This document shows, in pieces, positions 1 through 64,000 of a DNA stretch of 64,000 bases; the first letter of the stretch is position 1; every line of letters starts with the position of its first letter. A program made the translations under genes and the position numbers. The stretch spans positions 806,001 through 870,000 of the forward strand of contig NZ_AP027056.1 in assembly GCF_027924965.1 (NCBI RefSeq), in the 5' to 3' direction. This DNA comes from Limnohabitans sp. TEGF004 (GTDB lineage Bacteria; Pseudomonadota; Gammaproteobacteria; Burkholderiales; Burkholderiaceae_C). The notes beneath the pieces are model-generated. The model was given only the letters and a program-made list of their open reading frames with translations. It did no database searches and had not been told where the DNA came from.

Positions 1-210
1 CGCGATTTACAAGCCGCCCAAATGCACTACGAACAAGCCACTGCGCATCATCCCGATGCAGCAGACGCATGGAACAACTTGGCGCAAGTGTTGTACGAAA
101 CGCAACAATGGGTGCGAGCTAAACAGGCGATTGACAAAGCGGTTGTCTTGGGTGGTGCGCGGCTGACGCGCTACAAAGCGACGCAACGCGCCATCGAGGA
201 AAGAATGTAG
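1..210 (+). CDS. C-terminal end of a tetratricopeptide-repeat protein (partial)
   Basis: The frame is open from the left edge to a TAG stop, giving about 69 residues. The pattern A-x-Y-E-x-A followed by A-D-A-W-N-N-L-A-Q and then Q-A-I-D-K-A-V is that of TPR helices, which form protein-docking solenoids. The start and the rest of the protein lie outside the window, so its function cannot be stated. It is followed within 30 bases by a tRNA gene on the opposite strand. Confidence 0.7.
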   Translation, partial: RDLQAAQMHYEQATAHHPDAADAWNNLAQVLYETQQWVRAKQAIDKAVVLGGARLTRYKATQRAIEERM

Positions 211-239
211 CCCTATAGGCCATGTGCATTGGCGCAAAG

Positions 240-313
240 TGGAGCGGGTGACGGGAATCGAACCCGCGTTATTTGCTTGGGAAGCAAGAGTCCTACCATT
301 GAACGACACCCGC
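240..313 (-). tRNA. tRNA-Gly (anticodon CCC)
   Basis: The minus strand folds into a complete cloverleaf. The acceptor starts GCGGGTG, the D arm contains TTCAATGGTAG, the anticodon loop reads TTCCCAA between TTGC and GCAA, the T arm contains GGGTTCGATTCCC, and CCA is encoded. Loop positions 3-5 are CCC, so it reads GGG glycine codons. It closely resembles the glyU-type tRNA of enterobacteria. One C-A mismatch closes the outer end of the anticodon stem. Confidence 0.95.
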
Positions 314-389
314 ACTAGTCTGGATTGTAGGTGTGTGTAGATCTAGACTAACATTTCAAATAGTTTGTATTTGATAGAGGGAGCGTTGC

Positions 390-653
390 ATGAAAACATT
401 CACAAAAATTTGTATCTTCTTGTCTGTGTTGTTGCCCATGTGGGCCTCTGCGCAGAGCTGCAACGACATCAAGGACAAAGACAAAGCCAACTACTGCCGC
501 GCCATTGATACCAATGACAAATCACATTGCCAAAAAATAGGTGGCAACGATTTGCTCAATCTATGTATGGGCAAAGTCGAGAACGACATGAAGTATTGCC
601 GCCGTATCACAACCGACAAAATCAGGAAAAGATGTGAGAACAGCGTTCGCTGA
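390..653 (+). CDS. small secreted protein with six evenly spaced cysteines
   Basis: An 87-residue protein starting at ATG behind a purine-rich GAGGGAG. Residues 1-21 form a signal peptide (basic MKTFTK, hydrophobic core, cleavage after A-S-A). The mature part is charged and polar, with cysteines at residues 24, 36, 47, 59, 70 and 82. The intervals are 12, 11, 12, 11, 12, so the mature chain is a tandem repeat of a roughly 23-residue two-cysteine unit. Several cysteines are followed by R/Q-x-I and preceded by an N-D or D-K turn. The even count fits disulfide pairing in the periplasm or outside. I do not recognise the family. It stands alone between a tRNA and its own terminator. Confidence 0.75.
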   Translation: MKTFTKICIFLSVLLPMWASAQSCNDIKDKDKANYCRAIDTNDKSHCQKIGGNDLLNLCMGKVENDMKYCRRITTDKIRKRCENSVR

Positions 654-657
654 ATGC

Positions 658-690
658 AAAACAGCATCCGCTAGGGATGCTGTTTTTGTT
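658..690. terminator. intrinsic terminator, bidirectional
   Basis: A 9-bp GC-containing stem (ACAGCATCC / GGATGCTGT, loop GCTAG) is extended by an AAA/TTT pairing and followed by a T tract. It lies between the converging ends of the six-cysteine protein gene and the winged-helix regulator gene and can serve both. Confidence 0.85.
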
Positions 691-709
691 GGGTGAGCGC
701 GGTGTAGGT

Positions 710-1057
710 TTAGGCTTGTGCGAGCGCTTGTGCCATGACTTTTCCAACTTGGTCGAAGTAAGCCTGGGCAGCTTGTGTTGGCACCAAGTATTTGGTACGG
801 CGGTTTTTGCCTTCAAACACGGTGTCAATCATGCCCAACTCACGCAATTGATCGAGCTTGCGATGAATGGTGGCAGGGGAGGCAATGCTGTTCAACCCCA
901 TGGCATCGGTCACTGTCAAAGGCTTTTCTTGGCCGTGACGCACAGCGATTACTTCCAACAGTTTCTTGGCATCCAAGTCCATCGCAGGTGCGTTCTCTCC
1001 GCCATCCAATGCGTGAATGAGGTTGAGAAAACGCAGATAGATTTGTTTGGATTCCAT
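710..1057 (-). CDS. winged helix-turn-helix transcriptional regulator (MarR-like)
   Basis: A 115-residue protein. I start it at MESKQIYLRF rather than at upstream in-frame codons, because the upstream stretch covers the AT-rich operator-like region and the chosen ATG has AAAGGC about ten bases before it. Residues 30-95 form a winged HTH: 'LTVTDAM' helix, 'SPATIHRKLDQLRELGMI' recognition helix, then a wing with basic 'GKNRRTKYLVPT'. This resembles MarR-type or related dimeric repressors, but no ligand site is recognisable. The upstream palindromes at 1089-1110 suggest autoregulation. The divergent-side target is unclear, since the next gene upstream (the aldehyde dehydrogenase) reads in the same direction. 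Confidence 0.75.
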   Translation of the reverse strand: MESKQIYLRFLNLIHALDGGENAPAMDLDAKKLLEVIAVRHGQEKPLTVTDAMGLNSIASPATIHRKLDQLRELGMIDTVFEGKNRRTKYLVPTQAAQAYFDQVGKVMAQALAQA

Positions 1058-1088
1058 GATAGATATGCCTTTGTTTGCATAGGTAAGT

Positions 1089-1110
1089 AATATCGATATT
1101 GTATATATCA
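1089..1110. promoter_or_regulatory. operator-like palindromes upstream of the winged-helix regulator
   Basis: The perfect 12-bp palindrome AATATCGATATT (1089-1100) overlaps an inverted repeat GATAT-N5-ATATC running to 1110. The site lies 32-53 bases upstream of the chosen start of the regulator, where its promoter should be. It is a reasonable autoregulatory operator. The assignment rests on symmetry and position only. Confidence 0.5.
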
Positions 1111-1167
1111 ATAATGTCATTTAGAGCGTAAAACCACGTATTCCGTACGTTTCCGAAGGTTTTGTCG

Positions 1168-2664
1168 TTATTTGAGGATGTCGCCCAAGCAGAGATATTT
1201 CATCTCCAAGTACTCATCCATGCCGTGGCTGGAGCCTTCGCGGCCAAGGCCTGATTGCTTCACGCCACCAAACGGCACATGCTCGGTGGCGATCACACCG
1301 ACGTTGATGCCCACCATGCCGTATTCCAGCGCTTCGCTCACGCGGTAAATGCGGCCAATGTCGCGGCTGTAGAAGTAACTGGCCAAGCCAAACTCGGTGT
1401 TGTTCGCGGCATCCACAGCTTCTTGCTCGTGTGAGAAGCGGAACACAGGAGCAAAAGGGCCAAAGGTTTCTTCGCGGGCGCACAGCATGTCTGCGCGCGC
1501 GTCGGCGATGACGGTGGGTTCAAAGAACTGGCCGTCTAGTTTGCGGCCACCCACCATGACCTTGCCGCCTTTGGCGATGGCGTCTTGCACATGGCGCGCA
1601 ACTTTTTCAACGGCGGCATCTTCAATCAATGGGCCTTGCGCCACGCCATCTTCAAAGCCGTTGCCCACTTTGAGGGTTTTGACTTTGGCCGAGAATTTTT
1701 GAACAAACTCGTCGTACACCGCGTCTTGCACGTAAATGCGGTTGGCGCACACGCAGGTTTGGCCCGCGTTACGGTATTTGCTGGCCATTGCGCCTTCGAC
1801 GGCGCTGTCAATGTCGGCATCGTCAAACACGATGAAGGGGGCATTGCCGCCCAGCTCCAAAGCCAGTTTCTTAATGCTGGGCGCAGACTGCGCCATCAAG
1901 ATGCGTCCCACCTCGGTGGAGCCCGTAAAGCTGATGTGGCGCACGATGTCGCTGCTGCAAAACACTTTGCCAATCGCAATGCTGTTGTCGCTGTCGGCGG
2001 TGATGATGTTGACCACGCCCGCAGGAATGCCCGCGCGAATGGCCAGCTCAGCAGCGGCCAAGGCGGTGAGGGGAGTCAGTTCGGCAGGTTTGATGACCAC
2101 GGGGCAGCCGGCAGCCAGTGCGGGGGCCACTTTGCGGGTGATCATGGCCAGTGGGAAGTTCCACGGTGTGATGGCGGCGCACACGCCGATGGGCTGCTTG
2201 AGCACCATCAAGCGGCGGTTGTTGTCAAACTGGGGCAGGGTTTCGCCGTTGACGCGCTTGGCTTCTTCGGCAAACCACTCCACAAAGCTCGCGCCATAGG
2301 CCACTTCGCCTTTGGCTTCCGGCAGCGGTTTGCCTTGCTCGGCAGTCATGATGCGGCCTAGGTCTTCTTGGTTGGCCATGAGCAGGTCAAACCACTTGCG
2401 CAAGATGATGCTGCGCTCTTTTCCTGTTTTGTTGCGCCAAGCGGGCCAGGCTGCATTGGCTGCGTCAAGGGCGGCTTCGGCGTCTTTGGCGGTGAGGTTG
2501 GCTACATCGGCCAATTTTTTGCCTGTCGCGGGGTCATGCACGTCAAAGCGGCTTGCACCCTTGACCCAATGGCCGTTGATCAAGGCATCGGTCTTGAGCA
2601 GTGTGGGGTCGTTGAGCAAAGAAAGGGGCGCCGTTTTAGCGAAACCTTCGGTTTTCATGTCCAT
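1168..2664 (-). CDS. gabD: NAD(P)-dependent succinate-semialdehyde dehydrogenase
   Basis: A 498-residue aldehyde dehydrogenase that oxidises succinate semialdehyde to succinate at the end of the GABA shunt. The start ATG-GAC-ATG is chosen because GGAG lies six bases before it; an upstream ATG four codons earlier would place that GGAG inside the gene. Visible family marks are the cofactor motif 'FTGSTEVGR', the general-base glutamate in 'LELGGNAPF', and the nucleophilic cysteine in 'NAGQTCVCANR', with a second cysteine two residues later as in GabD enzymes. 'TPWNFPLAMITRK' and the C-terminal 'GGVKQSGLGREG' are also typical. Length matches the family. A closely related semialdehyde substrate cannot be excluded. 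Confidence 0.87.
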   Translation of the reverse strand: MDMKTEGFAKTAPLSLLNDPTLLKTDALINGHWVKGASRFDVHDPATGKKLADVANLTAKDAEAALDAANAAWPAWRNKTGKERSIILRKWFDLLMANQEDLGRIMTAEQGKPLPEAKGEVAYGASFVEWFAEEAKRVNGETLPQFDNNRRLMVLKQPIGVCAAITPWNFPLAMITRKVAPALAAGCPVVIKPAELTPLTALAAAELAIRAGIPAGVVNIITADSDNSIAIGKVFCSSDIVRHISFTGSTEVGRILMAQSAPSIKKLALELGGNAPFIVFDDADIDSAVEGAMASKYRNAGQTCVCANRIYVQDAVYDEFVQKFSAKVKTLKVGNGFEDGVAQGPLIEDAAVEKVARHVQDAIAKGGKVMVGGRKLDGQFFEPTVIADARADMLCAREETFGPFAPVFRFSHEQEAVDAANNTEFGLASYFYSRDIGRIYRVSEALEYGMVGINVGVIATEHVPFGGVKQSGLGREGSSHGMDEYLEMKYLCLGDILK

Positions 2665-2741
2665 GAGGGTCTCCAAATTTGATGAGGCAGAGCATACCGC
2701 TGACCCAGCGCCCGCGATGACTCTGGGGTGACACCCAAACC

Positions 2742-2747
2742 TATAAT
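2742..2747 (+). promoter_or_regulatory. -10 box of alaS, placed for a leaderless transcript
   Basis: A perfect TATAAT ends six bases before the alaS ATG. Transcription starting the usual seven or so bases downstream would begin at the A of the start codon. No ribosome-binding site fits in the gap. A weak -35 candidate, ATGACT, lies at 2717-2722. Confidence 0.65.
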
Positions 2748-2753
2748 TTGGGG

Positions 2754-5378
2754 ATGACTACACCCAAATTCACCGTCGCTGATATTCGCAAAACATTCTT
2801 GGACTTCTTCGAGTCCAAAGGCCACACCGTGGTGGCCTCTAGCCCATTGGTACCGGGCAACGACCCCACTTTAATGTTCACCAACTCGGGCATGGTCCAG
2901 TTCAAAGACGTGTTCTTGGGCGAAGACAAGCGCTCTTACGTGCGCGCTGCCTCGGTGCAAGCTTGCTTGCGCGCCGGTGGCAAACACAACGACTTGGAAA
3001 ACGTGGGCTACACCGCCCGCCACCACACCTTCTTTGAAATGCTGGGCAACTGGTCGTTTGGTGACTACTTCAAACGTGAATCCCTCAAGTGGGCGTGGGA
3101 GTTGTTGACCGAGGTCTACAAGCTGCCCCCTGAGCGTTTGCTGGCCACCGTCTACCAAGAAGACGACGAAGCCTATGACATTTGGACCAAAGAAATTGGC
3201 CTACCACCCGAGCGCGTGATTCGCATTGGTGACAACAAAGGTGGCCGCTACAAGAGCGACAACTTCTGGATGATGGCCGACACCGGCCCTTGCGGCCCTT
3301 GCTCTGAAATCTTCTACGACCACGGCGACCACATCCCAGGCGGTCCTCCCGGCAGCCCCGACGAAGACGGTGACCGCTTCATCGAAATTTGGAACAACGT
3401 GTTCATGCAGTTCAACATGGCTGAAGACGGCAGCGTCACCCGTTTGCCCGCGCCTTGCGTGGACACAGGCATGGGCCTCGAGCGCTTGGCTGCCATCTTG
3501 CAGCACGTGCACAGCAACTACGAAATCGACATCTTTGATGCCCTCATCAAAGCCGCTTCACGCGAAACGGGTTGCACCGACATGGGCCACAAGAGCCTGC
3601 GTGTGATTGCCGACCACATCCGTGCCACATCATTCTTGGTGAGCGACGGCGTGGTGCCTAGCAACGAAGGCCGTGGCTATGTGCAACGCCGCATCATCCG
3701 TCGTGCGATTCGCCACGGGTATTTGTTGGGTCAGAAAAAACCGTTCTTCCACAAACTCGTGCCTGACTTGGTCAAGCTCATGGGCGATGCCTACCCCAAC
3801 ATGGCCAGCCAAGCCGAACGCATTGCGTCGGTGTTGAAGGCCGAAGAAGAACGCTTCTTTGAAACCCTCGAAGTGGGCATGTCAATTTTGGATGCCGCAT
3901 TGCAAGGCGGCGCAAAAGTGTTGCCAGGTGAAGTGGCGTTCAAGCTCCACGACACCTACGGCTTCCCGCTCGACTTGTCTGCTGACGTGTGCCGCGAACG
4001 TGGCCTGAGCGTGGACGAAGCAGGCTTTGCTGCGGCGATGGAAAAACAAAAAAGCCAAGCCCGCGCCGCAGGCAAGTTCAAGATGGACAAGGCTTTGGAA
4101 TACACCGGCGCAGGCAACGCGTTTGTGGGCTACAACGACCTCCAGACAAAAGCCAAAGTGGTGGCGGTGTACTTGGACGGCAACTCTGTGGCTGAACTCA
4201 AGCACGGCCAAACAGGCGTGGTGGTGTTGGATACCACACCGTTTTACGCTGAGAGCGGCGGCCAAGTGGGCGATGCGGGCGTGTTGGTCAGTGGCTCAGC
4301 CAGCTTTGCTGTGGAAGACACCTTGAAGATCAAAGCCGATGTGTACGGCCATCACGGCACCTTGACCCAAGGCACCTTGGCCGTGGGCGACCATGTGGAT
4401 GCACAAGTCGACACAGACCTGCGCGCAGCCACCGTGCGCAACCACTCTGCCACCCACTTGATGCACAAAGCTTTGCGCGAAGTGCTGGGCGACCACGTGC
4501 AACAAAAAGGCAGCTTGGTGAATGCCGAGCGCACACGTTTTGACTTTGCGCACAACGCCCCCGTGACCGATGCACAGATTCGCGAGATTGAAGCCAAGGT
4601 CAACGCCGAAATTTTGGCCAACGCCGCAGCGCAGGCGCGTGTGATGGACATCGAGTCCGCCCAAAAAACGGGCGCCATGATGTTGTTTGGCGAGAAGTAC
4701 GGCGAGACCGTGCGCGTGCTCGACATTGGCTCTAGCCGCGAGTTGTGCGGTGGTACACACGTCAAAGCCACAGGCGATATTGGCTTGTTCAAAGTGGTGG
4801 CTGAAGGTGGTGTGGCCGCTGGCGTGCGCCGCATTGAAGCCGTGACAGGCGCTAACGCGCTGGCTTATTTGCAATCGCTCGAAGACTCTGTGGCTCAAGC
4901 CGCTGGCGCACTCAAAGCGCCAACCACCGAGCTCAACGCACGTTTGGCCCAAGTGCTGGAACAAGTCAAAACGCTCGAAAAAGAAGTGTCAGCCCTCAAA
5001 GGCAAAGTGGCTTCCGCTCAAAGCGATGAGTTGCTCACCCAAGCGGTGGACATCAAAGGCACCAAGCTCTTAGTGGCCAAGCTCGAAGGGGCTGACGCCA
5101 AAACTTTGCGCGACACCATGGACAAGCTCAAAGACAAAATGAAGTCTGCTGTCATCGTGTTGGCTGCTGTGGACGGCGAGAAGGTCAACATCGCCGCAGG
5201 CGTGACGGCTGACAACACAAGCAAAGTCAAAGCGGGCGAGATGGCCAACTTTGTGGCCCAGCAAGTGGGCGGTAAAGGCGGCGGCAAGCCTGACATGGCA
5301 ATGGCGGGTGGCACTGATGCTGCAGCTTTGCCCAAGGCTTTGGCCAGCGTGCAAGCTTGGGTGACCGAGCGCTTGTGA
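2754..5378 (+). CDS. alaS: alanyl-tRNA synthetase
   Basis: An 874-residue class II synthetase that charges tRNA-Ala in the cytoplasm. The N-terminal catalytic core carries '[10 protein letters not shown]'-like motif 1 (here NSGMVQFKD) and '[21 protein letters not shown]' spread over motif 2. The editing domain has zinc-ligand histidines in 'NHSATHLMH' and the later 'CGGTH' signature. The C-terminal part has the oligomerisation/C-Ala region ending in '[15 protein letters not shown]'. Length is normal (E. coli about 876). The ATG at 2754 is preferred over an upstream TTG two codons earlier. The stop overlaps the next start (TGATG). Confidence 0.97.
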
Positions 5379-5986
5379 TGCGCATGCACGCACGTTCACA
5401 AGACCTGCAAACAAAGGCCCAACCCGTGTTGGGCCTTTTTCTTGGCGTTTGCCTTGCTGTGTTGTTGACAAGCTTTGTGGCCCCAAAGGCGTGGGCGCAG
5501 TTCGATAAAACCGCATGGCCTGCCAAAGTGGACACGCCCAAAATTGAAGCCATTGATTTGCAAGGCAAAGCGTGGACTTCAGCCGAGTTAACAGGCAAAG
5601 TGGTGGTGCTTAACTTTTGGGCCACGTGGTGTGCGCCGTGCAAAGACGAGCTGCCCACCTTGCAAACACTGCACGACATCAGTGATGCACAAACCGTGGT
5701 GCTCACCATCAATGTGCGCGAGCCCGCTGCACGCGCTGAGCGTTACATGCAAAGCACGGGCATGACGTTTCCTGTCATCTCTGACGCCAAAGGCGAGCTG
5801 GCCAAGCGTTGGGGTGTGACGGTGTATCCCACCACCATCCTCATCGCGCCTAATGGCCAAGCCCGTTGGCGCGTGGTGGGCGATGTGGACTGGAGTGGGC
5901 CGCAGGCCAACGCGTGGTTGGCCGATGTACGCCAAAACGTTTCAGCTGCCAACGCTGCATCGAAGCCCGCCACCCCCAAGCGATAA
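5378..5986 (+). CDS. TlpA-family periplasmic thioredoxin-like protein
   Basis: 202 residues. The ATG shares a base with the alaS stop (TGATG), so translation may be coupled. Residues 18-40 form a hydrophobic export signal ending A-W-A/Q. The mature domain is a thioredoxin fold with 'NFWATWCAPCKDE' (cysteines 85 and 88) and the cis-proline loop 'YPTTILI', as in TlpA/ResA/DsbE proteins that reduce or shuffle disulfides, for example in cytochrome c maturation. The C-terminal tail after about residue 180 is low complexity. An intrinsic-terminator hairpin is embedded in codons 12-20, so the amount of full-length transcript from alaS is likely limited, or a further-downstream start is used. Confidence 0.87.
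   Translation: MRMHARSQDLQTKAQPVLGLFLGVCLAVLLTSFVAPKAWAQFDKTAWPAKVDTPKIEAIDLQGKAWTSAELTGKVVVLNFWATWCAPCKDELPTLQTLHDISDAQTVVLTINVREPAARAERYMQSTGMTFPVISDAKGELAKRWGVTVYPTTILIAPNGQARWRVVGDVDWSGPQANAWLADVRQNVSAANAASKPATPKR
5413..5441 (+). terminator. intrinsic terminator inside the tlpA-like coding region
   Basis: Stem AAGGCCCAAC / GTTGGGCCTT with a four-base loop CCGT, followed by TTTTTC. It begins 35 bases after the alaS stop, the normal place for an alaS terminator, but lies in codons 12-20 of the downstream gene, ahead of the hydrophobic core of its signal peptide. Confidence 0.8.
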
Positions 5987-6114
5987 TTCAAGCGCCTCGC
6001 GCACTTTGCGTGAGGTGACCTGCCTTCGGGGCATGGGTGCGGTGAGATGTTTCATCTCGTTCATGTGCCTTGTATGCGCCGACAGGTCTCACTCATTATT
6101 CGGAGCTCTCTTTC

Positions 6115-7239
6115 ATGACTCTCGTGCGTCGTTCCCTTCTCAAGGGGGCCGCAGCTGCGTGCGCCCTCAGTGGTGTGCCTGGCTTTGCTTTGGCCCAAAC
6201 ATCTCCTCAAGCGGCTCGCCGTTTCGAACCACAAGCGGGCCAGTGGCGCACGTTTGAAGTCACCACCCGTGTCGACTTGGCCGATGCAAAAGGCGCAGCC
6301 TCACGCGTGTGGTTGCCAGTGCCTAGCATCAACTCGGATTGGCAACGTTCGCTGGAAAGCAGCTTCCAATCCAACGGCACCTCACGCATGGTGAGTGACG
6401 GCACAGACGGCGCGCGCATGGTCTACACCGAGTTCGCCGCTGGCGTGACCCCGTTTGTAGAAGTGACCAGCCGCGTGCAAACGCAAAGCCGTTTTGTGGA
6501 TATCAGCAAACCAGCCGCTCATGCGTTCACGCGTGAAGATGCAGACACTTTGCACTACTACACCCGCGCTACCAAGCTGTTGCCCACCGACGGCATCGTG
6601 CGCAGCACCGCACTCAAAGCCACACAAGGCGCGAAGACCGATGCACAAAAAGCACGCGCCATTTACGACTGGGTCGTAGCCAACGCATGGCGCGAACCCA
6701 AAACACGTGGTTGCGGCGAGGGCGATATCAAAACCATGTTGGAGACAGGCAACCTCGGCGGCAAGTGTGCTGACATCAACGCCTTGTTTGTGGGCCTGTG
6801 CCGCTCGGTCGGCGTGCCTGCACGTGATGTGTACGGCATTCGTTTGGTGCCTTCGGCCTTTGGTTACAAAGAGTTGTCAGGCAACCCCGCCAGCTTGAAA
6901 GGCGCGCAACACTGCCGCGCCGAGGTGTATTTGCAAGCCCACGGCTGGGTGGCGATGGACCCCGCCGACGTGGCCAAAGTGATGCGCCTAGAAACCCCTA
7001 CATGGATCAAACGCACCGACGACGCTGTGGTGCAGCCCGTGTACAACCGCTTGTTTGGTGGCTGGGAAGGCAACTGGATGGGTTGGAATACCGCGCACGA
7101 TGTGGTGCTGCCTGGCAGCAAAGAAGACCGCTTGGGCTTCTTGATGTACCCCGTGGCTGAGACGGTGGATGGTCGCGCAGACTCTTACGCACCGGACACG
7201 TTTAAGTACCAAATCACGGCGCGCGAAATCAAGGCTTAA
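6115..7239 (+). CDS. Tat-exported transglutaminase-like cysteine protease-fold protein
   Basis: A 374-residue protein starting at ATG with GGAG upstream. It opens with a twin-arginine signal (VRRSLLKG, then a hydrophobic stretch ending F-A-L-A/Q), so it is probably exported folded. The core is a transglutaminase-like domain: catalytic Cys218 in 'GGKCADIN', His266 in 'QHCRAEVYL' and Asp282 in 'AMDPAD' form the expected triad order. Bacterial members usually act as peptidases or amidases rather than cross-linking enzymes; the substrate is unknown. It is a single gene with an unexplained 128-base leader region. Confidence 0.83.
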   Translation: MTLVRRSLLKGAAAACALSGVPGFALAQTSPQAARRFEPQAGQWRTFEVTTRVDLADAKGAASRVWLPVPSINSDWQRSLESSFQSNGTSRMVSDGTDGARMVYTEFAAGVTPFVEVTSRVQTQSRFVDISKPAAHAFTREDADTLHYYTRATKLLPTDGIVRSTALKATQGAKTDAQKARAIYDWVVANAWREPKTRGCGEGDIKTMLETGNLGGKCADINALFVGLCRSVGVPARDVYGIRLVPSAFGYKELSGNPASLKGAQHCRAEVYLQAHGWVAMDPADVAKVMRLETPTWIKRTDDAVVQPVYNRLFGGWEGNWMGWNTAHDVVLPGSKEDRLGFLMYPVAETVDGRADSYAPDTFKYQITAREIKA

Positions 7240-7285
7240 CGTGTTTGAAGCGTTGGGTTGGCCCGATGCTTCTGCGCTGTGAGTT

Positions 7286-8182
7286 TTACAGCGTCATGCT
7301 TAGATGCAAAGCGCTGTGAAACTCTCGTACCTCACCCGTGACGGGGTCTGTGAAGGCCACGCTTTTGGCCAGCAGTTGCAGAGGGTTGCTGAAGTCTTCC
7401 TCCGCATCTGGCCCGCGCAACACCGTGGGATAAAACTGGTCGCCCTCTAGCGGCAACCCCAGCGCCATCATGTGCACGCGCAGTTGATGGCGTTTGCCGC
7501 TGACAGGCTCTAGCTGGTACAGCGCACGGGCTTCCTCAACTTTGAGCAAGCTGATGCGTGTTTCGCTGTTGGGCTCGCCATCTACCTCTTGTGTTCTGAA
7601 AAAAAGTTCGTCGGGTTGCAGGCGGCTGATGTGTACACGCGGCAACTCTAACGCGGGGTTGTAGGCTGCCACCGCTTCGTACACCTTGTGCATTGCTTTG
7701 TCGCGAAACAGTGCGTGATAGGCATCGCGGTCTTGCAAACGCTTGCCAAACATCACAAGGCCCGCGGTTTCGCGATCGATGCGGTGCAGGGGCACAAGGT
7801 CGTCATTGCCTGTGAGATGTTTGAGCTGGACCAACAGGCTTTGCTGCACATAGCGGCCGGCAGGCGTGACCGGCATGAAGTGCGGTTTGTCCGCCACGAT
7901 CAAGTGATCGTCTTCAAATACGATGCTGGCCTTTTCAGGCAGCACCGGCTCGTTGGCGATGTGGCGGTAGTAGTAGAGCTTGGTGCGCGGTGTGTAGGCC
8001 TGCGTTGCCGCCACGGGCTGGGCATCAACGTTCAGCACCAAGCCATGTTCAAAGCGATGCAGCCACTCGTCACGCGAGATGTCTGGCATCCGCTCTAGCA
8101 AGAAGTCCAGCACCGTAGGCCAATGCCCAACGGGCAGCGACACGCGGCTGGCACCTACGCCGTTGCGCGTGGGGATTCGCAT
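7286..8182 (-). CDS. RluA-family pseudouridine synthase
   Basis: 298 residues from ATG (MRIPTRNG). It isomerises uridine to pseudouridine in rRNA or tRNA. The RluA signature is clear: 'HRIDRETAGLVMF' contains the catalytic aspartate. It is preceded by 'VADKPHFMPVTP' and followed by 'GKRHQLRVHM' near the C terminus. The N-terminal third (W-x-T-V-L-D-F-L-L-E-R-M) is an S4-like or divergent RNA-binding segment. It lies 20 bases downstream of trmB on the same strand, so the two RNA-modification genes probably share a transcript. The exact target uridine cannot be told from sequence. The ATG is not preceded by a strong RBS. Confidence 0.87.
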   Translation of the reverse strand: MRIPTRNGVGASRVSLPVGHWPTVLDFLLERMPDISRDEWLHRFEHGLVLNVDAQPVAATQAYTPRTKLYYYRHIANEPVLPEKASIVFEDDHLIVADKPHFMPVTPAGRYVQQSLLVQLKHLTGNDDLVPLHRIDRETAGLVMFGKRLQDRDAYHALFRDKAMHKVYEAVAAYNPALELPRVHISRLQPDELFFRTQEVDGEPNSETRISLLKVEEARALYQLEPVSGKRHQLRVHMMALGLPLEGDQFYPTVLRGPDAEEDFSNPLQLLAKSVAFTDPVTGEVREFHSALHLSMTL

Positions 8183-8202
8183 AGGCGTAGCTTTCAGACG
8201 CC

Positions 8203-8931
8203 TTAGACCTTGTCGAACACCAAGTCCCACACACCATGACCAAGCTTCAAACCACGGTTTTCAAACTTGGTGAGCGGGCGGTAGGCGGGCTTTTTGGCAA
8301 AACCGCTTGGGTCGGTGGCTGTATTTTTCAGCAAAGGTTCGGCAGACACCACTTGCATCATTTGCTCTGCATACGGTTCCCAGTCGGTAGCCAAGTGCAG
8401 ATAGCCGCCGGGCTTGATGTGTTTGGCCAAGCGGTTGACGAACGCGCTTTGAATCAAACGGCGCTTGTGGTGACGGCTCTTGTGCCAAGGGTCTGGGAAG
8501 AAGATGTGCACACCGTCTAGGCTGTTTTCACCCAGCATGTGGTCCATCACCTCGACCGCGTCGTGCTGCACGATGCGAATGTTGCCAATGCTTTCTTCGC
8601 CACAGCGCTTGAGTAACGCACCCACGCCTGGGGCGTGAACCTCGCAGCACAAAAAGTTGTCGTCAGGGCGCGTGTGCGCAATCTTGGCCGTGGCGTCACC
8701 CATGCCAAAACCGATTTCCAAAATCAGTGGGGCAGTGCGGCCAAACGCAGCAGACACATCCAAACGCTCAGGCGTGTAGGGCACCAAAAACTGAGGGCCA
8801 AATTGCTCAAACGCACGTGTCTGACCGGGGCCCATGCGTCCTGCACGCAGCACGTAAGTTTTGATGACGCGCATAAATGGGGTGTCGGTTTTTTTGACGT
8901 CTGGAGTAGTGGGCGTGTCGGCGGTGGTCAT
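8203..8931 (-). CDS. trmB: tRNA (guanine-N7-)-methyltransferase
   Basis: 242 residues starting at MTTADTPTT. It methylates G46 in the variable loop of tRNAs using S-adenosylmethionine. Visible marks are the SAM motif '[17 protein letters not shown]', '[16 protein letters not shown]', and the TrmB signature '[19 protein letters not shown]', followed by '[14 protein letters not shown]'. The C-terminal '[15 protein letters not shown]' is also typical. No Shine-Dalgarno is evident; an AT-rich TAGATT stands eight bases before the ATG. An upstream start 15 codons earlier is possible. Confidence 0.94.
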
Positions 8932-9042
8932 GGCTGAGAAATCTAAAAATAGGGGCCCATTATCGCGGGACCGCATGGGAATAAATTAGGTATGTCAACA
9001 GCTCTCGCATAATTCACTTCTTAAAGAAAAGGGATGAGCTTG

Positions 9043-9420
9043 ATGCACGACATGATTGATTTTTTCAAGCGGTACCAATCCGAATTCGATCAACAAAATT
9101 GGGCAAGTTTTGCCGCCTTGTTTCATGAGCCTGCGATGAGCGTTCGAGCCGATGGTTCTGTGATGGTCATTCCTACGCATGCAGACGGAGCGCGTTTGTA
9201 TGCGTCTGTTTCAAGCGCTTGGCGGGCCGAAGGGTATGAACGATTTGAGACGGAAAACTTTGAAGTGCTGGCGCAAGGGCAAGACAGTCGGCTCGTGTCT
9301 TTTGATTGGCTGATGCTGTCAAACGAAGGTGAGTTGATTCGCCGTTGGAGGCAGTCGTACCAGGTAATACGCACAAAAGATGACTGGCAGGTCTTTACAT
9401 CGACTTTTCATAAGCCTTGA
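9043..9420 (+). CDS. small NTF2/SnoaL-like protein of unknown function
   Basis: About 125 residues, no signal peptide. The pattern '[28 protein letters not shown]' followed by '[21 protein letters not shown]' and '[19 protein letters not shown]' is the alpha-beta cone fold of NTF2-like/SnoaL-like proteins, which may be small enzymes or binding proteins. No catalytic dyad can be assigned. ATGs at 9034 and 9043 are both possible; the second has AAGGG at a workable distance. Its 3' end overlaps the end of gluQ on the other strand by 26 bases. Confidence 0.65.
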
Positions 9421-10282
9421 CCCAATGGGTAAGAGCCTCTGTGAGCGAGCCACTTTGGGGCGCTAGATTGAGTCGTGCGGCGGCGGCATTCAGTGCAGCC
9501 AAAGGGTTGGAGAGGTCCAAGGCCTCAGCACCGTTTTGCTTACTCAGCTTTTCCCCGTTCTCACCCAACACCAGCGGCGTGTGCATGTAGCTCGGTGTGG
9601 GCAAGCCCAGCACACGTTGCAACACGATTTGCCTTGCAGTGTTGTCGGTCAGGTCCGCGCCGCGCACGATGTGGGTGATGCCTTGTGCAGCGTCGTCCAC
9701 CACCACGGCGAGCTGGTAGGCCCACAGGCCGTCAGCGCGGCGCAACACGAAGTCGCCCACCTCTTGAGCTACGTCTTGTTGTTGTGGCCCGAGCAAACGG
9801 TCTTGCCATGTCAAAGGCGTGGGCAGCTTCAGATCGTCGATGACGCGCTGCACGTTCAGTCGCCATGCACGTGCAGTTTTGCCATTCAAGCCGTTGCGGC
9901 ATGTGCCGGGGTAGACGGCTGCTGTGTGGCGCTCACGCGTGTGGCCCATTAAGGCTTGCGCGTCTTCAATTTCTTTGCGTGAGCAACCACAGGGGTAGGC
10001 CCAGCCTTTGGCGATCAAGGCATCTAGCGCGGCTTGGTAGGCATCGCCGCGTTGCGATTGCCACATCACGGGTGCGTCAGACACGAGCCCACAGGTGGCG
10101 AGTTGTTGCAGGATGAGTTGGTCTGCGCCTGCTATGCAGCGCGGTGTGTCCACGTCTTCGATGCGCACCAGCCATTGGCCGCCGTGCGCGCGCGCGTCTA
10201 GCCAACTGGCAAGGGCAGCAACGAGCGAGCCCGCATGTAGCGGGCCCGTGGGTGAGGGAGCGAATCGACCGATGTACGGCAA
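9395..10282 (-). CDS. gluQ: glutamyl-Q tRNA(Asp) synthetase
   Basis: 295 residues. It attaches glutamate to the queuosine base in the anticodon of tRNA-Asp, and is a stand-alone catalytic core of glutamyl-tRNA synthetase without the anticodon-binding domain. The N terminus reads '[16 protein letters not shown]' (HIGH-like) and the second signature is 'KLSKQNGA'. Zinc ligands C-G-C and Y-P-G-T-C are intact. The reading frame is closed by the TAA of the preceding gene immediately upstream, so the start has to be TTG at 10282; no later start would keep the catalytic motif. Confidence 0.93.
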
Positions 10283-11350
10283 TTACAAACGCTTGGCTGA
10301 TTGGCAAACCGCCAAGGCGAGTTCAAGGCCAGACACAAACGCGTCTTCCACGCGATGGCCCAAGTGCCAGTCGCCACAGGTGCCCAAGCCATTGGCTGGG
10401 TTGTACTGATGCGAGACACCCAGTGGTGTGATGGTTTTGGCATACAGCCAGCGGTGCAACTCGGCGTGTGCTGGTTCGGCGCGGATGCCCGTCAGTTCAG
10501 CAAACGCGCGTAAGAGTTTGGCTTTCACGCGGGCTTCGGTGTCAGTGATGTGTTCGGCAGACCAAGCGGCACTGGCTTGCACGGTCCAACGTTCCACCTT
10601 GCCACGACCAGGCTTGGATGACTCGCGTGCCAACCATGCAATGCGGTGGTGAATGCTGCGTGCGGCGTTCCACTGTGGGCCAATGTGCAGGTTAGGTTGT
10701 GTGGCGTTGGGGAAGGCCACCATCATGGTCCAGCAAGGGGCCACGTCGACGGCGTCCATGGCTTTGAGCCACTGCGCATTCGCGGCCTCTTTGCCGGAGG
10801 CTTTGAGCAAGTTCTCGGCTTGTACCGAAGGAACAGCGAGCAACACATGGTCAAAGCCCGCATGCTTTTGCGCCACTTCTTTGCCTGACGTGCTGTTGAC
10901 GGTATGGAGTGTCCACAAGCCTTTGGCGCCACGCTCAAGGCGGTTGACTTGGGTGTTGTAGGTCACAGCTTTGCCCAAGGGCTCGGCCCAGTGACGCACC
11001 AAGGCGTTCATGCCGGGCTTGGCCACAAAGTGCGCGTCTTTGGTGGCGCGTGCTGCTTCAAACACATGGCCCAGTGGGTCGAGCACGCGCACGGCGTTGG
11101 CGCTCCAAGGGCGGCAAATGTCAGAGGTGCCGGGCACGGTTTGCAAGGCCAGTGAGAAGCGTGGGTCGCGCACGGTGAAGTATTGAGTGCCGTGGTCAAA
11201 AGTGCCGAAGTTGCTCAGGCGGGTGGACATGCGACCACCTGCGCCTCGGCTCTTTTCAAACACGTGCACATGGTGGCCAGCGTTGGCCAAAGTGCGGGCT
11301 GCTGTGATGCCAGCGATGCCGGCTCCGATGATGGCGATGTTTAAGGTCAT
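10283..11350 (-). CDS. FAD-dependent amine oxidoreductase (renalase-like)
   Basis: 355 residues. The N terminus is a Rossmann dinucleotide fold, 'IAIIGAGIAGITAARTLANAG', followed by 'VFEKSRGAGGRMSTR', the GG-R-x-S/T motif of flavin amine oxidases. The protein has the length of bacterial renalase-type or NAD(P)-binding FAD oxidoreductases. C-terminal 'NGLGTCGDWHLGHRVEDAF' is the conserved flavin-contacting end. The substrate is unknown; bacterial renalases oxidise off-isomer dihydro-NAD(P). Its stop abuts the gluQ start, and it lies nine bases after the LysR gene, so the three may be co-transcribed. Confidence 0.82.
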   Translation of the reverse strand: MTLNIAIIGAGIAGITAARTLANAGHHVHVFEKSRGAGGRMSTRLSNFGTFDHGTQYFTVRDPRFSLALQTVPGTSDICRPWSANAVRVLDPLGHVFEAARATKDAHFVAKPGMNALVRHWAEPLGKAVTYNTQVNRLERGAKGLWTLHTVNSTSGKEVAQKHAGFDHVLLAVPSVQAENLLKASGKEAANAQWLKAMDAVDVAPCWTMMVAFPNATQPNLHIGPQWNAARSIHHRIAWLARESSKPGRGKVERWTVQASAAWSAEHITDTEARVKAKLLRAFAELTGIRAEPAHAELHRWLYAKTITPLGVSHQYNPANGLGTCGDWHLGHRVEDAFVSGLELALAVCQSAKRL

Positions 11351-11359
11351 GGCTGCACT

Positions 11360-12337
11360 CTACACCTTCCGTGTGGGTTGATTGGGTCGGGGGTTCACCA
11401 ATAGCGCGGAACGTGTGGTGGTGCTTTTGAGTTGTTTGAGCCACCACTGCAAAGCGCGACCACCGCGCTCACCCTCGCTGCCATCGGGGATGCGCCAAGC
11501 GTAACTGAGTTGGGCTACACGTTGTGGGCGGTCCACTTCGCGCACCACCAACACGCCTTGGTCAATCAAGGGCTGCACCATCAATTCAGGCACAAATCCG
11601 ACGCCCAAGCCACGCACCTGCGCTTCAATTTTGCTGTGCATGTTGGAGACAGTGAACACATCTTGACCCGGCAATAAACCAATCGTCACGCCTGCGCCAC
11701 GTTGCACCGAATCAGCCACGGCCACGGCGCGGTGTTGGCCAATGAGCGCATCGGTCAAGGGCTCTGGGGCTTGTGCCAACGGGTGATGCGGCGCCATGGC
11801 AAACACAAAGCGCATAGGGCCCAGCGCGTGGCTGTGAATGCCCGAAGTCGTGCCGCTTTCGCTGAACGAGCCTGCAATGCCCAGTGCCAAATCTGCTTGG
11901 CCGCTCGTCAATGCTTCGAGCGTGCCGGTGAGGGTTTCGTCGCGCAGCTTGAGGCGCGTGGGGGCGTTCAAGGCCATGAAGGCTTCGCACAATTCCATCA
12001 CCGTGGTGCGATCGATGATGCCGTCCACCGCGATGGTGAACTGGCTTTCCCAACCCGTGGCCACGCGTTTGACGCGATTGGCAATGGCGTCCATGTCGGA
12101 CAGCAGGCGTACGCCTTCACGCATCAGTTCGTGCCCTGCGGCTGTGAGCTTGGCTTGGCGTGAACTGCGATCAAACAGCAGCACATCGAGTGCATCTTCG
12201 ATTTGGCGCACGCGGTAGGTGAGGGCGCTGGGCACCAGTCCTAGGGCGCGGGCGGCAGCGGCAAAGCTGCCTGCTTTTTCAATCGCGTGCAGCATGGACA
12301 GCGAATCGGGGGTGAGGACGTCACGCGGGGAGGTCAT
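11360..12337 (-). CDS. LysR-family transcriptional regulator
   Basis: 325 residues. The N-terminal winged HTH is complete: 'SLSMLHAIEKAGSFAAAARALGLVPSALTYRVRQIEDAL' spans roughly residues 12-50, followed by the usual 'LLFDRSSRQAKLTAAG' linker start. The rest is a periplasmic-binding-protein-like effector domain. It is divergent from the pirin gene, with a 23-bp palindrome of LysR type 15 bases upstream of its own start, so it most likely controls the pirin/DoxX/flavodoxin genes and itself. The ligand is not predictable. Confidence 0.9.
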   Translation of the reverse strand: MTSPRDVLTPDSLSMLHAIEKAGSFAAAARALGLVPSALTYRVRQIEDALDVLLFDRSSRQAKLTAAGHELMREGVRLLSDMDAIANRVKRVATGWESQFTIAVDGIIDRTTVMELCEAFMALNAPTRLKLRDETLTGTLEALTSGQADLALGIAGSFSESGTTSGIHSHALGPMRFVFAMAPHHPLAQAPEPLTDALIGQHRAVAVADSVQRGAGVTIGLLPGQDVFTVSNMHSKIEAQVRGLGVGFVPELMVQPLIDQGVLVVREVDRPQRVAQLSYAWRIPDGSEGERGGRALQWWLKQLKSTTTRSALLVNPRPNQPTRKV

Positions 12338-12351
12338 GCAATGGGGTTTTG

Positions 12352-12374
12352 ATCATTCAAATAATTTGAATGAT
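12352..12374. promoter_or_regulatory. 23-bp palindrome, likely LysR operator
   Basis: Perfect inverted repeat: 11-bp arm ATCATTCAAAT, one central A, then ATTTGAATGAT. It lies in the 113-base gap between the divergent LysR and pirin genes, closer to the regulator. It contains the T-N11-A geometry (TTCAAAT...ATTTGAA) that LysR proteins recognise. Confidence 0.7.
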
Positions 12375-12383
12375 GCCATCAAA

Positions 12384-12397
12384 TGCCATGCATGGCA
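12384..12397. promoter_or_regulatory. second palindrome in the LysR-pirin gap
   Basis: TGCCATGCATGGCA is a perfect 14-bp palindrome ten bases beyond the larger one and 54 bases before the pirin ATG. It could be an activation half of the regulatory site or an unrelated operator. Only symmetry and position support it. Confidence 0.45.
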
Positions 12398-12450
12398 AAA
12401 GTGGGGCGAAGGCCTAAAGTTCAGGTCAAGACAAAACAGGAGACCAAGCC

Positions 12451-13146
12451 ATGTTGACCATTCGCAAATCACAAGACCGAGGCTACGCCGACCATGGCTG
12501 GCTCAAGTCATTTCACAGCTTTTCGTTCGCCAATTACTACAACCCCGAGTTCATGGGCTGGGGAAATTTGCGCGTCATCAACGAAGACCGCATTGCACCG
12601 GGCACAGGCTTTGGCACACACGGCCACCGTGACATGGAAATCATCAGCTATGTGCTCAGCGGCAACTTGGCTCACAAAGACAGCATGGGCAACATCAAAG
12701 GCATTCCGCCCGGCGATGTGCAGCGCATGAGCGCGGGCAGCGGTGTGCAGCACAGCGAGTTCAACCACGCGCCAGACGAGACCACGCACTTCTTTCAAAT
12801 TTGGATTGAGCCTAATGTGCGCGGCATTCCCGCCAGCTACGAGCAAAGGCAAGTGCCCCCCGTTTCTAAGCGCGGTGCGCTGAGCCGCATTGCGGCGCCT
12901 GAGGATGCGGTGGTGAAAATTCATGCAGACGCCGCGTTGTACGCGGGTTTGTTTGATGGCGACGAAGCTGCGACATTGGACATTGCACCGGGTCGCAAAG
13001 CCTATGTGCACTTGATTCGCGGCAGTTTGCAAGTCAATGGCGTGGTACTGGCCACCGGTGACGCAGCATTGCTAGACAACGAACCGAGCATTCACCTGAC
13101 ACACGGCCAAGATGCCGAGGTGCTGGTGTTTGATTTGGCCCCTTGA
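12451..13146 (+). CDS. pirin-family protein (quercetin-2,3-dioxygenase-like)
   Basis: 231 residues, with CAGGAG eight bases before the ATG. Opening 'MLTIRKSQDRGYADHGWLKSFHSFSF' and 'GTGFGTHGHRDMEIISYVLSG' are diagnostic of the YhhW-type bicupin pirins. The metal ligands H-G-H-R-D and the later 'QHSEFNHAP' are present, so the N-terminal cupin should bind iron or copper. E. coli YhhW cleaves quercetin; the native role is often linked to redox or aromatic stress. First gene of a unit with the DoxX and flavodoxin genes, under the divergent LysR regulator. Confidence 0.9.
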   Translation: MLTIRKSQDRGYADHGWLKSFHSFSFANYYNPEFMGWGNLRVINEDRIAPGTGFGTHGHRDMEIISYVLSGNLAHKDSMGNIKGIPPGDVQRMSAGSGVQHSEFNHAPDETTHFFQIWIEPNVRGIPASYEQRQVPPVSKRGALSRIAAPEDAVVKIHADAALYAGLFDGDEAATLDIAPGRKAYVHLIRGSLQVNGVVLATGDAALLDNEPSIHLTHGQDAEVLVFDLAP

Positions 13147-13178
13147 TTTTTTATTTCATATCTTCAAAGGAAACGCTC

Positions 13179-13580
13179 ATGAACAACGCACTGAGCCTCA
13201 TTGGCCGCATTTTGTTGGCCGCACTGTTCTTGCCTGCAGGTTTGTCAAAGCTCTCGGGCTTTGAAGGCACCGTGGGCTACATCGCTTCCGTTGGTTTGCC
13301 TTTGCCCGCTGTGGGCGCTGCTGCAGCGCTGGCTGTGGAGATCTTGGGCTCTGTCGCGTTGATCGTGGGTTTCCAAACCCGCATCGTGGCGGCAGTGCTG
13401 GCGGTCTTCACTCTGGTGGCTTCTGTCTTCTTCCATGCTTTCTGGGCTGCGGCGCCTGAGCAAGCATTTGTCCAGCAGCTCTTGTTCTTTAAGAACATCG
13501 GCGTGGTGGGCGGCTTGTTGGTTTTGGTGTCTTCAGGCGCTGGCGCTTGGAGCCTAGACGCTAAAAAACAAGCTCAATAA
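13179..13580 (+). CDS. DoxX-family membrane protein
   Basis: 133 residues from the ATG behind AAAGGAAA. Four hydrophobic segments are visible, with the DoxX-type opening 'LIGRILLAALFLPAGLSKL' and 'GFQTRIVAAVLAVFTLVASVFFHAFW'. DoxX-family proteins are small inner-membrane proteins associated with quinone or thiol redox metabolism; no reaction is established for this branch. It lies 32 bases after the pirin gene and 48 before the flavodoxin gene, a grouping that recurs in proteobacteria in oxidative-stress loci. Confidence 0.85.
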   Translation: MNNALSLIGRILLAALFLPAGLSKLSGFEGTVGYIASVGLPLPAVGAAAALAVEILGSVALIVGFQTRIVAAVLAVFTLVASVFFHAFWAAAPEQAFVQQLLFFKNIGVVGGLLVLVSSGAGAWSLDAKKQAQ

Positions 13581-13628
13581 TTCACACACTTTCCGTTTAC
13601 GTTTCTTCAACCTCACTAGGAATTCAAC

Positions 13629-14162
13629 ATGACCAAAACCGTCGTCGTTTATCACTCAGGCTACGGCCACACACAACGCGTGGCCCAGTTCGTGGCCGAA
13701 GGCGCGAAAGCCACTGTCATTGCCATCGATGCAGACGGCAACATCACTGATGCCGATTGGGAAACTTTGGATGCGGCTGATGCCATCATCTTCGGTTCAC
13801 CCACCTACATGGGCATGGCCTCATGGCAGTTCAAGAAGTTTGCAGACGCGACGTCCAAGCGTTGGTTCAGCAGCGCTTGGAAAGACAAAGTGGCCGGTGG
13901 TTTCACCATCTCTGCCAGCCCCAGCGGTGACAAGCTGTCGACTGTTCAGTACTTCATCACTTTGGCCATGCAACAAGGCATGGTGTGGGTGGGCCAACCT
14001 GCCATGAACGACGGCAACATCAACCGCATTGGTTCTAACTCTGGCGTGATGGCGCAAGTGGGCCCGACCAGCCCAGCCGCTGACATTCCTCAAGGCGACT
14101 TGGACACGGCCAAAGCCTATGGCGAGCGCGTGGCGGCAGTGGCTGCCAAATTGCGCGGCTAA
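13629..14162 (+). CDS. flavodoxin-family protein, WrbA-like NAD(P)H:quinone oxidoreductase
   Basis: 177 residues, with AGGA upstream of the ATG. The FMN phosphate loop 'VYHSGYGHTQRVA' and 'IIFGSPTYMGMASWQFKKF' define a flavodoxin-like fold of the WrbA/NADPH-FMN reductase branch, which reduces quinones by two electrons. It is slightly shorter than WrbA (about 198). The context with pirin and DoxX supports a quinone/redox detoxification role. A strong terminator follows, closing the three-gene unit. Confidence 0.87.
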   Translation: MTKTVVVYHSGYGHTQRVAQFVAEGAKATVIAIDADGNITDADWETLDAADAIIFGSPTYMGMASWQFKKFADATSKRWFSSAWKDKVAGGFTISASPSGDKLSTVQYFITLAMQQGMVWVGQPAMNDGNINRIGSNSGVMAQVGPTSPAADIPQGDLDTAKAYGERVAAVAAKLRG

Positions 14163-14203
14163 TTCGCGGTTCACTAACCTCCGTCATGAGCGGCGGGTGA
14201 AAT

Positions 14204-14234
14204 AAAAGGGCAGTTCCTCGGGGCTGCCTTTTTT
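14204..14234 (+). terminator. intrinsic terminator after the pirin-DoxX-flavodoxin unit
   Basis: GGCAG / CTGCC core extended by an AAAAG / TTTTT pairing, ten-base loop, followed by TTTTTTC. It sits 40 bases after the flavodoxin stop and directly before the promoter of the next gene. Confidence 0.82.
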
Positions 14235-14241
14235 CTTTGGT

Positions 14242-14247
14242 TAGTAT
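14242..14247 (+). promoter_or_regulatory. -10 box of the DUF599 gene, placed for a leaderless transcript
   Basis: TAGTAT ends seven bases before the ATG at 14255, with no ribosome-binding site in the gap. The arrangement matches that of alaS, trhO and dnaE in this window. Confidence 0.45.
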
Positions 14248-14254
14248 TCAAACC

Positions 14255-14953
14255 ATGAAGATCATTCAACTGTTGCCCTGGGCCGATTGGTTTGCACTCG
14301 GATTTTTTGTCTTGGTGTGGATGGGCTACGCGGCGTTTGCGAAGTACAGCAGCGAGCACCATCACTCCATCTTGGCCATGACCAACCGCTATCGCCACTT
14401 GTGGATGTTGCAAACCACAGGACGCGATCCCCGCATGTTGGATGGCATCATCACGCAGACCTTGTCGGCCACGCCCGCATTTTTTTGCTCCACCACCATT
14501 TTGATTTTGGGTGGCTTGTTTGCCTTGCTGGGCACCACCGACAAAGCGGCCGAACTGGTGCGCGAAATTCCGTTTGCTGTGCAAACACCTATTCTTGTGT
14601 TTGAGTTCAAGATCTTGGTGTTGGTGGTGATTTTTGTGTACTCATTTTTTCGCTTCTCATGGTCGATGCGTCAGTACACCTTTGTGGCGCTGCTCATTGG
14701 CGCCATGCCCCCCGCTGAAAGCTTTGCAAGCGGTGAGGTGACAGACCGTCAGCGCTATGCCGATCGTGCGGCTGCCATGACTGGCTTGGCGGCTGAGACC
14801 TTCAACGGCGGCTTGCGTGCCTACTATTTTTCTTTTGCCGCACTGGGCTGGTTTTTTTCACCCGCCATGTTTGTGTTGACCACGTTGTTGGTGGCCGGCG
14901 TGTTGTACACCCGTGAATTCAAGTCTGAGGTGCTGACGCTGTTGGAAGAGTAA
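14255..14953 (+). CDS. DUF599-family integral membrane protein
   Basis: 232 residues with four or five hydrophobic spans: 'WFALGFFVLVWMGYAAF', 'FFCSTTILILGGLFALLG', 'ILVLVVIFVYSFFRFSW' and the C-terminal 'GWFFSPAMFVLTTLLVAGVLY'. The arginine/histidine-rich loop 'TNRYRHLWMLQTTGRDPRMLDG' and 'FNGGLRAYYFSFA' are typical of DUF599. Function is unknown. I start at MKIIQLL; a TTG-type start further upstream would run into the terminator. Its end overlaps the trhO end on the other strand by 35 bases. Confidence 0.8.
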   Translation: MKIIQLLPWADWFALGFFVLVWMGYAAFAKYSSEHHHSILAMTNRYRHLWMLQTTGRDPRMLDGIITQTLSATPAFFCSTTILILGGLFALLGTTDKAAELVREIPFAVQTPILVFEFKILVLVVIFVYSFFRFSWSMRQYTFVALLIGAMPPAESFASGEVTDRQRYADRAAAMTGLAAETFNGGLRAYYFSFAALGWFFSPAMFVLTTLLVAGVLYTREFKSEVLTLLEE

Positions 14954-15710
14954 CGGGGAATGTGCCATCGGGCGCCAAGCCCGTGGCATTGAGGTCAGCG
15001 CCCACGGCCCGGCGCTCATCAAACACAAAGCAGCCGCCGTCGTAGTGGTCGCTGCCCACTTCTTCAAAGTATTTGAGGATGCCGCCTTCAAGCTGGTACA
15101 CATGGGGCAGGCCCGCATTGCGCATGTAAATGGCTGCTTTCTCGCAGCGAATGCCGCCCGTGCAAAAGCTGATGACAGTTTTGTCTTGCAACTCGTCTAA
15201 GTGCGCTTGCACCGCATCAGGAAATTCGGTGAACTTGGTGATGCCCCAGTTGATGGTGTTCTTGAACGTGCCAGCATCCACCTCAAACTGATTGCGTGTG
15301 TCCAGCGTGACCACTGGGCGGCCTTCGTCGTCATGGCCTTGGTCCAACCAGCGTTTCGCGGTTTCGGGCGTTACCGCCGGTGCGCGCCCCTCGGCAGGGC
15401 GAATGCTGGGGTGGTTCATGCGGATGATTTCGTGCTTCACCTTCACCAGCATCTTTCGAAACGGCTGCGTTTCAGACCAGCTTTCTTTGGGTGCCAGGTC
15501 GGCCAAGCGTGCATCGGTACGAAGCCAGTCGACAAAGCTGCGCACATCTTCGGCGCTACCGGCTAAGAAGAAATTAATGCCTTCTTCTGCTATCAGGATG
15601 GTGCCTTTGAGCTGGCTCGCCAAAGCGTTGTCCAAGCAAGGTTGGCGCAGGTCTTGGGCGTCGGGCAGGGCGACGAATTTGTAGCAAGAAATATTGAGGA
15701 TTTGGTTCAC
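14919..15710 (-). CDS. trhO: tRNA uridine(34) hydroxylase, rhodanese-related
   Basis: 263 residues starting with GTG. TrhO (YceA family) uses oxygen to hydroxylate U34 in certain tRNA anticodons, the first step towards 5-(carboxy)methoxyuridine. The N-terminal ferredoxin-like part has 'GTILIAEEGINFFLAG' and the C-terminal rhodanese domain has the active-site cysteine loop 'FCTGGIRCEKAA', followed by 'VYQLEGGILKYFEE'. The tail is shorter than in E. coli. TAGAAT stands six bases upstream of the GTG, with no ribosome-binding site. Divergent from dnaE by 41 bases. Confidence 0.9.
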   Translation of the reverse strand: MNQILNISCYKFVALPDAQDLRQPCLDNALASQLKGTILIAEEGINFFLAGSAEDVRSFVDWLRTDARLADLAPKESWSETQPFRKMLVKVKHEIIRMNHPSIRPAEGRAPAVTPETAKRWLDQGHDDEGRPVVTLDTRNQFEVDAGTFKNTINWGITKFTEFPDAVQAHLDELQDKTVISFCTGGIRCEKAAIYMRNAGLPHVYQLEGGILKYFEEVGSDHYDGGCFVFDERRAVGADLNATGLAPDGTFPVTLPTASAPQT

Positions 15711-15716
15711 CCAGCC

Positions 15717-15722
15717 ATTCTA
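15717..15722 (-). promoter_or_regulatory. -10 box of trhO, placed for a leaderless transcript
   Basis: On the minus strand TAGAAT (one mismatch to TATAAT) is separated from the GTG start codon by GGCTGG, six bases. A transcript would begin at or next to the start codon. Confidence 0.5.
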
Positions 15723-15738
15723 TGTAACGGCGTGTCCC

Positions 15739-15744
15739 TACAAT
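15739..15744 (+). promoter_or_regulatory. -10 box of dnaE, placed for a leaderless transcript
   Basis: TACAAT ends seven bases before the dnaE ATG. The sequence between carries no Shine-Dalgarno. No clear -35 is present at 16-18 bases upstream. Confidence 0.55.
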
Positions 15745-15751
15745 CTGGCGC

Positions 15752-18700
15752 ATGTTTGTTCACCTGCGCCTTCACTCTGAATTTTCTGTCGTTGACGGGA
15801 CCAACCGCATCGACGAGGTGGTGAAAGCAGCCGCAGCTGACCAGCAGCCCGCGCTGGCCATCACCGACATCAACAACCTGTACGGTGCCATCAAGTTTTA
15901 CAAAGAAACGCGTGGCAAGGGCGTCAAGCCCGTCATCGGCGCAGAGATTTACCTAGAAAGCCTGACCCAAGACGCCGCGCAGACTTCGCGCATGGTGTTG
16001 TTGGTGCAAAACCATCAGGGTTACTTGAACCTGTGCGAACTCATCAGCCGTGGCTGGACGCAAAACGTGCACAGGGCTGTGGCCGTCATCAAGCTGGAAT
16101 GGCTGCAAGAGTTGTCGCAAGGCCTGATTGCTTTGTCAGGTGCGCAAGCCGGTGCGGTGGGCCAAGCCTTGGTGCAGGGCGACACCACGCGTGCTGGCGA
16201 AGTGGCCTTGCAGTTGGCTGGCATCTTCCCGCATCGCTTTTACATTGAGCTGCAACGCGCTGGCCGTGCGGATGACGACACCCATGTGTCTGCCGCCGTG
16301 CAACTGGCCGCTCGTTTGAGCCTGCCCGTGGTGGCCACACACCCTGTGCAGTTCACCGAGCCCGACGATTACGAAGCGCATGAAGCGCGTGTGTGTATTG
16401 CCGAAGGCGAAATTTTGGGTAACCAACGCCGTGTACGTAAGTTCACGCGCGAGCAGTATTTCAAATCGTCCTCCCAAATGTGCGAGCTGTTTGCTGATGT
16501 GCCTAGCGCCATTGCCAACACCGCAGAAATTGCCAAGCGTTGCAACCTGACCTTGGTGCTCGGCAAGCCGCAGCTGCCCAACTTCCCCATCCCGCCTGTG
16601 AACGGTGTGGTGATGTCGGTGGAAGATTACTTCCGTCACGTGTCGCACGAGGGCTTAGAAGCCCGCTTGGCTCATCTGTACCCGGTGCAAGCCAAACGCG
16701 ACGAAGAGCGTCCACGTTATGTGGAGCGCCTTGAGTTTGAGCTGAACACGATTTTGAACATGGGCTTTCCCGGCTACTTCTTGATCGTGGGTGACTTCAT
16801 TCAGTGGGCCAAAGCCAATGGTTGCCCTGTGGGTCCCGGCCGTGGTTCGGGTGCGGGCTCGCTGGTGGCATATGCGCTGAAGATTACTGACCTTGACCCG
16901 CTGCAATACAACTTGCTGTTCGAGCGTTTCTTGAACCCAGAGCGGGTATCCATGCCCGACTTTGACATTGACTTTTGCCAAACCAACCGCGATCGCGTGA
17001 TTGACTACGTGAAAGACAAATACGGCCGCGAAGCTGTGTCGCAAATTGCCACCTTCGGCACCATGGCCGCGCGTGCCGCGATTGGTGACGTGGGCCGTGT
17101 GCTCGACATGAGCTACACCTTCTGCAAAGGCATCAGTGGCTTGATTCCCAACAAGCCCGGTCAGCACATCACCATCGCCGGTGCGATTGAGGTGGAGCCC
17201 ATCTTGGCCGAGCGCTTGGCCAAAGAAGATGAAGTCAAAACCTTGTTGGAGTTGGCGCAAAAGCTTGAAGGCATGACGCGTAACGTGGGCATGCACGCCG
17301 GTGGTGTGTTGATTGCCCCAGGTAAGTTGACCGACTTCTGCCCGCTGTACCAACAGCCCGGCAGCGAATCGGCGGTGAGCCAGTTTGACAAAGACGACGT
17401 GGAAGCCGCTGGCTTGGTGAAGTTCGACTTTTTGGGCTTGGCCACGCTGACCATTTTGGAGATTGCGCGCGAGTTCATCATGGCGCGCCACAAAGGCCAA
17501 GAGAACTTTGCATTCGAGAACATCCCGCTCGACGACAAGCGCACCTACGAACTATTCCAAGACGGCAAGACCGAAGCCGTGTTCCAGTTTGAAAGTCGCG
17601 GCATGCAAGGCATGTTGCGCGATGCGCGTCCCACGCGCTTGGAAGACTTGATTGCGCTGAACGCGTTGTACCGTCCAGGCCCGATGGACTTGATTCCCAG
17701 CTTCGTGGCACGTAAGCATGGCCGCGAAACCATTGAGTACCCTCACCCCATGGTGGCAGAGATGTTGTCCGAGACCTACGGCATCATGGTGTACCAAGAG
17801 CAGGTGATGCAGACCGCGCAGATTTTGGGCGGCTACTCGCTGGGCGGCGCTGACATGTTGCGCCGTGCGATGGGTAAGAAGAAGGCCGAAGAGATGGCCG
17901 AACACCGCACCATCTTCCGCGAGGGCGCCGCCAAGAACAACATCGACCAAGACAAAGCGGACGAGATCTTTGACTTGATGGAGAAGTTCGCAGGCTACGG
18001 CTTTAACAAGTCGCACGCGGCTGCTTACTCGTTGTTGGCGTATCACACCGGTTGGTTGAAGGTGCATTACACGGCCGAGTTCTTCTGCGCCAATATGACG
18101 GTGGAGATGGACAACACCGACAAGCTCAAGGTGTTGTTTGAAGACGCGCACAAGATGGGCCTCACGTTTGAAGCGCCTGATGTGAATCGTGGCTTCTATC
18201 GCTTTGAACCTATTTCAGACAAAGTCATTCGCTACGGACTAGGTGCCATCAAAGGCTCAGGTCAACAAGCCATCGAAGCCATCGTGGCCGCGCGTGAAGA
18301 CGGGCCATTCACCAGCTTGTTTGATTTCTGCCGCCGCGTGGACCGCAGCCGTTTGAACAAACGCACGGTCGAAGCCCTCATCAAAGCCGGTGCGTTTGAC
18401 AACTTGCACCTCAACCGTGCCGAGCTGTTGGCCAGCGTAGAACGTGCGTTTGACTTTGCCTCAGCCAGCGAAGCCAACGCCAACCAAGGCGGCCTGTTTG
18501 ACATGATGGGCGAAGACGCCCACGGCTCCAGCACGCAAGAGCCCGAATACGTGGAAATGTTGCCATGGGGCGTGAAAGAGCGCCTCACGCACGAGAAGGT
18601 GGCACTGGGCTTTTACTTATCCGGTCATTTGTTCGACGAAGTCGAGCGCGAGGTGCGCCGCTTTGCCCGCACCCGCATTGAAGACCTGATGGACTCACGC

Positions 18701-19222
18701 GAGCCGCAGTTGTTGTCGGGCATCGTGAGCGACATGCGTGTGATCAACGGTCAGCGCGGCAAGCTGGCCATCTTCAAGCTGGACGACAAATCGGCGGTCA
18801 TCGAAGCCACGGCAGACGAGGCCACCATCAACACCTATCGCAACACCTTGAAGGATGACGAGCTGGTCATCATCATGGGCAAGGCGCAGCCTGACCGTTT
18901 TTCGGGTGGCTTGCGTTTGTCTATCCAGCAGGTGTGGAGCCTTGAGCAAGCCCGCTGTCGCTTTGGCAAGTACCTGAGCGTGACGGTCAACGGCACTTCG
19001 CCCGACATTGCCCGCATGTTGCGCGACCATCCCGCAAAAGTGGAGCAATCCGAGCAGGGTGAGTTGGTGCGCGGCATGGGCGTACGATTGAAGCTGCTGC
19101 GCGACGGGGCCACGGCTGACGTACAGTTGGGCGATAACGCCAAGTTTTTCCCCAGTGATGCGGCCTTGGCCAGTTGGATGGCACAGGCCCACGACGGGCA
19201 ATCACACATCATTTACGAGTAA
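15752..19222 (+). CDS. dnaE: DNA polymerase III subunit alpha
   Basis: 1156 residues, the replicative polymerase. The N-terminal PHP domain starts 'FVHLRLHSEFSVVDG'. The polymerase core has 'GPGRGSGAGSLVAYAL' and the catalytic aspartates in 'MPDFDIDFCQ'. The thumb/fingers carry 'RPGPMDLIPSFVARKHG' and 'YGFNKSHAAAYSLLAYHTGWLK'. The C terminus has the helix-hairpin-helix, then the OB-fold beginning near 'LLSGIVSDMRVINGQRGK'. The length is that of the type DnaE1 found in beta- and gammaproteobacteria. Start at ATG fits the conserved N terminus exactly. It is followed by pgsA after eight bases. Confidence 0.97.
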   Translation: MFVHLRLHSEFSVVDGTNRIDEVVKAAAADQQPALAITDINNLYGAIKFYKETRGKGVKPVIGAEIYLESLTQDAAQTSRMVLLVQNHQGYLNLCELISRGWTQNVHRAVAVIKLEWLQELSQGLIALSGAQAGAVGQALVQGDTTRAGEVALQLAGIFPHRFYIELQRAGRADDDTHVSAAVQLAARLSLPVVATHPVQFTEPDDYEAHEARVCIAEGEILGNQRRVRKFTREQYFKSSSQMCELFADVPSAIANTAEIAKRCNLTLVLGKPQLPNFPIPPVNGVVMSVEDYFRHVSHEGLEARLAHLYPVQAKRDEERPRYVERLEFELNTILNMGFPGYFLIVGDFIQWAKANGCPVGPGRGSGAGSLVAYALKITDLDPLQYNLLFERFLNPERVSMPDFDIDFCQTNRDRVIDYVKDKYGREAVSQIATFGTMAARAAIGDVGRVLDMSYTFCKGISGLIPNKPGQHITIAGAIEVEPILAERLAKEDEVKTLLELAQKLEGMTRNVGMHAGGVLIAPGKLTDFCPLYQQPGSESAVSQFDKDDVEAAGLVKFDFLGLATLTILEIAREFIMARHKGQENFAFENIPLDDKRTYELFQDGKTEAVFQFESRGMQGMLRDARPTRLEDLIALNALYRPGPMDLIPSFVARKHGRETIEYPHPMVAEMLSETYGIMVYQEQVMQTAQILGGYSLGGADMLRRAMGKKKAEEMAEHRTIFREGAAKNNIDQDKADEIFDLMEKFAGYGFNKSHAAAYSLLAYHTGWLKVHYTAEFFCANMTVEMDNTDKLKVLFEDAHKMGLTFEAPDVNRGFYRFEPISDKVIRYGLGAIKGSGQQAIEAIVAAREDGPFTSLFDFCRRVDRSRLNKRTVEALIKAGAFDNLHLNRAELLASVERAFDFASASEANANQGGLFDMMGEDAHGSSTQEPEYVEMLPWGVKERLTHEKVALGFYLSGHLFDEVEREVRRFARTRIEDLMDSREPQLLSGIVSDMRVINGQRGKLAIFKLDDKSAVIEATADEATINTYRNTLKDDELVIIMGKAQPDRFSGGLRLSIQQVWSLEQARCRFGKYLSVTVNGTSPDIARMLRDHPAKVEQSEQGELVRGMGVRLKLLRDGATADVQLGDNAKFFPSDAALASWMAQAHDGQSHIIYE

Positions 19223-19230
19223 ACACATCT

Positions 19231-19794
19231 ATGTGGACCATTCCTACGCTCATGACTCTGGCGCGCATCGCGGCCATACCGCTCATCGTGGGGTTGTTTT
19301 ATTTACCGATCGAAACGGCGGAGCGCAATCTGTGGGCCACCGTGATGTTTGTGGTGTTTGCGTTGACCGATTGGCTAGATGGCTACTTGGCTCGCAAACT
19401 CAATCAGTCTTCTGCCTTTGGTGCGTTCCTTGACCCAGTGGCCGACAAGTTTTTGGTGTGTGCTTCATTGCTCATCTTGGTACACCTCGGGCGCGCTGAT
19501 GTGTTGGTGGCGTTGATCATCATTGGCCGCGAAATTGCCATTTCTGCTTTGCGTGAGTGGATGGCTCAAATCGGCGCTTCTCGCAGTGTGGCTGTGCATG
19601 TGCTTGGCAAGTTGAAGACCATGGTGCAAATGGTGGCTATTCCTTTCTTGCTGTACGACGGCCAAATCATGGGCGTGATTGACACGGCCTTGTGGGGCAA
19701 GGTGTTGATTTGGATTGCAGGCGTGTTGACCGTTTGGTCGATGGTGTACTACCTGCAAAAGGCTTGGCCCGATATCGTGGACCACGCCAAGTAA
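19231..19794 (+). CDS. pgsA: CDP-diacylglycerol-glycerol-3-phosphate 3-phosphatidyltransferase
   Basis: 187 residues, a multi-spanning inner-membrane enzyme that makes phosphatidylglycerol phosphate from CDP-diacylglycerol and glycerol-3-phosphate. The start MWTIPTLMTLARI is the usual PgsA N terminus. The CDP-alcohol phosphatidyltransferase motif D-x2-D-G-x2-A-R-x8-G-x3-D-x3-D is complete in 'DWLDGYLARKLNQSSAFG' followed by 'AFLDPVADK'. The stop TAA overlaps the next start (TAATG). Confidence 0.95.
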   Translation: MWTIPTLMTLARIAAIPLIVGLFYLPIETAERNLWATVMFVVFALTDWLDGYLARKLNQSSAFGAFLDPVADKFLVCASLLILVHLGRADVLVALIIIGREIAISALREWMAQIGASRSVAVHVLGKLKTMVQMVAIPFLLYDGQIMGVIDTALWGKVLIWIAGVLTVWSMVYYLQKAWPDIVDHAK

Positions 19795-20681
19795 TGCCTG
19801 AGCAACGCAGGCTTGCATGGCTCAACGCCATGCCTTGGTTGTTTGTGTTGATTTGGAGCACCGGCTTCATCGTGGCGCGCTACGGCATGCCCAACTCGCC
19901 ACCCTTCACCTTCTTGTTGTGGCGCTACGTTTTTTCCATTCTGTGTTTTGTACTGTGGGTCAAATGGGCGCGTGTGCCTTGGCCGCAGGGCAGGGCGCAG
20001 TGGTGGCATTTGGCCGTCACGGGCGTGTTGATGCATGCCGGCTATTTGGGTGGCGTATGGGCCGCCGTGAAGGTGGGCATGGGCGCGGGCCTGACCGCTT
20101 TGATTGTGGGTTTGCAACCGGTCATCACCGCCATTTGGCTGTCGGCGCGTGGTGGCCATGTGTCGCGCCGTCAATGGCAAGGTTTGGCCCTCGGCTTTGT
20201 GGGTTTGGCCATGGTGGTGTCACGCAAGCTTGAAGGCGGCATTGAAGTCACACCTTGGAGCCTGACCATGATCACCATGGCATTGGTGTCCATCACCACG
20301 GGTACGCTGTATCAAAAACGATTTGTCCAGCCCTGCGATGTGCGCAGTGCCAATGCCGTACAGCTCATGGCCGCTTATTTGGTGACCTTGCCATTGGCCT
20401 TAATGGAAACCGAGCCTGCTTTGTGGAATGCCGAGATGACTTGGGCCATGGTGTGGGCGGTGCTGGTGTTGACCTTGGGCGGCAGCTCGTTGTTCTACAT
20501 CCTCATCCAACGTGGCGCAGCGGCGTCGGTGACCAGTTTGTTGTACTTAGTGCCACCCACCACCGCTGTGATGGCTTGGATTTTGTTTAATGAGCCCATC
20601 ACCTTGGTGACACTGGCAGGCATTGTGGTGACTGCTGCAGGGGTGAGCTTGGTGGTGCGGCCTCCTAAAATCGCCGCTTAA
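19794..20681 (+). CDS. EamA/DMT-family transporter
   Basis: 295 residues with about ten hydrophobic spans in two EamA repeats. The first repeat is seen from 'NAMPWLFVLIWSTGFIVARYGMP' to 'GLTALIVGLQPVITAIWL'. The second runs through 'SSLFYILIQRGAAASVTSLLYLVPPTTAVMAW' to 'LAGIVVTAAGVSLVV'. Such proteins export amino acids or other metabolites, and the substrate is not predictable. It overlaps the pgsA stop by one base, suggesting coupled translation. Confidence 0.88.
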   Translation: MPEQRRLAWLNAMPWLFVLIWSTGFIVARYGMPNSPPFTFLLWRYVFSILCFVLWVKWARVPWPQGRAQWWHLAVTGVLMHAGYLGGVWAAVKVGMGAGLTALIVGLQPVITAIWLSARGGHVSRRQWQGLALGFVGLAMVVSRKLEGGIEVTPWSLTMITMALVSITTGTLYQKRFVQPCDVRSANAVQLMAAYLVTLPLALMETEPALWNAEMTWAMVWAVLVLTLGGSSLFYILIQRGAAASVTSLLYLVPPTTAVMAWILFNEPITLVTLAGIVVTAAGVSLVVRPPKIAA

Positions 20682-20719
20682 TTTTTTGAATGTTTGTGAA
20701 TTTTTGCTAAGGGTTGAAG

Positions 20720-21805
20720 ATGAGTCAAAAACGCATTGCAGTGATCGCCGGTGACGGCATTGGCAAAGAAGTCATGCCTGAAGGCATCCGCGTCATGGAC
20801 GCAGCCGCCCGTAAATTTGGCATCGATTTGAAGTTTGACCACTTCGACTTTTCCAGCTGGGACTATTACGAGAAGCACGGCAAGATGCTGCCCGACGATT
20901 GGAAAGACCAAATCGGCGGCCACGATGCCATTTACTTTGGCGCCGTGGGTTGGCCTGACAAAATTGCAGACCACGTGTCGCTGTGGGGCTCGCTGTTGAT
21001 GTTCCGCCGTGAGTTTGACCAGTACATCAACTTGCGCCCCGCGCGTTTGATGCCCGGCATCATTGCGCCCGTGGTGCGCCGTGACGGCACACCACGCCAG
21101 CCTGGCGAGATTGACATGTACATCGTGCGTGAAAACACCGAAGGCGAATACTCCAGCATTGGTGGCCGCATGTACCCCGGTACCGAGCGCGAAATCGTGA
21201 TGCAAGAAACCGTGATGTCACGCATTGGCGTGGACCGTGTGTTGAAGTTTGCCTTTGAGTTGGCGCAGACCCGTCCTAAAAAGCATTTGACCAGCGCCAC
21301 CAAATCCAACGGCATTGCCATCACCATGCCTTATTGGGATGAGCGCGTGGTTGAGATGGCCAAGAACTATCCTGGCATCAATGTGGACAAGTTCCACATC
21401 GACATCTTGACCGCTCACTTTGTGCAGCGCCCCGATTTCTTTGATGTGGTGGTGGCCAGCAATTTGTTTGGCGACATCTTGAGTGACTTAGGCCCCGCAT
21501 GCACCGGCACGATCGGTATTGCGCCCAGCGCCAACTTGAACCCCGATCGCAAGTTCCCTTCTTTGTTTGAACCGGTGCATGGCTCGGCGCCAGACATTGC
21601 GGGTAAAGGCATTGCTAACCCGATTGGTCAGATTTGGTGCGGCGCGATGATGCTGGAATTTTTGGGTCACAAGGACGCACACGATGCAGTGATGGCTGCG
21701 ATTGAAAAGGTGCTGGATCCCAAGAGTGGCGCGCCCAAAACGCCTGACATTGGTGGTAATGCTAATACTTCAGATGTCGGTCGTGCGATTGCTGAAGCCT
21801 TGTAA
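20720..21805 (+). CDS. tartrate / D-malate dehydrogenase (isopropylmalate dehydrogenase family)
   Basis: 361 residues, AAGGG upstream of ATG. A decarboxylating hydroxy-acid dehydrogenase: 'IAVIAGDGIGKEVMPEG' opening, substrate arginines around 'NLRPARLMPG', 'VRENTEGEYS', and the metal-binding 'DVVVASNLFGDILSDLG', then 'EPVHGSAPDIAGKG'. The 'DDWKDQIGGHDAIYFGAVGWPD' region and the tyrosine-containing 'GRMYPGTEREI' set it with tartrate dehydrogenase / DmlA rather than LeuB, which would sit with leuCD. Likely substrates are D-malate, tartrate or methyl-substituted malates with NAD and Mn2+. Confidence 0.85.
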   Translation: MSQKRIAVIAGDGIGKEVMPEGIRVMDAAARKFGIDLKFDHFDFSSWDYYEKHGKMLPDDWKDQIGGHDAIYFGAVGWPDKIADHVSLWGSLLMFRREFDQYINLRPARLMPGIIAPVVRRDGTPRQPGEIDMYIVRENTEGEYSSIGGRMYPGTEREIVMQETVMSRIGVDRVLKFAFELAQTRPKKHLTSATKSNGIAITMPYWDERVVEMAKNYPGINVDKFHIDILTAHFVQRPDFFDVVVASNLFGDILSDLGPACTGTIGIAPSANLNPDRKFPSLFEPVHGSAPDIAGKGIANPIGQIWCGAMMLEFLGHKDAHDAVMAAIEKVLDPKSGAPKTPDIGGNANTSDVGRAIAEAL

Positions 21806-21875
21806 TTTTTAGTTTCAAAAAACGACTAGAATTCGCTCCCATGCTGTGCTGTACATAGCCACTTTCGATGTGACG

Positions 21876-21889
21876 CTTGTTGCAACAAG
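21876..21889. promoter_or_regulatory. palindrome in the hupB upstream region
   Basis: CTTGTTGCAACAAG is a perfect 14-bp palindrome about 94 bases before the HU start, in the 177-base gap that must hold the hup promoter. TATAAC at 21912-21917 is a possible -10. Binding factor unknown. Confidence 0.35.
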
Positions 21890-21982
21890 AGGGCCAACAC
21901 CCATAGCAGCTTATAACTTGTATGGCTTGTAAATTAGTCATACCCATTGATCAACATCACATCTCATTGAGAGGGGATTTTT

Positions 21983-22255
21983 GTGAATAAGACAGAACTG
22001 ATTGAGCACATTGCCAAGCACGCAGACATTTCTAAAGCTGCAGCGACTCGCGCACTCGAGTCCACCATCGGCGCCGTGAAAACCACCCTGAAAAAGGGCG
22101 GTACTGTTTCTTTGGTTGGTTTCGGTACTTTCGCAGTGGGCAAGCGCGCCGCTCGTACAGGTCGTAACCCACGCACTGGTGAAGCGATCAAGATCAAGGC
22201 CGCTAAGGTGCCTAAGTTCCGTCCAGGCAAAGGTCTGAAAGACGCCTTGAACTAA
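21983..22255 (+). CDS. hupB: HU-family DNA-binding protein
   Basis: 90 residues, the usual length of HU. The start is GTG, supported by GAGGGG seven bases before it and by the conserved first residues M-N-K-T-E-L-I. The dimerisation helices are followed by '[27 protein letters not shown]', whose G-R-N-P-R-T-G is the DNA-intercalating proline arm, then '[15 protein letters not shown]'. HU compacts and bends DNA in the nucleoid. The gene stands alone, directly before tRNA-Val and ppiD as in many betaproteobacteria. Confidence 0.95.
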
Positions 22256-22270
22256 TGAACGGTTAAGGAT

Positions 22271-22346
22271 GGGTGCTTAGCTCAGTTGGCAGAGCGGCTG
22301 CCTTACACGCAGTAGGTCGGCGGTTCGACCCCGTCAGCACCCACCA
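22271..22346 (+). tRNA. tRNA-Val (anticodon TAC)
   Basis: Complete 76-base cloverleaf: acceptor GGGTGCT, D arm TAGCTCAGTTGGCAGAG, anticodon loop CTTACAC flanked by GCTGC and GCAGT, T arm CGGTTCGACCCCG and encoded CCA. The anticodon TAC reads GUA/GUG valine codons. It lies 15 bases after hupB. Confidence 0.96.
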
Positions 22347-22352
22347 CCCATT

Positions 22353-22383
22353 AAAAAGGCGAACACACGGTTCGCCTTTTTTC
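22353..22383 (+). terminator. intrinsic terminator after tRNA-Val
   Basis: AAAAAGGCGAAC / GTTCGCCTTTTT stem with loop ACACG, followed by a T tract, seven bases after the tRNA 3' end. Confidence 0.88.
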
Positions 22384-22416
22384 TTGGCTTCTCACACATC
22401 ACGATGAGTCCACTCC

Positions 22417-24312
22417 ATGTTTGATTTTGTTCGCAAGCACACACGGGTCATGCAATTTTTGCTGTTCCTGTTGATCTTCCCATCTTTCGTTTTGTTTGGC
22501 CTTGAGGGCTACAACCGTTTCAAAGAAGGTGGCTCTACGGTGGCCACGGTGGACGGTCACGACATCACGCAAGCCGAGTGGGATGCGGCACACCGAAGCC
22601 AGGTCGAACGTATGCGCAGCAGCATGCCCAATGTGGATGTGAAGCTGTTTGACACACCTGAAGCTAAATACAGCACCTTAGAGCGCCTGGTGCGTGACCG
22701 CTTGTTGCAAGTGGCAGCCAGCCAATTGCGTTTGGGTGCCAGCGATGCCCGTTTGGCCGCTGAGTTGCAGCAAAACCCCACCATTGCAGCCTTGCGCCGC
22801 GCCGATGGCACTTTGGACATCGAGCGTTATCGCCAATTGTTGGCCACGCAAGGTATGTCGCCCGAATCGTTTGAAGCCCAAGTGCGCGGTGATTTGGCGT
22901 CGCGTCAAGTCATGTCCGGTGTGGGTGTGACCAGCTTTAGTTCTGCGGCTTTGGCGGATGTGACCTTGAATGCTTTTTATGAGCAACGCCAAGTGCAAGT
23001 CGCGCGTTTTGCGCAGTCTGACTATGTGGCGCACATCAATCCGACAGAGGCTGATTTAGAAACTTATTACAAGGCCAATGCCGACAAGTTTCAGTCTGCT
23101 GAGCGTGCCGACATTGAATACGTTGTGCTGAACTTAGCTGCTGTGCAAAAAGACATTGCGGTTCCCGAGGCAGAGCTGAAAACGTACTACGAACAAAATA
23201 CAGCCCGTTTGGCTGGCCTCGAAGAGCGTCGTGCCAGCCACATCTTGATCAATGCTGACAAAGGCGCGTCTGCTGCCGAGCGTGATGCAGCCCGTGCCAA
23301 AGCACAGGCTTTGTTGGCTGAGGTGCAAAAGTCGCCCAACCAATTTGCTGAGTTGGCTCGCAAAAACTCGCAAGACACAGGCTCCGCTGCCAAAGGCGGT
23401 GACCTCGATTTCTTTGGTCGTGGTGCCATGGTCAAGCCGTTTGAAGAGGCCGCATTTGCGCTGAAAAAAGGCGAGACCAGCGGTGTCGTGGAAACAGAGT
23501 TTGGTTTTCACATCATTCGCGTGACCGACATCAAACAGCCTGAGCAAAAAAGCTTTGAATCGCAACGCGCGAAGCTCGAGCAAGAAGTGCGCTCTCAATT
23601 GGCGCAACGCAAATTTGCCGAAGCGGCTGAGCAATTCACCAACATCGTGTACGAGCAATCGGACAGCTTGAAGCCAGCAGCTGAGCGCTTGAAGCTTGAC
23701 GTGCAACAAGCCAGCAACTTGGGCCGTGAGCCTGTGGCGGGCAACACCGCTGCCAATAATCCCAAGCTGTTGGCTGCCGTGTTCTCACAAGATTCGATTG
23801 AGAAAAAGCGCAACACCGAAGCGGTAGAGTTGGCTACCAATGTGTTGGCTGCCGCCCGCATCACCAGCTACAGCCCTGCGCGCACCTTGCCTTTGGATGA
23901 GGTCAAAACGCGTGTGCGCGAGCAAGTGGTGGCACAACTGGCCACTGAGCGTGCACGTGCGGAAGGTGCTGCGAAATTGGCCGAGTGGAAGGCCAGCCCT
24001 GATGCTGCCAAACTACCTGCCGCCATTGTGGTGTCACGTGAATCAAAACAAGCTCAGCCTTCTGCGTTGGTTGAAGCGGCGCTGCGAGCCAGCACACAAA
24101 CCTTGCCTGCATGGGTGGGCGTGGATTTGGGTACCAGTGGCTACGCCGTGGTGAAGGTTGAAAAAGTGCTGCCACGCGATGCCGCCAATGTTTCAGGTCT
24201 GGCTCGTGAGCGCGAGCAATACGCCCAGTGGTGGGCCTCGGCCGAAGGCTTGGCTTACTACAAGCTATTAAAAGAAAAATTCAAGGCAGAAATCAAAATA
24301 GCTAGGTTATAA
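22417..24312 (+). CDS. ppiD: periplasmic peptidyl-prolyl isomerase / chaperone PpiD
   Basis: 631 residues. The N terminus 'MFDFVRKHTRVMQFLLFLLIFPSFVLFGLEGY' is a single uncleaved membrane anchor, so the rest faces the periplasm. A SurA-like N-domain follows, then a parvulin domain at about residues 265-375 with 'RRASHILINAD' and 'VETEFGFHIIRVTDIKQP'. The C-terminal part again resembles SurA/PpiD. PpiD sits at the Sec translocon and helps outer-membrane protein folding. Position between a hup-like gene and tRNA genes matches the hupB-ppiD order of E. coli. Confidence 0.93.
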   Translation: MFDFVRKHTRVMQFLLFLLIFPSFVLFGLEGYNRFKEGGSTVATVDGHDITQAEWDAAHRSQVERMRSSMPNVDVKLFDTPEAKYSTLERLVRDRLLQVAASQLRLGASDARLAAELQQNPTIAALRRADGTLDIERYRQLLATQGMSPESFEAQVRGDLASRQVMSGVGVTSFSSAALADVTLNAFYEQRQVQVARFAQSDYVAHINPTEADLETYYKANADKFQSAERADIEYVVLNLAAVQKDIAVPEAELKTYYEQNTARLAGLEERRASHILINADKGASAAERDAARAKAQALLAEVQKSPNQFAELARKNSQDTGSAAKGGDLDFFGRGAMVKPFEEAAFALKKGETSGVVETEFGFHIIRVTDIKQPEQKSFESQRAKLEQEVRSQLAQRKFAEAAEQFTNIVYEQSDSLKPAAERLKLDVQQASNLGREPVAGNTAANNPKLLAAVFSQDSIEKKRNTEAVELATNVLAAARITSYSPARTLPLDEVKTRVREQVVAQLATERARAEGAAKLAEWKASPDAAKLPAAIVVSRESKQAQPSALVEAALRASTQTLPAWVGVDLGTSGYAVVKVEKVLPRDAANVSGLAREREQYAQWWASAEGLAYYKLLKEKFKAEIKIARL

Positions 24313-24324
24313 TTTTGCCTCTAC

Positions 24325-24401
24325 GGTGGCTGTAGCTCAGTTGGTAGAGTCCAGGATTGTGATTCCTGTTGTCGTGGGTTCGAGCCCCATCAGCCACCCC
24401 A
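24325..24401 (+). tRNA. tRNA-His (anticodon GTG); integration target of the hut island
   Basis: A 77-base gene with the extra 5' G that marks tRNA-His (GGTGGCTG), anticodon loop TTGTGAT, T arm GTGGGTTCGAGCCCCAT and CCA encoded. Its last 48 bases (24354-24401) recur exactly at 36367-36414, about 12 kb away. The complete gene is on the left side, so the insertion kept a functional tRNA. Confidence 0.96.
24354..24401 (+). repeat. left attachment repeat (att), inside tRNA-His
   Basis: These 48 bases, from GGATTGTGATTCC of the anticodon arm to the CCA end, are identical to 36367-36414. Identity stops at the base before (A versus T) and just after the CCA. Confidence 0.85.
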
Positions 24402-24410
24402 GTATTTATG

Positions 24411-24441
24411 CGGGTTCCCAGTTAGGGAGCTCGCATTTTTT
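24411..24441 (+). terminator. terminator-like hairpin directly after tRNA-His
   Basis: An imperfect stem GCGGGTTCCC / GGGAGCTCGC, followed by A and eight T residues. It would end the tRNA-His transcript in the present arrangement, in place of the displaced terminator at 36421. Confidence 0.6.
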
Positions 24442-24599
24442 TTGGGAATATGAATTCCAAAAAGTAGGTTTTTTTGGAATGTGTTGCTCGCAACCCGCTA
24501 TTTGCCTAGATAGACAACAGGAACAGAGGGGCTGTACTGAAGTTTTTCCGACTTACTTGCTTTTTTAAAGTTGGAATAGGTGTCTACAGATATGGGGGA

Positions 24600-24809
24600 A
24601 TGCCAAAGCTCCTTGAGCTAGCAAGCACTGGACAATTCCCAGTTCCAGTTAATTGCGAGATTCACGTTGGGTCTGAGGATTGGCAGAGTTGCGCAAATTC
24701 CAAAGTCTTTGGCGAGATGGTTTGGATCAAAGTTCACTTGGTTCAGGGTGTAGGGCACATATTGCCGCATGCACACGTGAATGAATTGTTGAAGACGTGG
24801 AAAGTGTAG
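24600..24809 (+). pseudogene. possible C-terminal fragment of an alpha/beta hydrolase
   Basis: A 69-codon open stretch whose second half, 'VQGVGHILPHAHVNELLKTW', resembles the catalytic-histidine end of alpha/beta hydrolases (G-x-G-H-x-L-P followed by a final helix); 'IHVGSEDWQSCANS' would correspond to the acid-loop region. The nucleophile part is missing. The frame stays open upstream without a good start. The identification is tentative; it may also be chance coding in a remnant. Confidence 0.3.
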
Positions 24810-24823
24810 ATTCACAGTCGTTT

Positions 24824-24846
24824 CCATCAGCCAGTCCAGTATTTAT
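24824..24846 (+). repeat. degenerate third copy of the tRNA-His end plus flank
   Basis: CCATCAGCCA-GT-CCAGTATTTAT matches 24387-24409 (CCATCAGCCA-CC-CCAGTATTTAT) at 21 of 23 positions. The match includes the bases after the CCA, and it is again followed by a terminator. It brackets a 0.4-kb segment between itself and the tRNA. Confidence 0.6.
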
Positions 24847-24848
24847 AT

Positions 24849-24884
24849 GCCCTAGCAACCTTTTTTGTTTCTAGGGCGTTTTTA
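24849..24884 (+). terminator. terminator-like hairpin after the third repeat
   Basis: GCCCTAG / CTAGGGC stem with a 15-base T-rich loop, followed by GTTTTTATT. It has no T tract on the minus strand, so it does not serve the hut operon. Confidence 0.55.
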
Positions 24885-24930
24885 TTATCCGAGCCATGTA
24901 AGACGGATTTAACCTAAGTAGGGAAGGGCA

Positions 24931-25758
24931 TCAATTCTCGTTTTTCGAACCTTCGACAAATGCTAATACTGCCTCTAGCATGCTTCGCACATGCGGCTGT
25001 ATGCCCGCAGCGACATCTGGCAAATATTCAAAAGGCCAGGTTTCCTGCATGTAACTGCATTGCGTCATTTCTAGCTGCACAGCATGAACACCTTGAGTTG
25101 GATTTCCGTGTTGGCGTGTGATGTGCCCACCCTTAAATCGACCATTGAGCACAGCGCTATAGCCTGATGCTTTTTGACCAATTGCCAGAAGTTGTTCTGC
25201 TAACACAGGACTACAGCTGGCTCCTTCAGCAGTACCTAGATTCAGATCGGGCAAGCGACCTTCAAAAAATCGCGGCAGTACAGAGCGTATGGAATGAGCA
25301 TCCCACAAGGCAGCAACGCCATGCTCGGCTTTCATGCTTGCTAATTCATTTGCTAATTGCGCGTGATAAGGCTTCCAGATGGCTTCACGGCGTGCAGCAA
25401 TCTCTGCTTCATCCGGTTCTTCGGCTGGGTCGCGATAAAGAGACTGATCATCGAACAAATCAACAGGACACAGTCCAGTAACGCTTTGTCCAGGGTACAG
25501 ACTCGCCCCGTCAGGTGGACGGTTCAGATCAATCGCAAAGCGTGAATGTGTAGCCACAAGAACAGAGGCTCCAAGCTCATCTGCAAAGTCGTAAAAACGC
25601 TCGAGATGCCAGTCTGTATCCGGTACGCGTTGTGCTTCGTCGGTTAGACGAGCGGCCAAGGCAGGCGGCACGTAGGTACCCACATGCGGCATGGAGATCA
25701 GTAGTGGGCGTGTTCCCTTACGAAAGCGAAAAGGAGGTTCAGTAGTTTCAAAAGTCAT
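24931..25758 (-). CDS. hutG: N-formylglutamate deformylase
   Basis: 275 residues. It hydrolyses N-formylglutamate to formate and glutamate, the last step of the five-step histidine pathway. The FGase-family pattern is clear: 'PLLISMPHVGTYVPP' with a metal histidine, 'DTDWHLERFYDFADELGASVLVATHSRFAIDLNRP', and later 'WDAHSIRSVLPRFFEG' and 'GRFKGGHITRQHGNP'. The start overlaps the hutF stop by four bases (ATGA). Last gene of the hut transcript. It works on the product of the neighbouring HutF, so the two define the formylglutamate branch rather than HutE/formiminoglutamase. Confidence 0.95.
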   Translation of the reverse strand: MTFETTEPPFRFRKGTRPLLISMPHVGTYVPPALAARLTDEAQRVPDTDWHLERFYDFADELGASVLVATHSRFAIDLNRPPDGASLYPGQSVTGLCPVDLFDDQSLYRDPAEEPDEAEIAARREAIWKPYHAQLANELASMKAEHGVAALWDAHSIRSVLPRFFEGRLPDLNLGTAEGASCSPVLAEQLLAIGQKASGYSAVLNGRFKGGHITRQHGNPTQGVHAVQLEMTQCSYMQETWPFEYLPDVAAGIQPHVRSMLEAVLAFVEGSKNEN

Positions 25759-27149
25759 TGTGTGTTCTCTAGTAATTGTTGACGTGCAGCTATCAGGCCG
25801 TTCGAAGCGTTGTCATGTAAAACATGACGACCCGATTCGACCTGCAATTGGCCAGCTACCCATACCTGAGATAGCGCTGATTGGCGGTGGCTAGCAAACA
25901 CATGGGTTGATAGCATGGCTTCGGGTGAGGGTAGATTCCGCAGCAGTGGGTGTTGGGCATCGAGCACGATCGCATCTGCTTGTTGGCCTACTACTAGACC
26001 TGCGACCTTGCGGCCACATGCTTGTGCGCCACCGTTAACCGCAGCAAGTGTCATGGCTGTAGCAACTGAGGTCTGTTCTTCCGTTACCAGAACATTGCGT
26101 TGGCGCGTGGCTAGACGTTGGCTGTATTCCAGCAGCATCATTTCTTCAGCTGCATTGACGCTGGCGTGACTGTCTGAACCTAACCCCCAATGCCCACCGG
26201 ATTCCAACCAAGTGTGTGCATCGAAAATTCCGTCACCCAAATTAGCTTCGGTGCTAGGGCATAGACCTGCAACAGCACCAGTCTGAGCAGCGCGGGCGCT
26301 TTCCGCAGCACTCATGTGAGTAGCGTGAACTAGGCACCAACGTGCATCAACGTGCGTGTGGTTGAGTAACCACTCCACAGGTCGCTGTCCGCTCCAGGCA
26401 ATGCAAGCGTCGACCTCACCTGTTTGCTCTGCAATATGAATATGAACGGGAGCATCAGCGTCTATTGAATGCAAACCCATTAGAGCTTCGCGCAAACTGT
26501 CGGGCGGCACGGCGCGCAAGGAATGCGGTGCAAGTCCAAGGCGGGCGCCTTGTGCTTCGCACAGTGGCTTTAGCCTTTGCAGTAAGTCCAACATGTTGTC
26601 GGTAGATCGGATAAAGCGCCGCTGACCCTCATTTGGCGGAGTTGCTCCAAAGCCACTGGTTTGGTAGAGCACTGGCAGCAAAGTCATCCCGATACCTGCA
26701 CGAGCTGCAGCACGTAATAGACACATCGAAAGAACGGCGTCATCTGCATAGGGGCGACCATCTCGATCATGATGTACGTAATGAAATTCACATACGCTGG
26801 TGTAACCGGCCTCTAGCATCTCGACATATAGGCCTGTCGCAATGGCTTCAAGTTGCTCTGGTGTGATGGCCGCCGCAAATCGGTACATCAAGCTACGCCA
26901 ACTCCAAAAGCTGTCTTGTGTGGCGCTCCGGTATTCGGTCAGTCCTCCAAACGCTCGCTGAAAAGCGTGCGAGTGCAAATTAGGCATGCCTGGCAACAAG
27001 GGACCCGCGGTGCGAGGGGTACCTGTGGGACAACTTGTCTGGACACTGACATCTGTGAGCAGACCATGATCGTTCCATGACAACAGAACATCACGCGCCC
27101 AGCCCGTGGGCAACAAGGCGTGTTCTGCAAAGAGGCTAAGGTGTTTCAT
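25755..27149 (-). CDS. hutF: formimidoylglutamate deiminase
   Basis: 464 residues, an amidohydrolase-superfamily enzyme that deaminates N-formimidoylglutamate to N-formylglutamate. The metal motif is '[17 protein letters not shown]'. '[10 protein letters not shown]' carries further conserved histidines, and '[13 protein letters not shown]', '[15 protein letters not shown]' and '[15 protein letters not shown]' (final aspartate ligand) are characteristic of HutF. Overlaps hutI upstream and hutG downstream by four bases each. Confidence 0.95.
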
Positions 27150-28420
27150 GTGGTGTTCCGACGCAAGCTCATGCCATCAACAGCTAAATAGCCTTGGCGC
27201 ACTACGCTGCACGCAGGGCGTTGACCCAACCAATAGGCTAGCTCAGAGACATCGCTAAAAGGCCAAAGTACAAAATTAGCGGGAGAGCCGAGAGCGATTT
27301 GCCCATGTGTGGCCTCCAGTCTCAAGGCCTTCGCCGCATGACGGGTCACGCCCGCTAGGGCTTCAGGCACGGTCAATCGGAAGAGTGTGCAAGCCATATT
27401 GATCATCAATAGCAAACTCAGGGATGGTGATGTTCCAGGATTGTGGTCGGTCGACACAGCCATGGAAACGCCAGCCGACCTCAGTGCATCAATCGGTGGT
27501 AAGTGGGTATCGCGAAGGGTGTAATAAGCACCGGGCAACAACACCGCCACGGTTCCTGCCTCCCTCATTGCGGCAATACCTTCGGCACTCAGGTGTTCGA
27601 TATGGTCACACGACAGCGCCCCATAGCGCGCCGCTAGCGCCGAACCGCCCATATCAGTCAGTTGCTCTGCATGCAGTTTGACTGGCAGACCTAATTTTTG
27701 CGCTGTCTGGAATACGCGCTCGGTCTGAGCGAGCGAGAAACCAATGGTTTCGCAAAACACATCCACAGCATCGACCAACCCCTCTGCCGCTAGAGAAGGC
27801 ATCATCTCTTGGCAGACCAGTTGTATGTAATCGTCGGTGCGTCCTGTGTATTCAGGCGGGAGTGCATGCGCTCCCAAAAACGTAGTTCGAACTGTGACAT
27901 GAAACGACTCACCTAAACGCCGCGCAACTCTCAGTTGTTTTCGCTCATGTTCCAAGCTCAAGCCGTAACCTGATTTGATCTCGATTGCACAAACACCTTC
28001 ACTGAGTAAAGCTTTCAGACGAGGCACAGCCGCCTCAAACAAGTCGTCTTCACTGCATTCACGCGTGGCTTTAACACTGGAGACTATTCCGCCTCCAGCG
28101 CGTGCAACTTCTTCGTAGCTGGCACCAGCAAGGCGCATCGCAAACTCATTCGAGCGTTGACCACCGTACACCAGATGCGTGTGGCAATCGATGAGCCCCG
28201 GTGTGACCATTGCACCCAGTCCATCGTGCTTGGACCAAGAGCTATAGCTGCCGGGTAGTGCACTATAAGAACCAGCCCAAACAATTGATCCTTGTTCGAC
28301 CACTATGGCCGCATCACTCAAGGCGGCTGCACCAGCTCCCAGTGCCTCTGGTGCGAAGTGCAGGTGATGCCACACACCATCGGCGCTTGGCAAGGCAGGT
28401 GTAGGAGGCGCAATACTCAT
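27146..28420 (-). CDS. hutI: imidazolonepropionase
   Basis: 424 residues. It opens the imidazolone ring of imidazolonepropionate to give formimidoylglutamate. The amidohydrolase motif '[21 protein letters not shown]' is followed by '[23 protein letters not shown]', '[13 protein letters not shown]' and '[12 protein letters not shown]', all HutI signatures with intact zinc/iron ligands. Four-base overlaps at both ends place it in one translationally coupled run hutD-hutI-hutF-hutG. Confidence 0.96.
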
Positions 28421-29004
28421 AGCTTTTGTACGTGAAGGTTGAGAGCAATTAGCGCTGCATCTGGACTTTTAGGAAGTAGCTGCCAAGCCAAAGACGAATC
28501 GCTCCACCAAAAGCCTTCCTGCGGTGCAAGGTGCTCCTCATGATTACCATTAAGCTGCCAATAACCATGCACTGCCAAAACCAAACCATGCGATGCAGTA
28601 GGCCAATCGCAGCCATGGCGAATGATCTGTAAAGAAACATTGCTGCAAGTTGATCGGCGTGTCATGACGTTGAAATCGTGGCAGTCATCATCTAACAAGC
28701 TGGCATTGATGTCGGTCTCACCCTTAAATGCAAACGGTAACAAGGGCACATTCAGTAAGTGATCTACATCACCATCGCTGCTTTTCAAATGCACACCGCC
28801 TCCGCTGATCAAAGTGATGATTCTGTCCACCCCTGGAAATGCTGAGAATGGTCCGTCGCTGGCAATGTGCGCGATGCTGACTCGCCAGTCAAAATCACCA
28901 ATGCCAGATCCTATGGGTTGACAGACGATTTCACGTGTCACACCACCGCCATTTTTCCAGGGCGTGGCTTGTAAATCATCTACATGAAATCGATGCAGTG
29001 TCAT
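28417..29004 (-). CDS. hutD: HutD-family protein
   Basis: 195 residues, opening '[22 protein letters not shown]', the HutD hallmark, then '[33 protein letters not shown]'. A cupin-like fold without known catalysis. In Pseudomonas HutD has been proposed to set an upper limit on hut expression, possibly by binding a pathway intermediate such as formylglutamate. It is found only with hut genes, which strengthens the pathway assignment. Confidence 0.92.
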
Positions 29005-29055
29005 AGATTTAAAAGAATCAGCGCGTCTATTTTCTTTGATTAAATTTCTATGACA

Positions 29056-30753
29056 TTACTTGACCATAGGGAGATTCAGACCTTGCTTTTTGGCTGTGGC
29101 GATCGCTAGTTCGTAACCGGCGTCGGCGTGACGCATCACGCCAGAGCCACAGTCGTTGACTAGAACACGAGCCAATCGTTCAGCTGCTGCATCGCTGCCA
29201 TCTGCCACGATGACCATGCCTGAATGTTGTGAATATCCCATGCCCACGCCACCACCGTGGTGCAGGCTGACCCAGCTGGCACCGCCTGCCGTATTGAGCA
29301 AGGCATTGAGCAGCGGCCAGTCGCTCACGGCGTCTGTGCCGTCTTTCATAGCTTCTGTCTCGCGGTTGGGGCTTGCCACCGAGCCTGTATCCAGGTGGTC
29401 GCGTCCAATAACGATAGGAGCTTTCAGCTCACCATTACGGACCATCTCATTGAAAGCCAGACCGGCGATGTGACGCTCACCTAGTCCTAACCAGCAAATG
29501 CGTGCAGGCAAGCCTTGGAAGCTGATTCGTTCACGCGCCATGTCAAGCCAGCGGTGCGTGTGCTTGTTGTTCGGAAACAGTTCCTTGATCTTGGCATCGG
29601 TTTTGTAAATGTCTTCAGGGTCTCCCGAGAGGGCCACCCAGCGGAATGGGCCTTTACCTTCGCAGAACATGGGACGAATATAGGCCGGCACAAAGCCAGG
29701 GAAGTCAAAGGCGTTTTTCACGCCATGGTCCAAAGCGACCTGACGGATGTTGTTGCCGTAATCCACTGTTGGAATGCCCATCGCTTGGAAGTCCAGCATC
29801 GCCTGCACCTGAGTTGCACAGCCTTGGGCTGCGTCAGCCGTCAAGCGAGCGTGCTGCGAGGGATCGTGCTGGGCCGCTTTCCATTGTTCTACTGACCAAC
29901 CTGGGGGCAAATAGCCGTTGATTAGATCGTGTGCTGAAGTTTGATCGGTTACCAAATCGGGCCGTAAACCACCAGTTTGGGCTCGACGAACCAGCTCCGG
30001 CAACACCTCAGCAGCGTTACCTAAAAGAGCGATTGAAACGGCTTCTTTAGCTGCCGTGTGGTGCGCGATCATCGCAAAAGCCTCGTCGATATCTTTGGCC
30101 TGCTTGTCCACGTATCGGGTGCGCAAACGAAAGTCGATGCTGCTTTGTTGGCATTCGATATTGAGTGAGCAAGCTCCAGCTAATGTGGCTGCCAATGGCT
30201 GCGCTCCACCCATGCCACCAAGGCCCGCAGTCAAAATCCACCGACCTGTCCAGTCGTTGTTGTAATGCTGACGTCCGGCTTCAACGAAGGTCTCAAAGGT
30301 TCCTTGCACAATGCCTTGGCTACCAATGTAAATCCACGAGCCCGCCGTCATCTGGCCATACATAAACAGGCCTTTGCGATCGAGTTCATTGAAGTGTTCC
30401 CAATTCGCCCACTTCGGAACAAGATTCGAATTGGCGATCAGAACGCGCGGAGCGTTGGCATGCGTTTTAAATACACCCACTGGTTTGCCTGATTGAACCA
30501 GCAAAGTTTCATCTTCGTTCAGGTCTTTAAGCGAAGCCAGAATTTGGTCATAGCAATCCCAGTCTCGAGCAGCGCGGCCAATGCCGCCGTACACCACGAG
30601 GCTTTGGGGGTTCTCAGCAACCTCAGGGTCGAGGTTGTTTTGGATCATTCGGTAAGCAGCTTCAGTGATCCAGTTTTTACAACTCAGAGTGTTACCCCTC
30701 GGTGCGCGAATGACGCGGCTGGAGTCCAAACGGTGATCAGCGTAAGTAGTCAT
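29056..30753 (-). CDS. hutU: urocanate hydratase
   Basis: 565 residues, full length. It converts urocanate to imidazolonepropionate using tightly bound NAD as electrophile. Conserved stretches include '[17 protein letters not shown]', '[23 protein letters not shown]' (NAD-binding glycines), the active-site region '[16 protein letters not shown]' and '[22 protein letters not shown]'. It is the first pathway enzyme present here; the histidine ammonia-lyase that would feed it is not in the cluster. 51 bases separate it from hutD. Confidence 0.97.
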
Positions 30754-30785
30754 GTTGTTTGCCTTAAAAATTGAAAAAGATTGGG

Positions 30786-31490
30786 TCAGTGAATACCGAG
30801 GTAGGCCTCGGTGAGATGTGGATCGTGGCGTGCAGCTTCTGCACTACCTAGCCAGACAGTGCTTCCAGATTCCAAGACGCAGATATCGTCTGCAATCTTC
30901 AGCACACGTTCGGTGTTTTGTTCAACAAGTAAAACGGTCATGCCTTCGCGGCGCAATTGGATGAGGGCTTGGTAGCACAAGTCGATCACCTTCGGCATGA
31001 GTCCGAGTGATAACTCATCAATCATGATGAGACGTGGTCGCGTCATTAAGGCTCGACCAATAGCCAACATCTGCTGCTCGCCACCAGAAAGATTGCCGGC
31101 CAGTGAGTTCAGGCGCTCGCCTAAGCGAGGAAACAAAGCTAGCACTCGGTCACGGTCGTGAGTGAAAACTTGTGCTGATTGCACCATGCCTCCTACACGT
31201 AGGTTGTCTTGCACAGTCAAATCTTTAAACAGGCGGCGACCCTCTGGTGAAATGGCAATGCCCTTACGCACGCGTTCGGTCGGGTCAAGGTTAGAGATGT
31301 CGACCCCGTCTAATTGAATGGCACCACCTTGTTGCTGTACGTGACCTGCAATGCACATCAGGGTCGAAGACTTCCCTGCGCCGTTTGCCCCCAATAGTCC
31401 AGTGATAGTGCCTGGTCGTAGTGAAAGCGATAGGTTGTGAACTGCCTGAAAAGCGCCGTAGCCGCAGGAAACGGATGTGAGCTCAAGCAT
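30786..31490 (-). CDS. branched-chain-amino-acid-type ABC transporter ATP-binding protein (LivF-like)
   Basis: 234 residues from [12 protein letters not shown]. Walker A '[13 protein letters not shown]', signature '[22 protein letters not shown]', Walker B '[11 protein letters not shown]'. The short form without extra domains matches LivF. The start lies inside the end of the upstream LivG-like gene (8-base overlap). Part of a five-gene HAAT importer between hutU and hutC, so the cargo is likely histidine, urocanate or a related imidazole compound rather than leucine. Confidence 0.93.
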
Positions 31491-32301
31491 GTTGCGTCTC
31501 CAATTTGGGTTGTCCTTCTGCGGCAGCTGCACCCAATGCATCTCCGCCTAGGTAAGCAGCCCGCACGACGGGGTCTGCCATGACTGTGCGCGGGTCGCCA
31601 TCGCCAATTTTTTTCCCGTTGTCCAGCACGACTAAGCGTCGGCATATGCGCATGACCTCACCTAAGTTGTGTTCGATCAGCACAATGGTTAGGCCTTGTT
31701 GATTGATCTCGGCGATCGTTGCTGCCAAGGCGTGGGCTTCTTGAGAATTCAAACCCGCCAAAGGCTCGTCGAGCAGCAGCAAGCGTGGCTTGAGTGCTAG
31801 AGCTCGCGCCAGTTCCAAACGTTTGAGCACACCAAGCGGCTGGATGCTTGGACTTTGCGATGCCATGCTCGCAATGCCTACTCGCTGCAATTCATGCTGA
31901 GCCACAGCCAGTTCTTGCTCGTTAGATACGTTAAGCAAAGCACGTAACGGGCTGACAGTCTTTGCACTGGCCGCAGCCAGAGCGACGTTATCGCCCATGC
32001 TTATGTCGTGTAACGGTTTGACTAACTGCTGAGACAAAGACATGCCACGTTGGATGCGTTTGTGTATGGGAAGTCCGTTGAGCGATTCGCCTCCTAGTGA
32101 GACGCTTCCCTCTGTGGGTTGGACTACTCCGATGATGGAGCGCATCAGGGTCGTTTTACCTGCACCATTGGGGCCAATTAGGCCGAGCAGATCGCCTTCG
32201 TGGACTTCAAAGGTCACATCGTCCACAGCAGTTAATCCGCCAAAACGTACAGTCACATGATCTACTTTCAACAGCGGCTCATCGGATGACTGTTTATTCA
32301 T
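31483..32301 (-). CDS. branched-chain-amino-acid-type ABC transporter ATP-binding protein (LivG-like)
   Basis: 272 residues. Walker A 'GLIGPNGAGKTTLMRSI'; the LivG-type region continues with 'KRLELARALALKPRLLLLDEPLAGLNSQEA'. 'VLIEHNLGEVMRICRRLVVLDNG' is the switch histidine segment. The canonical LSGGQ-like signature is altered to 'IQPLGVLKRLELARAL', where most LivG proteins have L-S-Y-G-x-Q-R-R-L-E; the substitution is worth noting but lies in an otherwise intact domain. Overlaps the LivM-like gene by four bases. Confidence 0.9.
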   Translation of the reverse strand: MNKQSSDEPLLKVDHVTVRFGGLTAVDDVTFEVHEGDLLGLIGPNGAGKTTLMRSIIGVVQPTEGSVSLGGESLNGLPIHKRIQRGMSLSQQLVKPLHDISMGDNVALAAASAKTVSPLRALLNVSNEQELAVAQHELQRVGIASMASQSPSIQPLGVLKRLELARALALKPRLLLLDEPLAGLNSQEAHALAATIAEINQQGLTIVLIEHNLGEVMRICRRLVVLDNGKKIGDGDPRTVMADPVVRAAYLGGDALGAAAAEGQPKLETQHA

Positions 32302-33158
32302 GATTTGCCTCCTGTCGTGAACAGCTTCATATGAGTGAAGCGCTTAGATAATCCAGCCATGCCATCTGGCGAAAAACGCATCATCAAGAACAGCAAGCCC
32401 CCATAGACCAATAATTTGTAGTCGCCGATGACCTGGAACCAAGCGGGCAGCACAGAGAGTAGGGCGGCAGCGATGATCACTCCAGGTACGGAGCCAATGC
32501 CACCAAACACAACCATTGACAAAACTGTGATGGACTCTACAAAACCAAAACTCTCCGCACCGATGAAGTTCAGGTGATAGGTGTAGAAAGCACCCGACAT
32601 ACCCGCCAGTGCGGTACCCATGGCGAAGGCTGCTAATTTGTAGCGTGGCACATCGATACCCAGAACCCTCATGGTGTCTTCGTCTTCAGCGATACCGTTA
32701 AACACACGACCCATCCAGCTGCGCTTGATGTAAATGCTCAAAGCGGCAACGCCGATGCACATCAACAGCGCAAGGGCCATGAAGCCCACGCGGCCTAATC
32801 CATGGTCTGGAATTGAAGATATCCCCAGCTCACCACCTAGAAACTCTTGTTGACGAACGATGCCGACAAAGAGGAAACCTACGCCCATGGTGGTGATTGC
32901 CAGGAAGTCTGCTCGCACTCGTAGTGAAGCCAATCCGACAATCACACCTAACAGGCCGGCGAGGACCATTGCAACGGGAATGGTTGCGAGAAACGGTAAA
33001 CCTGCTTTACCTAACATCGCAGCTGTATAGGCTCCAATGCCTTGAAAGGTGGCATGCCCTAAGCTGATCTGGCCGCAAAAGCCAGTGATCAAATTGAGAG
33101 AGAGCGCAAACATCACGGCAATTGCCATGGTAGTTAGCAATGAAATTTCGTAATTCAT
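32298..33158 (-). CDS. branched-chain-amino-acid-type ABC transporter permease (LivM-like)
   Basis: 286 residues from ATG (MNYEISLL). About eight to ten hydrophobic spans. 'LSLNLITGFCGQISLGHATFQGIGAYTAAML' is the LivM signature. The cytoplasmic 'EDEDTMRVLGIDVPRYKLAAFAMGTALAGMSGAFY' loop contacts the ATPase. An in-frame TTG ten codons upstream would overlap the LivH-like gene. Forms the inner-membrane channel with the LivH-like partner. Confidence 0.92.
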   Translation of the reverse strand: MNYEISLLTTMAIAVMFALSLNLITGFCGQISLGHATFQGIGAYTAAMLGKAGLPFLATIPVAMVLAGLLGVIVGLASLRVRADFLAITTMGVGFLFVGIVRQQEFLGGELGISSIPDHGLGRVGFMALALLMCIGVAALSIYIKRSWMGRVFNGIAEDEDTMRVLGIDVPRYKLAAFAMGTALAGMSGAFYTYHLNFIGAESFGFVESITVLSMVVFGGIGSVPGVIIAAALLSVLPAWFQVIGDYKLLVYGGLLFLMMRFSPDGMAGLSKRFTHMKLFTTGGKS

Positions 33159-33174
33159 GATCTGTGCTTCTAGG

Positions 33175-34038
33175 TCAGCTGCGGGCAAACAGGCCCTGAG
33201 GGCGCACCATCAGCACCGCAATCAAGAAAGCGAATGCGATTGCATTGCGGTCTAGGATGTCGCCAAGATAAATCGTGCCAAAGGCCTCAATCACACCAAG
33301 TAGCAGTGCTGCGGCCAGAGTGCCTGGGACCGAGCCCAGTCCACCAAGCACGATGATCGCTAGTGCTTTGTAGGAGGGCACGCTGCCCATGGTGGGCTCG
33401 ACCAGGTTATTCAATAAAGCCACCCAGACGCCTGCAAACCCAGCTAAAGCCGAGCCCACGAAGAAGTTGATATCGCGGACTTTGCGAAGAGAAATGCCAA
33501 AGGACTGAGCCATTTGCGGATCTGAAACCGTGGCTTGACAGGCAATGCCCACTCGTGTTCTCGACTGCAGCCAAGCAAGAACGCCGATGATGGTCGCAGT
33601 GCTGAGCATTACCAACAGTTCAGCCAGCTTAAATTGGAGTCCACCACCTAGAACAAATTGTTGTTGCAGCACCGGGTTGTTAAACGACATTCCTTGTGCA
33701 CCAAAGATGATGCGAAACGCTTCTTCGGAGGCAATGAACAGTCCGATGGATGCGATCAGCGCTACGTATGGCGGCTGGCTCAGTAACGGCTGATATGCGA
33801 GCCGGAACATAACCACGCCGCCGAAGCCTGAAATTAATGCTGCACATAGAAAGCCCAGCGCTAAGTTGCCACTGGCGTTGCACACCATGACGCCGACGTA
33901 TCCACCTAAGGTGAAAAGTGCTGCGTGCGCCACATGAAGGATGCGCAACAGACCGTAGACCAGGGTCAGCCCCAACGCCACAAGAGCGTAGATGCTGCCC
34001 TGGATCAGGCCCTGCGCGATAAGTTCAATCGCGAGCAT
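33175..34038 (-). CDS. branched-chain-amino-acid-type ABC transporter permease (LivH-like)
   Basis: 287 residues, eight or so hydrophobic segments. 'IAQGLIQGSIYALVALGLTLVYGLLRILHVAHAALFTLGGY' is the conserved LivH opening, and 'SVPSYKALAIIVLGGLGSVPGTLAAALLLG' is the permease coupling loop. Sits between the binding-protein gene (15 bases upstream) and the LivM-like gene. Confidence 0.93.
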   Translation of the reverse strand: MLAIELIAQGLIQGSIYALVALGLTLVYGLLRILHVAHAALFTLGGYVGVMVCNASGNLALGFLCAALISGFGGVVMFRLAYQPLLSQPPYVALIASIGLFIASEEAFRIIFGAQGMSFNNPVLQQQFVLGGGLQFKLAELLVMLSTATIIGVLAWLQSRTRVGIACQATVSDPQMAQSFGISLRKVRDINFFVGSALAGFAGVWVALLNNLVEPTMGSVPSYKALAIIVLGGLGSVPGTLAAALLLGVIEAFGTIYLGDILDRNAIAFAFLIAVLMVRPQGLFARS

Positions 34039-34053
34039 TGTTTAATTCCAGAC

Positions 34054-35211
34054 TTACTTAGCTTTAGTTGGTGGAGCCAAGAGGACCGGGTCAGAAATGA
34101 CTGAATGGCGACGGAAGGCCTTGTCTTTCACGATCTGTACTTGAATGTCTTTTCTCACTTCGTGTAGATCATTGAACTCAAGCTTGCCGATAGGCATGTT
34201 GTAGCTGCCTGCTGCAATCGCATCGCGCAGTGCTGCTCCACCTTTACCTCCGCTTTTTCTCAGGCCCTCAATCGCTACAGCCGTAGCAGTAAAGGATGCT
34301 GCAGCCACCATGTCGGCACCAGAGTTTGTCGCCTTGCGATAGTCGGCTAGAAAGGCCTTGGTTGCAGGTGCATCAGAGTCTCGGTCAAGTGATGTTGTTA
34401 CATACGTTCCCTCAGATGCAGGGCCGGCAATTTCGATGAACTTGTCTGAGTCGTAACCTTCCTGGCCGATGATGGGAGCAGTAACACCAGCTGCACGAAG
34501 TTGACTCACGAGTGGTCCAGCTGTAAAGAAGTAGCCAGAGGCGTAGATCACGTCTGGGTTGTCGGATTTAATCTTGCTCACGAGTGGACCGAATTGACGG
34601 TCCGGCATGCCATATTCGTACTCGTTGATGATGTTGATGCCTAGCTTGGGAGCGGCTTCTTTAAAACCAGCAGCTAAAGCTTGACCAAAGTCGTTCTTGA
34701 GGGTTACGAGGACAACATTCTTTTTGCCCAGGTTTTGCACTAGCTTGGCACCCCCACGTCCTTGGACTTCGCCCATTGCTGAGACGCGGAACATGTAGTC
34801 CCCAGCGAGTGTGATTTCGGGGTGGATGGCATAGGCCACGACGTACGGAATTTGAGCGCGCTGGAATATCACTGCAGCAGCGCGGGTAGATCCTGAATAT
34901 GAACCAGAGACAGCTGCAATTACCTGATCTTTTTCAACCATCTTTGTAGCTGAAGGGACAGCTTCTTTGGGTGTGGCTTGGTCGTCATAGACCACCAGCT
35001 CAATTTTTTGCCCAGCTACTCCACCTTTCGCGTTAGCTTGTTCAACAGCTAGCTTTGCACCCTCTAGAGATGACTTGCCATCAGCAGCGGCAAAGCCTGT
35101 TAACGGAACGTTAAAGCCCAACTTAAGCTGCGCCCAAGCAGGGGAAGCAGAAAAAGCCACAGCCGCAGCAGCGACTGTTAGTAATGAAAAATGGGGAGTG
35201 CTGGATTTCAT
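34054..35211 (-). CDS. periplasmic amino-acid-type solute-binding protein of the hut importer
   Basis: 385 residues with a cleavable signal peptide (MKSSTPHF..., hydrophobic core, cleavage after S-P-A-W-A). The mature protein is a type I periplasmic binding fold of the LivJ family: 'LKLGFNVPLTGFAAADGKSSLEGAKLAVEQANAKGG', 'VVYDDQATPKEAVPSATKMVEKDQV', and 'AAVSGSYSGSTRAAAVIFQRAQIP'. First gene of the minus-strand transcript, directly downstream of the HutC-type operators, so it should be induced with the hut enzymes. Ligand inferred from context: histidine or urocanate. Confidence 0.92.
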   Translation of the reverse strand: MKSSTPHFSLLTVAAAAVAFSASPAWAQLKLGFNVPLTGFAAADGKSSLEGAKLAVEQANAKGGVAGQKIELVVYDDQATPKEAVPSATKMVEKDQVIAAVSGSYSGSTRAAAVIFQRAQIPYVVAYAIHPEITLAGDYMFRVSAMGEVQGRGGAKLVQNLGKKNVVLVTLKNDFGQALAAGFKEAAPKLGINIINEYEYGMPDRQFGPLVSKIKSDNPDVIYASGYFFTAGPLVSQLRAAGVTAPIIGQEGYDSDKFIEIAGPASEGTYVTTSLDRDSDAPATKAFLADYRKATNSGADMVAAASFTATAVAIEGLRKSGGKGGAALRDAIAAGSYNMPIGKLEFNDLHEVRKDIQVQIVKDKAFRRHSVISDPVLLAPPTKAK

Positions 35212-35278
35212 GAGTTGTTCCTTTCGGTGGCTGTCGTTGAATCAGAGTTAACTGGAGGTCACAGATTTACGAGCGAAA

Positions 35279-35290
35279 ATTGTATATACA
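35279..35290. promoter_or_regulatory. HutC-type operator 1, over the hut promoter
   Basis: TGTATATACA (35281-35290) is a perfect palindrome with the GTATATAC core that fits the GntR/HutC-subfamily pattern GT-N-TA-N-AC. On the minus strand it overlaps TACAAT (35279-35284), a -10 candidate for the importer/hut transcript, so bound repressor would block initiation. Confidence 0.6.
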
Positions 35291-35311
35291 TATATTTGTA
35301 AAACAACTATA

Positions 35312-35323
35312 TTGTCTATACAA
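35312..35323. promoter_or_regulatory. HutC-type operator 2
   Basis: TTGTCTATACAA carries the core GTCTATAC, again of the GT-N-TA-N-AC form, 22 bases from operator 1. It lies between the divergent hut and hutC starts, nearer the hutC side, and may mediate autoregulation of hutC. Confidence 0.55.
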
Positions 35324-35400
35324 CTTCGTAAAGCAAAATGTAATCACAGCTAAGATCGCTGTCAATGATGTTTCTAGCAACCGCGGGAAAACACCTAAAA

Positions 35401-36120
35401 ATGCCAAAAACTACTTCAATAAAAAAGCGCCAGCCGGCCTTTCAGGCTATCAAGGCCCATATCCTTGCCAAGATCCATGACGGCGAATGGACGGATGGCG
35501 AGTTGATTCCAAGTGAAGAGAACTTAGCTCGTGAGTTTGGTGTGTCACGTATGACAGTCAATCGGGCTGTTCGTGAACTTTCAGATGAGCAGATCGTTAA
35601 GAGGATTCAGGGCTCTGGCACTTATGTCGCTCAGCAAAAATATCAATCCACCCTGGTTGAGATTCGAAATATTGCTGATGAAATTGCTGGCCGAGGTCAC
35701 AAGCACCGCAGTGAACTTCATTGTTTAGAACGTGTCAAAGCGGGGGAGGTGCTGGGGCCTCAGCTTGGCTTGAAGCCAGATCAGGTGGTTTTTCATTCTG
35801 TAGTCGTGCACTTTGAGAACGATCAGCCTATTCAGGTTGAAGACCGGTACGTTAACCCGATGGTCGCTCCGGACTATATTTCGCAAGATTTCAATAGCTT
35901 GACTCCAAACGCGTACTTGATGCGTATGGCGCCATTACAGGGAGTGCATTTTGAAATTGAGGCCTGCTTACCGCCATCTCATATCAGAGAGATGTTGAAT
36001 ATTCCTACAACTGAACCTTGTTTGGTATTGCACAGACAAACCCAATCCATGGGGCAGGTGGCATCAGTCGCGGTGATGTGGCACCCAGCCTCGCGTCATC
36101 GATTCACAGGATTTTTTTGA
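35401..36120 (+). CDS. hutC: GntR-family histidine utilisation repressor
   Basis: 239 residues. The N-terminal GntR winged HTH reads 'QAIKAHILAKIHDGEWTDGELIPSEENLAREFGVSRMTVNRAVREL' and 'GSGTYVAQ'. The C-terminal UTRA domain contains the HutC-typical 'RVKAGEVLGPQLGLKPDQVVFHS' and ends 'VAVMWHPASRHRFTGFF', close to the R-F-x-G-x-F end of HutC proteins. HutC is released from DNA by urocanate. It is divergent from the importer and hut genes. The ATG at 35401 is preferred over one 12 codons upstream, as it matches the usual N terminus. Confidence 0.92.
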   Translation: MPKTTSIKKRQPAFQAIKAHILAKIHDGEWTDGELIPSEENLAREFGVSRMTVNRAVRELSDEQIVKRIQGSGTYVAQQKYQSTLVEIRNIADEIAGRGHKHRSELHCLERVKAGEVLGPQLGLKPDQVVFHSVVVHFENDQPIQVEDRYVNPMVAPDYISQDFNSLTPNAYLMRMAPLQGVHFEIEACLPPSHIREMLNIPTTEPCLVLHRQTQSMGQVASVAVMWHPASRHRFTGFF

Positions 36121-36366
36121 GCGGCTTGCTAAACACGAACGGCGACTTAAGATCAACTTCAGGCTATGGAGCGTGTCTTAGATTTTGTGTGAAAACAATC
36201 AATACAAATCAAATTAATGCAGCAAATTTGTTGAGTAATTTTTCTCTATCTTTTAAGTTAATTTATTTGGAATACTCATAGCTAAATGGCGCCAAATGGT
36301 GCTTTCTAAAGCACTGTATATTACAAAAAATTCCACGCTAACCCCATGGATCCTATGTTCTGAAAT
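36121..36366. other. A+T-rich stretch at the right end of the island, no gene seen
   Basis: About 245 bases between hutC and the distal tRNA-His repeat. No reading frame with a start and a recognisable protein is present on either strand, and no integrase fragment is visible. The composition is markedly A+T rich. Confidence 0.6.
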
Positions 36367-36414
36367 GGATTGTGATTCCTGTTGTCGTGGGTTCGAGCCC
36401 CATCAGCCACCCCA
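36367..36414 (+). repeat. right attachment repeat: 3' half of tRNA-His
   Basis: 48 bases identical to 24354-24401. The 5' half of the tRNA is absent (preceded by unrelated A+T-rich sequence), so this is not a functional tRNA gene. Confidence 0.85.
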
Positions 36415-36420
36415 AAATTG

Positions 36421-36451
36421 AAAAGGGTTCCCAAAATGGGAACCCTTTTTT
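36421..36451. terminator. strong bidirectional terminator
   Basis: AAAAGGGTTCCC / GGGAACCCTTTT with loop AAAAT and T tracts on both sides. It ends the nitroreductase end of the nitrate operon on the minus strand. On the plus strand it has the position of a tRNA-His terminator, six bases after the repeated tRNA end. Confidence 0.88.
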
Positions 36452-37035
36452 CATGTAAGCACCGTGACAAAGTTCAATATTTCGGGTCTTTGTCTTCTGG
36501 CTTTGTGTGCGCTTGCATGGCCAAACGCCACATAGCAAATGCCTTCTTCGTGCTCTTGTAGTTTGAACAACTCGCGAATGCTGGGCGCATTCATCGCTTG
36601 CCCGCTGGTGATGCCACTGCCCATCGACAAGGCTTGTGCCATCAACAGCATGTTTTGAATCGCGCATCCCAAAGAGATCAAACGTTCATGCACAGGCACA
36701 TGCAGTTCATAAGGTGTGTGGCTGACCACGGCTAGCATCAAGCACGGTGCACGAAATGCTTTGTTGTAGGCCGTCTCTAATTCGGCTGAGCTGGCATTGG
36801 CGTCGCGCGCTTGCAGCGCCTGCACAAACGCATGGCCTAAGGCTTCGCGTTGATCGTTTGGCACCACGATGAAGCGCCAAGGCCGGATGCGTCCGTGGTC
36901 TGGTGCTTGGGCCGCGGCCCTGAAGATAAGTGCCAACTCATCCGCACTGGGGCCGGGTGCCTCTAAGCGTTTGGGGGCGACATGGCTTCTGGCACACATC
37001 TGCGCCAACAACACCTCTGCCGCCGCTGCGCCCAT
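36451..37035 (-). CDS. YdjA-like nitroreductase-family protein
   Basis: 194 residues. 'DELALIFRAAAQAPDHGRIRPWRFIVV' is the FMN-binding N-terminal helix region of the small YdjA-type nitroreductases (A-P-D-H-G-x-x-x-P-W-R-F), and 'SLGCAIQNMLLMAQALSMGSGITSG' and 'EEGICYVAFGHA' complete the fold. Reduces nitro compounds or other electron acceptors with NAD(P)H; the physiological substrate is unknown. It starts two bases after the cynS stop, so it is the last gene of the nitrate/cyanate operon. Confidence 0.85.
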   Translation of the reverse strand: MGAAAAEVLLAQMCARSHVAPKRLEAPGPSADELALIFRAAAQAPDHGRIRPWRFIVVPNDQREALGHAFVQALQARDANASSAELETAYNKAFRAPCLMLAVVSHTPYELHVPVHERLISLGCAIQNMLLMAQALSMGSGITSGQAMNAPSIRELFKLQEHEEGICYVAFGHASAHKARRQRPEILNFVTVLT

Positions 37036-37037
37036 GC

Positions 37038-37481
37038 TCAGTATTGTTTGTAGGGCAAGAACTTGCCCGACAGCACCACGTTCACGCGGTCACCTTTGGG
37101 GTCGGGTTGGCGCACGATGTCCATGGAGAAATCAATGGCGCTCATGATGCCGTCGCCAAACTCTTCGTGGATGAGTTCTTTGATCGTGGTGCCGTACACG
37201 CTGACGATTTCGTACCAGCGGTAAATCAAGGGGTCGGTGGGCACGGGTGTGGTCAAGGAGCCTTTGTAGGGCACCACTTGCAGCCACTTTTGTTCTTCGG
37301 CATCGAGGCCAAAAATCTTGCCAACCACTTTGGCTTGTTTGGCATCCAAAGTCATTTGCCCCAAGCAAGCGGCCGTGGTCCACTCTTTGGAGAGGCCTAC
37401 TTTTTTGGCCACGTCTTCCCACTTGATACCTTTGGATACTTTGGTGCTGATGATTTTTTCGGTCACGTCGAGACGGTTCAT
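37038..37481 (-). CDS. cynS: cyanate hydratase (cyanase)
   Basis: 147 residues. It converts cyanate and bicarbonate to ammonia and carbon dioxide, giving usable nitrogen and detoxifying cyanate. The HTH-like N-domain ('WEDVAKKVGLSKEWTTAACLGQ') is followed by the catalytic domain. Arg88, Glu91 and Ser114 occupy the spacing of the E. coli triad Arg96-Glu99-Ser122. Active as a decamer in the cytoplasm. Placed downstream of SUMT in the nitrate operon, which suggests joint nitrogen control and possibly shared uptake by the NrtABD-type transporter. Confidence 0.96.
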   Translation of the reverse strand: MNRLDVTEKIISTKVSKGIKWEDVAKKVGLSKEWTTAACLGQMTLDAKQAKVVGKIFGLDAEEQKWLQVVPYKGSLTTPVPTDPLIYRWYEIVSVYGTTIKELIHEEFGDGIMSAIDFSMDIVRQPDPKGDRVNVVLSGKFLPYKQY

Positions 37482-37508
37482 GATGGCTCCTGAGTTGCTT
37501 GAAAAGAT

Positions 37509-38300
37509 TTAGGCCGCAGCGACGAAGCGCTGGTGGTCTTGTGCGATGTGTAGCAAACCTTGCAGCACATCGCCCACCACGATGACGGAAGGGCTGGCCA
37601 TTTGGTCGCGCACCACCGTGTTGTGCAGCTCGCTGAGCGTGCACACCACATGGCGTTGTGTAGACAGGCTCACGTGTTGAATCACGGCCACGGGCGTGTG
37701 TGGGCTGAGCCCATCTAGCAAAGAGGCTTGCAGTTGTGCGGCACCGCTCATCCCCATGTAAATCACCAAGGTGAGCTTGGCTTGTGCGGCGGTGTGCGAC
37801 AAAGCCGCCCAGTCCACCGCATCGGTGGCGCCTTGTTTGGCGTGGCCTGTGATGAACAACACACCATGCGCATGGGCGCGGTGCGTCAATGGCACGCCCA
37901 GCGAGGTGACGCCAGCCAAACCGGCCGTGATGCCATTGATGACGGTGACGTTCACGCCTTGCTGTTGCAGGTGCTCCACCTCTTCACCGCCACGCCCAAA
38001 GATGAAGGGGTCGCCGCCTTTGAGGCGCACCACGTTTTCACCAGCCAAAGCCTCTTGCAGCATGAGCTTTTCAATGAAGGCTTGCGGTGTGGATTTGCAG
38101 CCACCCCGTTTGCCCACATAGATGATGCGTGCCGAGGGCGAGGCGTAAGCCACGATGGCGTCACTCACCAAATCGTCGACGAGCAGTACGGTGGCAGCGG
38201 CAATCGCTTTGACCGCTTTGAGGGTGAGCAAGTCAGGGTCGCCTGGACCTGCGCCCACCAGCGTGACGAGAGGCTGCTGATATATCTGCTGTTGTGTCAT
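37509..38300 (-). CDS. cobA: uroporphyrinogen-III C-methyltransferase (SUMT, siroheme branch)
   Basis: 263 residues. It methylates uroporphyrinogen III twice to precorrin-2 with S-adenosylmethionine. 'VTLVGAGPGDPDLLTLKAVKAI', 'YVGKRGGCKSTPQAFI', 'VVRLKGGDPFIFGRGGEE', 'VINGITAGLAGVTSLGVPLTHRAHAHGVLFITGH' are SUMT signatures. No CysG-like dehydrogenase/ferrochelatase domain is attached, so those steps are elsewhere. It overlaps the nitrate reductase stop by four bases; its role here is to supply siroheme to NirB. Confidence 0.95.
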   Translation of the reverse strand: MTQQQIYQQPLVTLVGAGPGDPDLLTLKAVKAIAAATVLLVDDLVSDAIVAYASPSARIIYVGKRGGCKSTPQAFIEKLMLQEALAGENVVRLKGGDPFIFGRGGEEVEHLQQQGVNVTVINGITAGLAGVTSLGVPLTHRAHAHGVLFITGHAKQGATDAVDWAALSHTAAQAKLTLVIYMGMSGAAQLQASLLDGLSPHTPVAVIQHVSLSTQRHVVCTLSELHNTVVRDQMASPSVIVVGDVLQGLLHIAQDHQRFVAAA

Positions 38301-41134
38301 GTCGTGCTCTCGGTGAGTTGAATCATGCGGCGCAGCTCAGGCACGCAAGAGCCGCATTGGGTGCCGCACTTGAGCGTGCCTTGCAAGGAGGCCAAGCGTT
38401 GAGTGCTGTCGCCTTTGTAAATCTTGAGGTGGTTGTGAATGGCAATGTCTTTCACCCCCACACAGCTGCACACTGTGTTGCCCGCATCGACCAAGGCCAC
38501 TGGTGGTTTGCTGCCGGTCATCAACAAGCGGCGACCGTAGGCTTGGGTGGACGCTTGGGTTTGCAACAAGGCTTTGAGCCACGTCTCGGCCGAGGTGTCA
38601 CCCGCGATGATGAAGGCGTTGAGTTGGGTGTCTTTGGCTTGGGTGGCTTCGCTGTGTTGCAAACGCATGCTGCGCAGTTGGCTGCGTTTGGCATCGACGT
38701 AGCGCAGGCTGTCGCTGCCGTTCAAACCCAAGAGTTGTTCAATGTCGTGCAGCAGCGCCATGTCAGGCGCTTCGCTACAGGCCGCACGCATCAACACGCC
38801 TTGACGGGCAGGACCTTCTGTCGGTGTATCGCTGAACGGCACGCAGCTCGCAAATTCAAACTGCACCATGCGCGCACGCAGGTTTTGCAAAATGGTTTGC
38901 GCTTTGTGCTCGGGCAGCCATGCCACGGCCAGCAGCGTCCAAGGCAATTCGGCTTTCAGCACTTTGACCGCGGCATGCTTGAGCTCAGGCTGCTTCGAGG
39001 TGGGGCAATAGGCTGAGGTGGTGATGGCGTTCACCCCCGCGAGGGGTTTGTTTTGATGGTCACGCCCACTCAAAAATGCTGCGCCCCAATGCATGGCAAT
39101 GAATGCTTGGTTGGTGCCAAGGTCTGCACTGGCTTGGGCAGGCAACACGATGGAGCCACGCTTGCTGGTGACGTGCACCAAAGTTCCCTCGTCAAAGCCA
39201 AGCCGAGCCATGTCGTCTGGGTGCAGTTGCACCATGGGCTCGGGTACATGGCCAAACAGTTTGCCCACCAAGCCTGTGCGCGTCATGCCATGCCACTGGT
39301 CACGCAAGCGGCCTGTGTTGAGCGAGAACGGAAAGCGCGATTCACGCACTTCTGCCGTAGGCACATAGGGCAGGGCGGCAAATTTGGCACGGCCATTGGC
39401 AGTGGCAAACGCACCGTCTTCATACAAGCGTGCTTGGCCTTGTGTGGCACCTTCGCGCATGGGCCATTGCTCAGGGCGTTGGTCCAAATGCGCGTAGCTC
39501 AGGCCGGTGATGTCGAGGTCACGGCCTCGGGTGGATTCGCGGTGCTCCACCCAAATTTCTTCGGGCGAGGTGTAGGCCATGTGCAGGCCGTCTTTGTGTG
39601 GAGCCACGCCAGGCTCTTGCGCCAACCGTGTGGCCAAGTCCACCACGATTTGCCAATCGTGTTTAGTTTGTCCGGGGGCTGGCACAGCGGCATGCACTCG
39701 GGTGATGCGGCGTTCGCTGTTGGTGACCGTGCCTTCTTTTTCGCCCCATGTGGTGGCGGGTAGCAGCAGGTCGGCGAAGTCGCAGGTCTCGGCTGTGGCA
39801 AAGGCTTCTTGCACCACCACAAACTCGGCGCGTTCTAAAGCACGGCGCACTGTGGCTTGGTCGGGCATGGATTGGGCGGGGTTGGTGCAGGCAATCCACA
39901 GCGCTTTGATTTCGCCATCGGCGGCGGCTTCAAACATTTCTACGGCGGTTTTTCCCGGCTTAGACGGCACATCGTCAATGCCCCACAGCGCTGCGACTTC
40001 AGAGCGGTGTTCGGGCTTGCTCATGTCGCGGTGCGCGCTGATGAGGTTGGCCAAACCGCCCACTTCGCGGCCTCCCATGGCGTTGGGTTGGCCGGTGAGC
40101 GAGAAGGGGCCTGCACCCGCTTTGCCAATTTGCGCCGTTGCTAAATGCAGGTTGATGAGCGAGGCATTTTTGGCGGTGCCACTGCTCGATTGGTTCAAGC
40201 CTTGGCAATACAGGCTCAGCGTGCGCCACGCGGGGTTGGGCGTGTTGGCCTTGTTGTGGTCGGGTATGCCCGCAAACCAGCGTGTGGCTTGCAACAGTTG
40301 TTCGGGCGTGATGCCGCACACGTCGTGCACGCGTGCGGGTGTGTAGTCGGCCACCAAATTTTTCAGCGCTTGAAAGCCCTCTGTGTGCGCGGCGATGTAG
40401 GCGTTGTCTACCCAGCCTTCGGCCAGCATCACATGCAGCATGCCGTGAAACAGCGTCACATCGGTGCCGGGTTGCAACGCCAAGTGAATGTCGGCGCTGC
40501 TGGCGGTGTCAGTGCGGCGCGGGTCGGCCACGATGATTTTGAGGTTGGGGTTCTTCGCACGCGCGTCTTCGATGCGTCTGAATAGAACAGGGTGTGCATA
40601 TGCTGCGTTGCTGCCCGCGATGAACAAGCAATCGGCGTGCATCACATCGTCGTAGCAAGCGGGTGGGGCATCAGCACCGAGCGTGAGCTTGTAGCCCGCC
40701 ACCGCGCTGCTCATGCACAGGCGCGAGTTGGTGTCGATGTTGTTGGTGCCCAGCAAACCTTTGGCCAGTTTGTTGAACACGTAATAGTCTTCGGTCAGTA
40801 ACTGACCCGACACATAAAACCCCAGCGCATCGGCCCCGTGTGTGCGCACGATGCTTGCCAACGTGTGACTGGCTGTTTGCATGGCGTTGTCCCACGCCAC
40901 AGGTTGCAAGCTGCCGCCACGCACCAAGCGACGCATGGGTTGCAGTAAACGCGTTTGTGCAGCCATGGCAGGGCTGGCTGTGAGGTGCAGTGAAGACCCC
41001 TTGCTGCACAAGCGTCCAAAGTTGGCCGGGTGTGCAGGGTCGCCGCGCACACCAGTGATGTGGCCCGCGTTCGATTCGATGATGACGCCACAGCCCACAC
41101 CGCAGTAGGGGCAGGTTGAACGCGTTTCTTTCAT
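38297..41134 (-). CDS. nasA: assimilatory nitrate reductase, catalytic subunit
   Basis: 945 residues. A molybdopterin oxidoreductase that reduces nitrate to nitrite in the cytoplasm. The N-terminal [4Fe-4S] motif is 'CPYCGVGCG' plus 'GRLCSKG'. The molybdopterin domain includes 'NTNRLCMSSAV'-like 'DTNSRLCMSSAVAGYK' and 'GREVGGLANLISAHRD'. After the dinucleotide-binding domain ('TGRLRDQWHGMTRTG') comes an extra C-terminal BFD-like [2Fe-2S] region with 'CSCVGVKD' and 'CGTQCGSCVPEL', as in Klebsiella-type NasA. Overlaps SUMT by four bases. Confidence 0.94.
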   Translation of the reverse strand: MKETRSTCPYCGVGCGVIIESNAGHITGVRGDPAHPANFGRLCSKGSSLHLTASPAMAAQTRLLQPMRRLVRGGSLQPVAWDNAMQTASHTLASIVRTHGADALGFYVSGQLLTEDYYVFNKLAKGLLGTNNIDTNSRLCMSSAVAGYKLTLGADAPPACYDDVMHADCLFIAGSNAAYAHPVLFRRIEDARAKNPNLKIIVADPRRTDTASSADIHLALQPGTDVTLFHGMLHVMLAEGWVDNAYIAAHTEGFQALKNLVADYTPARVHDVCGITPEQLLQATRWFAGIPDHNKANTPNPAWRTLSLYCQGLNQSSSGTAKNASLINLHLATAQIGKAGAGPFSLTGQPNAMGGREVGGLANLISAHRDMSKPEHRSEVAALWGIDDVPSKPGKTAVEMFEAAADGEIKALWIACTNPAQSMPDQATVRRALERAEFVVVQEAFATAETCDFADLLLPATTWGEKEGTVTNSERRITRVHAAVPAPGQTKHDWQIVVDLATRLAQEPGVAPHKDGLHMAYTSPEEIWVEHRESTRGRDLDITGLSYAHLDQRPEQWPMREGATQGQARLYEDGAFATANGRAKFAALPYVPTAEVRESRFPFSLNTGRLRDQWHGMTRTGLVGKLFGHVPEPMVQLHPDDMARLGFDEGTLVHVTSKRGSIVLPAQASADLGTNQAFIAMHWGAAFLSGRDHQNKPLAGVNAITTSAYCPTSKQPELKHAAVKVLKAELPWTLLAVAWLPEHKAQTILQNLRARMVQFEFASCVPFSDTPTEGPARQGVLMRAACSEAPDMALLHDIEQLLGLNGSDSLRYVDAKRSQLRSMRLQHSEATQAKDTQLNAFIIAGDTSAETWLKALLQTQASTQAYGRRLLMTGSKPPVALVDAGNTVCSCVGVKDIAIHNHLKIYKGDSTQRLASLQGTLKCGTQCGSCVPELRRMIQLTESTT

Positions 41135-41160
41135 GGCGGCTTTCGAGCGGTTGGGGTGGT

Positions 41161-41526
41161 TCAGTTCGCGACCATGGCTACAGTGGCGTCCTCGATGGCG
41201 AGCGTGTTGAGCTCGTTCACATCCAAGGCCACATTGCCGTTCTCCACACGCACCGCAAAGCGGGTGGTGCAGCCTTCATCGGGCGCATGGGCGCAGCCGT
41301 CGACCAAACCAATGTGCCAGTTGTGCAACGGGCACACCACGGTTTCGCCAAACACCAAGCCTTGGCTCAGAGGGCCACGCTTGTGCGGGCATTGGTCAAG
41401 CAGGGCAAACACCTTGTCTTCGGCGTTGCGAAACACCGCCACTTCCACCCCCTTGGCGCGCTGCACGCGGCGTGCGCCCAGCACGGGGATGTCGTCAACT
41501 TTGCAAATGACTTTCCATTCGGTCAT
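41161..41526 (-). CDS. nirD: nitrite reductase small subunit
   Basis: 121 residues, a Rieske-like protein with both ligand pairs present: 'CPHKRGPLSQG' and 'CPLHNWHIGLVDG'. The intact C-x-H / C-x2-H pattern means it could carry a [2Fe-2S] cluster, whereas several NirD proteins have lost the ligands. It partners NirB in NADH-dependent reduction of nitrite to ammonium. Lies 11 bases after nirB and 26 before nasA. Confidence 0.93.
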   Translation of the reverse strand: MTEWKVICKVDDIPVLGARRVQRAKGVEVAVFRNAEDKVFALLDQCPHKRGPLSQGLVFGETVVCPLHNWHIGLVDGCAHAPDEGCTTRFAVRVENGNVALDVNELNTLAIEDATVAMVAN

Positions 41527-41537
41527 GGTGTGTGTCC

Positions 41538-43991
41538 TTAAACGGTGATGGCTTCAAACTGGCGCGTGTCGACTTGTGCTTTGTCAAACTCAAACCATGG
41601 GTCGGGTTCGCCGTCGAGTGCAAATTGCAAACGTGCCCACAAGGCTTTGCGGCCTGCTTCGTCGTCCAAGATTTTTTTCTTCACGTAGTCCATGCCCACG
41701 CGGTTCACGTAGTGCACCGTGCGCTCTAAGTACCAACCTTCTTCGCGGTAAAGCTGCATGAAGGCACCGGTGTACTCCATCACTTCTTCTGAGGTTTTCA
41801 CTTTCACAAAAAACTCGGCCACTTCGGTTTTGATACCGCCGTTGCCTGCGATGTACATCTCCCAGCCGCTGTCCACGCCGATGATGCCCACGTCTTTGAT
41901 GCCGGCTTCTGCGCAGTTGCGCGGGCAGCCCGACACAGCAAACTTCACCTTGTGCGGGGCATACATGCGCCACATGGCTTTTTCAAGGTCTTTGCCCATT
42001 TGCGTGCTGTCTTGTGTGCCCATGCGGCACCACTCGCTGCCCACGCAGGTTTTGACGGTGCGCAAAGCTTTGGCGTAGGCGTGGCCGCACGGCATGCCAA
42101 TGTCTTTCCACACATTGACCAAGTCTTCTTTCTTCACACCGAGCAAGTCAATGCGTTGCCCCCCCGTGACCTTGACGGTGGGGATGTTGTACTTGTCCAC
42201 CACATCGGCAATGCGGCGCAATTCGTCGGCGGTGGTCTCACCACCCCACATGCGAGGGATGACGCTGTAAGTGCCATCCTTTTGGATGTTGGCGTGGCTG
42301 CGCTCGTTGATGAGGCGGCTTTGCGGGTCATCTAACGCTTCTTTGGGCCAGCTGCTCATGCGGTAATAGTTGATGGCAGGGCGACAAGTGGCGCAGCCTG
42401 TTGGGCTCTTCCACTCTAGAAATTGGAACACCGCGTCGCTGGTCAACAGCTTTTGGTCCCGAATCGCATCGCGCACTTCTTGGTGGCTATGGTCGGTGCA
42501 GCCGCAGATGGCTTTTTTCTTCGGCGTGGCCGAGTAATCGCCGCCTGCGGTGAACATCAAAATTTGTTCCACCAAGCCCGTGCAGGAACCGCACGAGGCG
42601 CTGGCTTTGGTGTGCTTGCGCACTTCGTCCAAGGTGAACAAACCTTTGTCTTTGATGGCTTTGCAAATGGCACCTTTTTTCACGCCGTTGCAACCGCACA
42701 CCTCGGCATCGTCGGGCATGCTGGCGGCTTTGCTGTGGCCTTCATGGCCCACGTCACCAATGTTCGATTCACCAAACATCAGCTTCTCGCGGATGTCGGC
42801 CACGCTGCGGCCATCGCGCAGCAGTTTGAAGTACCAGCTGCCGTCCACGGTGTCGCCGTACAAACACGCGCCCACCAATTGGTCGTTGCGGATGACGAGT
42901 TTTTTGTAAACGCCTTCGTGCGGGTCGCTCAGCACAATCTCTTCGGTGCTGCCATCGTCACTGCCCATGAAGTCGCCTGCGCTGAACAAATCAATGCCGG
43001 TGACTTTGAGCTTGGTCGAGGTGAGCGAGCCGGTGTAGCGGCCAATGCCGAACTCAGCCAAATGGTTGGCCAACACTTTGCCCTGCTCAAACAAAGGCGC
43101 CACCAAACCGTAGGCAATGCCACGGTGGGCCGCACATTCGCCCACAGCATAAATACGTGGGTCGGTCACGGTTTGCAGCGTGTCGCTGACCACAATGCCG
43201 CGCTCGCAATGCAGGTGCATTTTTTCGGCCAACGCCGTGTTGGGGCGAATGCCCACGGCCATCACAACCAACTCGGCGGGCACGTATGAACCGTCTTTGA
43301 ACAAGACCGATGCCACGCGCCCGTTTTTGTCGGCTTGTAGTTCTTGCGTGTGCGCGCCCATGCGGAACTGCATGCCGCGCTCTTCGAGCGAGCGTTGCAA
43401 CAAGCCGCCTGCCACTTTGTCGAGCTGACGCTCCATCAGCCATTCACCGACGTGCACCACGGTCACGCGCATGCCGCGTTTCATCAAACCGTTGGCTGCT
43501 TCGAGGCCGAGCAAACCGCCGCCAATCACCACTGCATGTTTGTACTGGGTGGCCGCATCAATCATGGCCTGTGTGTCGGCGATGTCGCGGTAGGCCAGCA
43601 CGCCCTCTAACTCGCGGCCCGGCACGGGCAGCATGAAAGGGTTAGAGCCGGTGGCCAAAATCAAGCGGTCATACGCTGCGCTTTGCACTTCGCCTGCGGC
43701 GTTGGTGGCATGCACGATGCGTTTGACGCGGTCCACCTCAGTCACCGTCCAACTGGTGTGCAGGGTGATGTGGTTGTCGCTGTACCAATCGAGTGGGTTG
43801 AGGATGATTTCATCCAAGGTTTGTTCACCCGCTAGCACGGGAGATAGCAAGATGCGGTTGTAGTTGGGGTGTGGCTCTGAGCCAAAGACCGTGATGTCGT
43901 AAAGGTCTGGCGTCAGCTTGATGAGCTCTTCCAAGGTGCGCACACCGGCCATGCCGTTGCCCACCATCACGAGTTTGAGTTTGTGACTCAT
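41538..43991 (-). CDS. nirB: nitrite reductase [NAD(P)H] large subunit
   Basis: 817 residues, starting MSHKLKLVMVGNGMAG with GGAG seven bases upstream. Reduces nitrite to ammonium with six electrons. Domains in order: FAD/NAD pyridine nucleotide reductase (to about 400); BFD-like [2Fe-2S] region with 'CGCNGVKKGAIC' and 'SCGSCTG' plus a second 'CGCTDHSHQEV' / 'CATCRPA' set; then the siroheme/[4Fe-4S] reductase domain with 'TCVGSEWCRMG' and 'SGCPRNCAEAG'. All cofactor cysteines are visible. Siroheme is supplied by the SUMT in the same operon. Confidence 0.96.
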   Translation of the reverse strand: MSHKLKLVMVGNGMAGVRTLEELIKLTPDLYDITVFGSEPHPNYNRILLSPVLAGEQTLDEIILNPLDWYSDNHITLHTSWTVTEVDRVKRIVHATNAAGEVQSAAYDRLILATGSNPFMLPVPGRELEGVLAYRDIADTQAMIDAATQYKHAVVIGGGLLGLEAANGLMKRGMRVTVVHVGEWLMERQLDKVAGGLLQRSLEERGMQFRMGAHTQELQADKNGRVASVLFKDGSYVPAELVVMAVGIRPNTALAEKMHLHCERGIVVSDTLQTVTDPRIYAVGECAAHRGIAYGLVAPLFEQGKVLANHLAEFGIGRYTGSLTSTKLKVTGIDLFSAGDFMGSDDGSTEEIVLSDPHEGVYKKLVIRNDQLVGACLYGDTVDGSWYFKLLRDGRSVADIREKLMFGESNIGDVGHEGHSKAASMPDDAEVCGCNGVKKGAICKAIKDKGLFTLDEVRKHTKASASCGSCTGLVEQILMFTAGGDYSATPKKKAICGCTDHSHQEVRDAIRDQKLLTSDAVFQFLEWKSPTGCATCRPAINYYRMSSWPKEALDDPQSRLINERSHANIQKDGTYSVIPRMWGGETTADELRRIADVVDKYNIPTVKVTGGQRIDLLGVKKEDLVNVWKDIGMPCGHAYAKALRTVKTCVGSEWCRMGTQDSTQMGKDLEKAMWRMYAPHKVKFAVSGCPRNCAEAGIKDVGIIGVDSGWEMYIAGNGGIKTEVAEFFVKVKTSEEVMEYTGAFMQLYREEGWYLERTVHYVNRVGMDYVKKKILDDEAGRKALWARLQFALDGEPDPWFEFDKAQVDTRQFEAITV

Positions 43992-44001
43992 GTTCAGCTC
44001 C

Positions 44002-44835
44002 TCAGTGTTTTTCCACGTGCGCTTGGCGCGTGTACAAAAAGTCAATCACGGCTTTGCGGTAGTGCAAATAGCCAGGGTCGTCGGCCAGCGTCACGCGTGA
44101 GCGGGGGCGAGGCAGGTCCACATGCAGCACTTCGCCGATGGTGGCGGCGGGGCCATTGGTCATCATCACAATCTTGTCGGATAGCAACACGGCTTCGTCT
44201 ACATCGTGCGTCACCATCACCACGGTGCTTTGGGTGTTGGCCACGATGGCCAGCAACTCGTCTTGCAGCTTGGCGCGAGTGAGGGCGTCGAGCGCACCAA
44301 AGGGCTCGTCCATCAACAACACTTGCGGCTCCATGGCCAAGGCACGTGCAATGCCCACGCGTTGTTTCATGCCACCTGAGATTTCGCCTGGGCGTTTGAA
44401 GGCTGCGTGGCTCAAGCCCACCATGTCGAGTGCCGCGTGGGTGCGAGCGGTGAGTTGGGCTTTGTCTTCTTTGGGCTTGCCGTCCACGATGCCGGTTTGG
44501 CCGAACACGCGTTCCACTCCGAGGTAAACGTTTTCAAAGCAAGTGAGCCAAGGCAAGAGTGAATGGTTTTGAAACACCACCGCACGCTCGGGGCCTGGGC
44601 CTGCGATTTCGCGGTTGGCGCAAATCAAGGTGCCTTGCGTGGGTGTGGTCAAACCTGCAATGAGGTTGAGCAAGGTGGACTTGCCGCAACCCGAGTGACC
44701 GATGAGAGCGACGAACTCGCCTTTGCCCACGGTCAGGTCAATGTCGCGCAAGGCGGGGAAGTCGCCTTTGGCGGTGCGAAAGGTTTGGGCCACGCCCTGA
44801 ATTTGCAAATACTTGGTGGTCAACGATGCGTTCAT
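44002..44835 (-). CDS. nrtD: nitrate/nitrite(/cyanate) ABC transporter ATP-binding protein
   Basis: 277 residues. '[19 protein letters not shown]' is Walker A, '[33 protein letters not shown]' gives signature and Walker B, and '[21 protein letters not shown]' the switch. It belongs to the NitT/TauT family, in the short NrtD form without a fused binding domain. Overlaps nrtB by four bases and precedes nirB by ten. Confidence 0.92.
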
Positions 44836-45617
44836 GACTGCACCTCCTCAAAGGTGAATGCGGTGGCGAGTTTGATGAGGGCGTACTCCAACACCAAGCC
44901 CACGATGCCAATCACGAAGATGGCGATGATGATGTTTTTCACATTCAGGTTGTTCCATTCGTCCCACACCCAAAAGCCAATTCCCACGCCACCGGTCAGC
45001 ATCTCAGCCGCGACGATGACCAACCACGCTGTGCCTACGGCCAAGCGCACGCCGGTCAACATGTAGGGCAACACCGCAGGGAACAAAATCTTGCTGACGA
45101 TCTTCCATTCCGAGAGGTTGAGCACACGCGCCACGTTCATGTAGTCTTGCGGCACACGTTGCACACCGACGGCGGTGTTGATGACCATGGGCCAAATGGA
45201 GCAGATGAAGATGGTCCAAATGGCCGCAGGGTTGGCGCCTTTGAACACCAACAAACCAATGGGCAACCAAGCCAAGGGCGATACAGGGCGCAACAAGCTG
45301 ATGAGCGGGTTGAACATGCGCGACAAGAACTCGAAGCGTCCAATCAGAAAGCCCAAAGGAATGCCCACCAACGCGGCCAAACCAAAACCCAGTGCCACGC
45401 GCTTGAGAGAACTCCACACGTTCCAGCCCACGCCTTGGTCGTTGGGGCCGTTGCTGTAGAACGGGTTGCTGAACACATCCACGGCTTGCCAGAAGGTGTC
45501 GGTTGGGTTGGGAAAGTTGTTGGTGCTGGTGACAGACACCAGCGACCAAATGCCCACCAGCAGTGCCAAGCCCATGAAGGGCGGCACCACGCGTGACAAC
45601 AGGTGTTTCAAATGCAT
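44832..45617 (-). CDS. nrtB: nitrate/nitrite(/cyanate) ABC transporter permease
   Basis: 261 residues, six hydrophobic spans. '[44 protein letters not shown]' and '[30 protein letters not shown]' are the NrtB/CynB membrane core and EAA-like coupling loop. Inner-membrane channel of the importer; the same fold is used for cyanate in CynABD systems. Confidence 0.93.
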
Positions 45618-45653
45618 GAGATGTGTCCTTGTGCGAGAGCGTTCGTGGATGCT

Positions 45654-46898
45654 TTAAGCGTGAACTTTGAAGCTGTCGGCGTATTTCTTTGGGTCTTTGC
45701 CGTCCCACACCACGCCGTCCATCAATTTGCTGGTGCGCATCACGTCTTTAGGCACTGGCGTTTTGCTGGCCGCAGCGGCTTGTTTGAAGATGTCGATTTG
45801 GTTGATCTCTTTGGCCACCTTCAAATAGTCAGGGTGGTCTTTGAGCAAGCCCCAACGCTTGTGTTGCGTGAGGAACCACATGCCGTCTGAGAGGTAAGGG
45901 AAGTTGGCCGTGCCGTCGTTGAAAAACTTCATGTGGTTGGGGTCGTCCCACGTTTTGCCCAAACCGTTTTGGTAGCGGCCCAAGATGCGTTGGTTGATCA
46001 CATCCACGCTGGTGTTGACATACGACTTGTCGGCGATGGTTTCAGCCATCTTCATTTTGTTTTGCAAGCCCGCGTCAATCCACTTGCCCGCTTCCAAAAT
46101 GGCGGCGGTCACAGCGCGTGCGGTGTTGGGGTATTTCTTGACGAAGTCGCCGGTGGTGCCCAGCACTTTTTCGGGGTGGTCACGCCAAATGTCTTGGGTG
46201 GTGGCGGCGGTGATGCCAATGCCATCGGCAATGGCGCGGTGGCCCCAAGGCTCGCCCACGCAGTAGCCGTCCATGTTGCCCACGCGCATGTTGGCCACCA
46301 TTTGAGGCGGCGGCACGGTGATGACCTTGGCGTCTTTGAGTGGGTTGATACCCGCGCTGGCCAACCAGTAATACAGCCACATGGCGTGTGTGCCGGTGGG
46401 GAAGGTTTGGGCGAAGGTGTATTCGCGTTTGTCAGTGGCCATCAACTTGGCGAGGCTGGCTGCATCGACCGCGCCTTTGTCGGCGAGCTTTTTGGACAGC
46501 GTGATGGCTTGGCCGTTTTGGTTCAAGCTCATGAGCACGGCCATGTCTTTCTTCGGCCCGGCAGTGCCCATGTGCACGCCGTAAATCAGGCCGTACAGAG
46601 CGTGGGCAAAGTCGAGCTCGCCGTTGACCAATTTGTCGCGCACACCTGCCCAGCTGGACTCTTTGGTGGGGATGATCTTGACGCCGTATTTTTTGTCGAT
46701 GCCCAGCACCGAAGCCATCACCACGCTGGCGCAATCGGTGAGGGGAATGAAGCCGATGCGCACTTCTTCTTTTTCAGGTTTGTCTGAACCTTGGGCGTAC
46801 ACCGCGGCACGCAAGGCAGGGGCGATGGTGAGAGCGCCTGCGGTGGCGGCTTGCAAGACATTGCGGCGGCTCATGGGGGTCTCCAAAAGTTTCGTCAT
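45654..46898 (-). CDS. nrtA: nitrate/nitrite(/cyanate) ABC transporter substrate-binding protein, Tat-exported
   Basis: 414 residues. The N terminus has the twin-arginine motif 'MSRRNVLQAATAGALTIAPAL', so it is exported folded. 'RIGFIPLTDCASVVMASVLGIDKKYG' and 'YGLIYGVHMGTAGPKKDMAVLMSLNQNGQAITLSKKL', with 'GNMDGYCVGEPWGHRA', are the NrtA/CynA signature. Two starts are possible: ATG at 46898 behind AGAGGAG, and ATG at 46874 behind GGAG; both keep the Tat motif. It is the first structural gene after the leader hairpin that NasT is expected to act on. Confidence 0.92.
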   Translation of the reverse strand: MTKLLETPMSRRNVLQAATAGALTIAPALRAAVYAQGSDKPEKEEVRIGFIPLTDCASVVMASVLGIDKKYGVKIIPTKESSWAGVRDKLVNGELDFAHALYGLIYGVHMGTAGPKKDMAVLMSLNQNGQAITLSKKLADKGAVDAASLAKLMATDKREYTFAQTFPTGTHAMWLYYWLASAGINPLKDAKVITVPPPQMVANMRVGNMDGYCVGEPWGHRAIADGIGITAATTQDIWRDHPEKVLGTTGDFVKKYPNTARAVTAAILEAGKWIDAGLQNKMKMAETIADKSYVNTSVDVINQRILGRYQNGLGKTWDDPNHMKFFNDGTANFPYLSDGMWFLTQHKRWGLLKDHPDYLKVAKEINQIDIFKQAAAASKTPVPKDVMRTSKLMDGVVWDGKDPKKYADSFKVHA

Positions 46899-46914
46899 GA
46901 CATCACTCCTCTAT

Positions 46915-46990
46915 AAAAAAACTGGGGCAGAAACGACAAAGGCGTCCTCACCGCACGCACTTGGGGTGCATGGGTGGGGACGCCTTTGTC
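46915..46990 (-). promoter_or_regulatory. nrtA leader hairpin and T tract, probable NasT antitermination target
   Basis: On the minus strand a perfect 13-bp stem (GACAAAGGCGTCC / GGACGCCTTTGTC, arms 46978-46990 and 46935-46947) encloses a 30-base loop. It is followed 13 bases later by seven T residues at 46915-46921 and then the nrtA ribosome-binding site. Nitrate operons regulated by ANTAR proteins have such leader terminators, and a NasT-type gene lies directly upstream. The T tract is a little far from the stem, so the exact terminator pairing may differ. Confidence 0.65.
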
Positions 46991-47063
46991 CTTGAACCGT
47001 CATTGGTTCTTGCTGTGAACTGATTGCAATTGCTGTGCCAGCTGTTGAGGGTTCTCCCGTATG

Positions 47064-47089
47064 AAAAAACGCCCCATGGCGGGGCGTTT
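47064..47089 (-). terminator. intrinsic terminator after the ANTAR regulator gene
   Basis: On the minus strand AACGCCCC / GGGGCGTT with loop GCCAT, followed by TTTTTTC. It separates the regulator transcript from the nrtA leader. Confidence 0.85.
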
Positions 47090-47120
47090 GCATCGATGTG
47101 CACCAAGAAGGCGCACCAAA

Positions 47121-47774
47121 TTAGGACAGCAGGTCGGCCATGTCGAGTGTGCGTTGTGCCACGTCGCCCATCTTCAAACCTTTGTCCATCGCCACTTTGC
47201 GCAGCTTGGTGAAAGCGTCTTGCTCGCTCAGGCCTTGACGTTCCATCAACAGGGCTTTGGCGCGGTCAACCACTGTGCGCTCTTGCAACGCGTGGCGTGC
47301 GTCGTCGCGCTCACCGCGCAGGCGTTCTTCGTATTCAAAGCGTGCCATGGCCACATCCAAGATGGGGCGAATGCGTGTGCTCGACAGGCCATCGACGATG
47401 TAGGCCGACACGCCCACCGCCACCGCGTCGCGCACATGGGTGGTGTCGTTGTCGTCGGTGAACAGCACGATGGGGCGGCGCTCGTCGCGGGTGGCGAACA
47501 CCACGTGTTCTAAGGCATCACGTGCTTCAGATTCCGCATCCACGATGATCAGGTCGGGTTGCAGCTGATGGATGCGGTCTGCCAAAAACACATCGGCAGG
47601 CAAGGTGGCAATCAGGTTGAAGCCGCTTTCTAGCAAGCCAATGCGCAGCGCCCTAGATCGTTCGGCTTGTGACACGGCGTGTTCATCGCTCGCGTCTTGA
47701 ATATCCAAGTCAGGTGCGACCACCACGATTTTCAGTGCGGTGGGTGACTTGGAATGGGGAAACTTGCTTTTCAT
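47121..47774 (-). CDS. nasT: ANTAR-domain response-regulator-like antiterminator (NasT type)
   Basis: 217 residues from MKSKFPHSKS. The receiver-like domain starts 'LKIVVVAPDLD' and has the degenerate phosphorylation region 'PDLIIVDAESEARDALEHV', ending 'VGVSAYIVDGLSSTRIRPIL'. A coiled segment leads to a C-terminal ANTAR domain, 'VVDRAKALLMERQGLSEQDAFTKLRKVAMDKGLKMGDVAQ'. NasT binds leader RNA of nitrate genes and prevents termination unless held by NasS. It sits upstream of nrtA with its own terminator. No NasS gene is adjacent. Confidence 0.88.
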   Translation of the reverse strand: MKSKFPHSKSPTALKIVVVAPDLDIQDASDEHAVSQAERSRALRIGLLESGFNLIATLPADVFLADRIHQLQPDLIIVDAESEARDALEHVVFATRDERRPIVLFTDDNDTTHVRDAVAVGVSAYIVDGLSSTRIRPILDVAMARFEYEERLRGERDDARHALQERTVVDRAKALLMERQGLSEQDAFTKLRKVAMDKGLKMGDVAQRTLDMADLLS

Positions 47775-47900
47775 GCGGGGTGAATGTGGGGATGCCTTTG
47801 CGGTGCCTTTGCTAACTCGCAAGTAATGGGCCAATCCACGCATGTTTATAGTTGTGCCTTGTGAATAGAGAGAAAATCGTCTGATCATTGAGGAGTCTTC

Positions 47901-49088
47901 ATGTCCATTTCATCGACCAAATTTCACTGGGGCGACCCTTTCATGCTTGACCAGCAATTGACCGACGATGAGCGTCAGGTCAAAGATGCGGCGGCGGCTT
48001 ATTGCCAAGAGCGTTTGGCGCCACGTGTGTTGGAAGCTTTCCGTCATGAAAAAACCGATGCGTCTATTTTTCGTGAAATGGGTGAGCTGGGTTTGTTGGG
48101 CCCCAGCATTCCTGAAGCCTATGGCGGTGCGGGTTTGAACTATGTGTGCTACGGCCTGGTGGCTCGCGAAGTCGAACGCGTGGACTCAGGCTACCGCTCG
48201 ATGATGAGCGTGCAATCGTCTTTGGTGATGGTGCCCATTTATGAATTTGGTACCGAAGCCCAAAAGCAAAAGTACTTGCCCAAGCTCGCCACAGGCGAGT
48301 GGATTGGTTGCTTTGGTTTGACCGAACCCAACCACGGCTCAGATCCTGGCAGCATGATCACGCGTGCCAAGAAAGTGACGGGGGGTTATTCGTTGTCAGG
48401 CGCCAAGATGTGGATCACCAACAGCCCGATTGCCGATGTGTTTGTGGTGTGGGCCAAAGATGATGCAGGCGCGATTCGCGGCTTCGTTTTGGAAAAAGGC
48501 TGGAAGGGTTTGAGTGCACCTGCGGTGCACGGCAAAGTGGGCTTGCGAGCCTCGATCACAGGTGAAATCGTGATGGACGAGGTGTTTGTGCCAGAAGAAA
48601 ACGCGTTCCCAGATGTGCGTGGCCTCAAAGGTCCGTTCACCTGCTTGAACAGCGCGCGTTACGGCATTGCTTGGGGCGCTTTGGGTGCTGCTGAAGATTG
48701 CTTCCACCGCGCTCGCCAATACGTGCTGGACCGTCAGCAGTTTGGTCGCCCACTCGCCGCCAATCAGCTGATTCAAAAGAAACTGGCCGACATGCTGACT
48801 GAAATTTCATTGGGCCTGCAAGGCTGTTTGCGCTTGGGCCGCATGAAAGACGAGGGCACCGCAAGCGTCGACATCACATCCATCCTTAAGCGCAACAGCT
48901 GTGGCAAAGCACTAGACATTGCACGCATGGCTCGCGACATGATGGGCGGCAACGGCATCAGCGATGAGTTTGGCGTGGCACGTCATTTGGTCAACCTGGA
49001 AGTGGTGAACACCTACGAAGGCACGCACGATGTGCACGCTTTGATTTTGGGTCGCGCCATCACTGGGATTGCTGCATTCAGCAACTGA
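47901..49088 (+). CDS. gcdH: glutaryl-CoA dehydrogenase
   Basis: 395 residues; GAGGAG upstream of ATG. It oxidises and decarboxylates glutaryl-CoA to crotonyl-CoA in lysine, tryptophan or benzoate breakdown, passing electrons to ETF. Family marks: '[18 protein letters not shown]' with the substrate-gating '[18 protein letters not shown]', '[25 protein letters not shown]', and the catalytic glutamate in '[22 protein letters not shown]'. The '[19 protein letters not shown]' N terminus is characteristic of GcdH among acyl-CoA dehydrogenases. Stands alone with a strong terminator. Confidence 0.93.
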
Positions 49089-49109
49089 AACGCCAGAGCG
49101 CTGATATAG

Positions 49110-49144
49110 AAAAGGGTTTGCAATGTTTTGCAAACCCTTTTTTT
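49110..49144. terminator. bidirectional terminator between gcdH and the glyoxalase gene
   Basis: AAAAGGGTTTGCAA / TTGCAAACCCTTTT with loop TGTT and T tracts on both strands, a 14-bp perfect stem between the converging genes. Confidence 0.9.
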
Positions 49145-49562
49145 ACCAATGACCGATGTTGGGCATGTCCACCCACGGCGCGGTTGGCGCTAAGGCTTCA
49201 CCTTTTTGTAGCAACTCCACCGAGATGTCATCGGGTGAGCGCACAAAGGCCATGCGGCCATCGCGAGGTGGGCGAAGAATGGTGACGCCATGCGCTTGCA
49301 ACTGCTCACAGGTGGCGTAAATGTTGTCGACGGCATAAGCTAAGTGACCGAAGTTGCGACCACCGGTGTAGACCTCTGGGTCCCAGTTGTAGGTGAGCTC
49401 CACTTGCGCATCTTCATCGCCAGGTGCGGCGAGGTAGACCAGTGTGAAGCGACCCTGCGGGTACTCGTTGGTGCGCAGGACCGTCAGGCCCAGCGCATCG
49501 CGGTAAAAACGCAACGACGCTTCTAGGTCAGTCACGCGCACCATGGTGTGTAGGTATTTCAT
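49143..49562 (-). CDS. gloA: lactoylglutathione lyase (glyoxalase I)
   Basis: 139 residues. It isomerises the methylglyoxal-glutathione hemithioacetal to S-lactoylglutathione. The VOC fold opens '[24 protein letters not shown]' with a metal His; '[20 protein letters not shown]' and '[21 protein letters not shown]' supply Glu/His ligands, and '[16 protein letters not shown]' the final glutamate. The length is typical of short Ni-type GloA. Thirteen bases downstream of the ene-reductase gene, so probably one detoxification unit. Confidence 0.94.
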
Positions 49563-49575
49563 GGCGAGCCTTTCT

Positions 49576-50652
49576 TTAAAGGGTGGGGTAGTCGGTGTAA
49601 CCGACGGGGCCGGGTGTGTAGAAGGTGTTGGGGTTGGGCTCGTTCAGCACGGCATTCAATTTCAAACGCTCGACCAAGTCGGGGTTAGAGATGAACAAGC
49701 GACCAAATGCAACGGCATCGGCCTTGCCTGAGTCAATGGCGTCGATGGCCATTTGGCGGTCGTAACCGTTGTTGGCGATGTAGGTGCCTTGGAACGCTTG
49801 GCGCGCCCAGGCGTAGTCAAAGCCAGGCACGTCACGTGGGCCGCCCGTGGCGCCTTCGATGAAGTGAATGAACGCGATGCCGCGTTTGTTGAGCTCTTCC
49901 ACCAGATAGGCAAACACAGTTTGTGGGTTGCTGTCAGCCAAGTCGTTGAAGGGGGTGAGGGGCGACAAACGAATGCCGACGCGGCCCGCGCCGATTTCGG
50001 CCACGCAGGCATCCACCACTTCGAGGGCAAAGCGGCAGCGGTTTTCAATCGAACCACCGTACGCGTCGGTGCGTTGGTTGGCACCGTCACGGATGAACTG
50101 GTCGACCAAATAACCATTGGCACCGTGAATTTCCACCCCATCAAACCCCGCACGAATGGCGTTGGCGGCGGCTTGGCGGAATTGCTGCACCACCTCTTGC
50201 ACTTCAGCGGTTGTCAAAGCATGTGGCACGGGCACATCGACTTTGCCATTGGGGGTGTAGGCCACCACCTTGGGCTGAATGGCCGAAGGGGCCACGGGCT
50301 GCGCACCACCAGTCAGGTCTGGGTGCGTGATGCGGCCCACATGCCAAATTTGCGCGATGATTTTGGAGCCTGCCTCATGCACGGCTTGGGTGATGGGCTT
50401 CCAGCCTTCGACTTGGGCGTCTGAATAAATGCCGGGGGTCGCCATGTAGCCTTTGCCCACGGGCGAGATTTGTGTGCCTTCGCTGATGATGAGGCCCGCA
50501 CCACTGCGCTGGCGGTAATAGTCCACGTTCATCGCGCTGCCGGGGATGTCGCCGTCAGCTGCGCGGCTGCGGGTGAGTGGGGCCATGACGATGCGGTTGG
50601 CCACTTCAATGTCGCCGATGCGTGTGGGTTGGAAAAGCTGAGGTGTCGTCAT
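49576..50652 (-). CDS. nemA: Old Yellow Enzyme-family alkene reductase (NemA-like)
   Basis: 358 residues from [14 protein letters not shown]. An FMN enzyme that reduces activated C=C bonds and some nitro or maleimide compounds with NADPH. '[26 protein letters not shown]', the '[28 protein letters not shown]' barrel strand, the '[39 protein letters not shown]' segment with the active-site H-x2-N pair, and '[12 protein letters not shown]' are the OYE pattern. An upstream ATG 22 codons earlier gives an unlikely N terminus. Confidence 0.92.
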
Positions 50653-50803
50653 GTGCAATTTCTGAAGGTTCTGAAAGAATAAAAAGCTCAGCGATGGCTG
50701 TCGTTGCCATGCGTGCACATTTGATATGGGGCGTATTGTTCTGTTTTCAAGTGCTGGGTTTCAAGGTTCCGTTAATATGACCAGATCAATCGAGGGGCAT
50801 TCA

Positions 50804-50965
50804 ATGAAACAGCTGGGGTGTGCGTGGTTGGCGCTGTGTGCCTGTACAACAGCCATGGCCGCAGACGACTACAAAATCAAAGTCGATGTGACGCAGCAGC
50901 TGTTGTTCAAGTGCTGTCATGAATCAGAGCCTGATTCTCGGTTTGTCTTTGAAAGCATGCGGTGA
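50804..50965 (+). CDS. small exported protein coupled to the P-type ATPase gene
   Basis: 53 residues. The chosen ATG (MKQLGCAWLALCACTTAMAA) gives a signal peptide cleaved after A-M-A-A, leaving about 34 residues with a paired cysteine motif K-C-C-H-E and acidic residues. The stop overlaps the next start as GTGA, so translation of the ATPase is coupled to it. I do not recognise a family. A metal- or thiol-binding role next to a cation pump is possible, but that is inference. Longer upstream starts exist but would lose the signal peptide. Confidence 0.55.
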   Translation: MKQLGCAWLALCACTTAMAADDYKIKVDVTQQLLFKCCHESEPDSRFVFESMR

Positions 50966-53520
50966 ACTCGACAACGCCCCCCTCTTTCACAGGCCTCACG
51001 TCTGAGCAGGCCGCGCAGCAACGCGCGCACGATGGACCCAACGCACTAGATGCCGCTCAGCGCCGCAGCGTGTGGGCTCGGCTATGGGCGATGTTGATGG
51101 AGCCCATGTTTGCGTTGTTGGTGCTGGCCGCTTCGCTGTATTTGGTGTTAGGCGATTTGACCGAAGGCGTCACGTTGTTTGTGTTTGTGTTGGCGGTGTT
51201 GGGTTTGACGTTTTACCAAGAGGGCAAGTCAGAAGCCGCCATTGATGCCTTGCGGCAACTGAGCCAGCCTTTTGCGCAAGTGATGCGTGATGGCCAACGC
51301 ATCAGCGTGCCTTCCCGTGACGTGGTTGTGGGGGATGTGTTGTTCATTGCCGAGGGGGATCGCATTGCGGCGGATGCCTGGGTGTTGCAAGCGGACCAAC
51401 TGCAAGTGGATGAATCGTTGTTGACGGGCGAGTCCTTGGCCGTGACCAAAGTGGGCGATGCTTTTGATGAGGCGTTGGCGCGCCACCTACAGCCGGGTGG
51501 CGATGAGTTGGCCGCTGTCTTTGGCGGCACCTTTGTGGTCCGTGGGCAAGGGGTGGTGCGCGTCACAGCCACAGGCATGCATAGCCAGATGGGGCGCATT
51601 GGTGCATCGTTGAATGACATTAAAACCGTGCTGACGCCACTGCAAAAGCAAACCACTCAGTTGGTGAAGGTGTTGGCGTGGATCACGTTTGGTTTGTGCG
51701 TGCTGATGATCCTCACCTTGGGCTTGCGCAATGGGGCGTGGTTGCCGGCGTTGTTGTCGGGCATTGCGTTGGCGATGGCCATCTTGCCCGAAGAGTATCC
51801 GGTGGTGATGGCCATTTTTCCGGCCTTGGGTGCGCATCGCTTGGCGCAACAAGGCGTGTTGACGCGACACATCAACGCGATTGAAACCTTGGGCGCGACC
51901 ACCGTGTTGTGCACCGACAAAACGGGCACCTTGACGGAAAACCGTATGACGGTGGCGGCCTTGGCGGTGGGGGAGGCTTCTGCGCCACGTTTGTTCAAGA
52001 TCAACGGCGAGTCGCTGCCAGATGAATTTCATGGGTTGGTCGAACACGCCATCTTGGCCAGCGCGCCTGAACCTTTTGACCCAATGGAAGTCGCCTTTCA
52101 TGCCTTGGGTCAAACGTGGCTGAGCGACTCTGAGCATTTACATCCCGATTGGGATTTGGTGCAGACCTATGCGTTGAGCCCTGAGTTACGTGCCATGTCG
52201 CATGTGTGGCGTCCCAGCGAAGATGCGGCGCACATCGTGTCTGCCAAGGGGGCACCAGAGGCGGTGATGGCGTTGTGTCATCTCTCGCCCGCGTTGCAAG
52301 CGCAGTGGGGAGCCGTGGTGCATGCCATGGCGTCCGACGGCTTGCGCGTGTTGGCCGTGGCGCAGGGACGTTTTGTGGGCGACGCATGGCCAAGCTCCGC
52401 GCATGGTTTTGATTTTGAGTGGCTGGGCTTGATGGGCTTGAGTGACCCCTTACGCTCTGAAATTCCGCAAGCCATTGCCGATTGCCATTCGGCCAGCATC
52501 AAAGTCATCATGATTACCGGTGACTACCCGCACACGGCACGTGTCATTGCCAACCAAGCCGGCTTGCAGGGCGGTGACACCTTGACGGGGGATGTGATTG
52601 ACGCCATGTCGGACGAAGCGCTGAGCGCACATCTCACAACCGTCAGCGTGTGTGCCCGCATTTCACCGCATCAAAAACTGCGCATCGTGCAAGCCCTCAA
52701 GCGCAGTGGCGAGGTGGTGGCGATGACGGGCGATGGCGTGAACGATGCGCCCGCATTGCGCGCCGCCCATGTGGGCATCGCCATGGGCGCACGCGGCACC
52801 GATGTGGCGCGCGAGGCTTCGTCGCTGGTCTTGGTGGACGACAACTTTGCATCCATCGTCAAAGGCATACGCCTAGGCCGCCGCATTTTTGGCAACCTGC
52901 AAAAGTCCATGGCGTACATCTTTGCGATTCACATTCCGATTGCCGGCTTGGCGCTGGTGCCCATGGTGTTTGCGTTGCCACCTTTGTTGATGCCTTTGCA
53001 CATTGCGTTGTTGGAGTTGGTGATTGACCCCTCTTGTTCCATCGCGTTTGAGAACGAGCCTGCAGAGCCCCAGATGATGCAGCGCCCACCGCGTGACACC
53101 TTGGCGCCTATTTTTGGTTTCCAACAAATGTTGGCGTCCTTTTTTCAGGGGGTGTGCGTGTTGGCAGCAACGGGGGCGGCGTACTGGCACGCCATGGTTT
53201 TCTCTACAGAAGTGCAGCGCGCCATGGTGCTCATCACCTTGGTGGCCGCCAATGCCATGTTGATTTTTGTGAATGGGGCGCGCAATGCTGTTGCCCTGTG
53301 GGTCATGGCAGGGGCAATGGGCTTGGTGGTGTTGGGGGTGTATGTGCCATGGTTGGCTGCCCCGCTTTATTTGGCGCCCCTGGATGTCGCGCAGGTGATG
53401 ACGGCATTGGGCTTGGGGGTCGCCAGCATCCTAGGTGCGTGGGTTTGCTTGAGTTTGCTTAGGTATGATGGGCCATTCAAAGGAGTTCAGCATGGCAGAT
53501 ATCAACCCAACCAACAATAA
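50962..53520 (+). CDS. cation-transporting P-type ATPase (P2-like)
   Basis: 852 residues, GTG start in the GTGA overlap. Actuator 'VDESLLTGESLAVTK', phosphorylation site 'CTDKTGTLTENRMTVAAL', nucleotide-binding 'SAKGAPEAVM', and hinge 'MTGDGVNDAPALRAAHVGIAMG' are all intact, with 'MITGDYPHTARVIANQAG' before it. The M4 motif reads P-E-E-Y-P, where Ca2+ pumps have P-E-G-L-P, so the transported ion is uncertain (calcium, manganese or another divalent cation). About ten hydrophobic spans; no N-terminal heavy-metal domain. Its end overlaps the bactofilin start by 29 bases. Confidence 0.87.
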   Translation: MNSTTPPSFTGLTSEQAAQQRAHDGPNALDAAQRRSVWARLWAMLMEPMFALLVLAASLYLVLGDLTEGVTLFVFVLAVLGLTFYQEGKSEAAIDALRQLSQPFAQVMRDGQRISVPSRDVVVGDVLFIAEGDRIAADAWVLQADQLQVDESLLTGESLAVTKVGDAFDEALARHLQPGGDELAAVFGGTFVVRGQGVVRVTATGMHSQMGRIGASLNDIKTVLTPLQKQTTQLVKVLAWITFGLCVLMILTLGLRNGAWLPALLSGIALAMAILPEEYPVVMAIFPALGAHRLAQQGVLTRHINAIETLGATTVLCTDKTGTLTENRMTVAALAVGEASAPRLFKINGESLPDEFHGLVEHAILASAPEPFDPMEVAFHALGQTWLSDSEHLHPDWDLVQTYALSPELRAMSHVWRPSEDAAHIVSAKGAPEAVMALCHLSPALQAQWGAVVHAMASDGLRVLAVAQGRFVGDAWPSSAHGFDFEWLGLMGLSDPLRSEIPQAIADCHSASIKVIMITGDYPHTARVIANQAGLQGGDTLTGDVIDAMSDEALSAHLTTVSVCARISPHQKLRIVQALKRSGEVVAMTGDGVNDAPALRAAHVGIAMGARGTDVAREASSLVLVDDNFASIVKGIRLGRRIFGNLQKSMAYIFAIHIPIAGLALVPMVFALPPLLMPLHIALLELVIDPSCSIAFENEPAEPQMMQRPPRDTLAPIFGFQQMLASFFQGVCVLAATGAAYWHAMVFSTEVQRAMVLITLVAANAMLIFVNGARNAVALWVMAGAMGLVVLGVYVPWLAAPLYLAPLDVAQVMTALGLGVASILGAWVCLSLLRYDGPFKGVQHGRYQPNQQ

Positions 53521-53821
53521 CCTCGTCATCGGTGAAGGCGTTACTTTCAAAGGCTCTATTTCTGCGCCTGGCAAAGCCGTCATCAATGGCAATGTCACCG
53601 GCGAATTGACGGCTGACGATTTGTTGATTGGCACCAAAGGTCAAGTGACCGGTACTGTGCGTGCTCGCGAAATCGATGTGCACGGCGAACTGAACGAAGA
53701 CATCGTTTGCAAAGAACACTTGTTGATTCACAGCACAGGCAAAGTGTCTGGCACCTTGGAATACCACGAGTTGGAAATCCAACGCGGCGGTAAGTTCAAA
53801 GGCAATATGAACCAGAAATGA
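53492..53821 (+). CDS. bactofilin
   Basis: 109 residues; AAAGGAG eight bases before the ATG, both inside the last codons of the ATPase gene. The protein is a row of short beta repeats with glycines at regular intervals ('LVIGEGVTFKGSISAPGKAVINGNVTGELTADDLLIGTKGQVTGTV' spans several), the DUF583/bactofilin beta-helix that polymerises into cytoskeletal filaments beneath the membrane. The short N- and C-tails are typical. Context with a pump and AzlCD is unusual; bactofilins more often sit with M23 peptidase genes. Confidence 0.92.
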   Translation: MADINPTNNNLVIGEGVTFKGSISAPGKAVINGNVTGELTADDLLIGTKGQVTGTVRAREIDVHGELNEDIVCKEHLLIHSTGKVSGTLEYHELEIQRGGKFKGNMNQK

Positions 53822-54546
53822 ATCGGTTCGCCAATCGGCGCGAAGCCTTTTGGCAGGGCATCCGCGATGCCCTAGGCGCTCCCGTTTTAGTTTTATTTGC
53901 AGGCATGGTCGGTTTCGGTGCCATGGGGCGTTCCCATGGTTTCGATGCTTGGATGACCGGCCTGACCAGCTTGCTGATGTTTGCGCTGCCCGGTCAGGTG
54001 GTGATGCTGGAGATGTTCATCTCTGGTTCATCCTTGTTGGCTATTGGCTTTGCCGTGACGCTGACCTCGACCCGTTTTGTCACCATGGTGGTGACGCTGT
54101 TTCCCCAACTCCACCGACGCGACCGCAACCCACTGCTGTATCTGTGGGTGCACATGCTGGCCATGACCGCATGGGCGGTGTCGATGCGCGAGTTCCCCCG
54201 CATGTCCCCTCAGCACCGCTTGAATTACTTCATCGGTTTGGCTTTGCCGTGTTGGCTGATTTCACCGATGGGCACGGTGCTGGGCTATTTTGTGGCGGGC
54301 TGGGTGCCAGCTGCGGTCACCTTGGGTTTGGTGTTCATCAACCCCTTGTTTTTCTTGCTCACCTTCACCGATGTGAAGCCTTGGGCCAATCGCATCGCCA
54401 TTGGCTTGGGTTGCATCTTGGGTCCTGTTTTTTATGTGTTCGATGCCGACAGCAGTTTGCTGTTGACGGGTTTGGTGGCGGGCACGTTGGCCTATGTTGT
54501 TGACCGCCGCTGGCTGCGCCCAAAGCCTGTGGAGGTGCACACATGA
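53818..54546 (+). CDS. AzlC-family branched-chain amino acid exporter, large subunit
   Basis: 242 residues; ATG in an ATGA overlap with the bactofilin stop. 'FWQGIRDALGAPVLVLFAGMVGFGAM' and 'GLTSLLMFALPGQVVMLEMF', then 'MREFPRMSPQHRLNYFIGLALPCWLISPMGTVLGYF', show the AzlC arrangement with about six or seven hydrophobic spans. Works with the AzlD partner encoded next as an export pair, in known cases for valine/leucine analogues. Confidence 0.87.
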   Translation: MNRFANRREAFWQGIRDALGAPVLVLFAGMVGFGAMGRSHGFDAWMTGLTSLLMFALPGQVVMLEMFISGSSLLAIGFAVTLTSTRFVTMVVTLFPQLHRRDRNPLLYLWVHMLAMTAWAVSMREFPRMSPQHRLNYFIGLALPCWLISPMGTVLGYFVAGWVPAAVTLGLVFINPLFFLLTFTDVKPWANRIAIGLGCILGPVFYVFDADSSLLLTGLVAGTLAYVVDRRWLRPKPVEVHT

Positions 54547-54893
54547 ACGCCGAGATGCAAGGGTGGGGCGTGTGGTTGGCGCTCAGTGCTGCGTGTATTG
54601 GCACCTATGTTTGCCGTGCCGCTGGCGTGAAGTTGTCGGGCCATATTCACCAAGACAGCGAGGTGTTTCGTTGGCTGTCTGCGGTGACCTACGCCATGGT
54701 GGCGGCTTTGACCGTACGCATGATTTTGATGCCACTGGGTTTGCTGGCCACCGTGCCTGTGTGGCTGCGTTTGGTGATTTGCGCGCTCAGCTTGTCCGTG
54801 ATGGTGTCTAGCCCGCAACGCCGCTTGGTGCCTGCTTTGTTGACCGGCACCTTGTTGATGCTGGCTTATGGCGTGTTCCGTGCAAACCCATAG
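54543..54893 (+). CDS. AzlD-family transporter small subunit
   Basis: 116 residues, three or four hydrophobic spans, starting in an ATGA overlap with azlC. '[24 protein letters not shown]' corresponds to the AzlD opening (usually G-x-x-T-Y-x-x-R). The small size and pairing with AzlC support the call. Last gene of the five-gene overlapping run. Confidence 0.82.
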
Positions 54894-54949
54894 CCGCTGA
54901 GGCCTGCCGCTGTCCGAACCTACAATTTGCGTGCAACCTTGAAGGCACC

Positions 54950-55708
54950 ATGAATATTCTGATTTCCAACGACGACGGCTTCCAAGCCCCGGGCATCGTG
55001 GCCCTGTACGAAGCGCTCAAAGATTTGGGCCGCGTCGAAGTGGTCGCGCCTGAGCACAACAACAGCGCCAAGTCCAACGCACTCACCTTGCACTCGCCGC
55101 TGTACGTGAGCCAAGCCAGCAATGGCTTTCGCTACGTCAACGGCACACCCGCGGACTGCGTGCACATCGCACTCACGGGTTTGCTCGACTACAAACCCGA
55201 CCTCGTGGTGTCTGGCATCAACAACGGCGCCAACATGGGCGATGACACGATTTACTCTGGCACTGTGGGCGCTGCGATGGAAGGCTATTTGTTTGGCATT
55301 CCGGCCATCGCCTTTTCACAAGTTGAGAAAGGCTGGGGCCACATTGATGCCGCCGCTGCCAAAGCCCGTGAACTGGTGCAACAGATGCTGGCGCAGCCAC
55401 CTGCAGCGGGCGCGCCTTGGTTGCTGAATGTGAACATCCCCAATCAACCCGTTGCGCACATCAAACCCTTGCGTGTCACGCGCTTGGGGCGTCGCCATTC
55501 GGCAGAGCGTGTCATCACGCAAACCAGCCCGCGTGGCGAAACCATGTATTGGATTGGCAGTGCAGGCGCCGCCAAAGACGATAGCGATGGCACCGACTTC
55601 CACGCCACGTTTGAAGGCCATATGTCGGTCACGCCGCTGCATGTGGACTTGACCGAACACGCCAGCTTGCCTGCGTGGACGCAACGCTTGCGCGGAGCGC
55701 ACGCATGA
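54950..55708 (+). CDS. surE: 5'/3'-nucleotidase SurE
   Basis: 252 residues, with GAAGG upstream of ATG and TACAAT at 54921-54926 as a -10. '[21 protein letters not shown]' carries the metal-binding aspartates, and '[27 protein letters not shown]' the active site. It dephosphorylates nucleoside monophosphates and short polyphosphates. First gene of surE-pcm-nlpD-rlmD, each overlapping or nearly so. Confidence 0.96.
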
Positions 55709-56508
55709 AGCAGCGCCCCAGCTTTCCTGCACGCTTAGACACGGGTAAGCCACAAGCCGCACCTAAAACTTTGATGGGCGCGACCCGTGTGGTCATGCCG
55801 CCATCACCCGTGCGTGTGAAGCCTGCGGGCGTGGTCAGTCCCACGGGGGTGGGGCTAGATTCATCGGCCATTCGCGTGCGCATGGTGCAAAAACTTGCGG
55901 GGCAGGGCATCGATGATGCGGTGGTGCTTGAAGCGATGGGCCGCGTGGAACGCCATCGCTTTGTGGACAGTGCGTTGGTCAACCAAGCCTACGAAGACAC
56001 GAGTTTGCCGATTGGCCTGGGCCAAACCATTTCCAAACCCAATGTGGTGGCCCGCATGATTGCCCTGCTGCGCGAAGCGCCGGGCCTGCAAGTTGCACCG
56101 CTGATGGGACGTGTGCTGGAGATTGGCACAGGCTGTGGCTATCAAGCAGCGGTGTTGGCTTGCGTGGCGCGTGAGGTGTACAGCATTGAACGTTTGCGTG
56201 GCTTGCATGACAAAGCGCGCGATAACTTGCGCCCCATGCGTTTGCCAAACGTGCATCTGATTTTTGGCGATGGCATGTTGGGCTATGCACAAGGGGCGCC
56301 CTACAGCGCCATCATCTCGGCTGCAGGTGGCGAGAACGTGCCGCAAGCTTGGATTGACCAGCTCGCCATGGGCGGCCGTTTGGTGGCGCCCACGCACACC
56401 AGCACGGGCCAACAAGCCTTGGTGGTGATTGATAAAACGCCGCAAGGCTTGCAACAAACGCTCCTCGAAGCCGTGAACTTTGTACCTCTAAAATCAGGCA
56501 TTGCTTGA
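55705..56508 (+). CDS. pcm: protein-L-isoaspartate O-methyltransferase
   Basis: 267 residues; ATGA overlap with the surE stop. It methylates isoaspartyl residues of aged proteins for repair. '[28 protein letters not shown]' leads into the PCMT core with '[30 protein letters not shown]', SAM motif '[16 protein letters not shown]', and '[14 protein letters not shown]'. A proline-rich extension of about 55 residues precedes the usual start of the E. coli enzyme (208 residues) and is probably disordered. Confidence 0.94.
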
Positions 56509-56524
56509 ACACAGGGAAATCAGA

Positions 56525-57328
56525 ATGTTTCGTGCCGGAATGTGGGGTCTTGCCGCCCTCGTGGCAGCCTTAGCGCTGTCGGGTTGCTCTAACAAAGGCC
56601 GCCTCGCCCCCATGGATGACCACTCGATAGGTGGTGCGCGTGGCACCACGCGTGTGTTGCCTGGTGCGGAGAACGCAGGCAAGCCCGGTTACTACACCGT
56701 CAAGCCTGGTGATACCTTGATTCGCATTGGCATGGACAACGGCCAAAGCTGGCGCGACATCATCCGTTGGAACAAGTTAGACAACCCCAATCTGATCGAA
56801 ACAGGCCAAGTGCTGCGTGTGGCGCCGCCTGCGCCTGAAGTGGCGGTGGTGCGACCTGCCACATCGTCCACGGCAACAGCGCCTATGCCTGTGGCTTCGG
56901 CACCTTCATCGCCTGCCACGACATCTGCTGTGGCCCCTGCTGCACCGTCTGCCGTCGAGGATGCCATCAGCTTCCAATGGCCCGCACGCGGCAATTTGAT
57001 TTCTGGTTTTGACGAGTCCAAAAACAAAGGCTTGGATATTGGCGGCAAAGTGGGCGACCCTGTGTTGGCCGCTGCCGATGGCCGTGTGGTTTACGCCGGT
57101 GCAGGTTTGCGCGGCTATGGCAACCTCATCATCTTGAAGCACAACAACACGTATTTGACGGCTTACGCGCACAACCAAACTTTGTTGGTGAAGGAAGACC
57201 AAGCCATCAAACGCGGTCAAAAGATTGCCGAAATGGGCAACAGCGATGCAGACCAAGTGAAGTTGCATTTTGAAATTCGCCGTCAAGGCAAGCCGGTTGA
57301 CCCAGCTAAATACTTATCGGCGAACTGA
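56525..57328 (+). CDS. nlpD: NlpD-type LysM/LytM lipoprotein
   Basis: 267 residues. Signal with lipobox L-A-L-S-G-C (Cys21), so an outer-membrane lipoprotein. LysM domain at about 56-100 ('[30 protein letters not shown]'), an Ala/Pro/Thr linker, then an M23/LytM domain at about 150-265. Two metal ligands are replaced: Asn167 stands where the first His of H-x3-D is expected, and Lys246 at the first position of H-x-H. That matches NlpD/EnvC, which are inactive peptidases that activate cell-division amidases such as AmiC. Confidence 0.93.
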
Positions 57329-58722
57329 TGACCCAAGTCACGACAGAAAAGCAATGGCCTGACAATGCGCTCACCATCGAATCGATGGACCTAGAAGCGC
57401 AAGGCGTGGGCCACCGCGCCGATGGCAAAGTGGTGTTTGTGGATGGGGCTTTGCCCTTTGAGGTGGTGCGCGCCAATGTGCACCGCAAAAAAGACAACTG
57501 GGAAAAAGCCTCGCTGCTGGAAGTGCTGCACGAATCGTCGCAGCGCGTCACGCCCGGTTGCCCTCACTTTGGCTTGCACGCAGGGGCGTGCGGTGGCTGC
57601 AAGATGCAGCACTTGGATGCGGCTGCACAAATCGCCGTCAAGCAACGCGCCTTAGAAGACAACCTCTGGCACTTGGGCAAGGTCAAAGCAGAAACCATTT
57701 TGCGACCCATCCAAGGCCCTGCATGGGGCTACCGTTACCGCGCCCGTTTGTCGGTGCGCTATGTGGTGAAAAAGGGCGAAGTGCTGGTGGGCTTTCACGA
57801 GCGCAAGAGCCGCTATGTGGCCGACATGCGCCAGTGCCCCATCTTGCCGCCCCATGTGGATGCCATGCTATTGCCTTTGCGCAAACTCATTGGCTGCATG
57901 GAGGCGCGTGAGACTTTGCCGCAAATTGAACTGGCTTGTGGCGACCACGTGACTGCGATGGTGTTGCGCCACATGGAGCCGTTGAGCGCGCATGACATGG
58001 CTGCTTTGCGCGACTTTGCGGCCAAACACAACGTGCAATGGTGGTTGCAATCCAAAGGCCCAGACACGGTGTGTTTGATGGAAGGTGCCTTGGGCGAGCC
58101 ACTGTCTTACGCCTTGCCTGAATTTGGCATCACCATGCCTTTCAAGCCCACCGATTTCACACAAGTCAATCCGCACATCAACCGTGTGTTGGTCACGCGT
58201 GCCTTGCGTTTGCTCGATGTGCAGCCGACCGAACGTGTGATTGACTGGTTCTGCGGTTTGGGTAACTTCACCTTGCCTTTGGCCACGCTCGCCCGCGAAG
58301 TCTTGGGCATTGAGGGCAGCGAGGCTTTGGTGGCGCGCTCCGGCGAGAACTACCTGTTCAACCAAGCCAACCGCGACAAGCCTTTGGCGCCAACAAGCTT
58401 TGTGGCGCGTAACTTGTTTGAGATGACGCCCGAGTTGCTGCGCCAAGATGGTGCCGCAGACAAGTGGTTGGTCGACCCGCCACGTGAAGGTGCTTTCTCG
58501 TTGGTGCAGGCCTTGGCCGAGATGCATCAGCAGCCAGAGCTGCGTCAGGGCTGGACACCACCGAAGCGCATTGTGTATGTGAGCTGCAACCCAGCCACCT
58601 TGGCGCGTGACGCAGGTGTATTGGTCAATGCAGCTGGCTATCGCATGTCGTTTGCGGGTGCGGTGAATATGTTCCCGCACACAGCGCACGTCGAGAGCAT
58701 GGCGGTGTTTGATTTGGTCTAA
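57328..58722 (+). CDS. rlmD: 23S rRNA (uracil-1939-C5)-methyltransferase
   Basis: 464 residues; the ATG shares a base with the nlpD stop (TGATG). An N-terminal TRAM domain ('[28 protein letters not shown]') is followed by the [4Fe-4S] cysteines '[18 protein letters not shown]'. The SAM region is '[16 protein letters not shown]', and the catalytic cysteine sits in '[16 protein letters not shown]'. RlmD rather than the TrmA or RlmC type is favoured by the Fe-S cluster, the TRAM domain and the length. Placed directly after nlpD where rpoS is usual. Confidence 0.93.
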
Positions 58723-58749
58723 ACCGCAGCGCTTGAAAATCTACAGGCG

Positions 58750-58778
58750 TAAAAAAGGGACCGTGAGGTCCCTTTTTA
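58750..58778. terminator. bidirectional terminator between rlmD and the BI-1 gene
   Basis: AAAAAGGGACC / GGTCCCTTTTT with loop GTGA, between converging genes; A and T tracts on either side serve both strands. Confidence 0.9.
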
Positions 58779-58795
58779 GTTGGCGTAACAAACGC

Positions 58796-59482
58796 TTATT
58801 CGCGTTCGCCACCAAAGATGCCGAGCAAGGCCAGCAAGCTTTGGAACACGTTGATGATGTCCAAATACAAGGTCAGCGTGGCGCTGATGTAGTTGGTTTC
58901 GCCGCCGTCCATCACTTGCTTCAAGTCGTACAACATGAACGCGCTGAAGATGGCCATGGACAACATGGATATCACCATCATGCCGGCAGAGGATCCGACG
59001 AACACGTTGATGATGCTGCCCACCATCAAGACCACAGCACCCACCATGAGCCATTTGCCCATGCCAGACAAGTCGCGCTTGATGACGGTGGCCAAGCTGG
59101 CCATCACAAAGAACACGCCTGCGGTGCCTGCAAATGCAGTCATCACCAAATCAGCGCCGTTCTTGAAACCCAGCACCATGGCAATCATGCGTGACAGCAT
59201 GAGGCCCATGAAGAAGGTAAAGCCCAAAAGCACGTAGACGCCAGTGGCACTTTCTTTGGTGCGCTCGATGGCGTAGATGAAGCCGAACACGCCAGCCAGC
59301 ATCAAAATCATGCCCATCACGCCAGAGATGGCATAGCTGATGCCTGTGGTCACGCCAACCCATGCGCCCAAGACGGTGGGCAGCATGCTGATGGCGAGCA
59401 ACCAGTAAGTGTTGCGCACCACGCGGTTGCGTTCAGCCGTCGGTAAGACGTGGTAATCAACGGTTTGAATGTTGTCATTCAT
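58796..59482 (-). CDS. Bax inhibitor-1 family membrane protein (YbhL/YccA type)
   Basis: 228 residues with AGGAG upstream. Seven hydrophobic spans, with the family pattern 'RNRVVRNTYWLLAISMLPTVLGAWVG', 'GVYVLLGFTFFMGLMLS', and the conserved aspartate-bearing end 'FSAFMLYDLKQVMDGGETNYISATLTLYLDIINVFQSLLALLG', where the two aspartates form the pH-sensing pair known in bacterial BI-1 proteins. Bacterial members are linked to calcium leak or to FtsH regulation (YccA). Stands alone. Confidence 0.9.
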   Translation of the reverse strand: MNDNIQTVDYHVLPTAERNRVVRNTYWLLAISMLPTVLGAWVGVTTGISYAISGVMGMILMLAGVFGFIYAIERTKESATGVYVLLGFTFFMGLMLSRMIAMVLGFKNGADLVMTAFAGTAGVFFVMASLATVIKRDLSGMGKWLMVGAVVLMVGSIINVFVGSSAGMMVISMLSMAIFSAFMLYDLKQVMDGGETNYISATLTLYLDIINVFQSLLALLGIFGGERE

Positions 59483-59652
59483 GTGTAGCTCTCCTATAAA
59501 CCTGATGATTCAGATGGGGCGAATTCTAGATGTTTCAAGTCGCGCAAGGCTATCGCTTACTTTTATTGAGGTTTCTTTTGTCTTGGGCGAGGGTAGTGGG
59601 GCGATCAGAGTCGGTATGCTTGGGGTTTTCTTACTTTTCAAACTCGCTTCAC

Positions 59653-60060
59653 ATGAAAACCAAACACTTCCTCGAATCCGCAGATGTCAAAACCATTGCC
59701 GCCGCCGCCGAAGCGGAAGCTTTGAAAAACAACTGGGCTGTGACCATCGCCATCGTGGACGATGGCGGTCATTTGTTGAACCTGCACCGTTTGGACGGCG
59801 CTCCTGCCATTTCTTCACACATCGCCCCAGCCAAAGCGCACACCGCAGCCTTGGGTCGTCGTGAAAGCAAGATTTACGAAGACGTCATCAACGGCGGTCG
59901 CGTGTCGTTTGTGACTGCGCCTGAAGTCAAAGGCATGCTCGAAGGTGGTGTGCCCATCATGAAAGACGGCCAGTGCATCGGCGCGGTGGGCGTGAGCGGC
60001 GTCAAGTCCAACGAAGACGCGCAAATTGCCAAGGCTGGCATTGCCGCCATCGGTCTCTAA
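59653..60060 (+). CDS. GlcG/HbpS-family protein
   Basis: 135 residues from MKTKHFLESADVKTIAAAAE. 'NNWAVTIAIVDDGGHLLNLHRLDGAPAISSHIAPAKAHTAA' and 'GGVPIMKDGQCIGAVGVSGVKSNEDAQIAKAGIAAI' define the GlcG/HbpS fold (DUF336), known from heme-binding HbpS, GlcG and corrinoid-related PduO C-domains. No cofactor can be assigned. An upstream extension in the same frame lacks a sensible start. No signal peptide, so cytoplasmic. Confidence 0.88.
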   Translation: MKTKHFLESADVKTIAAAAEAEALKNNWAVTIAIVDDGGHLLNLHRLDGAPAISSHIAPAKAHTAALGRRESKIYEDVINGGRVSFVTAPEVKGMLEGGVPIMKDGQCIGAVGVSGVKSNEDAQIAKAGIAAIGL

Positions 60061-60080
60061 ATCAGCGCGCTCTCAAAGAT

Positions 60081-60113
60081 AAGCCCCGCAGTTTTGGCTG
60101 CGGGGCTTTTTTG
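60081..60113 (+). terminator. intrinsic terminator after the GlcG-like gene
   Basis: AAGCCCCGCAG / CTGCGGGGCTT stem with loop TTTTGG, followed by TTTTGCG; also able to act on the minus strand for ppsR. Confidence 0.88.
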
Positions 60114-60131
60114 CGTTGAAGGGCGCTGTGT

Positions 60132-60959
60132 TTAGTAAATCAAACGCTCAGGATTGATTTCTTGCAGGATGGTGGTGGCAATTTCTTCGATGCTCTTGTG
60201 CGTGGTGGATAGCCAGCGAATGCCCGCACGGCGCATCATGGCCTCGGCCTCTGCCACTTCGTGGCGGCAGTTGGCCAAGCTGGCGTATTTGGAGTCGGGG
60301 CGGCGTTCGTTGCGAATTTCGCTCAGACGCTCGGGCTGAATAGTCAGGCCAAAGATTTTCTTTTTGTGTGGCATCAGAGCTGGCGGCAGTTGGCGGCGCT
60401 CGAAGTCTTCGGGGATGAGCGGGTAGTTGGAGGCTTTCAAGCCGTGCTGCATGGCCAAGTACAAGCTGGTGGGGGTTTTGCCGCTGCGGCTCACGCCTAC
60501 CAAAATCACGTCAGATAACTCCAAGTCGCGGTTGAGCTGGCCATCGTCATGGGCCAAGCTGAAGTTGATGGCCTCGATGCGGTCGCGGTACTCTTGGCTC
60601 TTGCTGGCGTCTGAGAAGCGGCCCACACGGTGGTTGGACTTGATGCCCAGTTCTTTTTCGAGCGGGTTCACAAAGATGCTGAACATGTCCATCAGCATGG
60701 TTTTTTCTTTACAGCCTTCCAAGATGACGCTCAACACCTCCATGTTCACCAGCGTGGTAAACACAATCGGCTTACGGCCTTCGACCTCGCCTGTGTGCAA
60801 GATTTGACGCACGGCTTGGTGGGCTTTGTCCACCGAGTCCACAAACGGAATGCGGATGTGACGAAATTTCACCTCGAACTGCGCCAAGATGGCGTTGCCA
60901 AAGGTTTCTGCGGTGATGCCTGTGCCGTCAGACACAAAGAAAACGGTGGGATTGGGCAT
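60132..60959 (-). CDS. ppsR: phosphoenolpyruvate synthase regulatory protein (PSRP)
   Basis: 275 residues. A bifunctional kinase/phosphorylase (DUF299) that inactivates PEP synthase by ADP-dependent threonine phosphorylation and reactivates it by phosphate-dependent removal. '[21 protein letters not shown]' and the P-loop '[31 protein letters not shown]' are the signatures. Divergent from its target gene ppsA, 167 bases apart. Confidence 0.96.
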
Positions 60960-61126
60960 GAAAAACTTTCAATAGGAACCACGGGGTTGGGCAGAGAAGG
61001 GGCCCTGTCGGCCACCTACAATGCTGCATTATCCGAATTTCGCCACGCAGACTGATCGACCCATTCGAAAAAATACAAAGTCGCCGCGCTGTATGGCTGC
61101 ACCGTTTTAACTTTTGGAGCTTGTCT

Positions 61127-63517
61127 ATGACTGCACTTTTCAGCCCTACCGCCTTGGTGGTTCCCTTCGAAAAACTTCGAATGACGGACGTCGAATCCGT
61201 TGGCGGCAAAAACGCCAGCCTCGGCGAAATGATTTCGCAATTGCCCACGGGCGTTCGCGTGCCTACCGGCTTTGCCACTACGGCCCATGCCTTCCGTGAG
61301 TTCTTGGCTTACGACGGTTTGGTCGACAAAATCAACGCCCGCTTGGACAAGCTCGACACCGAAGATGTGCGTGCTTTGGCCGAAGTTGGCGCCGAAATTC
61401 GCGCCATGGTGGAAGCTCAGCCTTTCCCTGCCGATTTACAAAAAGCCATTGCGGAAGCGTTCGCGACTTTGTCTGAAGGCAATGCTGCCGCCACCTTTGC
61501 GGTGCGTTCATCCGCCACCGCTGAAGACTTGCCAGACGCGTCTTTCGCGGGCCAACAAGAAACTTTTCTCAACGTGCACGGCATTGACGAAGTGCTGCAC
61601 AAGATGAAGGAAGTGTTTGCCTCGTTGTACAACGACCGCGCCATCAGCTACCGCGTGCACAAGGGCTTTGCCCACGCCGATGTGGCTTTGTCAGCCGGCG
61701 TGCAACGCATGGTGCGTTCTGACACGGGCGCTGCCGGTGTGATGTTCACCATCGACACCGAATCTGGATTTGAAGATGTGGTGTTCATCACCTCCAGCTA
61801 CGGCCTCGGCGAGACCGTGGTGCAGGGTGCTGTGAACCCCGACGAGTTTTATGTGCACAAGCCAACTTTGAAGGCAGGTAAGCGCGCTGTGATTCGCCGC
61901 AACTTGGGCTCTAAGCTCATTGAAATGGTGTTCTCCACTGCTGAAGAGAAAAAAGCCACAGGCAAATTGGTCAAGACCGTGGATGTGCCCACCGAGTTGC
62001 GCAACCGCTACTCATTGACTGACTCTGACGTGGAGCAATTGGCCCACTACGCCATGGTGATTGAGGCCCATTACGGCCGTCCTATGGACATTGAGTGGGG
62101 CAAAGACGGCACAGACGGCCAGCTCTACATCTTGCAAGCGCGCCCAGAGACTGTGAAGAGCCAAGCCAAAGGTCAGTCCGAGTTCCGCTACAAACTCAAA
62201 GGTCACAGCACTGTGTTGGCCGAAGGCCGCGCGATTGGCCAAAAGATTGGCACCGGCCCTGTGCGCTTGGTGCACAACATCAGCGAGATGGACACTGTCC
62301 AGCCTGGCGACGTGTTGGTGACCGACATGACAGACCCCAACTGGGAACCTGTGATGAAGCGCGCCAGCGCCATCGTGACCAACCGTGGTGGCCGTACTTG
62401 CCACGCCGCCATCATTGCGCGTGAGTTGGGTATTCCTGCAGTGGTGGGTTGCGGTGACGCGACCGAGCGCTTGAAAGACGGCACGCTCGTGACTGTGAGT
62501 TGCTCAGAAGGCGACACCGGTTTGATCTATGACGGTTTGTTAGAGACTGAAGTGACCGAAGTGCAACGCGGCGAAATGCCCAGCATCAAAACCAAGATCA
62601 TGATGAACGTGGGTAACCCACAGTTGGCGTTTGACTTTTGCCAGTTGCCCAACGAAGGTGTGGGCTTGGCCCGTTTGGAGTTCATCATCAACAACAACAT
62701 TGGTGTGCACCCTAAGGCGATTCTTGACTACCCGAATGTCGATGCTGATTTGAAGAAGGCGGTTGAGTCCGTGGCCCGCGGTCACGCTTCGCCTCGCGCG
62801 TTCTACGTGGACAAAGTGGCCGAAGGCATTGCCACCATCGCTGCGGCGTTCTGGCCAAAGCCAGTCATCGTGCGTATGTCGGACTTCAAGTCCAACGAAT
62901 ACCGCAAACTCATTGGTGGCAGCCGCTACGAGCCAGAGGAAGAAAACCCAATGTTGGGCTTCCGTGGCGCCGCACGCTACATCAGCGAAGACTTCGGTGA
63001 AGCCTTTGCGATGGAGTGTGAAGCCATGCGCCGCGTGCGTACCGACATGGGTTTGACCAACGTGCAAGTCATGGTGCCATTCGTGCGTACCTTGGGCCAA
63101 GCAGAGCGTGTGACCAACTTGTTGGCCGAGCACGGCCTGAAGCGCGGCGAGAACGACCTTAAAGTCATCATGATGTGCGAAGTGCCTAGCAACGCCATCC
63201 TCGCTGACGACTTCTTGAAGTTCTTTGACGGCTTCTCGATTGGCTCGAACGACTTGACCCAACTCACCTTGGGCCTGGACCGTGACTCTGGCTTGGAGTT
63301 GTTGGCCGCTGACTTTGACGAGCGCGACCCTGCTGTGAAAGCTTTGCTCAGCAAAGCCATCGCGGCATGTTTGGCGCAAGGCAAGTACGTGGGTATCTGC
63401 GGCCAAGGCCCCAGCGACCACCCCGACTTCGCGCACTGGTTGGCCGATGAGGGCATCAGCTCCATCTCGCTGAACCCAGACAGCGTGATCGACACTTGGA
63501 AATCATTGGCCAAGTAA
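61127..63517 (+). CDS. ppsA: phosphoenolpyruvate synthase
   Basis: 796 residues; GGAG ten bases before ATG. It makes PEP from pyruvate with ATP, giving AMP and phosphate, for gluconeogenesis. The ATP-grasp domain opens '[28 protein letters not shown]' and has '[27 protein letters not shown]'. The phosphohistidine is in '[26 protein letters not shown]', next to the threonine/cysteine region that PpsR modifies. The C-terminal PEP/pyruvate barrel ends with '[28 protein letters not shown]'. TACAAT at 61017-61022 is a possible -10. Confidence 0.97.
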
Positions 63518-63527
63518 TACCGCTTTG

Positions 63528-63785
63528 ATGCCGCAGCCCTCTACAGCCTCTGACTCAGAGGCGCCGCGTCCCACAACGATCGAAGTCACGGCTTTGCCCA
63601 GACGTGCGTTGTGGGGTGCGGCGGGGCTGGTGGTTTTGACGGTGGGGTCTTTGGGCATGGCTTGGCTCTTGCCAGATGCCACGTTACTGCATTTTTTGTG
63701 GGTGGCGCAAGCCGTGCCTGTTCTGTACTTGCTGCTCGCTTGGTGGGGCACGCAAGCTTCGCATCCGACCGATGATGCGTCTTAA
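63528..63785 (+). CDS. small two-span membrane protein preceding a sodium:solute symporter
   Basis: 85 residues, ten bases after the ppsA stop. A polar, proline-rich N terminus is followed by two hydrophobic spans ('ALWGAAGLVVLTVGSLGMAWLL' and 'FLWVAQAVPVLYLLLAWWG'). Small DUF4212/YjcH-like membrane proteins are often encoded directly before solute:sodium symporters, and this one overlaps the symporter start by a few codons, so it is probably its accessory subunit. Sequence similarity to those families is not obvious to me. Confidence 0.6.
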   Translation: MPQPSTASDSEAPRPTTIEVTALPRRALWGAAGLVVLTVGSLGMAWLLPDATLLHFLWVAQAVPVLYLLLAWWGTQASHPTDDAS

Positions 63786-64000
63786 GTCTTGGCCTTGGCG
63801 TTTGTTGTTGCTCAGCTTTGCTGGGCTGGTTGTGCTGACACTGTTGTTGCTGCTTGCTGACTTTGCAGGCGTACCCAAGGGCGTTGTGAACGGTTTTTTC
63901 TTGGTGATCTCCATCATCGGTTATGCCGTGATTGGCATGTTTTGCCGCACCACCACGCCTGAAGAATATTTTGTCGCAGGGCGACGCATCAGCGCACCGC
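63775..64000 (+). CDS. sodium:solute symporter family protein (N-terminal part, runs off the window)
   Basis: About 75 residues are visible. The basic start M-R-L-K-S-W-P-W-R is followed by two hydrophobic spans ('LLLLSFAGLVVLTLLLLLA' and 'FFLVISIIGYAVIGMF') and then 'TPEEYFVAGRRISAP', the E-E-Y-F-V-A-G-R motif found after the second span of solute:sodium symporters (acetate/proline/ActP-like). An ATG at 63772 is equally possible. The substrate cannot be told from the fragment. Confidence 0.78.
   Translation, partial: MRLKSWPWRLLLLSFAGLVVLTLLLLLADFAGVPKGVVNGFFLVISIIGYAVIGMFCRTTTPEEYFVAGRRISAP

Follow-up and report, generated by a model that had tools for sequence, protein, structure and literature searches.

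How did a set of hut genes come to lie between two copies of the 3′ half of a tRNA-His gene, with no recognizable integrase beside it, and which substrate does it serve? The question was posed by a 64-kb stretch of DNA (hereafter the window) from Limnohabitans sp. TEGF004, for which an inspection of the letters alone (the original prediction) had proposed tRNA-targeted insertion. The host is a freshwater bacterium of the genus Limnohabitans.

The insertion site and its counterparts in relatives

An intact tRNA-His gene (GTG) was called at 24326–24401 on the plus strand by ARAGORN and also by the Rfam tRNA model, its 3′ part representing attL. The conserved ppiD gene to its left (22417–24312, plus strand) was matched in 61 of 61 genomes, in some just at the level of a paralogue, and it is located immediately 5′ of tRNA-His in 15 congeners, in Limnohabitans Rim8, and in Limnohabitans INBF002. 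The last 48 bases of the tRNA gene (24354–24401, plus strand, tRNA positions 29–76; the proximal att core) have two exact occurrences in the window, the other being the distal core, attR (36367–36414, plus strand), exactly as predicted. The distal core is the sole other strong match to the repeat in the 2.77-Mb genome (E 7.8e-19); the next four matches are the genes for tRNA-Lys, -Arg, -Phe, and -Asn. An Rfam scan at the distal repeat gave nothing above the gathering score.

The distal core is followed by a terminator (36415–36450, plus strand) and by a nitroreductase-like gene (36451–37035, minus strand; named by eye) that starts a nitrate/nitrite block. From this arrangement, the ancestral order ppiD, tRNA-His, terminator, nitrate operon had been deduced. 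Part of it can be seen in the congeners G033 and G074, where tRNA-His runs directly into the GGGTTCCC terminator (93% over 84–85 bp including the core). The nitroreductase gene was not found in either of these two genomes, and the full order without an insert was seen in no single genome. Rim8 and INBF002 keep both flanks, ppiD with tRNA-His and the nitrate operon with the nitroreductase-like gene to the right of tRNA-His; they have no hut genes, and other DNA lies between. HutU was present in only 9 of the 84 genus genomes examined, many of them incomplete, so that the relatives without hut that the original prediction called for do exist. Trees of HutU and HutI place the window (100/99) together with Limnohabitans WS1, Limnohabitans 2KL-17, and two MAGs, apart from the other rows of the genus (HutU, eight rows of six genomes; HutI, four rows). 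WS1 and 2KL-17 have hut with HutH, and no similar HutU was found among the 84 genus genomes.

The 12 kb of DNA between the cores (the block) is A+T-richer than its surroundings, as had been noticed by eye. Its GC content is 51.5%, compared with 56.4% in the left and 57.4% in the right flank, and 113 of 113 sliding 12-kb windows outside the block fell between 55.6 and 58.1%. GC3 is 0.516 inside versus 0.692 outside, and codon usage is also strongly different (distance 6.73; the maximum among 29 contiguous gene sets outside was 2.77). The hut genes known to be closest come from GC-richer DNA than that of the host (GC3 0.73–0.96), whereas the block is A+T-richer, so that its immediate donor is unsampled. 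Repeat, composition, hut-less relatives, and terminator match together support insertion targeted to tRNA-His.

Probable traces of more than one insertion

Directly behind the intact tRNA gene, the window contains further features, one of which (the third att with its terminator, below) the original prediction had overlooked. A terminator-like sequence (24404–24445, plus strand; 90% over 42 bp to G077) has its counterpart directly 3′ of tRNA-His in G077. It is followed by a small open stretch of 99 codons (24510–24806, plus strand) without a Pfam match, for which nine homologues of 61–162 aa were found at E ≤ 0.01 and which may belong to an earlier or separate insertion. A degenerate third att remnant, CATCAGCCAGTCCA (24825–24838, plus strand), differs from the tRNA-His 3′ end by 2 mismatches in 14. 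Together with a terminator of the GCCCTAG...CTAGGGC type (24824–24890, plus strand), it resembles congeners (85–86% over 63–68 bp to G005 and G009, and 82% over 89 bp to G011 C12 when extended to 24912), and terminators of this type are located directly 3′ of tRNA-His in G009, G031, G003, and G005. On the evidence of this third att, the account of a single event has to be corrected: there were probably at least two insertion events, for which tRNA-His would have been the hot spot.

Elsewhere in the genus, a 2.0-kb sequence begins within tRNA-His at position 28 in G035, and the same 2.0 kb (89% identical) is located behind a 49-bp tRNA-His half in G020, on a contig without the intact tRNA-His of that genome; by this comparison, the two are an occupied/empty pair. 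An apparent copy at a contig end of G006 is followed by the same bases as the intact tRNA-His and was taken for a contig overlap and left out.

A phage-type core and a common right end

When IMG/VR was probed with tRNA-His, at least 120 stretches were retrieved. Among the matches listed (120 loci), 64 of 123 copies start at tRNA position 26–32, and 27 of them at position 29, which is where the repeat of the island starts. Integrases (PF00589) made up 20 of the 30 ORFs neighboring viral tRNA-His copies that were tested with Pfam. Judged by these boundaries, the tRNA-His half of the island is a phage attachment core. A tRNA-Val gene from the same window, used as a control, retrieved 12 IMG/VR stretches, of which the seven partial ones start at position 31–32; a boundary near position 30 is therefore not special to tRNA-His. 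Within the genus, a tandem pair of PF00589 genes follows tRNA-His in G017, with tRNA ends of 28 and 17 bp downstream. An association of integrases with the remote tRNA-His halves of congeners was not confirmed (ORFs judged by eye).

The window itself contains no integrase or convincing remnant in six frames. Searching with 30 phage ORFs by tblastn gave three weak matches (E 0.011–0.096) and a profile of the same ORFs one match (E 0.36), all of them outside the block, in agreement with the predicted absence of an integrase. No relaxase or conjugation genes were found in the block either, all 11 genes of which are hut or transport genes.

At its right end, the island has a terminal segment (36189–36366, plus strand) that is also present in G104 (72% over 178–180 bp, E 8.3e-20) and that directly abuts the core in each of the two. 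In G104, on a 15-kb contig, this end is located beside a different, apparently intact catabolic cassette. Comparison with 11 other congener copies and the window's own third att gave a clear match to G104 only; flanks of viral loci scored at most 23, versus 104 for G104, and no exact match to the G104-type end was found in IMG/VR.

The cargo and its probable substrate

The block carries 11 non-overlapping genes (shorter ORFs antisense to them were left out). On the minus strand are hutG (N-formylglutamate deformylase, 24931–25758; TIGR02017 over cut-off), hutF (formimidoylglutamate deiminase, 25755–27149; NF006684 and TIGR02022 over cut-off), hutI (imidazolonepropionase, 27146–28420; TIGR01224 over cut-off), hutD (28417–29004; PF05962), and hutU (urocanate hydratase, 29056–30753; TIGR01228, 947 bits with a cut-off of 375). 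With the thiourocanate hydratase model, HutU scored under the cut-off. Five Liv-type ABC importer genes follow on the same strand, encoding a LivF-like ATPase (30786–31541; PF00005, best model LivF, under its cut-off), a LivG-like ATPase (31483–32301; PF00005 and PF12399), LivM-like (32298–33188; PF02653) and LivH-like (33175–34038; PF02653) permeases, and a periplasmic substrate-binding protein (34054–35211; PF13458) akin to Leu/Ile/Val-binding proteins. Divergent from these is hutC (35365–36120, plus strand; TIGR02018 over cut-off), encoding a GntR-family repressor. Operator-like sites for HutC lie in between (35280–35323): TGTA-TA-TACA at 35281–35290, which occurs nowhere else in the window, and TTGTCTATACAA at 35312–35323. 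The former agrees with the HutC operator consensus TGTA-N2-TACA given in the retrieved text of PMC12977541, and HutC would repress the divergent operon.

HutU, HutI, HutF, HutG, and HutC of the hut operon are thus all present, and the original prediction of nothing but hut genes, an importer, and a repressor holds for the 11 genes. It does not hold for a histidine pathway: histidine ammonia-lyase (HutH) was found neither in the block nor in the whole genome. The other eight genomes of the genus with HutU likewise yielded no HutH (0 of 9 in total); three of the nine weigh little because they are only 57–64% complete. Searches of Eoetvoesiella caeni, Neopusillimonas maritima, and two MAGs did not find HutH either. 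Lacking HutH, the cargo has the look of a module for urocanate and not for histidine. The Liv-type importer would bring the substrate in, and HutU, HutI, HutF, and HutG would turn urocanate into glutamate, ammonia, and formate, so that the cassette, as a self-contained module, probably imports and degrades urocanate. Urocanate is the inferred ligand; the pocket residues of the binding protein are ambiguous in this respect. A glutamate kept in 13 of 13 relatives in which that stretch was visible aligns with a residue that we take to be the amino-group contact of the LIV-binding protein, and would suit an amino acid such as histidine at least as well as it would urocanate. The importer type is also found beside HutH in other genomes. 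Among the matches listed in the open-licence literature, there was no paper on HutH-less urocanate cassettes; "lacking HutH" in the part of PMC12772324 retrieved refers to deletion mutants of Pseudomonas aeruginosa.

Competing explanations

The explanation that we consider probable as a whole is that of an island at the 3′ half of tRNA-His, inserted by a phage-type recombinase, CIME-like (cis-mobilizable element) or fossil, and with urocanate cargo. The enzyme would most likely have been a tyrosine recombinase; since neither an integrase nor a convincing remnant was found, it can only be postulated. On arrival, the element would have restored the tRNA gene, leaving the old 48-bp 3′ half, now displaced, at the far end together with the host terminator. 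Lacking integrase and transfer genes, the island is either CIME-like, possibly still mobile, or a fossil.

That the distal copy and its terminator are just one of several dispersed tRNA-His 3′ halves, and mark no insertion, we regard as very improbable. Such halves do occur in several congeners by ordinary genes (lysC and hemW, named by eye) with no integrase evident, but the copy in the window is exact, is followed by the terminator of tRNA-His in G033 and G074, is preceded by the G104-type end, and bounds foreign DNA. A more serious contender, to which we give somewhat less than an even chance, is a recently decayed, hut-bearing ICE, IME, or prophage at tRNA-His from which the integrase and transfer genes disappeared once it had become fixed, and which can no longer move. 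The lack of any mobility gene is consistent with this, as are the integrase-bearing elements at tRNA-His in G017 and the third att with the orphan open stretch (24402–24890), which look like debris. Yet no frame retains a convincing integrase remnant, the distal core is still perfect, and the right end common to the different, apparently intact cargo of G104 suggests a recurring compact form rather than one decay event.

With respect to the cargo, it is unlikely that the genes are a broken histidine pathway that lost hutH by chance and is on its way out. Among 80 hut loci collected for the similarity of their HutU, 71 include HutH (scored with six HutH references), and the binding protein resembles an amino-acid binder; both observations speak for such a remnant. 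However, the remaining genes are full-length open frames, and the lack of HutH recurs in the HutU-bearing genomes of the genus, some of them incomplete, and in E. caeni, N. maritima, and the two MAGs. Moreover, HutH is located outside the same gene order in G371 and G267, the former keeping the order of the block with HutH not inside, and a second HutU adjoins HutH in G371 and G472.

If the phage-type tRNA-His island is the right explanation, entire metabolic capabilities dock at phage attachment sites in freshwater bacteria, and the cargo is spared the cost of mobility genes of its own. The HutH-less cassette predicts a cross-feeding niche, with growth on urocanate and not on histidine. A bolder and rather doubtful extension is that Limnohabitans species have in common a group of catabolic cassettes made up of cargo alone, in each case enzymes for one substrate together with their regulator and a Liv-type ABC importer. 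These cassettes would have a common ∼180-bp end fused to the 48-bp core, contain no recombinase, and be moved by any available tRNA-His phage integrase; one of them would be urocanate-only, its cells living on the urocanate of others. The common 180-bp end, of which there are two examples so far, the second being the 15-kb contig only, would be a handle for finding further cargo.

Comparison with known systems

No paper on tRNA-His islands of Limnohabitans was among the matches listed in the open-licence literature, and no tRNA island of Limnohabitans appears in the retrieved part of PMC12381374. With respect to its cargo, the island resembles hutH-bearing hut operons in HutC control and the HutU-I-F-G route. 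According to the excerpt of PMC8871633, Pseudomonas uses hutTu, hutTh, and hutXWV for transport; in the island, HutH is lacking and a Liv-type ABC importer takes the place of HutT or HutXWV. The closest kin are the hutC/Liv-importer/hutU clusters of G371, G267, G472, Eoetvoesiella caeni, Herbaspirillum ST 5-3, and a Comamonas MAG, which have the same importer family (binding protein 73–83% identical) in the same or a similar order, several of them, unlike the island, with HutH inside or beside.

With respect to its site, the core boundaries are identical to those of temperate phages in IMG/VR with a tRNA-His att, many of which, unlike the island, have an integrase by the core; none of the examined phage flanks gave a strong match to the right end of the island. 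The Dehalococcoides ssrA islands, including vcr-GI, are similar in carrying metabolic operons as islands arranged in tandem behind an RNA gene, direct repeats of its 3′ end, and a short conserved motif adjoining the repeat, and 15 of them are without an integration module (PMC3146451, in the sections retrieved). Their target is tmRNA, their recombinase belongs to the serine family, and their repeat is 20 bp, compared with 48 bp and PF00589 phage neighbors for the island. CIMEs, as defined, for example, for the ICESt1-related elements of Streptococcus thermophilus in the excerpted text of PMC5704250, share with it the kept attL and attR, the lack of integration and transfer genes, and, probably, tandem accretion at one target. 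The island differs from them in its tRNA-His target, its catabolic cargo, and an end segment common to different cargoes, and no parental ICE or IME was found for it. Judged by these features, a CIME would be the closest known kind of island, with movement being putative.

The repeat at tRNA-His and relatives lacking hut

Bases 29-76 of tRNA-His (24326-24401) recurred at 36367-36414 with 0 mismatches, which confirmed the 48-base repeat of the tRNA 3′ part recognized in the original prediction. No further copy was present in the window, and the next four matches in the genome of the strain (2.77-Mb, two contigs, 100% complete) were tRNA-Lys, -Arg, -Phe, and -Asn. The A+T richness ascribed to the enclosed DNA was borne out by measurement: the two flanks had GC contents of 56.4% and 57.4%, compared with 51.5% for the block, GC3 was 0.516 inside versus 0.692 outside, and the codon-usage distance of the block was 6.73, compared with a maximum of 2.77 for 29 contiguous gene sets outside. 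Judged by composition, the block between the repeats is foreign. It is quite probable that an island carrying a urocanate module was inserted at the 3′ half of tRNA-His.

Within the genus group of 84 genomes (40 of them ≥90% complete and ≤5% contaminated), HutU was present in just nine. Relatives lacking hut and keeping both flanks, as expected for an insertion, were found in Limnohabitans sp. INBF002 and Rim8, whose PpiD proteins are 93% identical to that of the window. Both retain the order ppiD - tRNA-His ... nitroreductase - CynS - CobA - NasA - NirD - NirB, with 3.7 kb (Rim8) and 11.1 kb (INBF002) of other genes, without hut, between tRNA-His and the nitroreductase gene. This variable DNA (INBF002, L103 2662-13803; Rim8, L104 14778-18466; L numbers denote mapped stretches of relatives' genomes) has the distal part alone in common; near tRNA-His, INBF002 carries extra genes, including a umuC fragment and a gene resembling the cho-type nuclease gene found in the congener G033. 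Downstream of tRNA-His in 15 further congeners (1.3-17.8 kb mapped each), hut genes were absent. The predicted direct junction of tRNA-His with the terminator that follows the window's distal copy was recovered in the congeners G033 and G074 (93% identity across 84-85 bp, core included), although no nitroreductase gene was found in either genome. The terminator directly behind the window's intact tRNA-His instead resembles that of another congener, G077 (90% over 42 bp).

Recurrent use of the tRNA-His site

The tRNA-His site is a hot spot. Behind tRNA-His of the congener G017 stands a tandem pair of integrase genes (PF00589), nearly identical to each other (L076 2014-13240); tRNA ends of 28 bp and 17 bp occur further downstream. 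In G035, 2.0 kb continues from tRNA-His position 28; G020 has this DNA (89% identical) behind a 49-bp half, and its intact tRNA-His, on another contig, is followed by different DNA. These two congeners form an empty/occupied pair. Halves starting at position 28-30 also occur in G024, G065, G097, G104, and G107, but no integrase was evident beside them (ORFs judged by eye), which calls for caution regarding a hot spot. A search of IMG/VR with a 23-base probe returned at least 120 stretches, 120 of which were examined; among them were 123 tRNA-His copies, 44 full length and 64 starting at position 26-32. Of these 64, 27 start at position 29, as in the window, and PF00589 was matched by 20 of 30 tested ORFs (43 were found near the partial copies). 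In the tRNA-Val control, 7/12 copies start at 31-32; thus, tRNA-His is not alone in having a boundary near position 30.

More than one insertion probably took place in the window. The stretch 24825-24890 consists of a degenerate tRNA-His end (12/14 bases) and, behind it, a GCCCTAG...CTAGGGC terminator, which stands directly behind tRNA-His in the congeners G009, G031, G003, and G005, and a 99-codon open stretch within 24402 to ∼24838 has nine short homologues. We infer a small element, spanning 24402 to ∼24838, that precedes the hut element. tRNA-His 3′ halves were also seen in L385 319-533 (G065; two in tandem) and L389 6090-6356 (G107), each followed by the GCCCTAG terminator, with the same aminotransferase and dehydrogenase genes upstream in both species.

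The distal core is preceded by 178 bases (36189-36366) that G104 shares at 72% identity (E 8.3e-20), and in both genomes this segment directly abuts the core; elsewhere in the 84 genus genomes, no comparable match was found (next E 0.005). From the shared end, G104 carries genes for acyl-CoA dehydrogenase, thiolase, enoyl-CoA hydratase, a TetR regulator, and an AMP-binding ligase, together with five ABC genes of the Liv type (45-53% GC). Hence, the same end adjoins two different import-plus-enzymes cassettes, and these two examples are suggestive of one end segment serving different cassettes. Among the matches listed for G104 (76% complete; contig 15 kb), there was no intact tRNA-His. Three species, G097 (L388 ∼118-221), G107 (L390 ∼9832-9936), and G104 (L391 ∼10328-10431), have another end in common, CCCCCACTTTTTCATTTGGGTCCCCC ... 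TTACATACYAATCTGC, directly ahead of a tRNA-His 3′ half. The surrounding genes differ among the three (tctC-like, lysC, and hemW, judged by eye), and this end looks to be the terminus of a second family of tRNA-His elements.

Cargo and origin of the cassette

HutG, HutF, HutI, HutU, and HutC of the block all scored above curated cut-offs; HutD and the five importer proteins were assigned by Pfam. The cargo is not a complete histidine-utilization pathway: no HutH (PF00221) was found in this genome, in the 37 genus genomes that were part of a first sample, or in the nine HutU-bearing genus genomes (0/9). Outside the genus, it accompanied HutU in 6/6 genomes of that sample. Of at least 596 public hut loci, the best 80 were compared; nine of these had no HutH on the locus, and four of these nine genomes had none anywhere (Eoetvoesiella caeni, Neopusillimonas maritima, and two MAGs). 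The importer was detected at E < 1e-100 in 11/399 family genomes, this strain counted. Two other relatives share the exact gene order of the window, G371 without HutH and G267 with HutH outside. G371 (L227) and a further relative, G472 (L220), have a second HutU copy paired with HutH; their other copy is clustered with a Liv-type importer. The two settings suggest separate handling of histidine and urocanate.

From gene content, the cassette would be a portable module for imported urocanate. That it is instead a broken histidine pathway from which hutH was lost appears unlikely; three of the nine HutU-bearing genus genomes are only 57-64% complete, so their missing HutH counts for less, which shifts slight weight from the urocanate island toward a broken pathway. 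One feature of the importer's binding protein counts against urocanate as its strict ligand: a glutamate at the position of the amino-group contact of LIV-binding protein, as judged by alignment, is kept in 13/13 relatives where the stretch was seen. A canonical HutC site (TGTA-TA-TACA) occurs once in the window, in the interval that separates hutC from the importer operon; its consensus and the response of HutC to urocanate are as described in an excerpt of PMC12977541.

The HutU tree had 49 rows and the HutI tree 43, and both placed the window with Limnohabitans WS1, 2KL-17, and two MAGs (100/99), apart from other genus genomes (8 rows of 6 genomes and 4 rows, respectively); WS1 and 2KL-17 are Limnohabitans by their NCBI names. 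Among the clusters compared, importer and HutC were closest to those of G472 and Hydrogenophaga, different kin from those of HutU and HutI, and the cassette may therefore be mosaic. The nearest hut relatives have a GC3 of 0.73-0.96, above that of the host (0.69), whereas the block is below it. Thus, 24402-36366 is AT-richer than the host, the close relatives examined are GC-richer, and no donor seen accounts for it; the direct donor is unsampled.

Comparison with known elements

The analysis found no ICE or IME parent of the island. In its anatomy, the island fits the definition of a CIME, in which integration and transfer genes are lost, att sites are kept, and accretion occurs (as excerpted from PMC5704250). 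Among the examples compared, the Dehalococcoides ssrA islands, in the part of PMC3146451 consulted, are the nearest worked case with metabolic cargo. The element would then be of a kind already known; what distinguishes it is a cargo without HutH and an end segment common to different cargoes.
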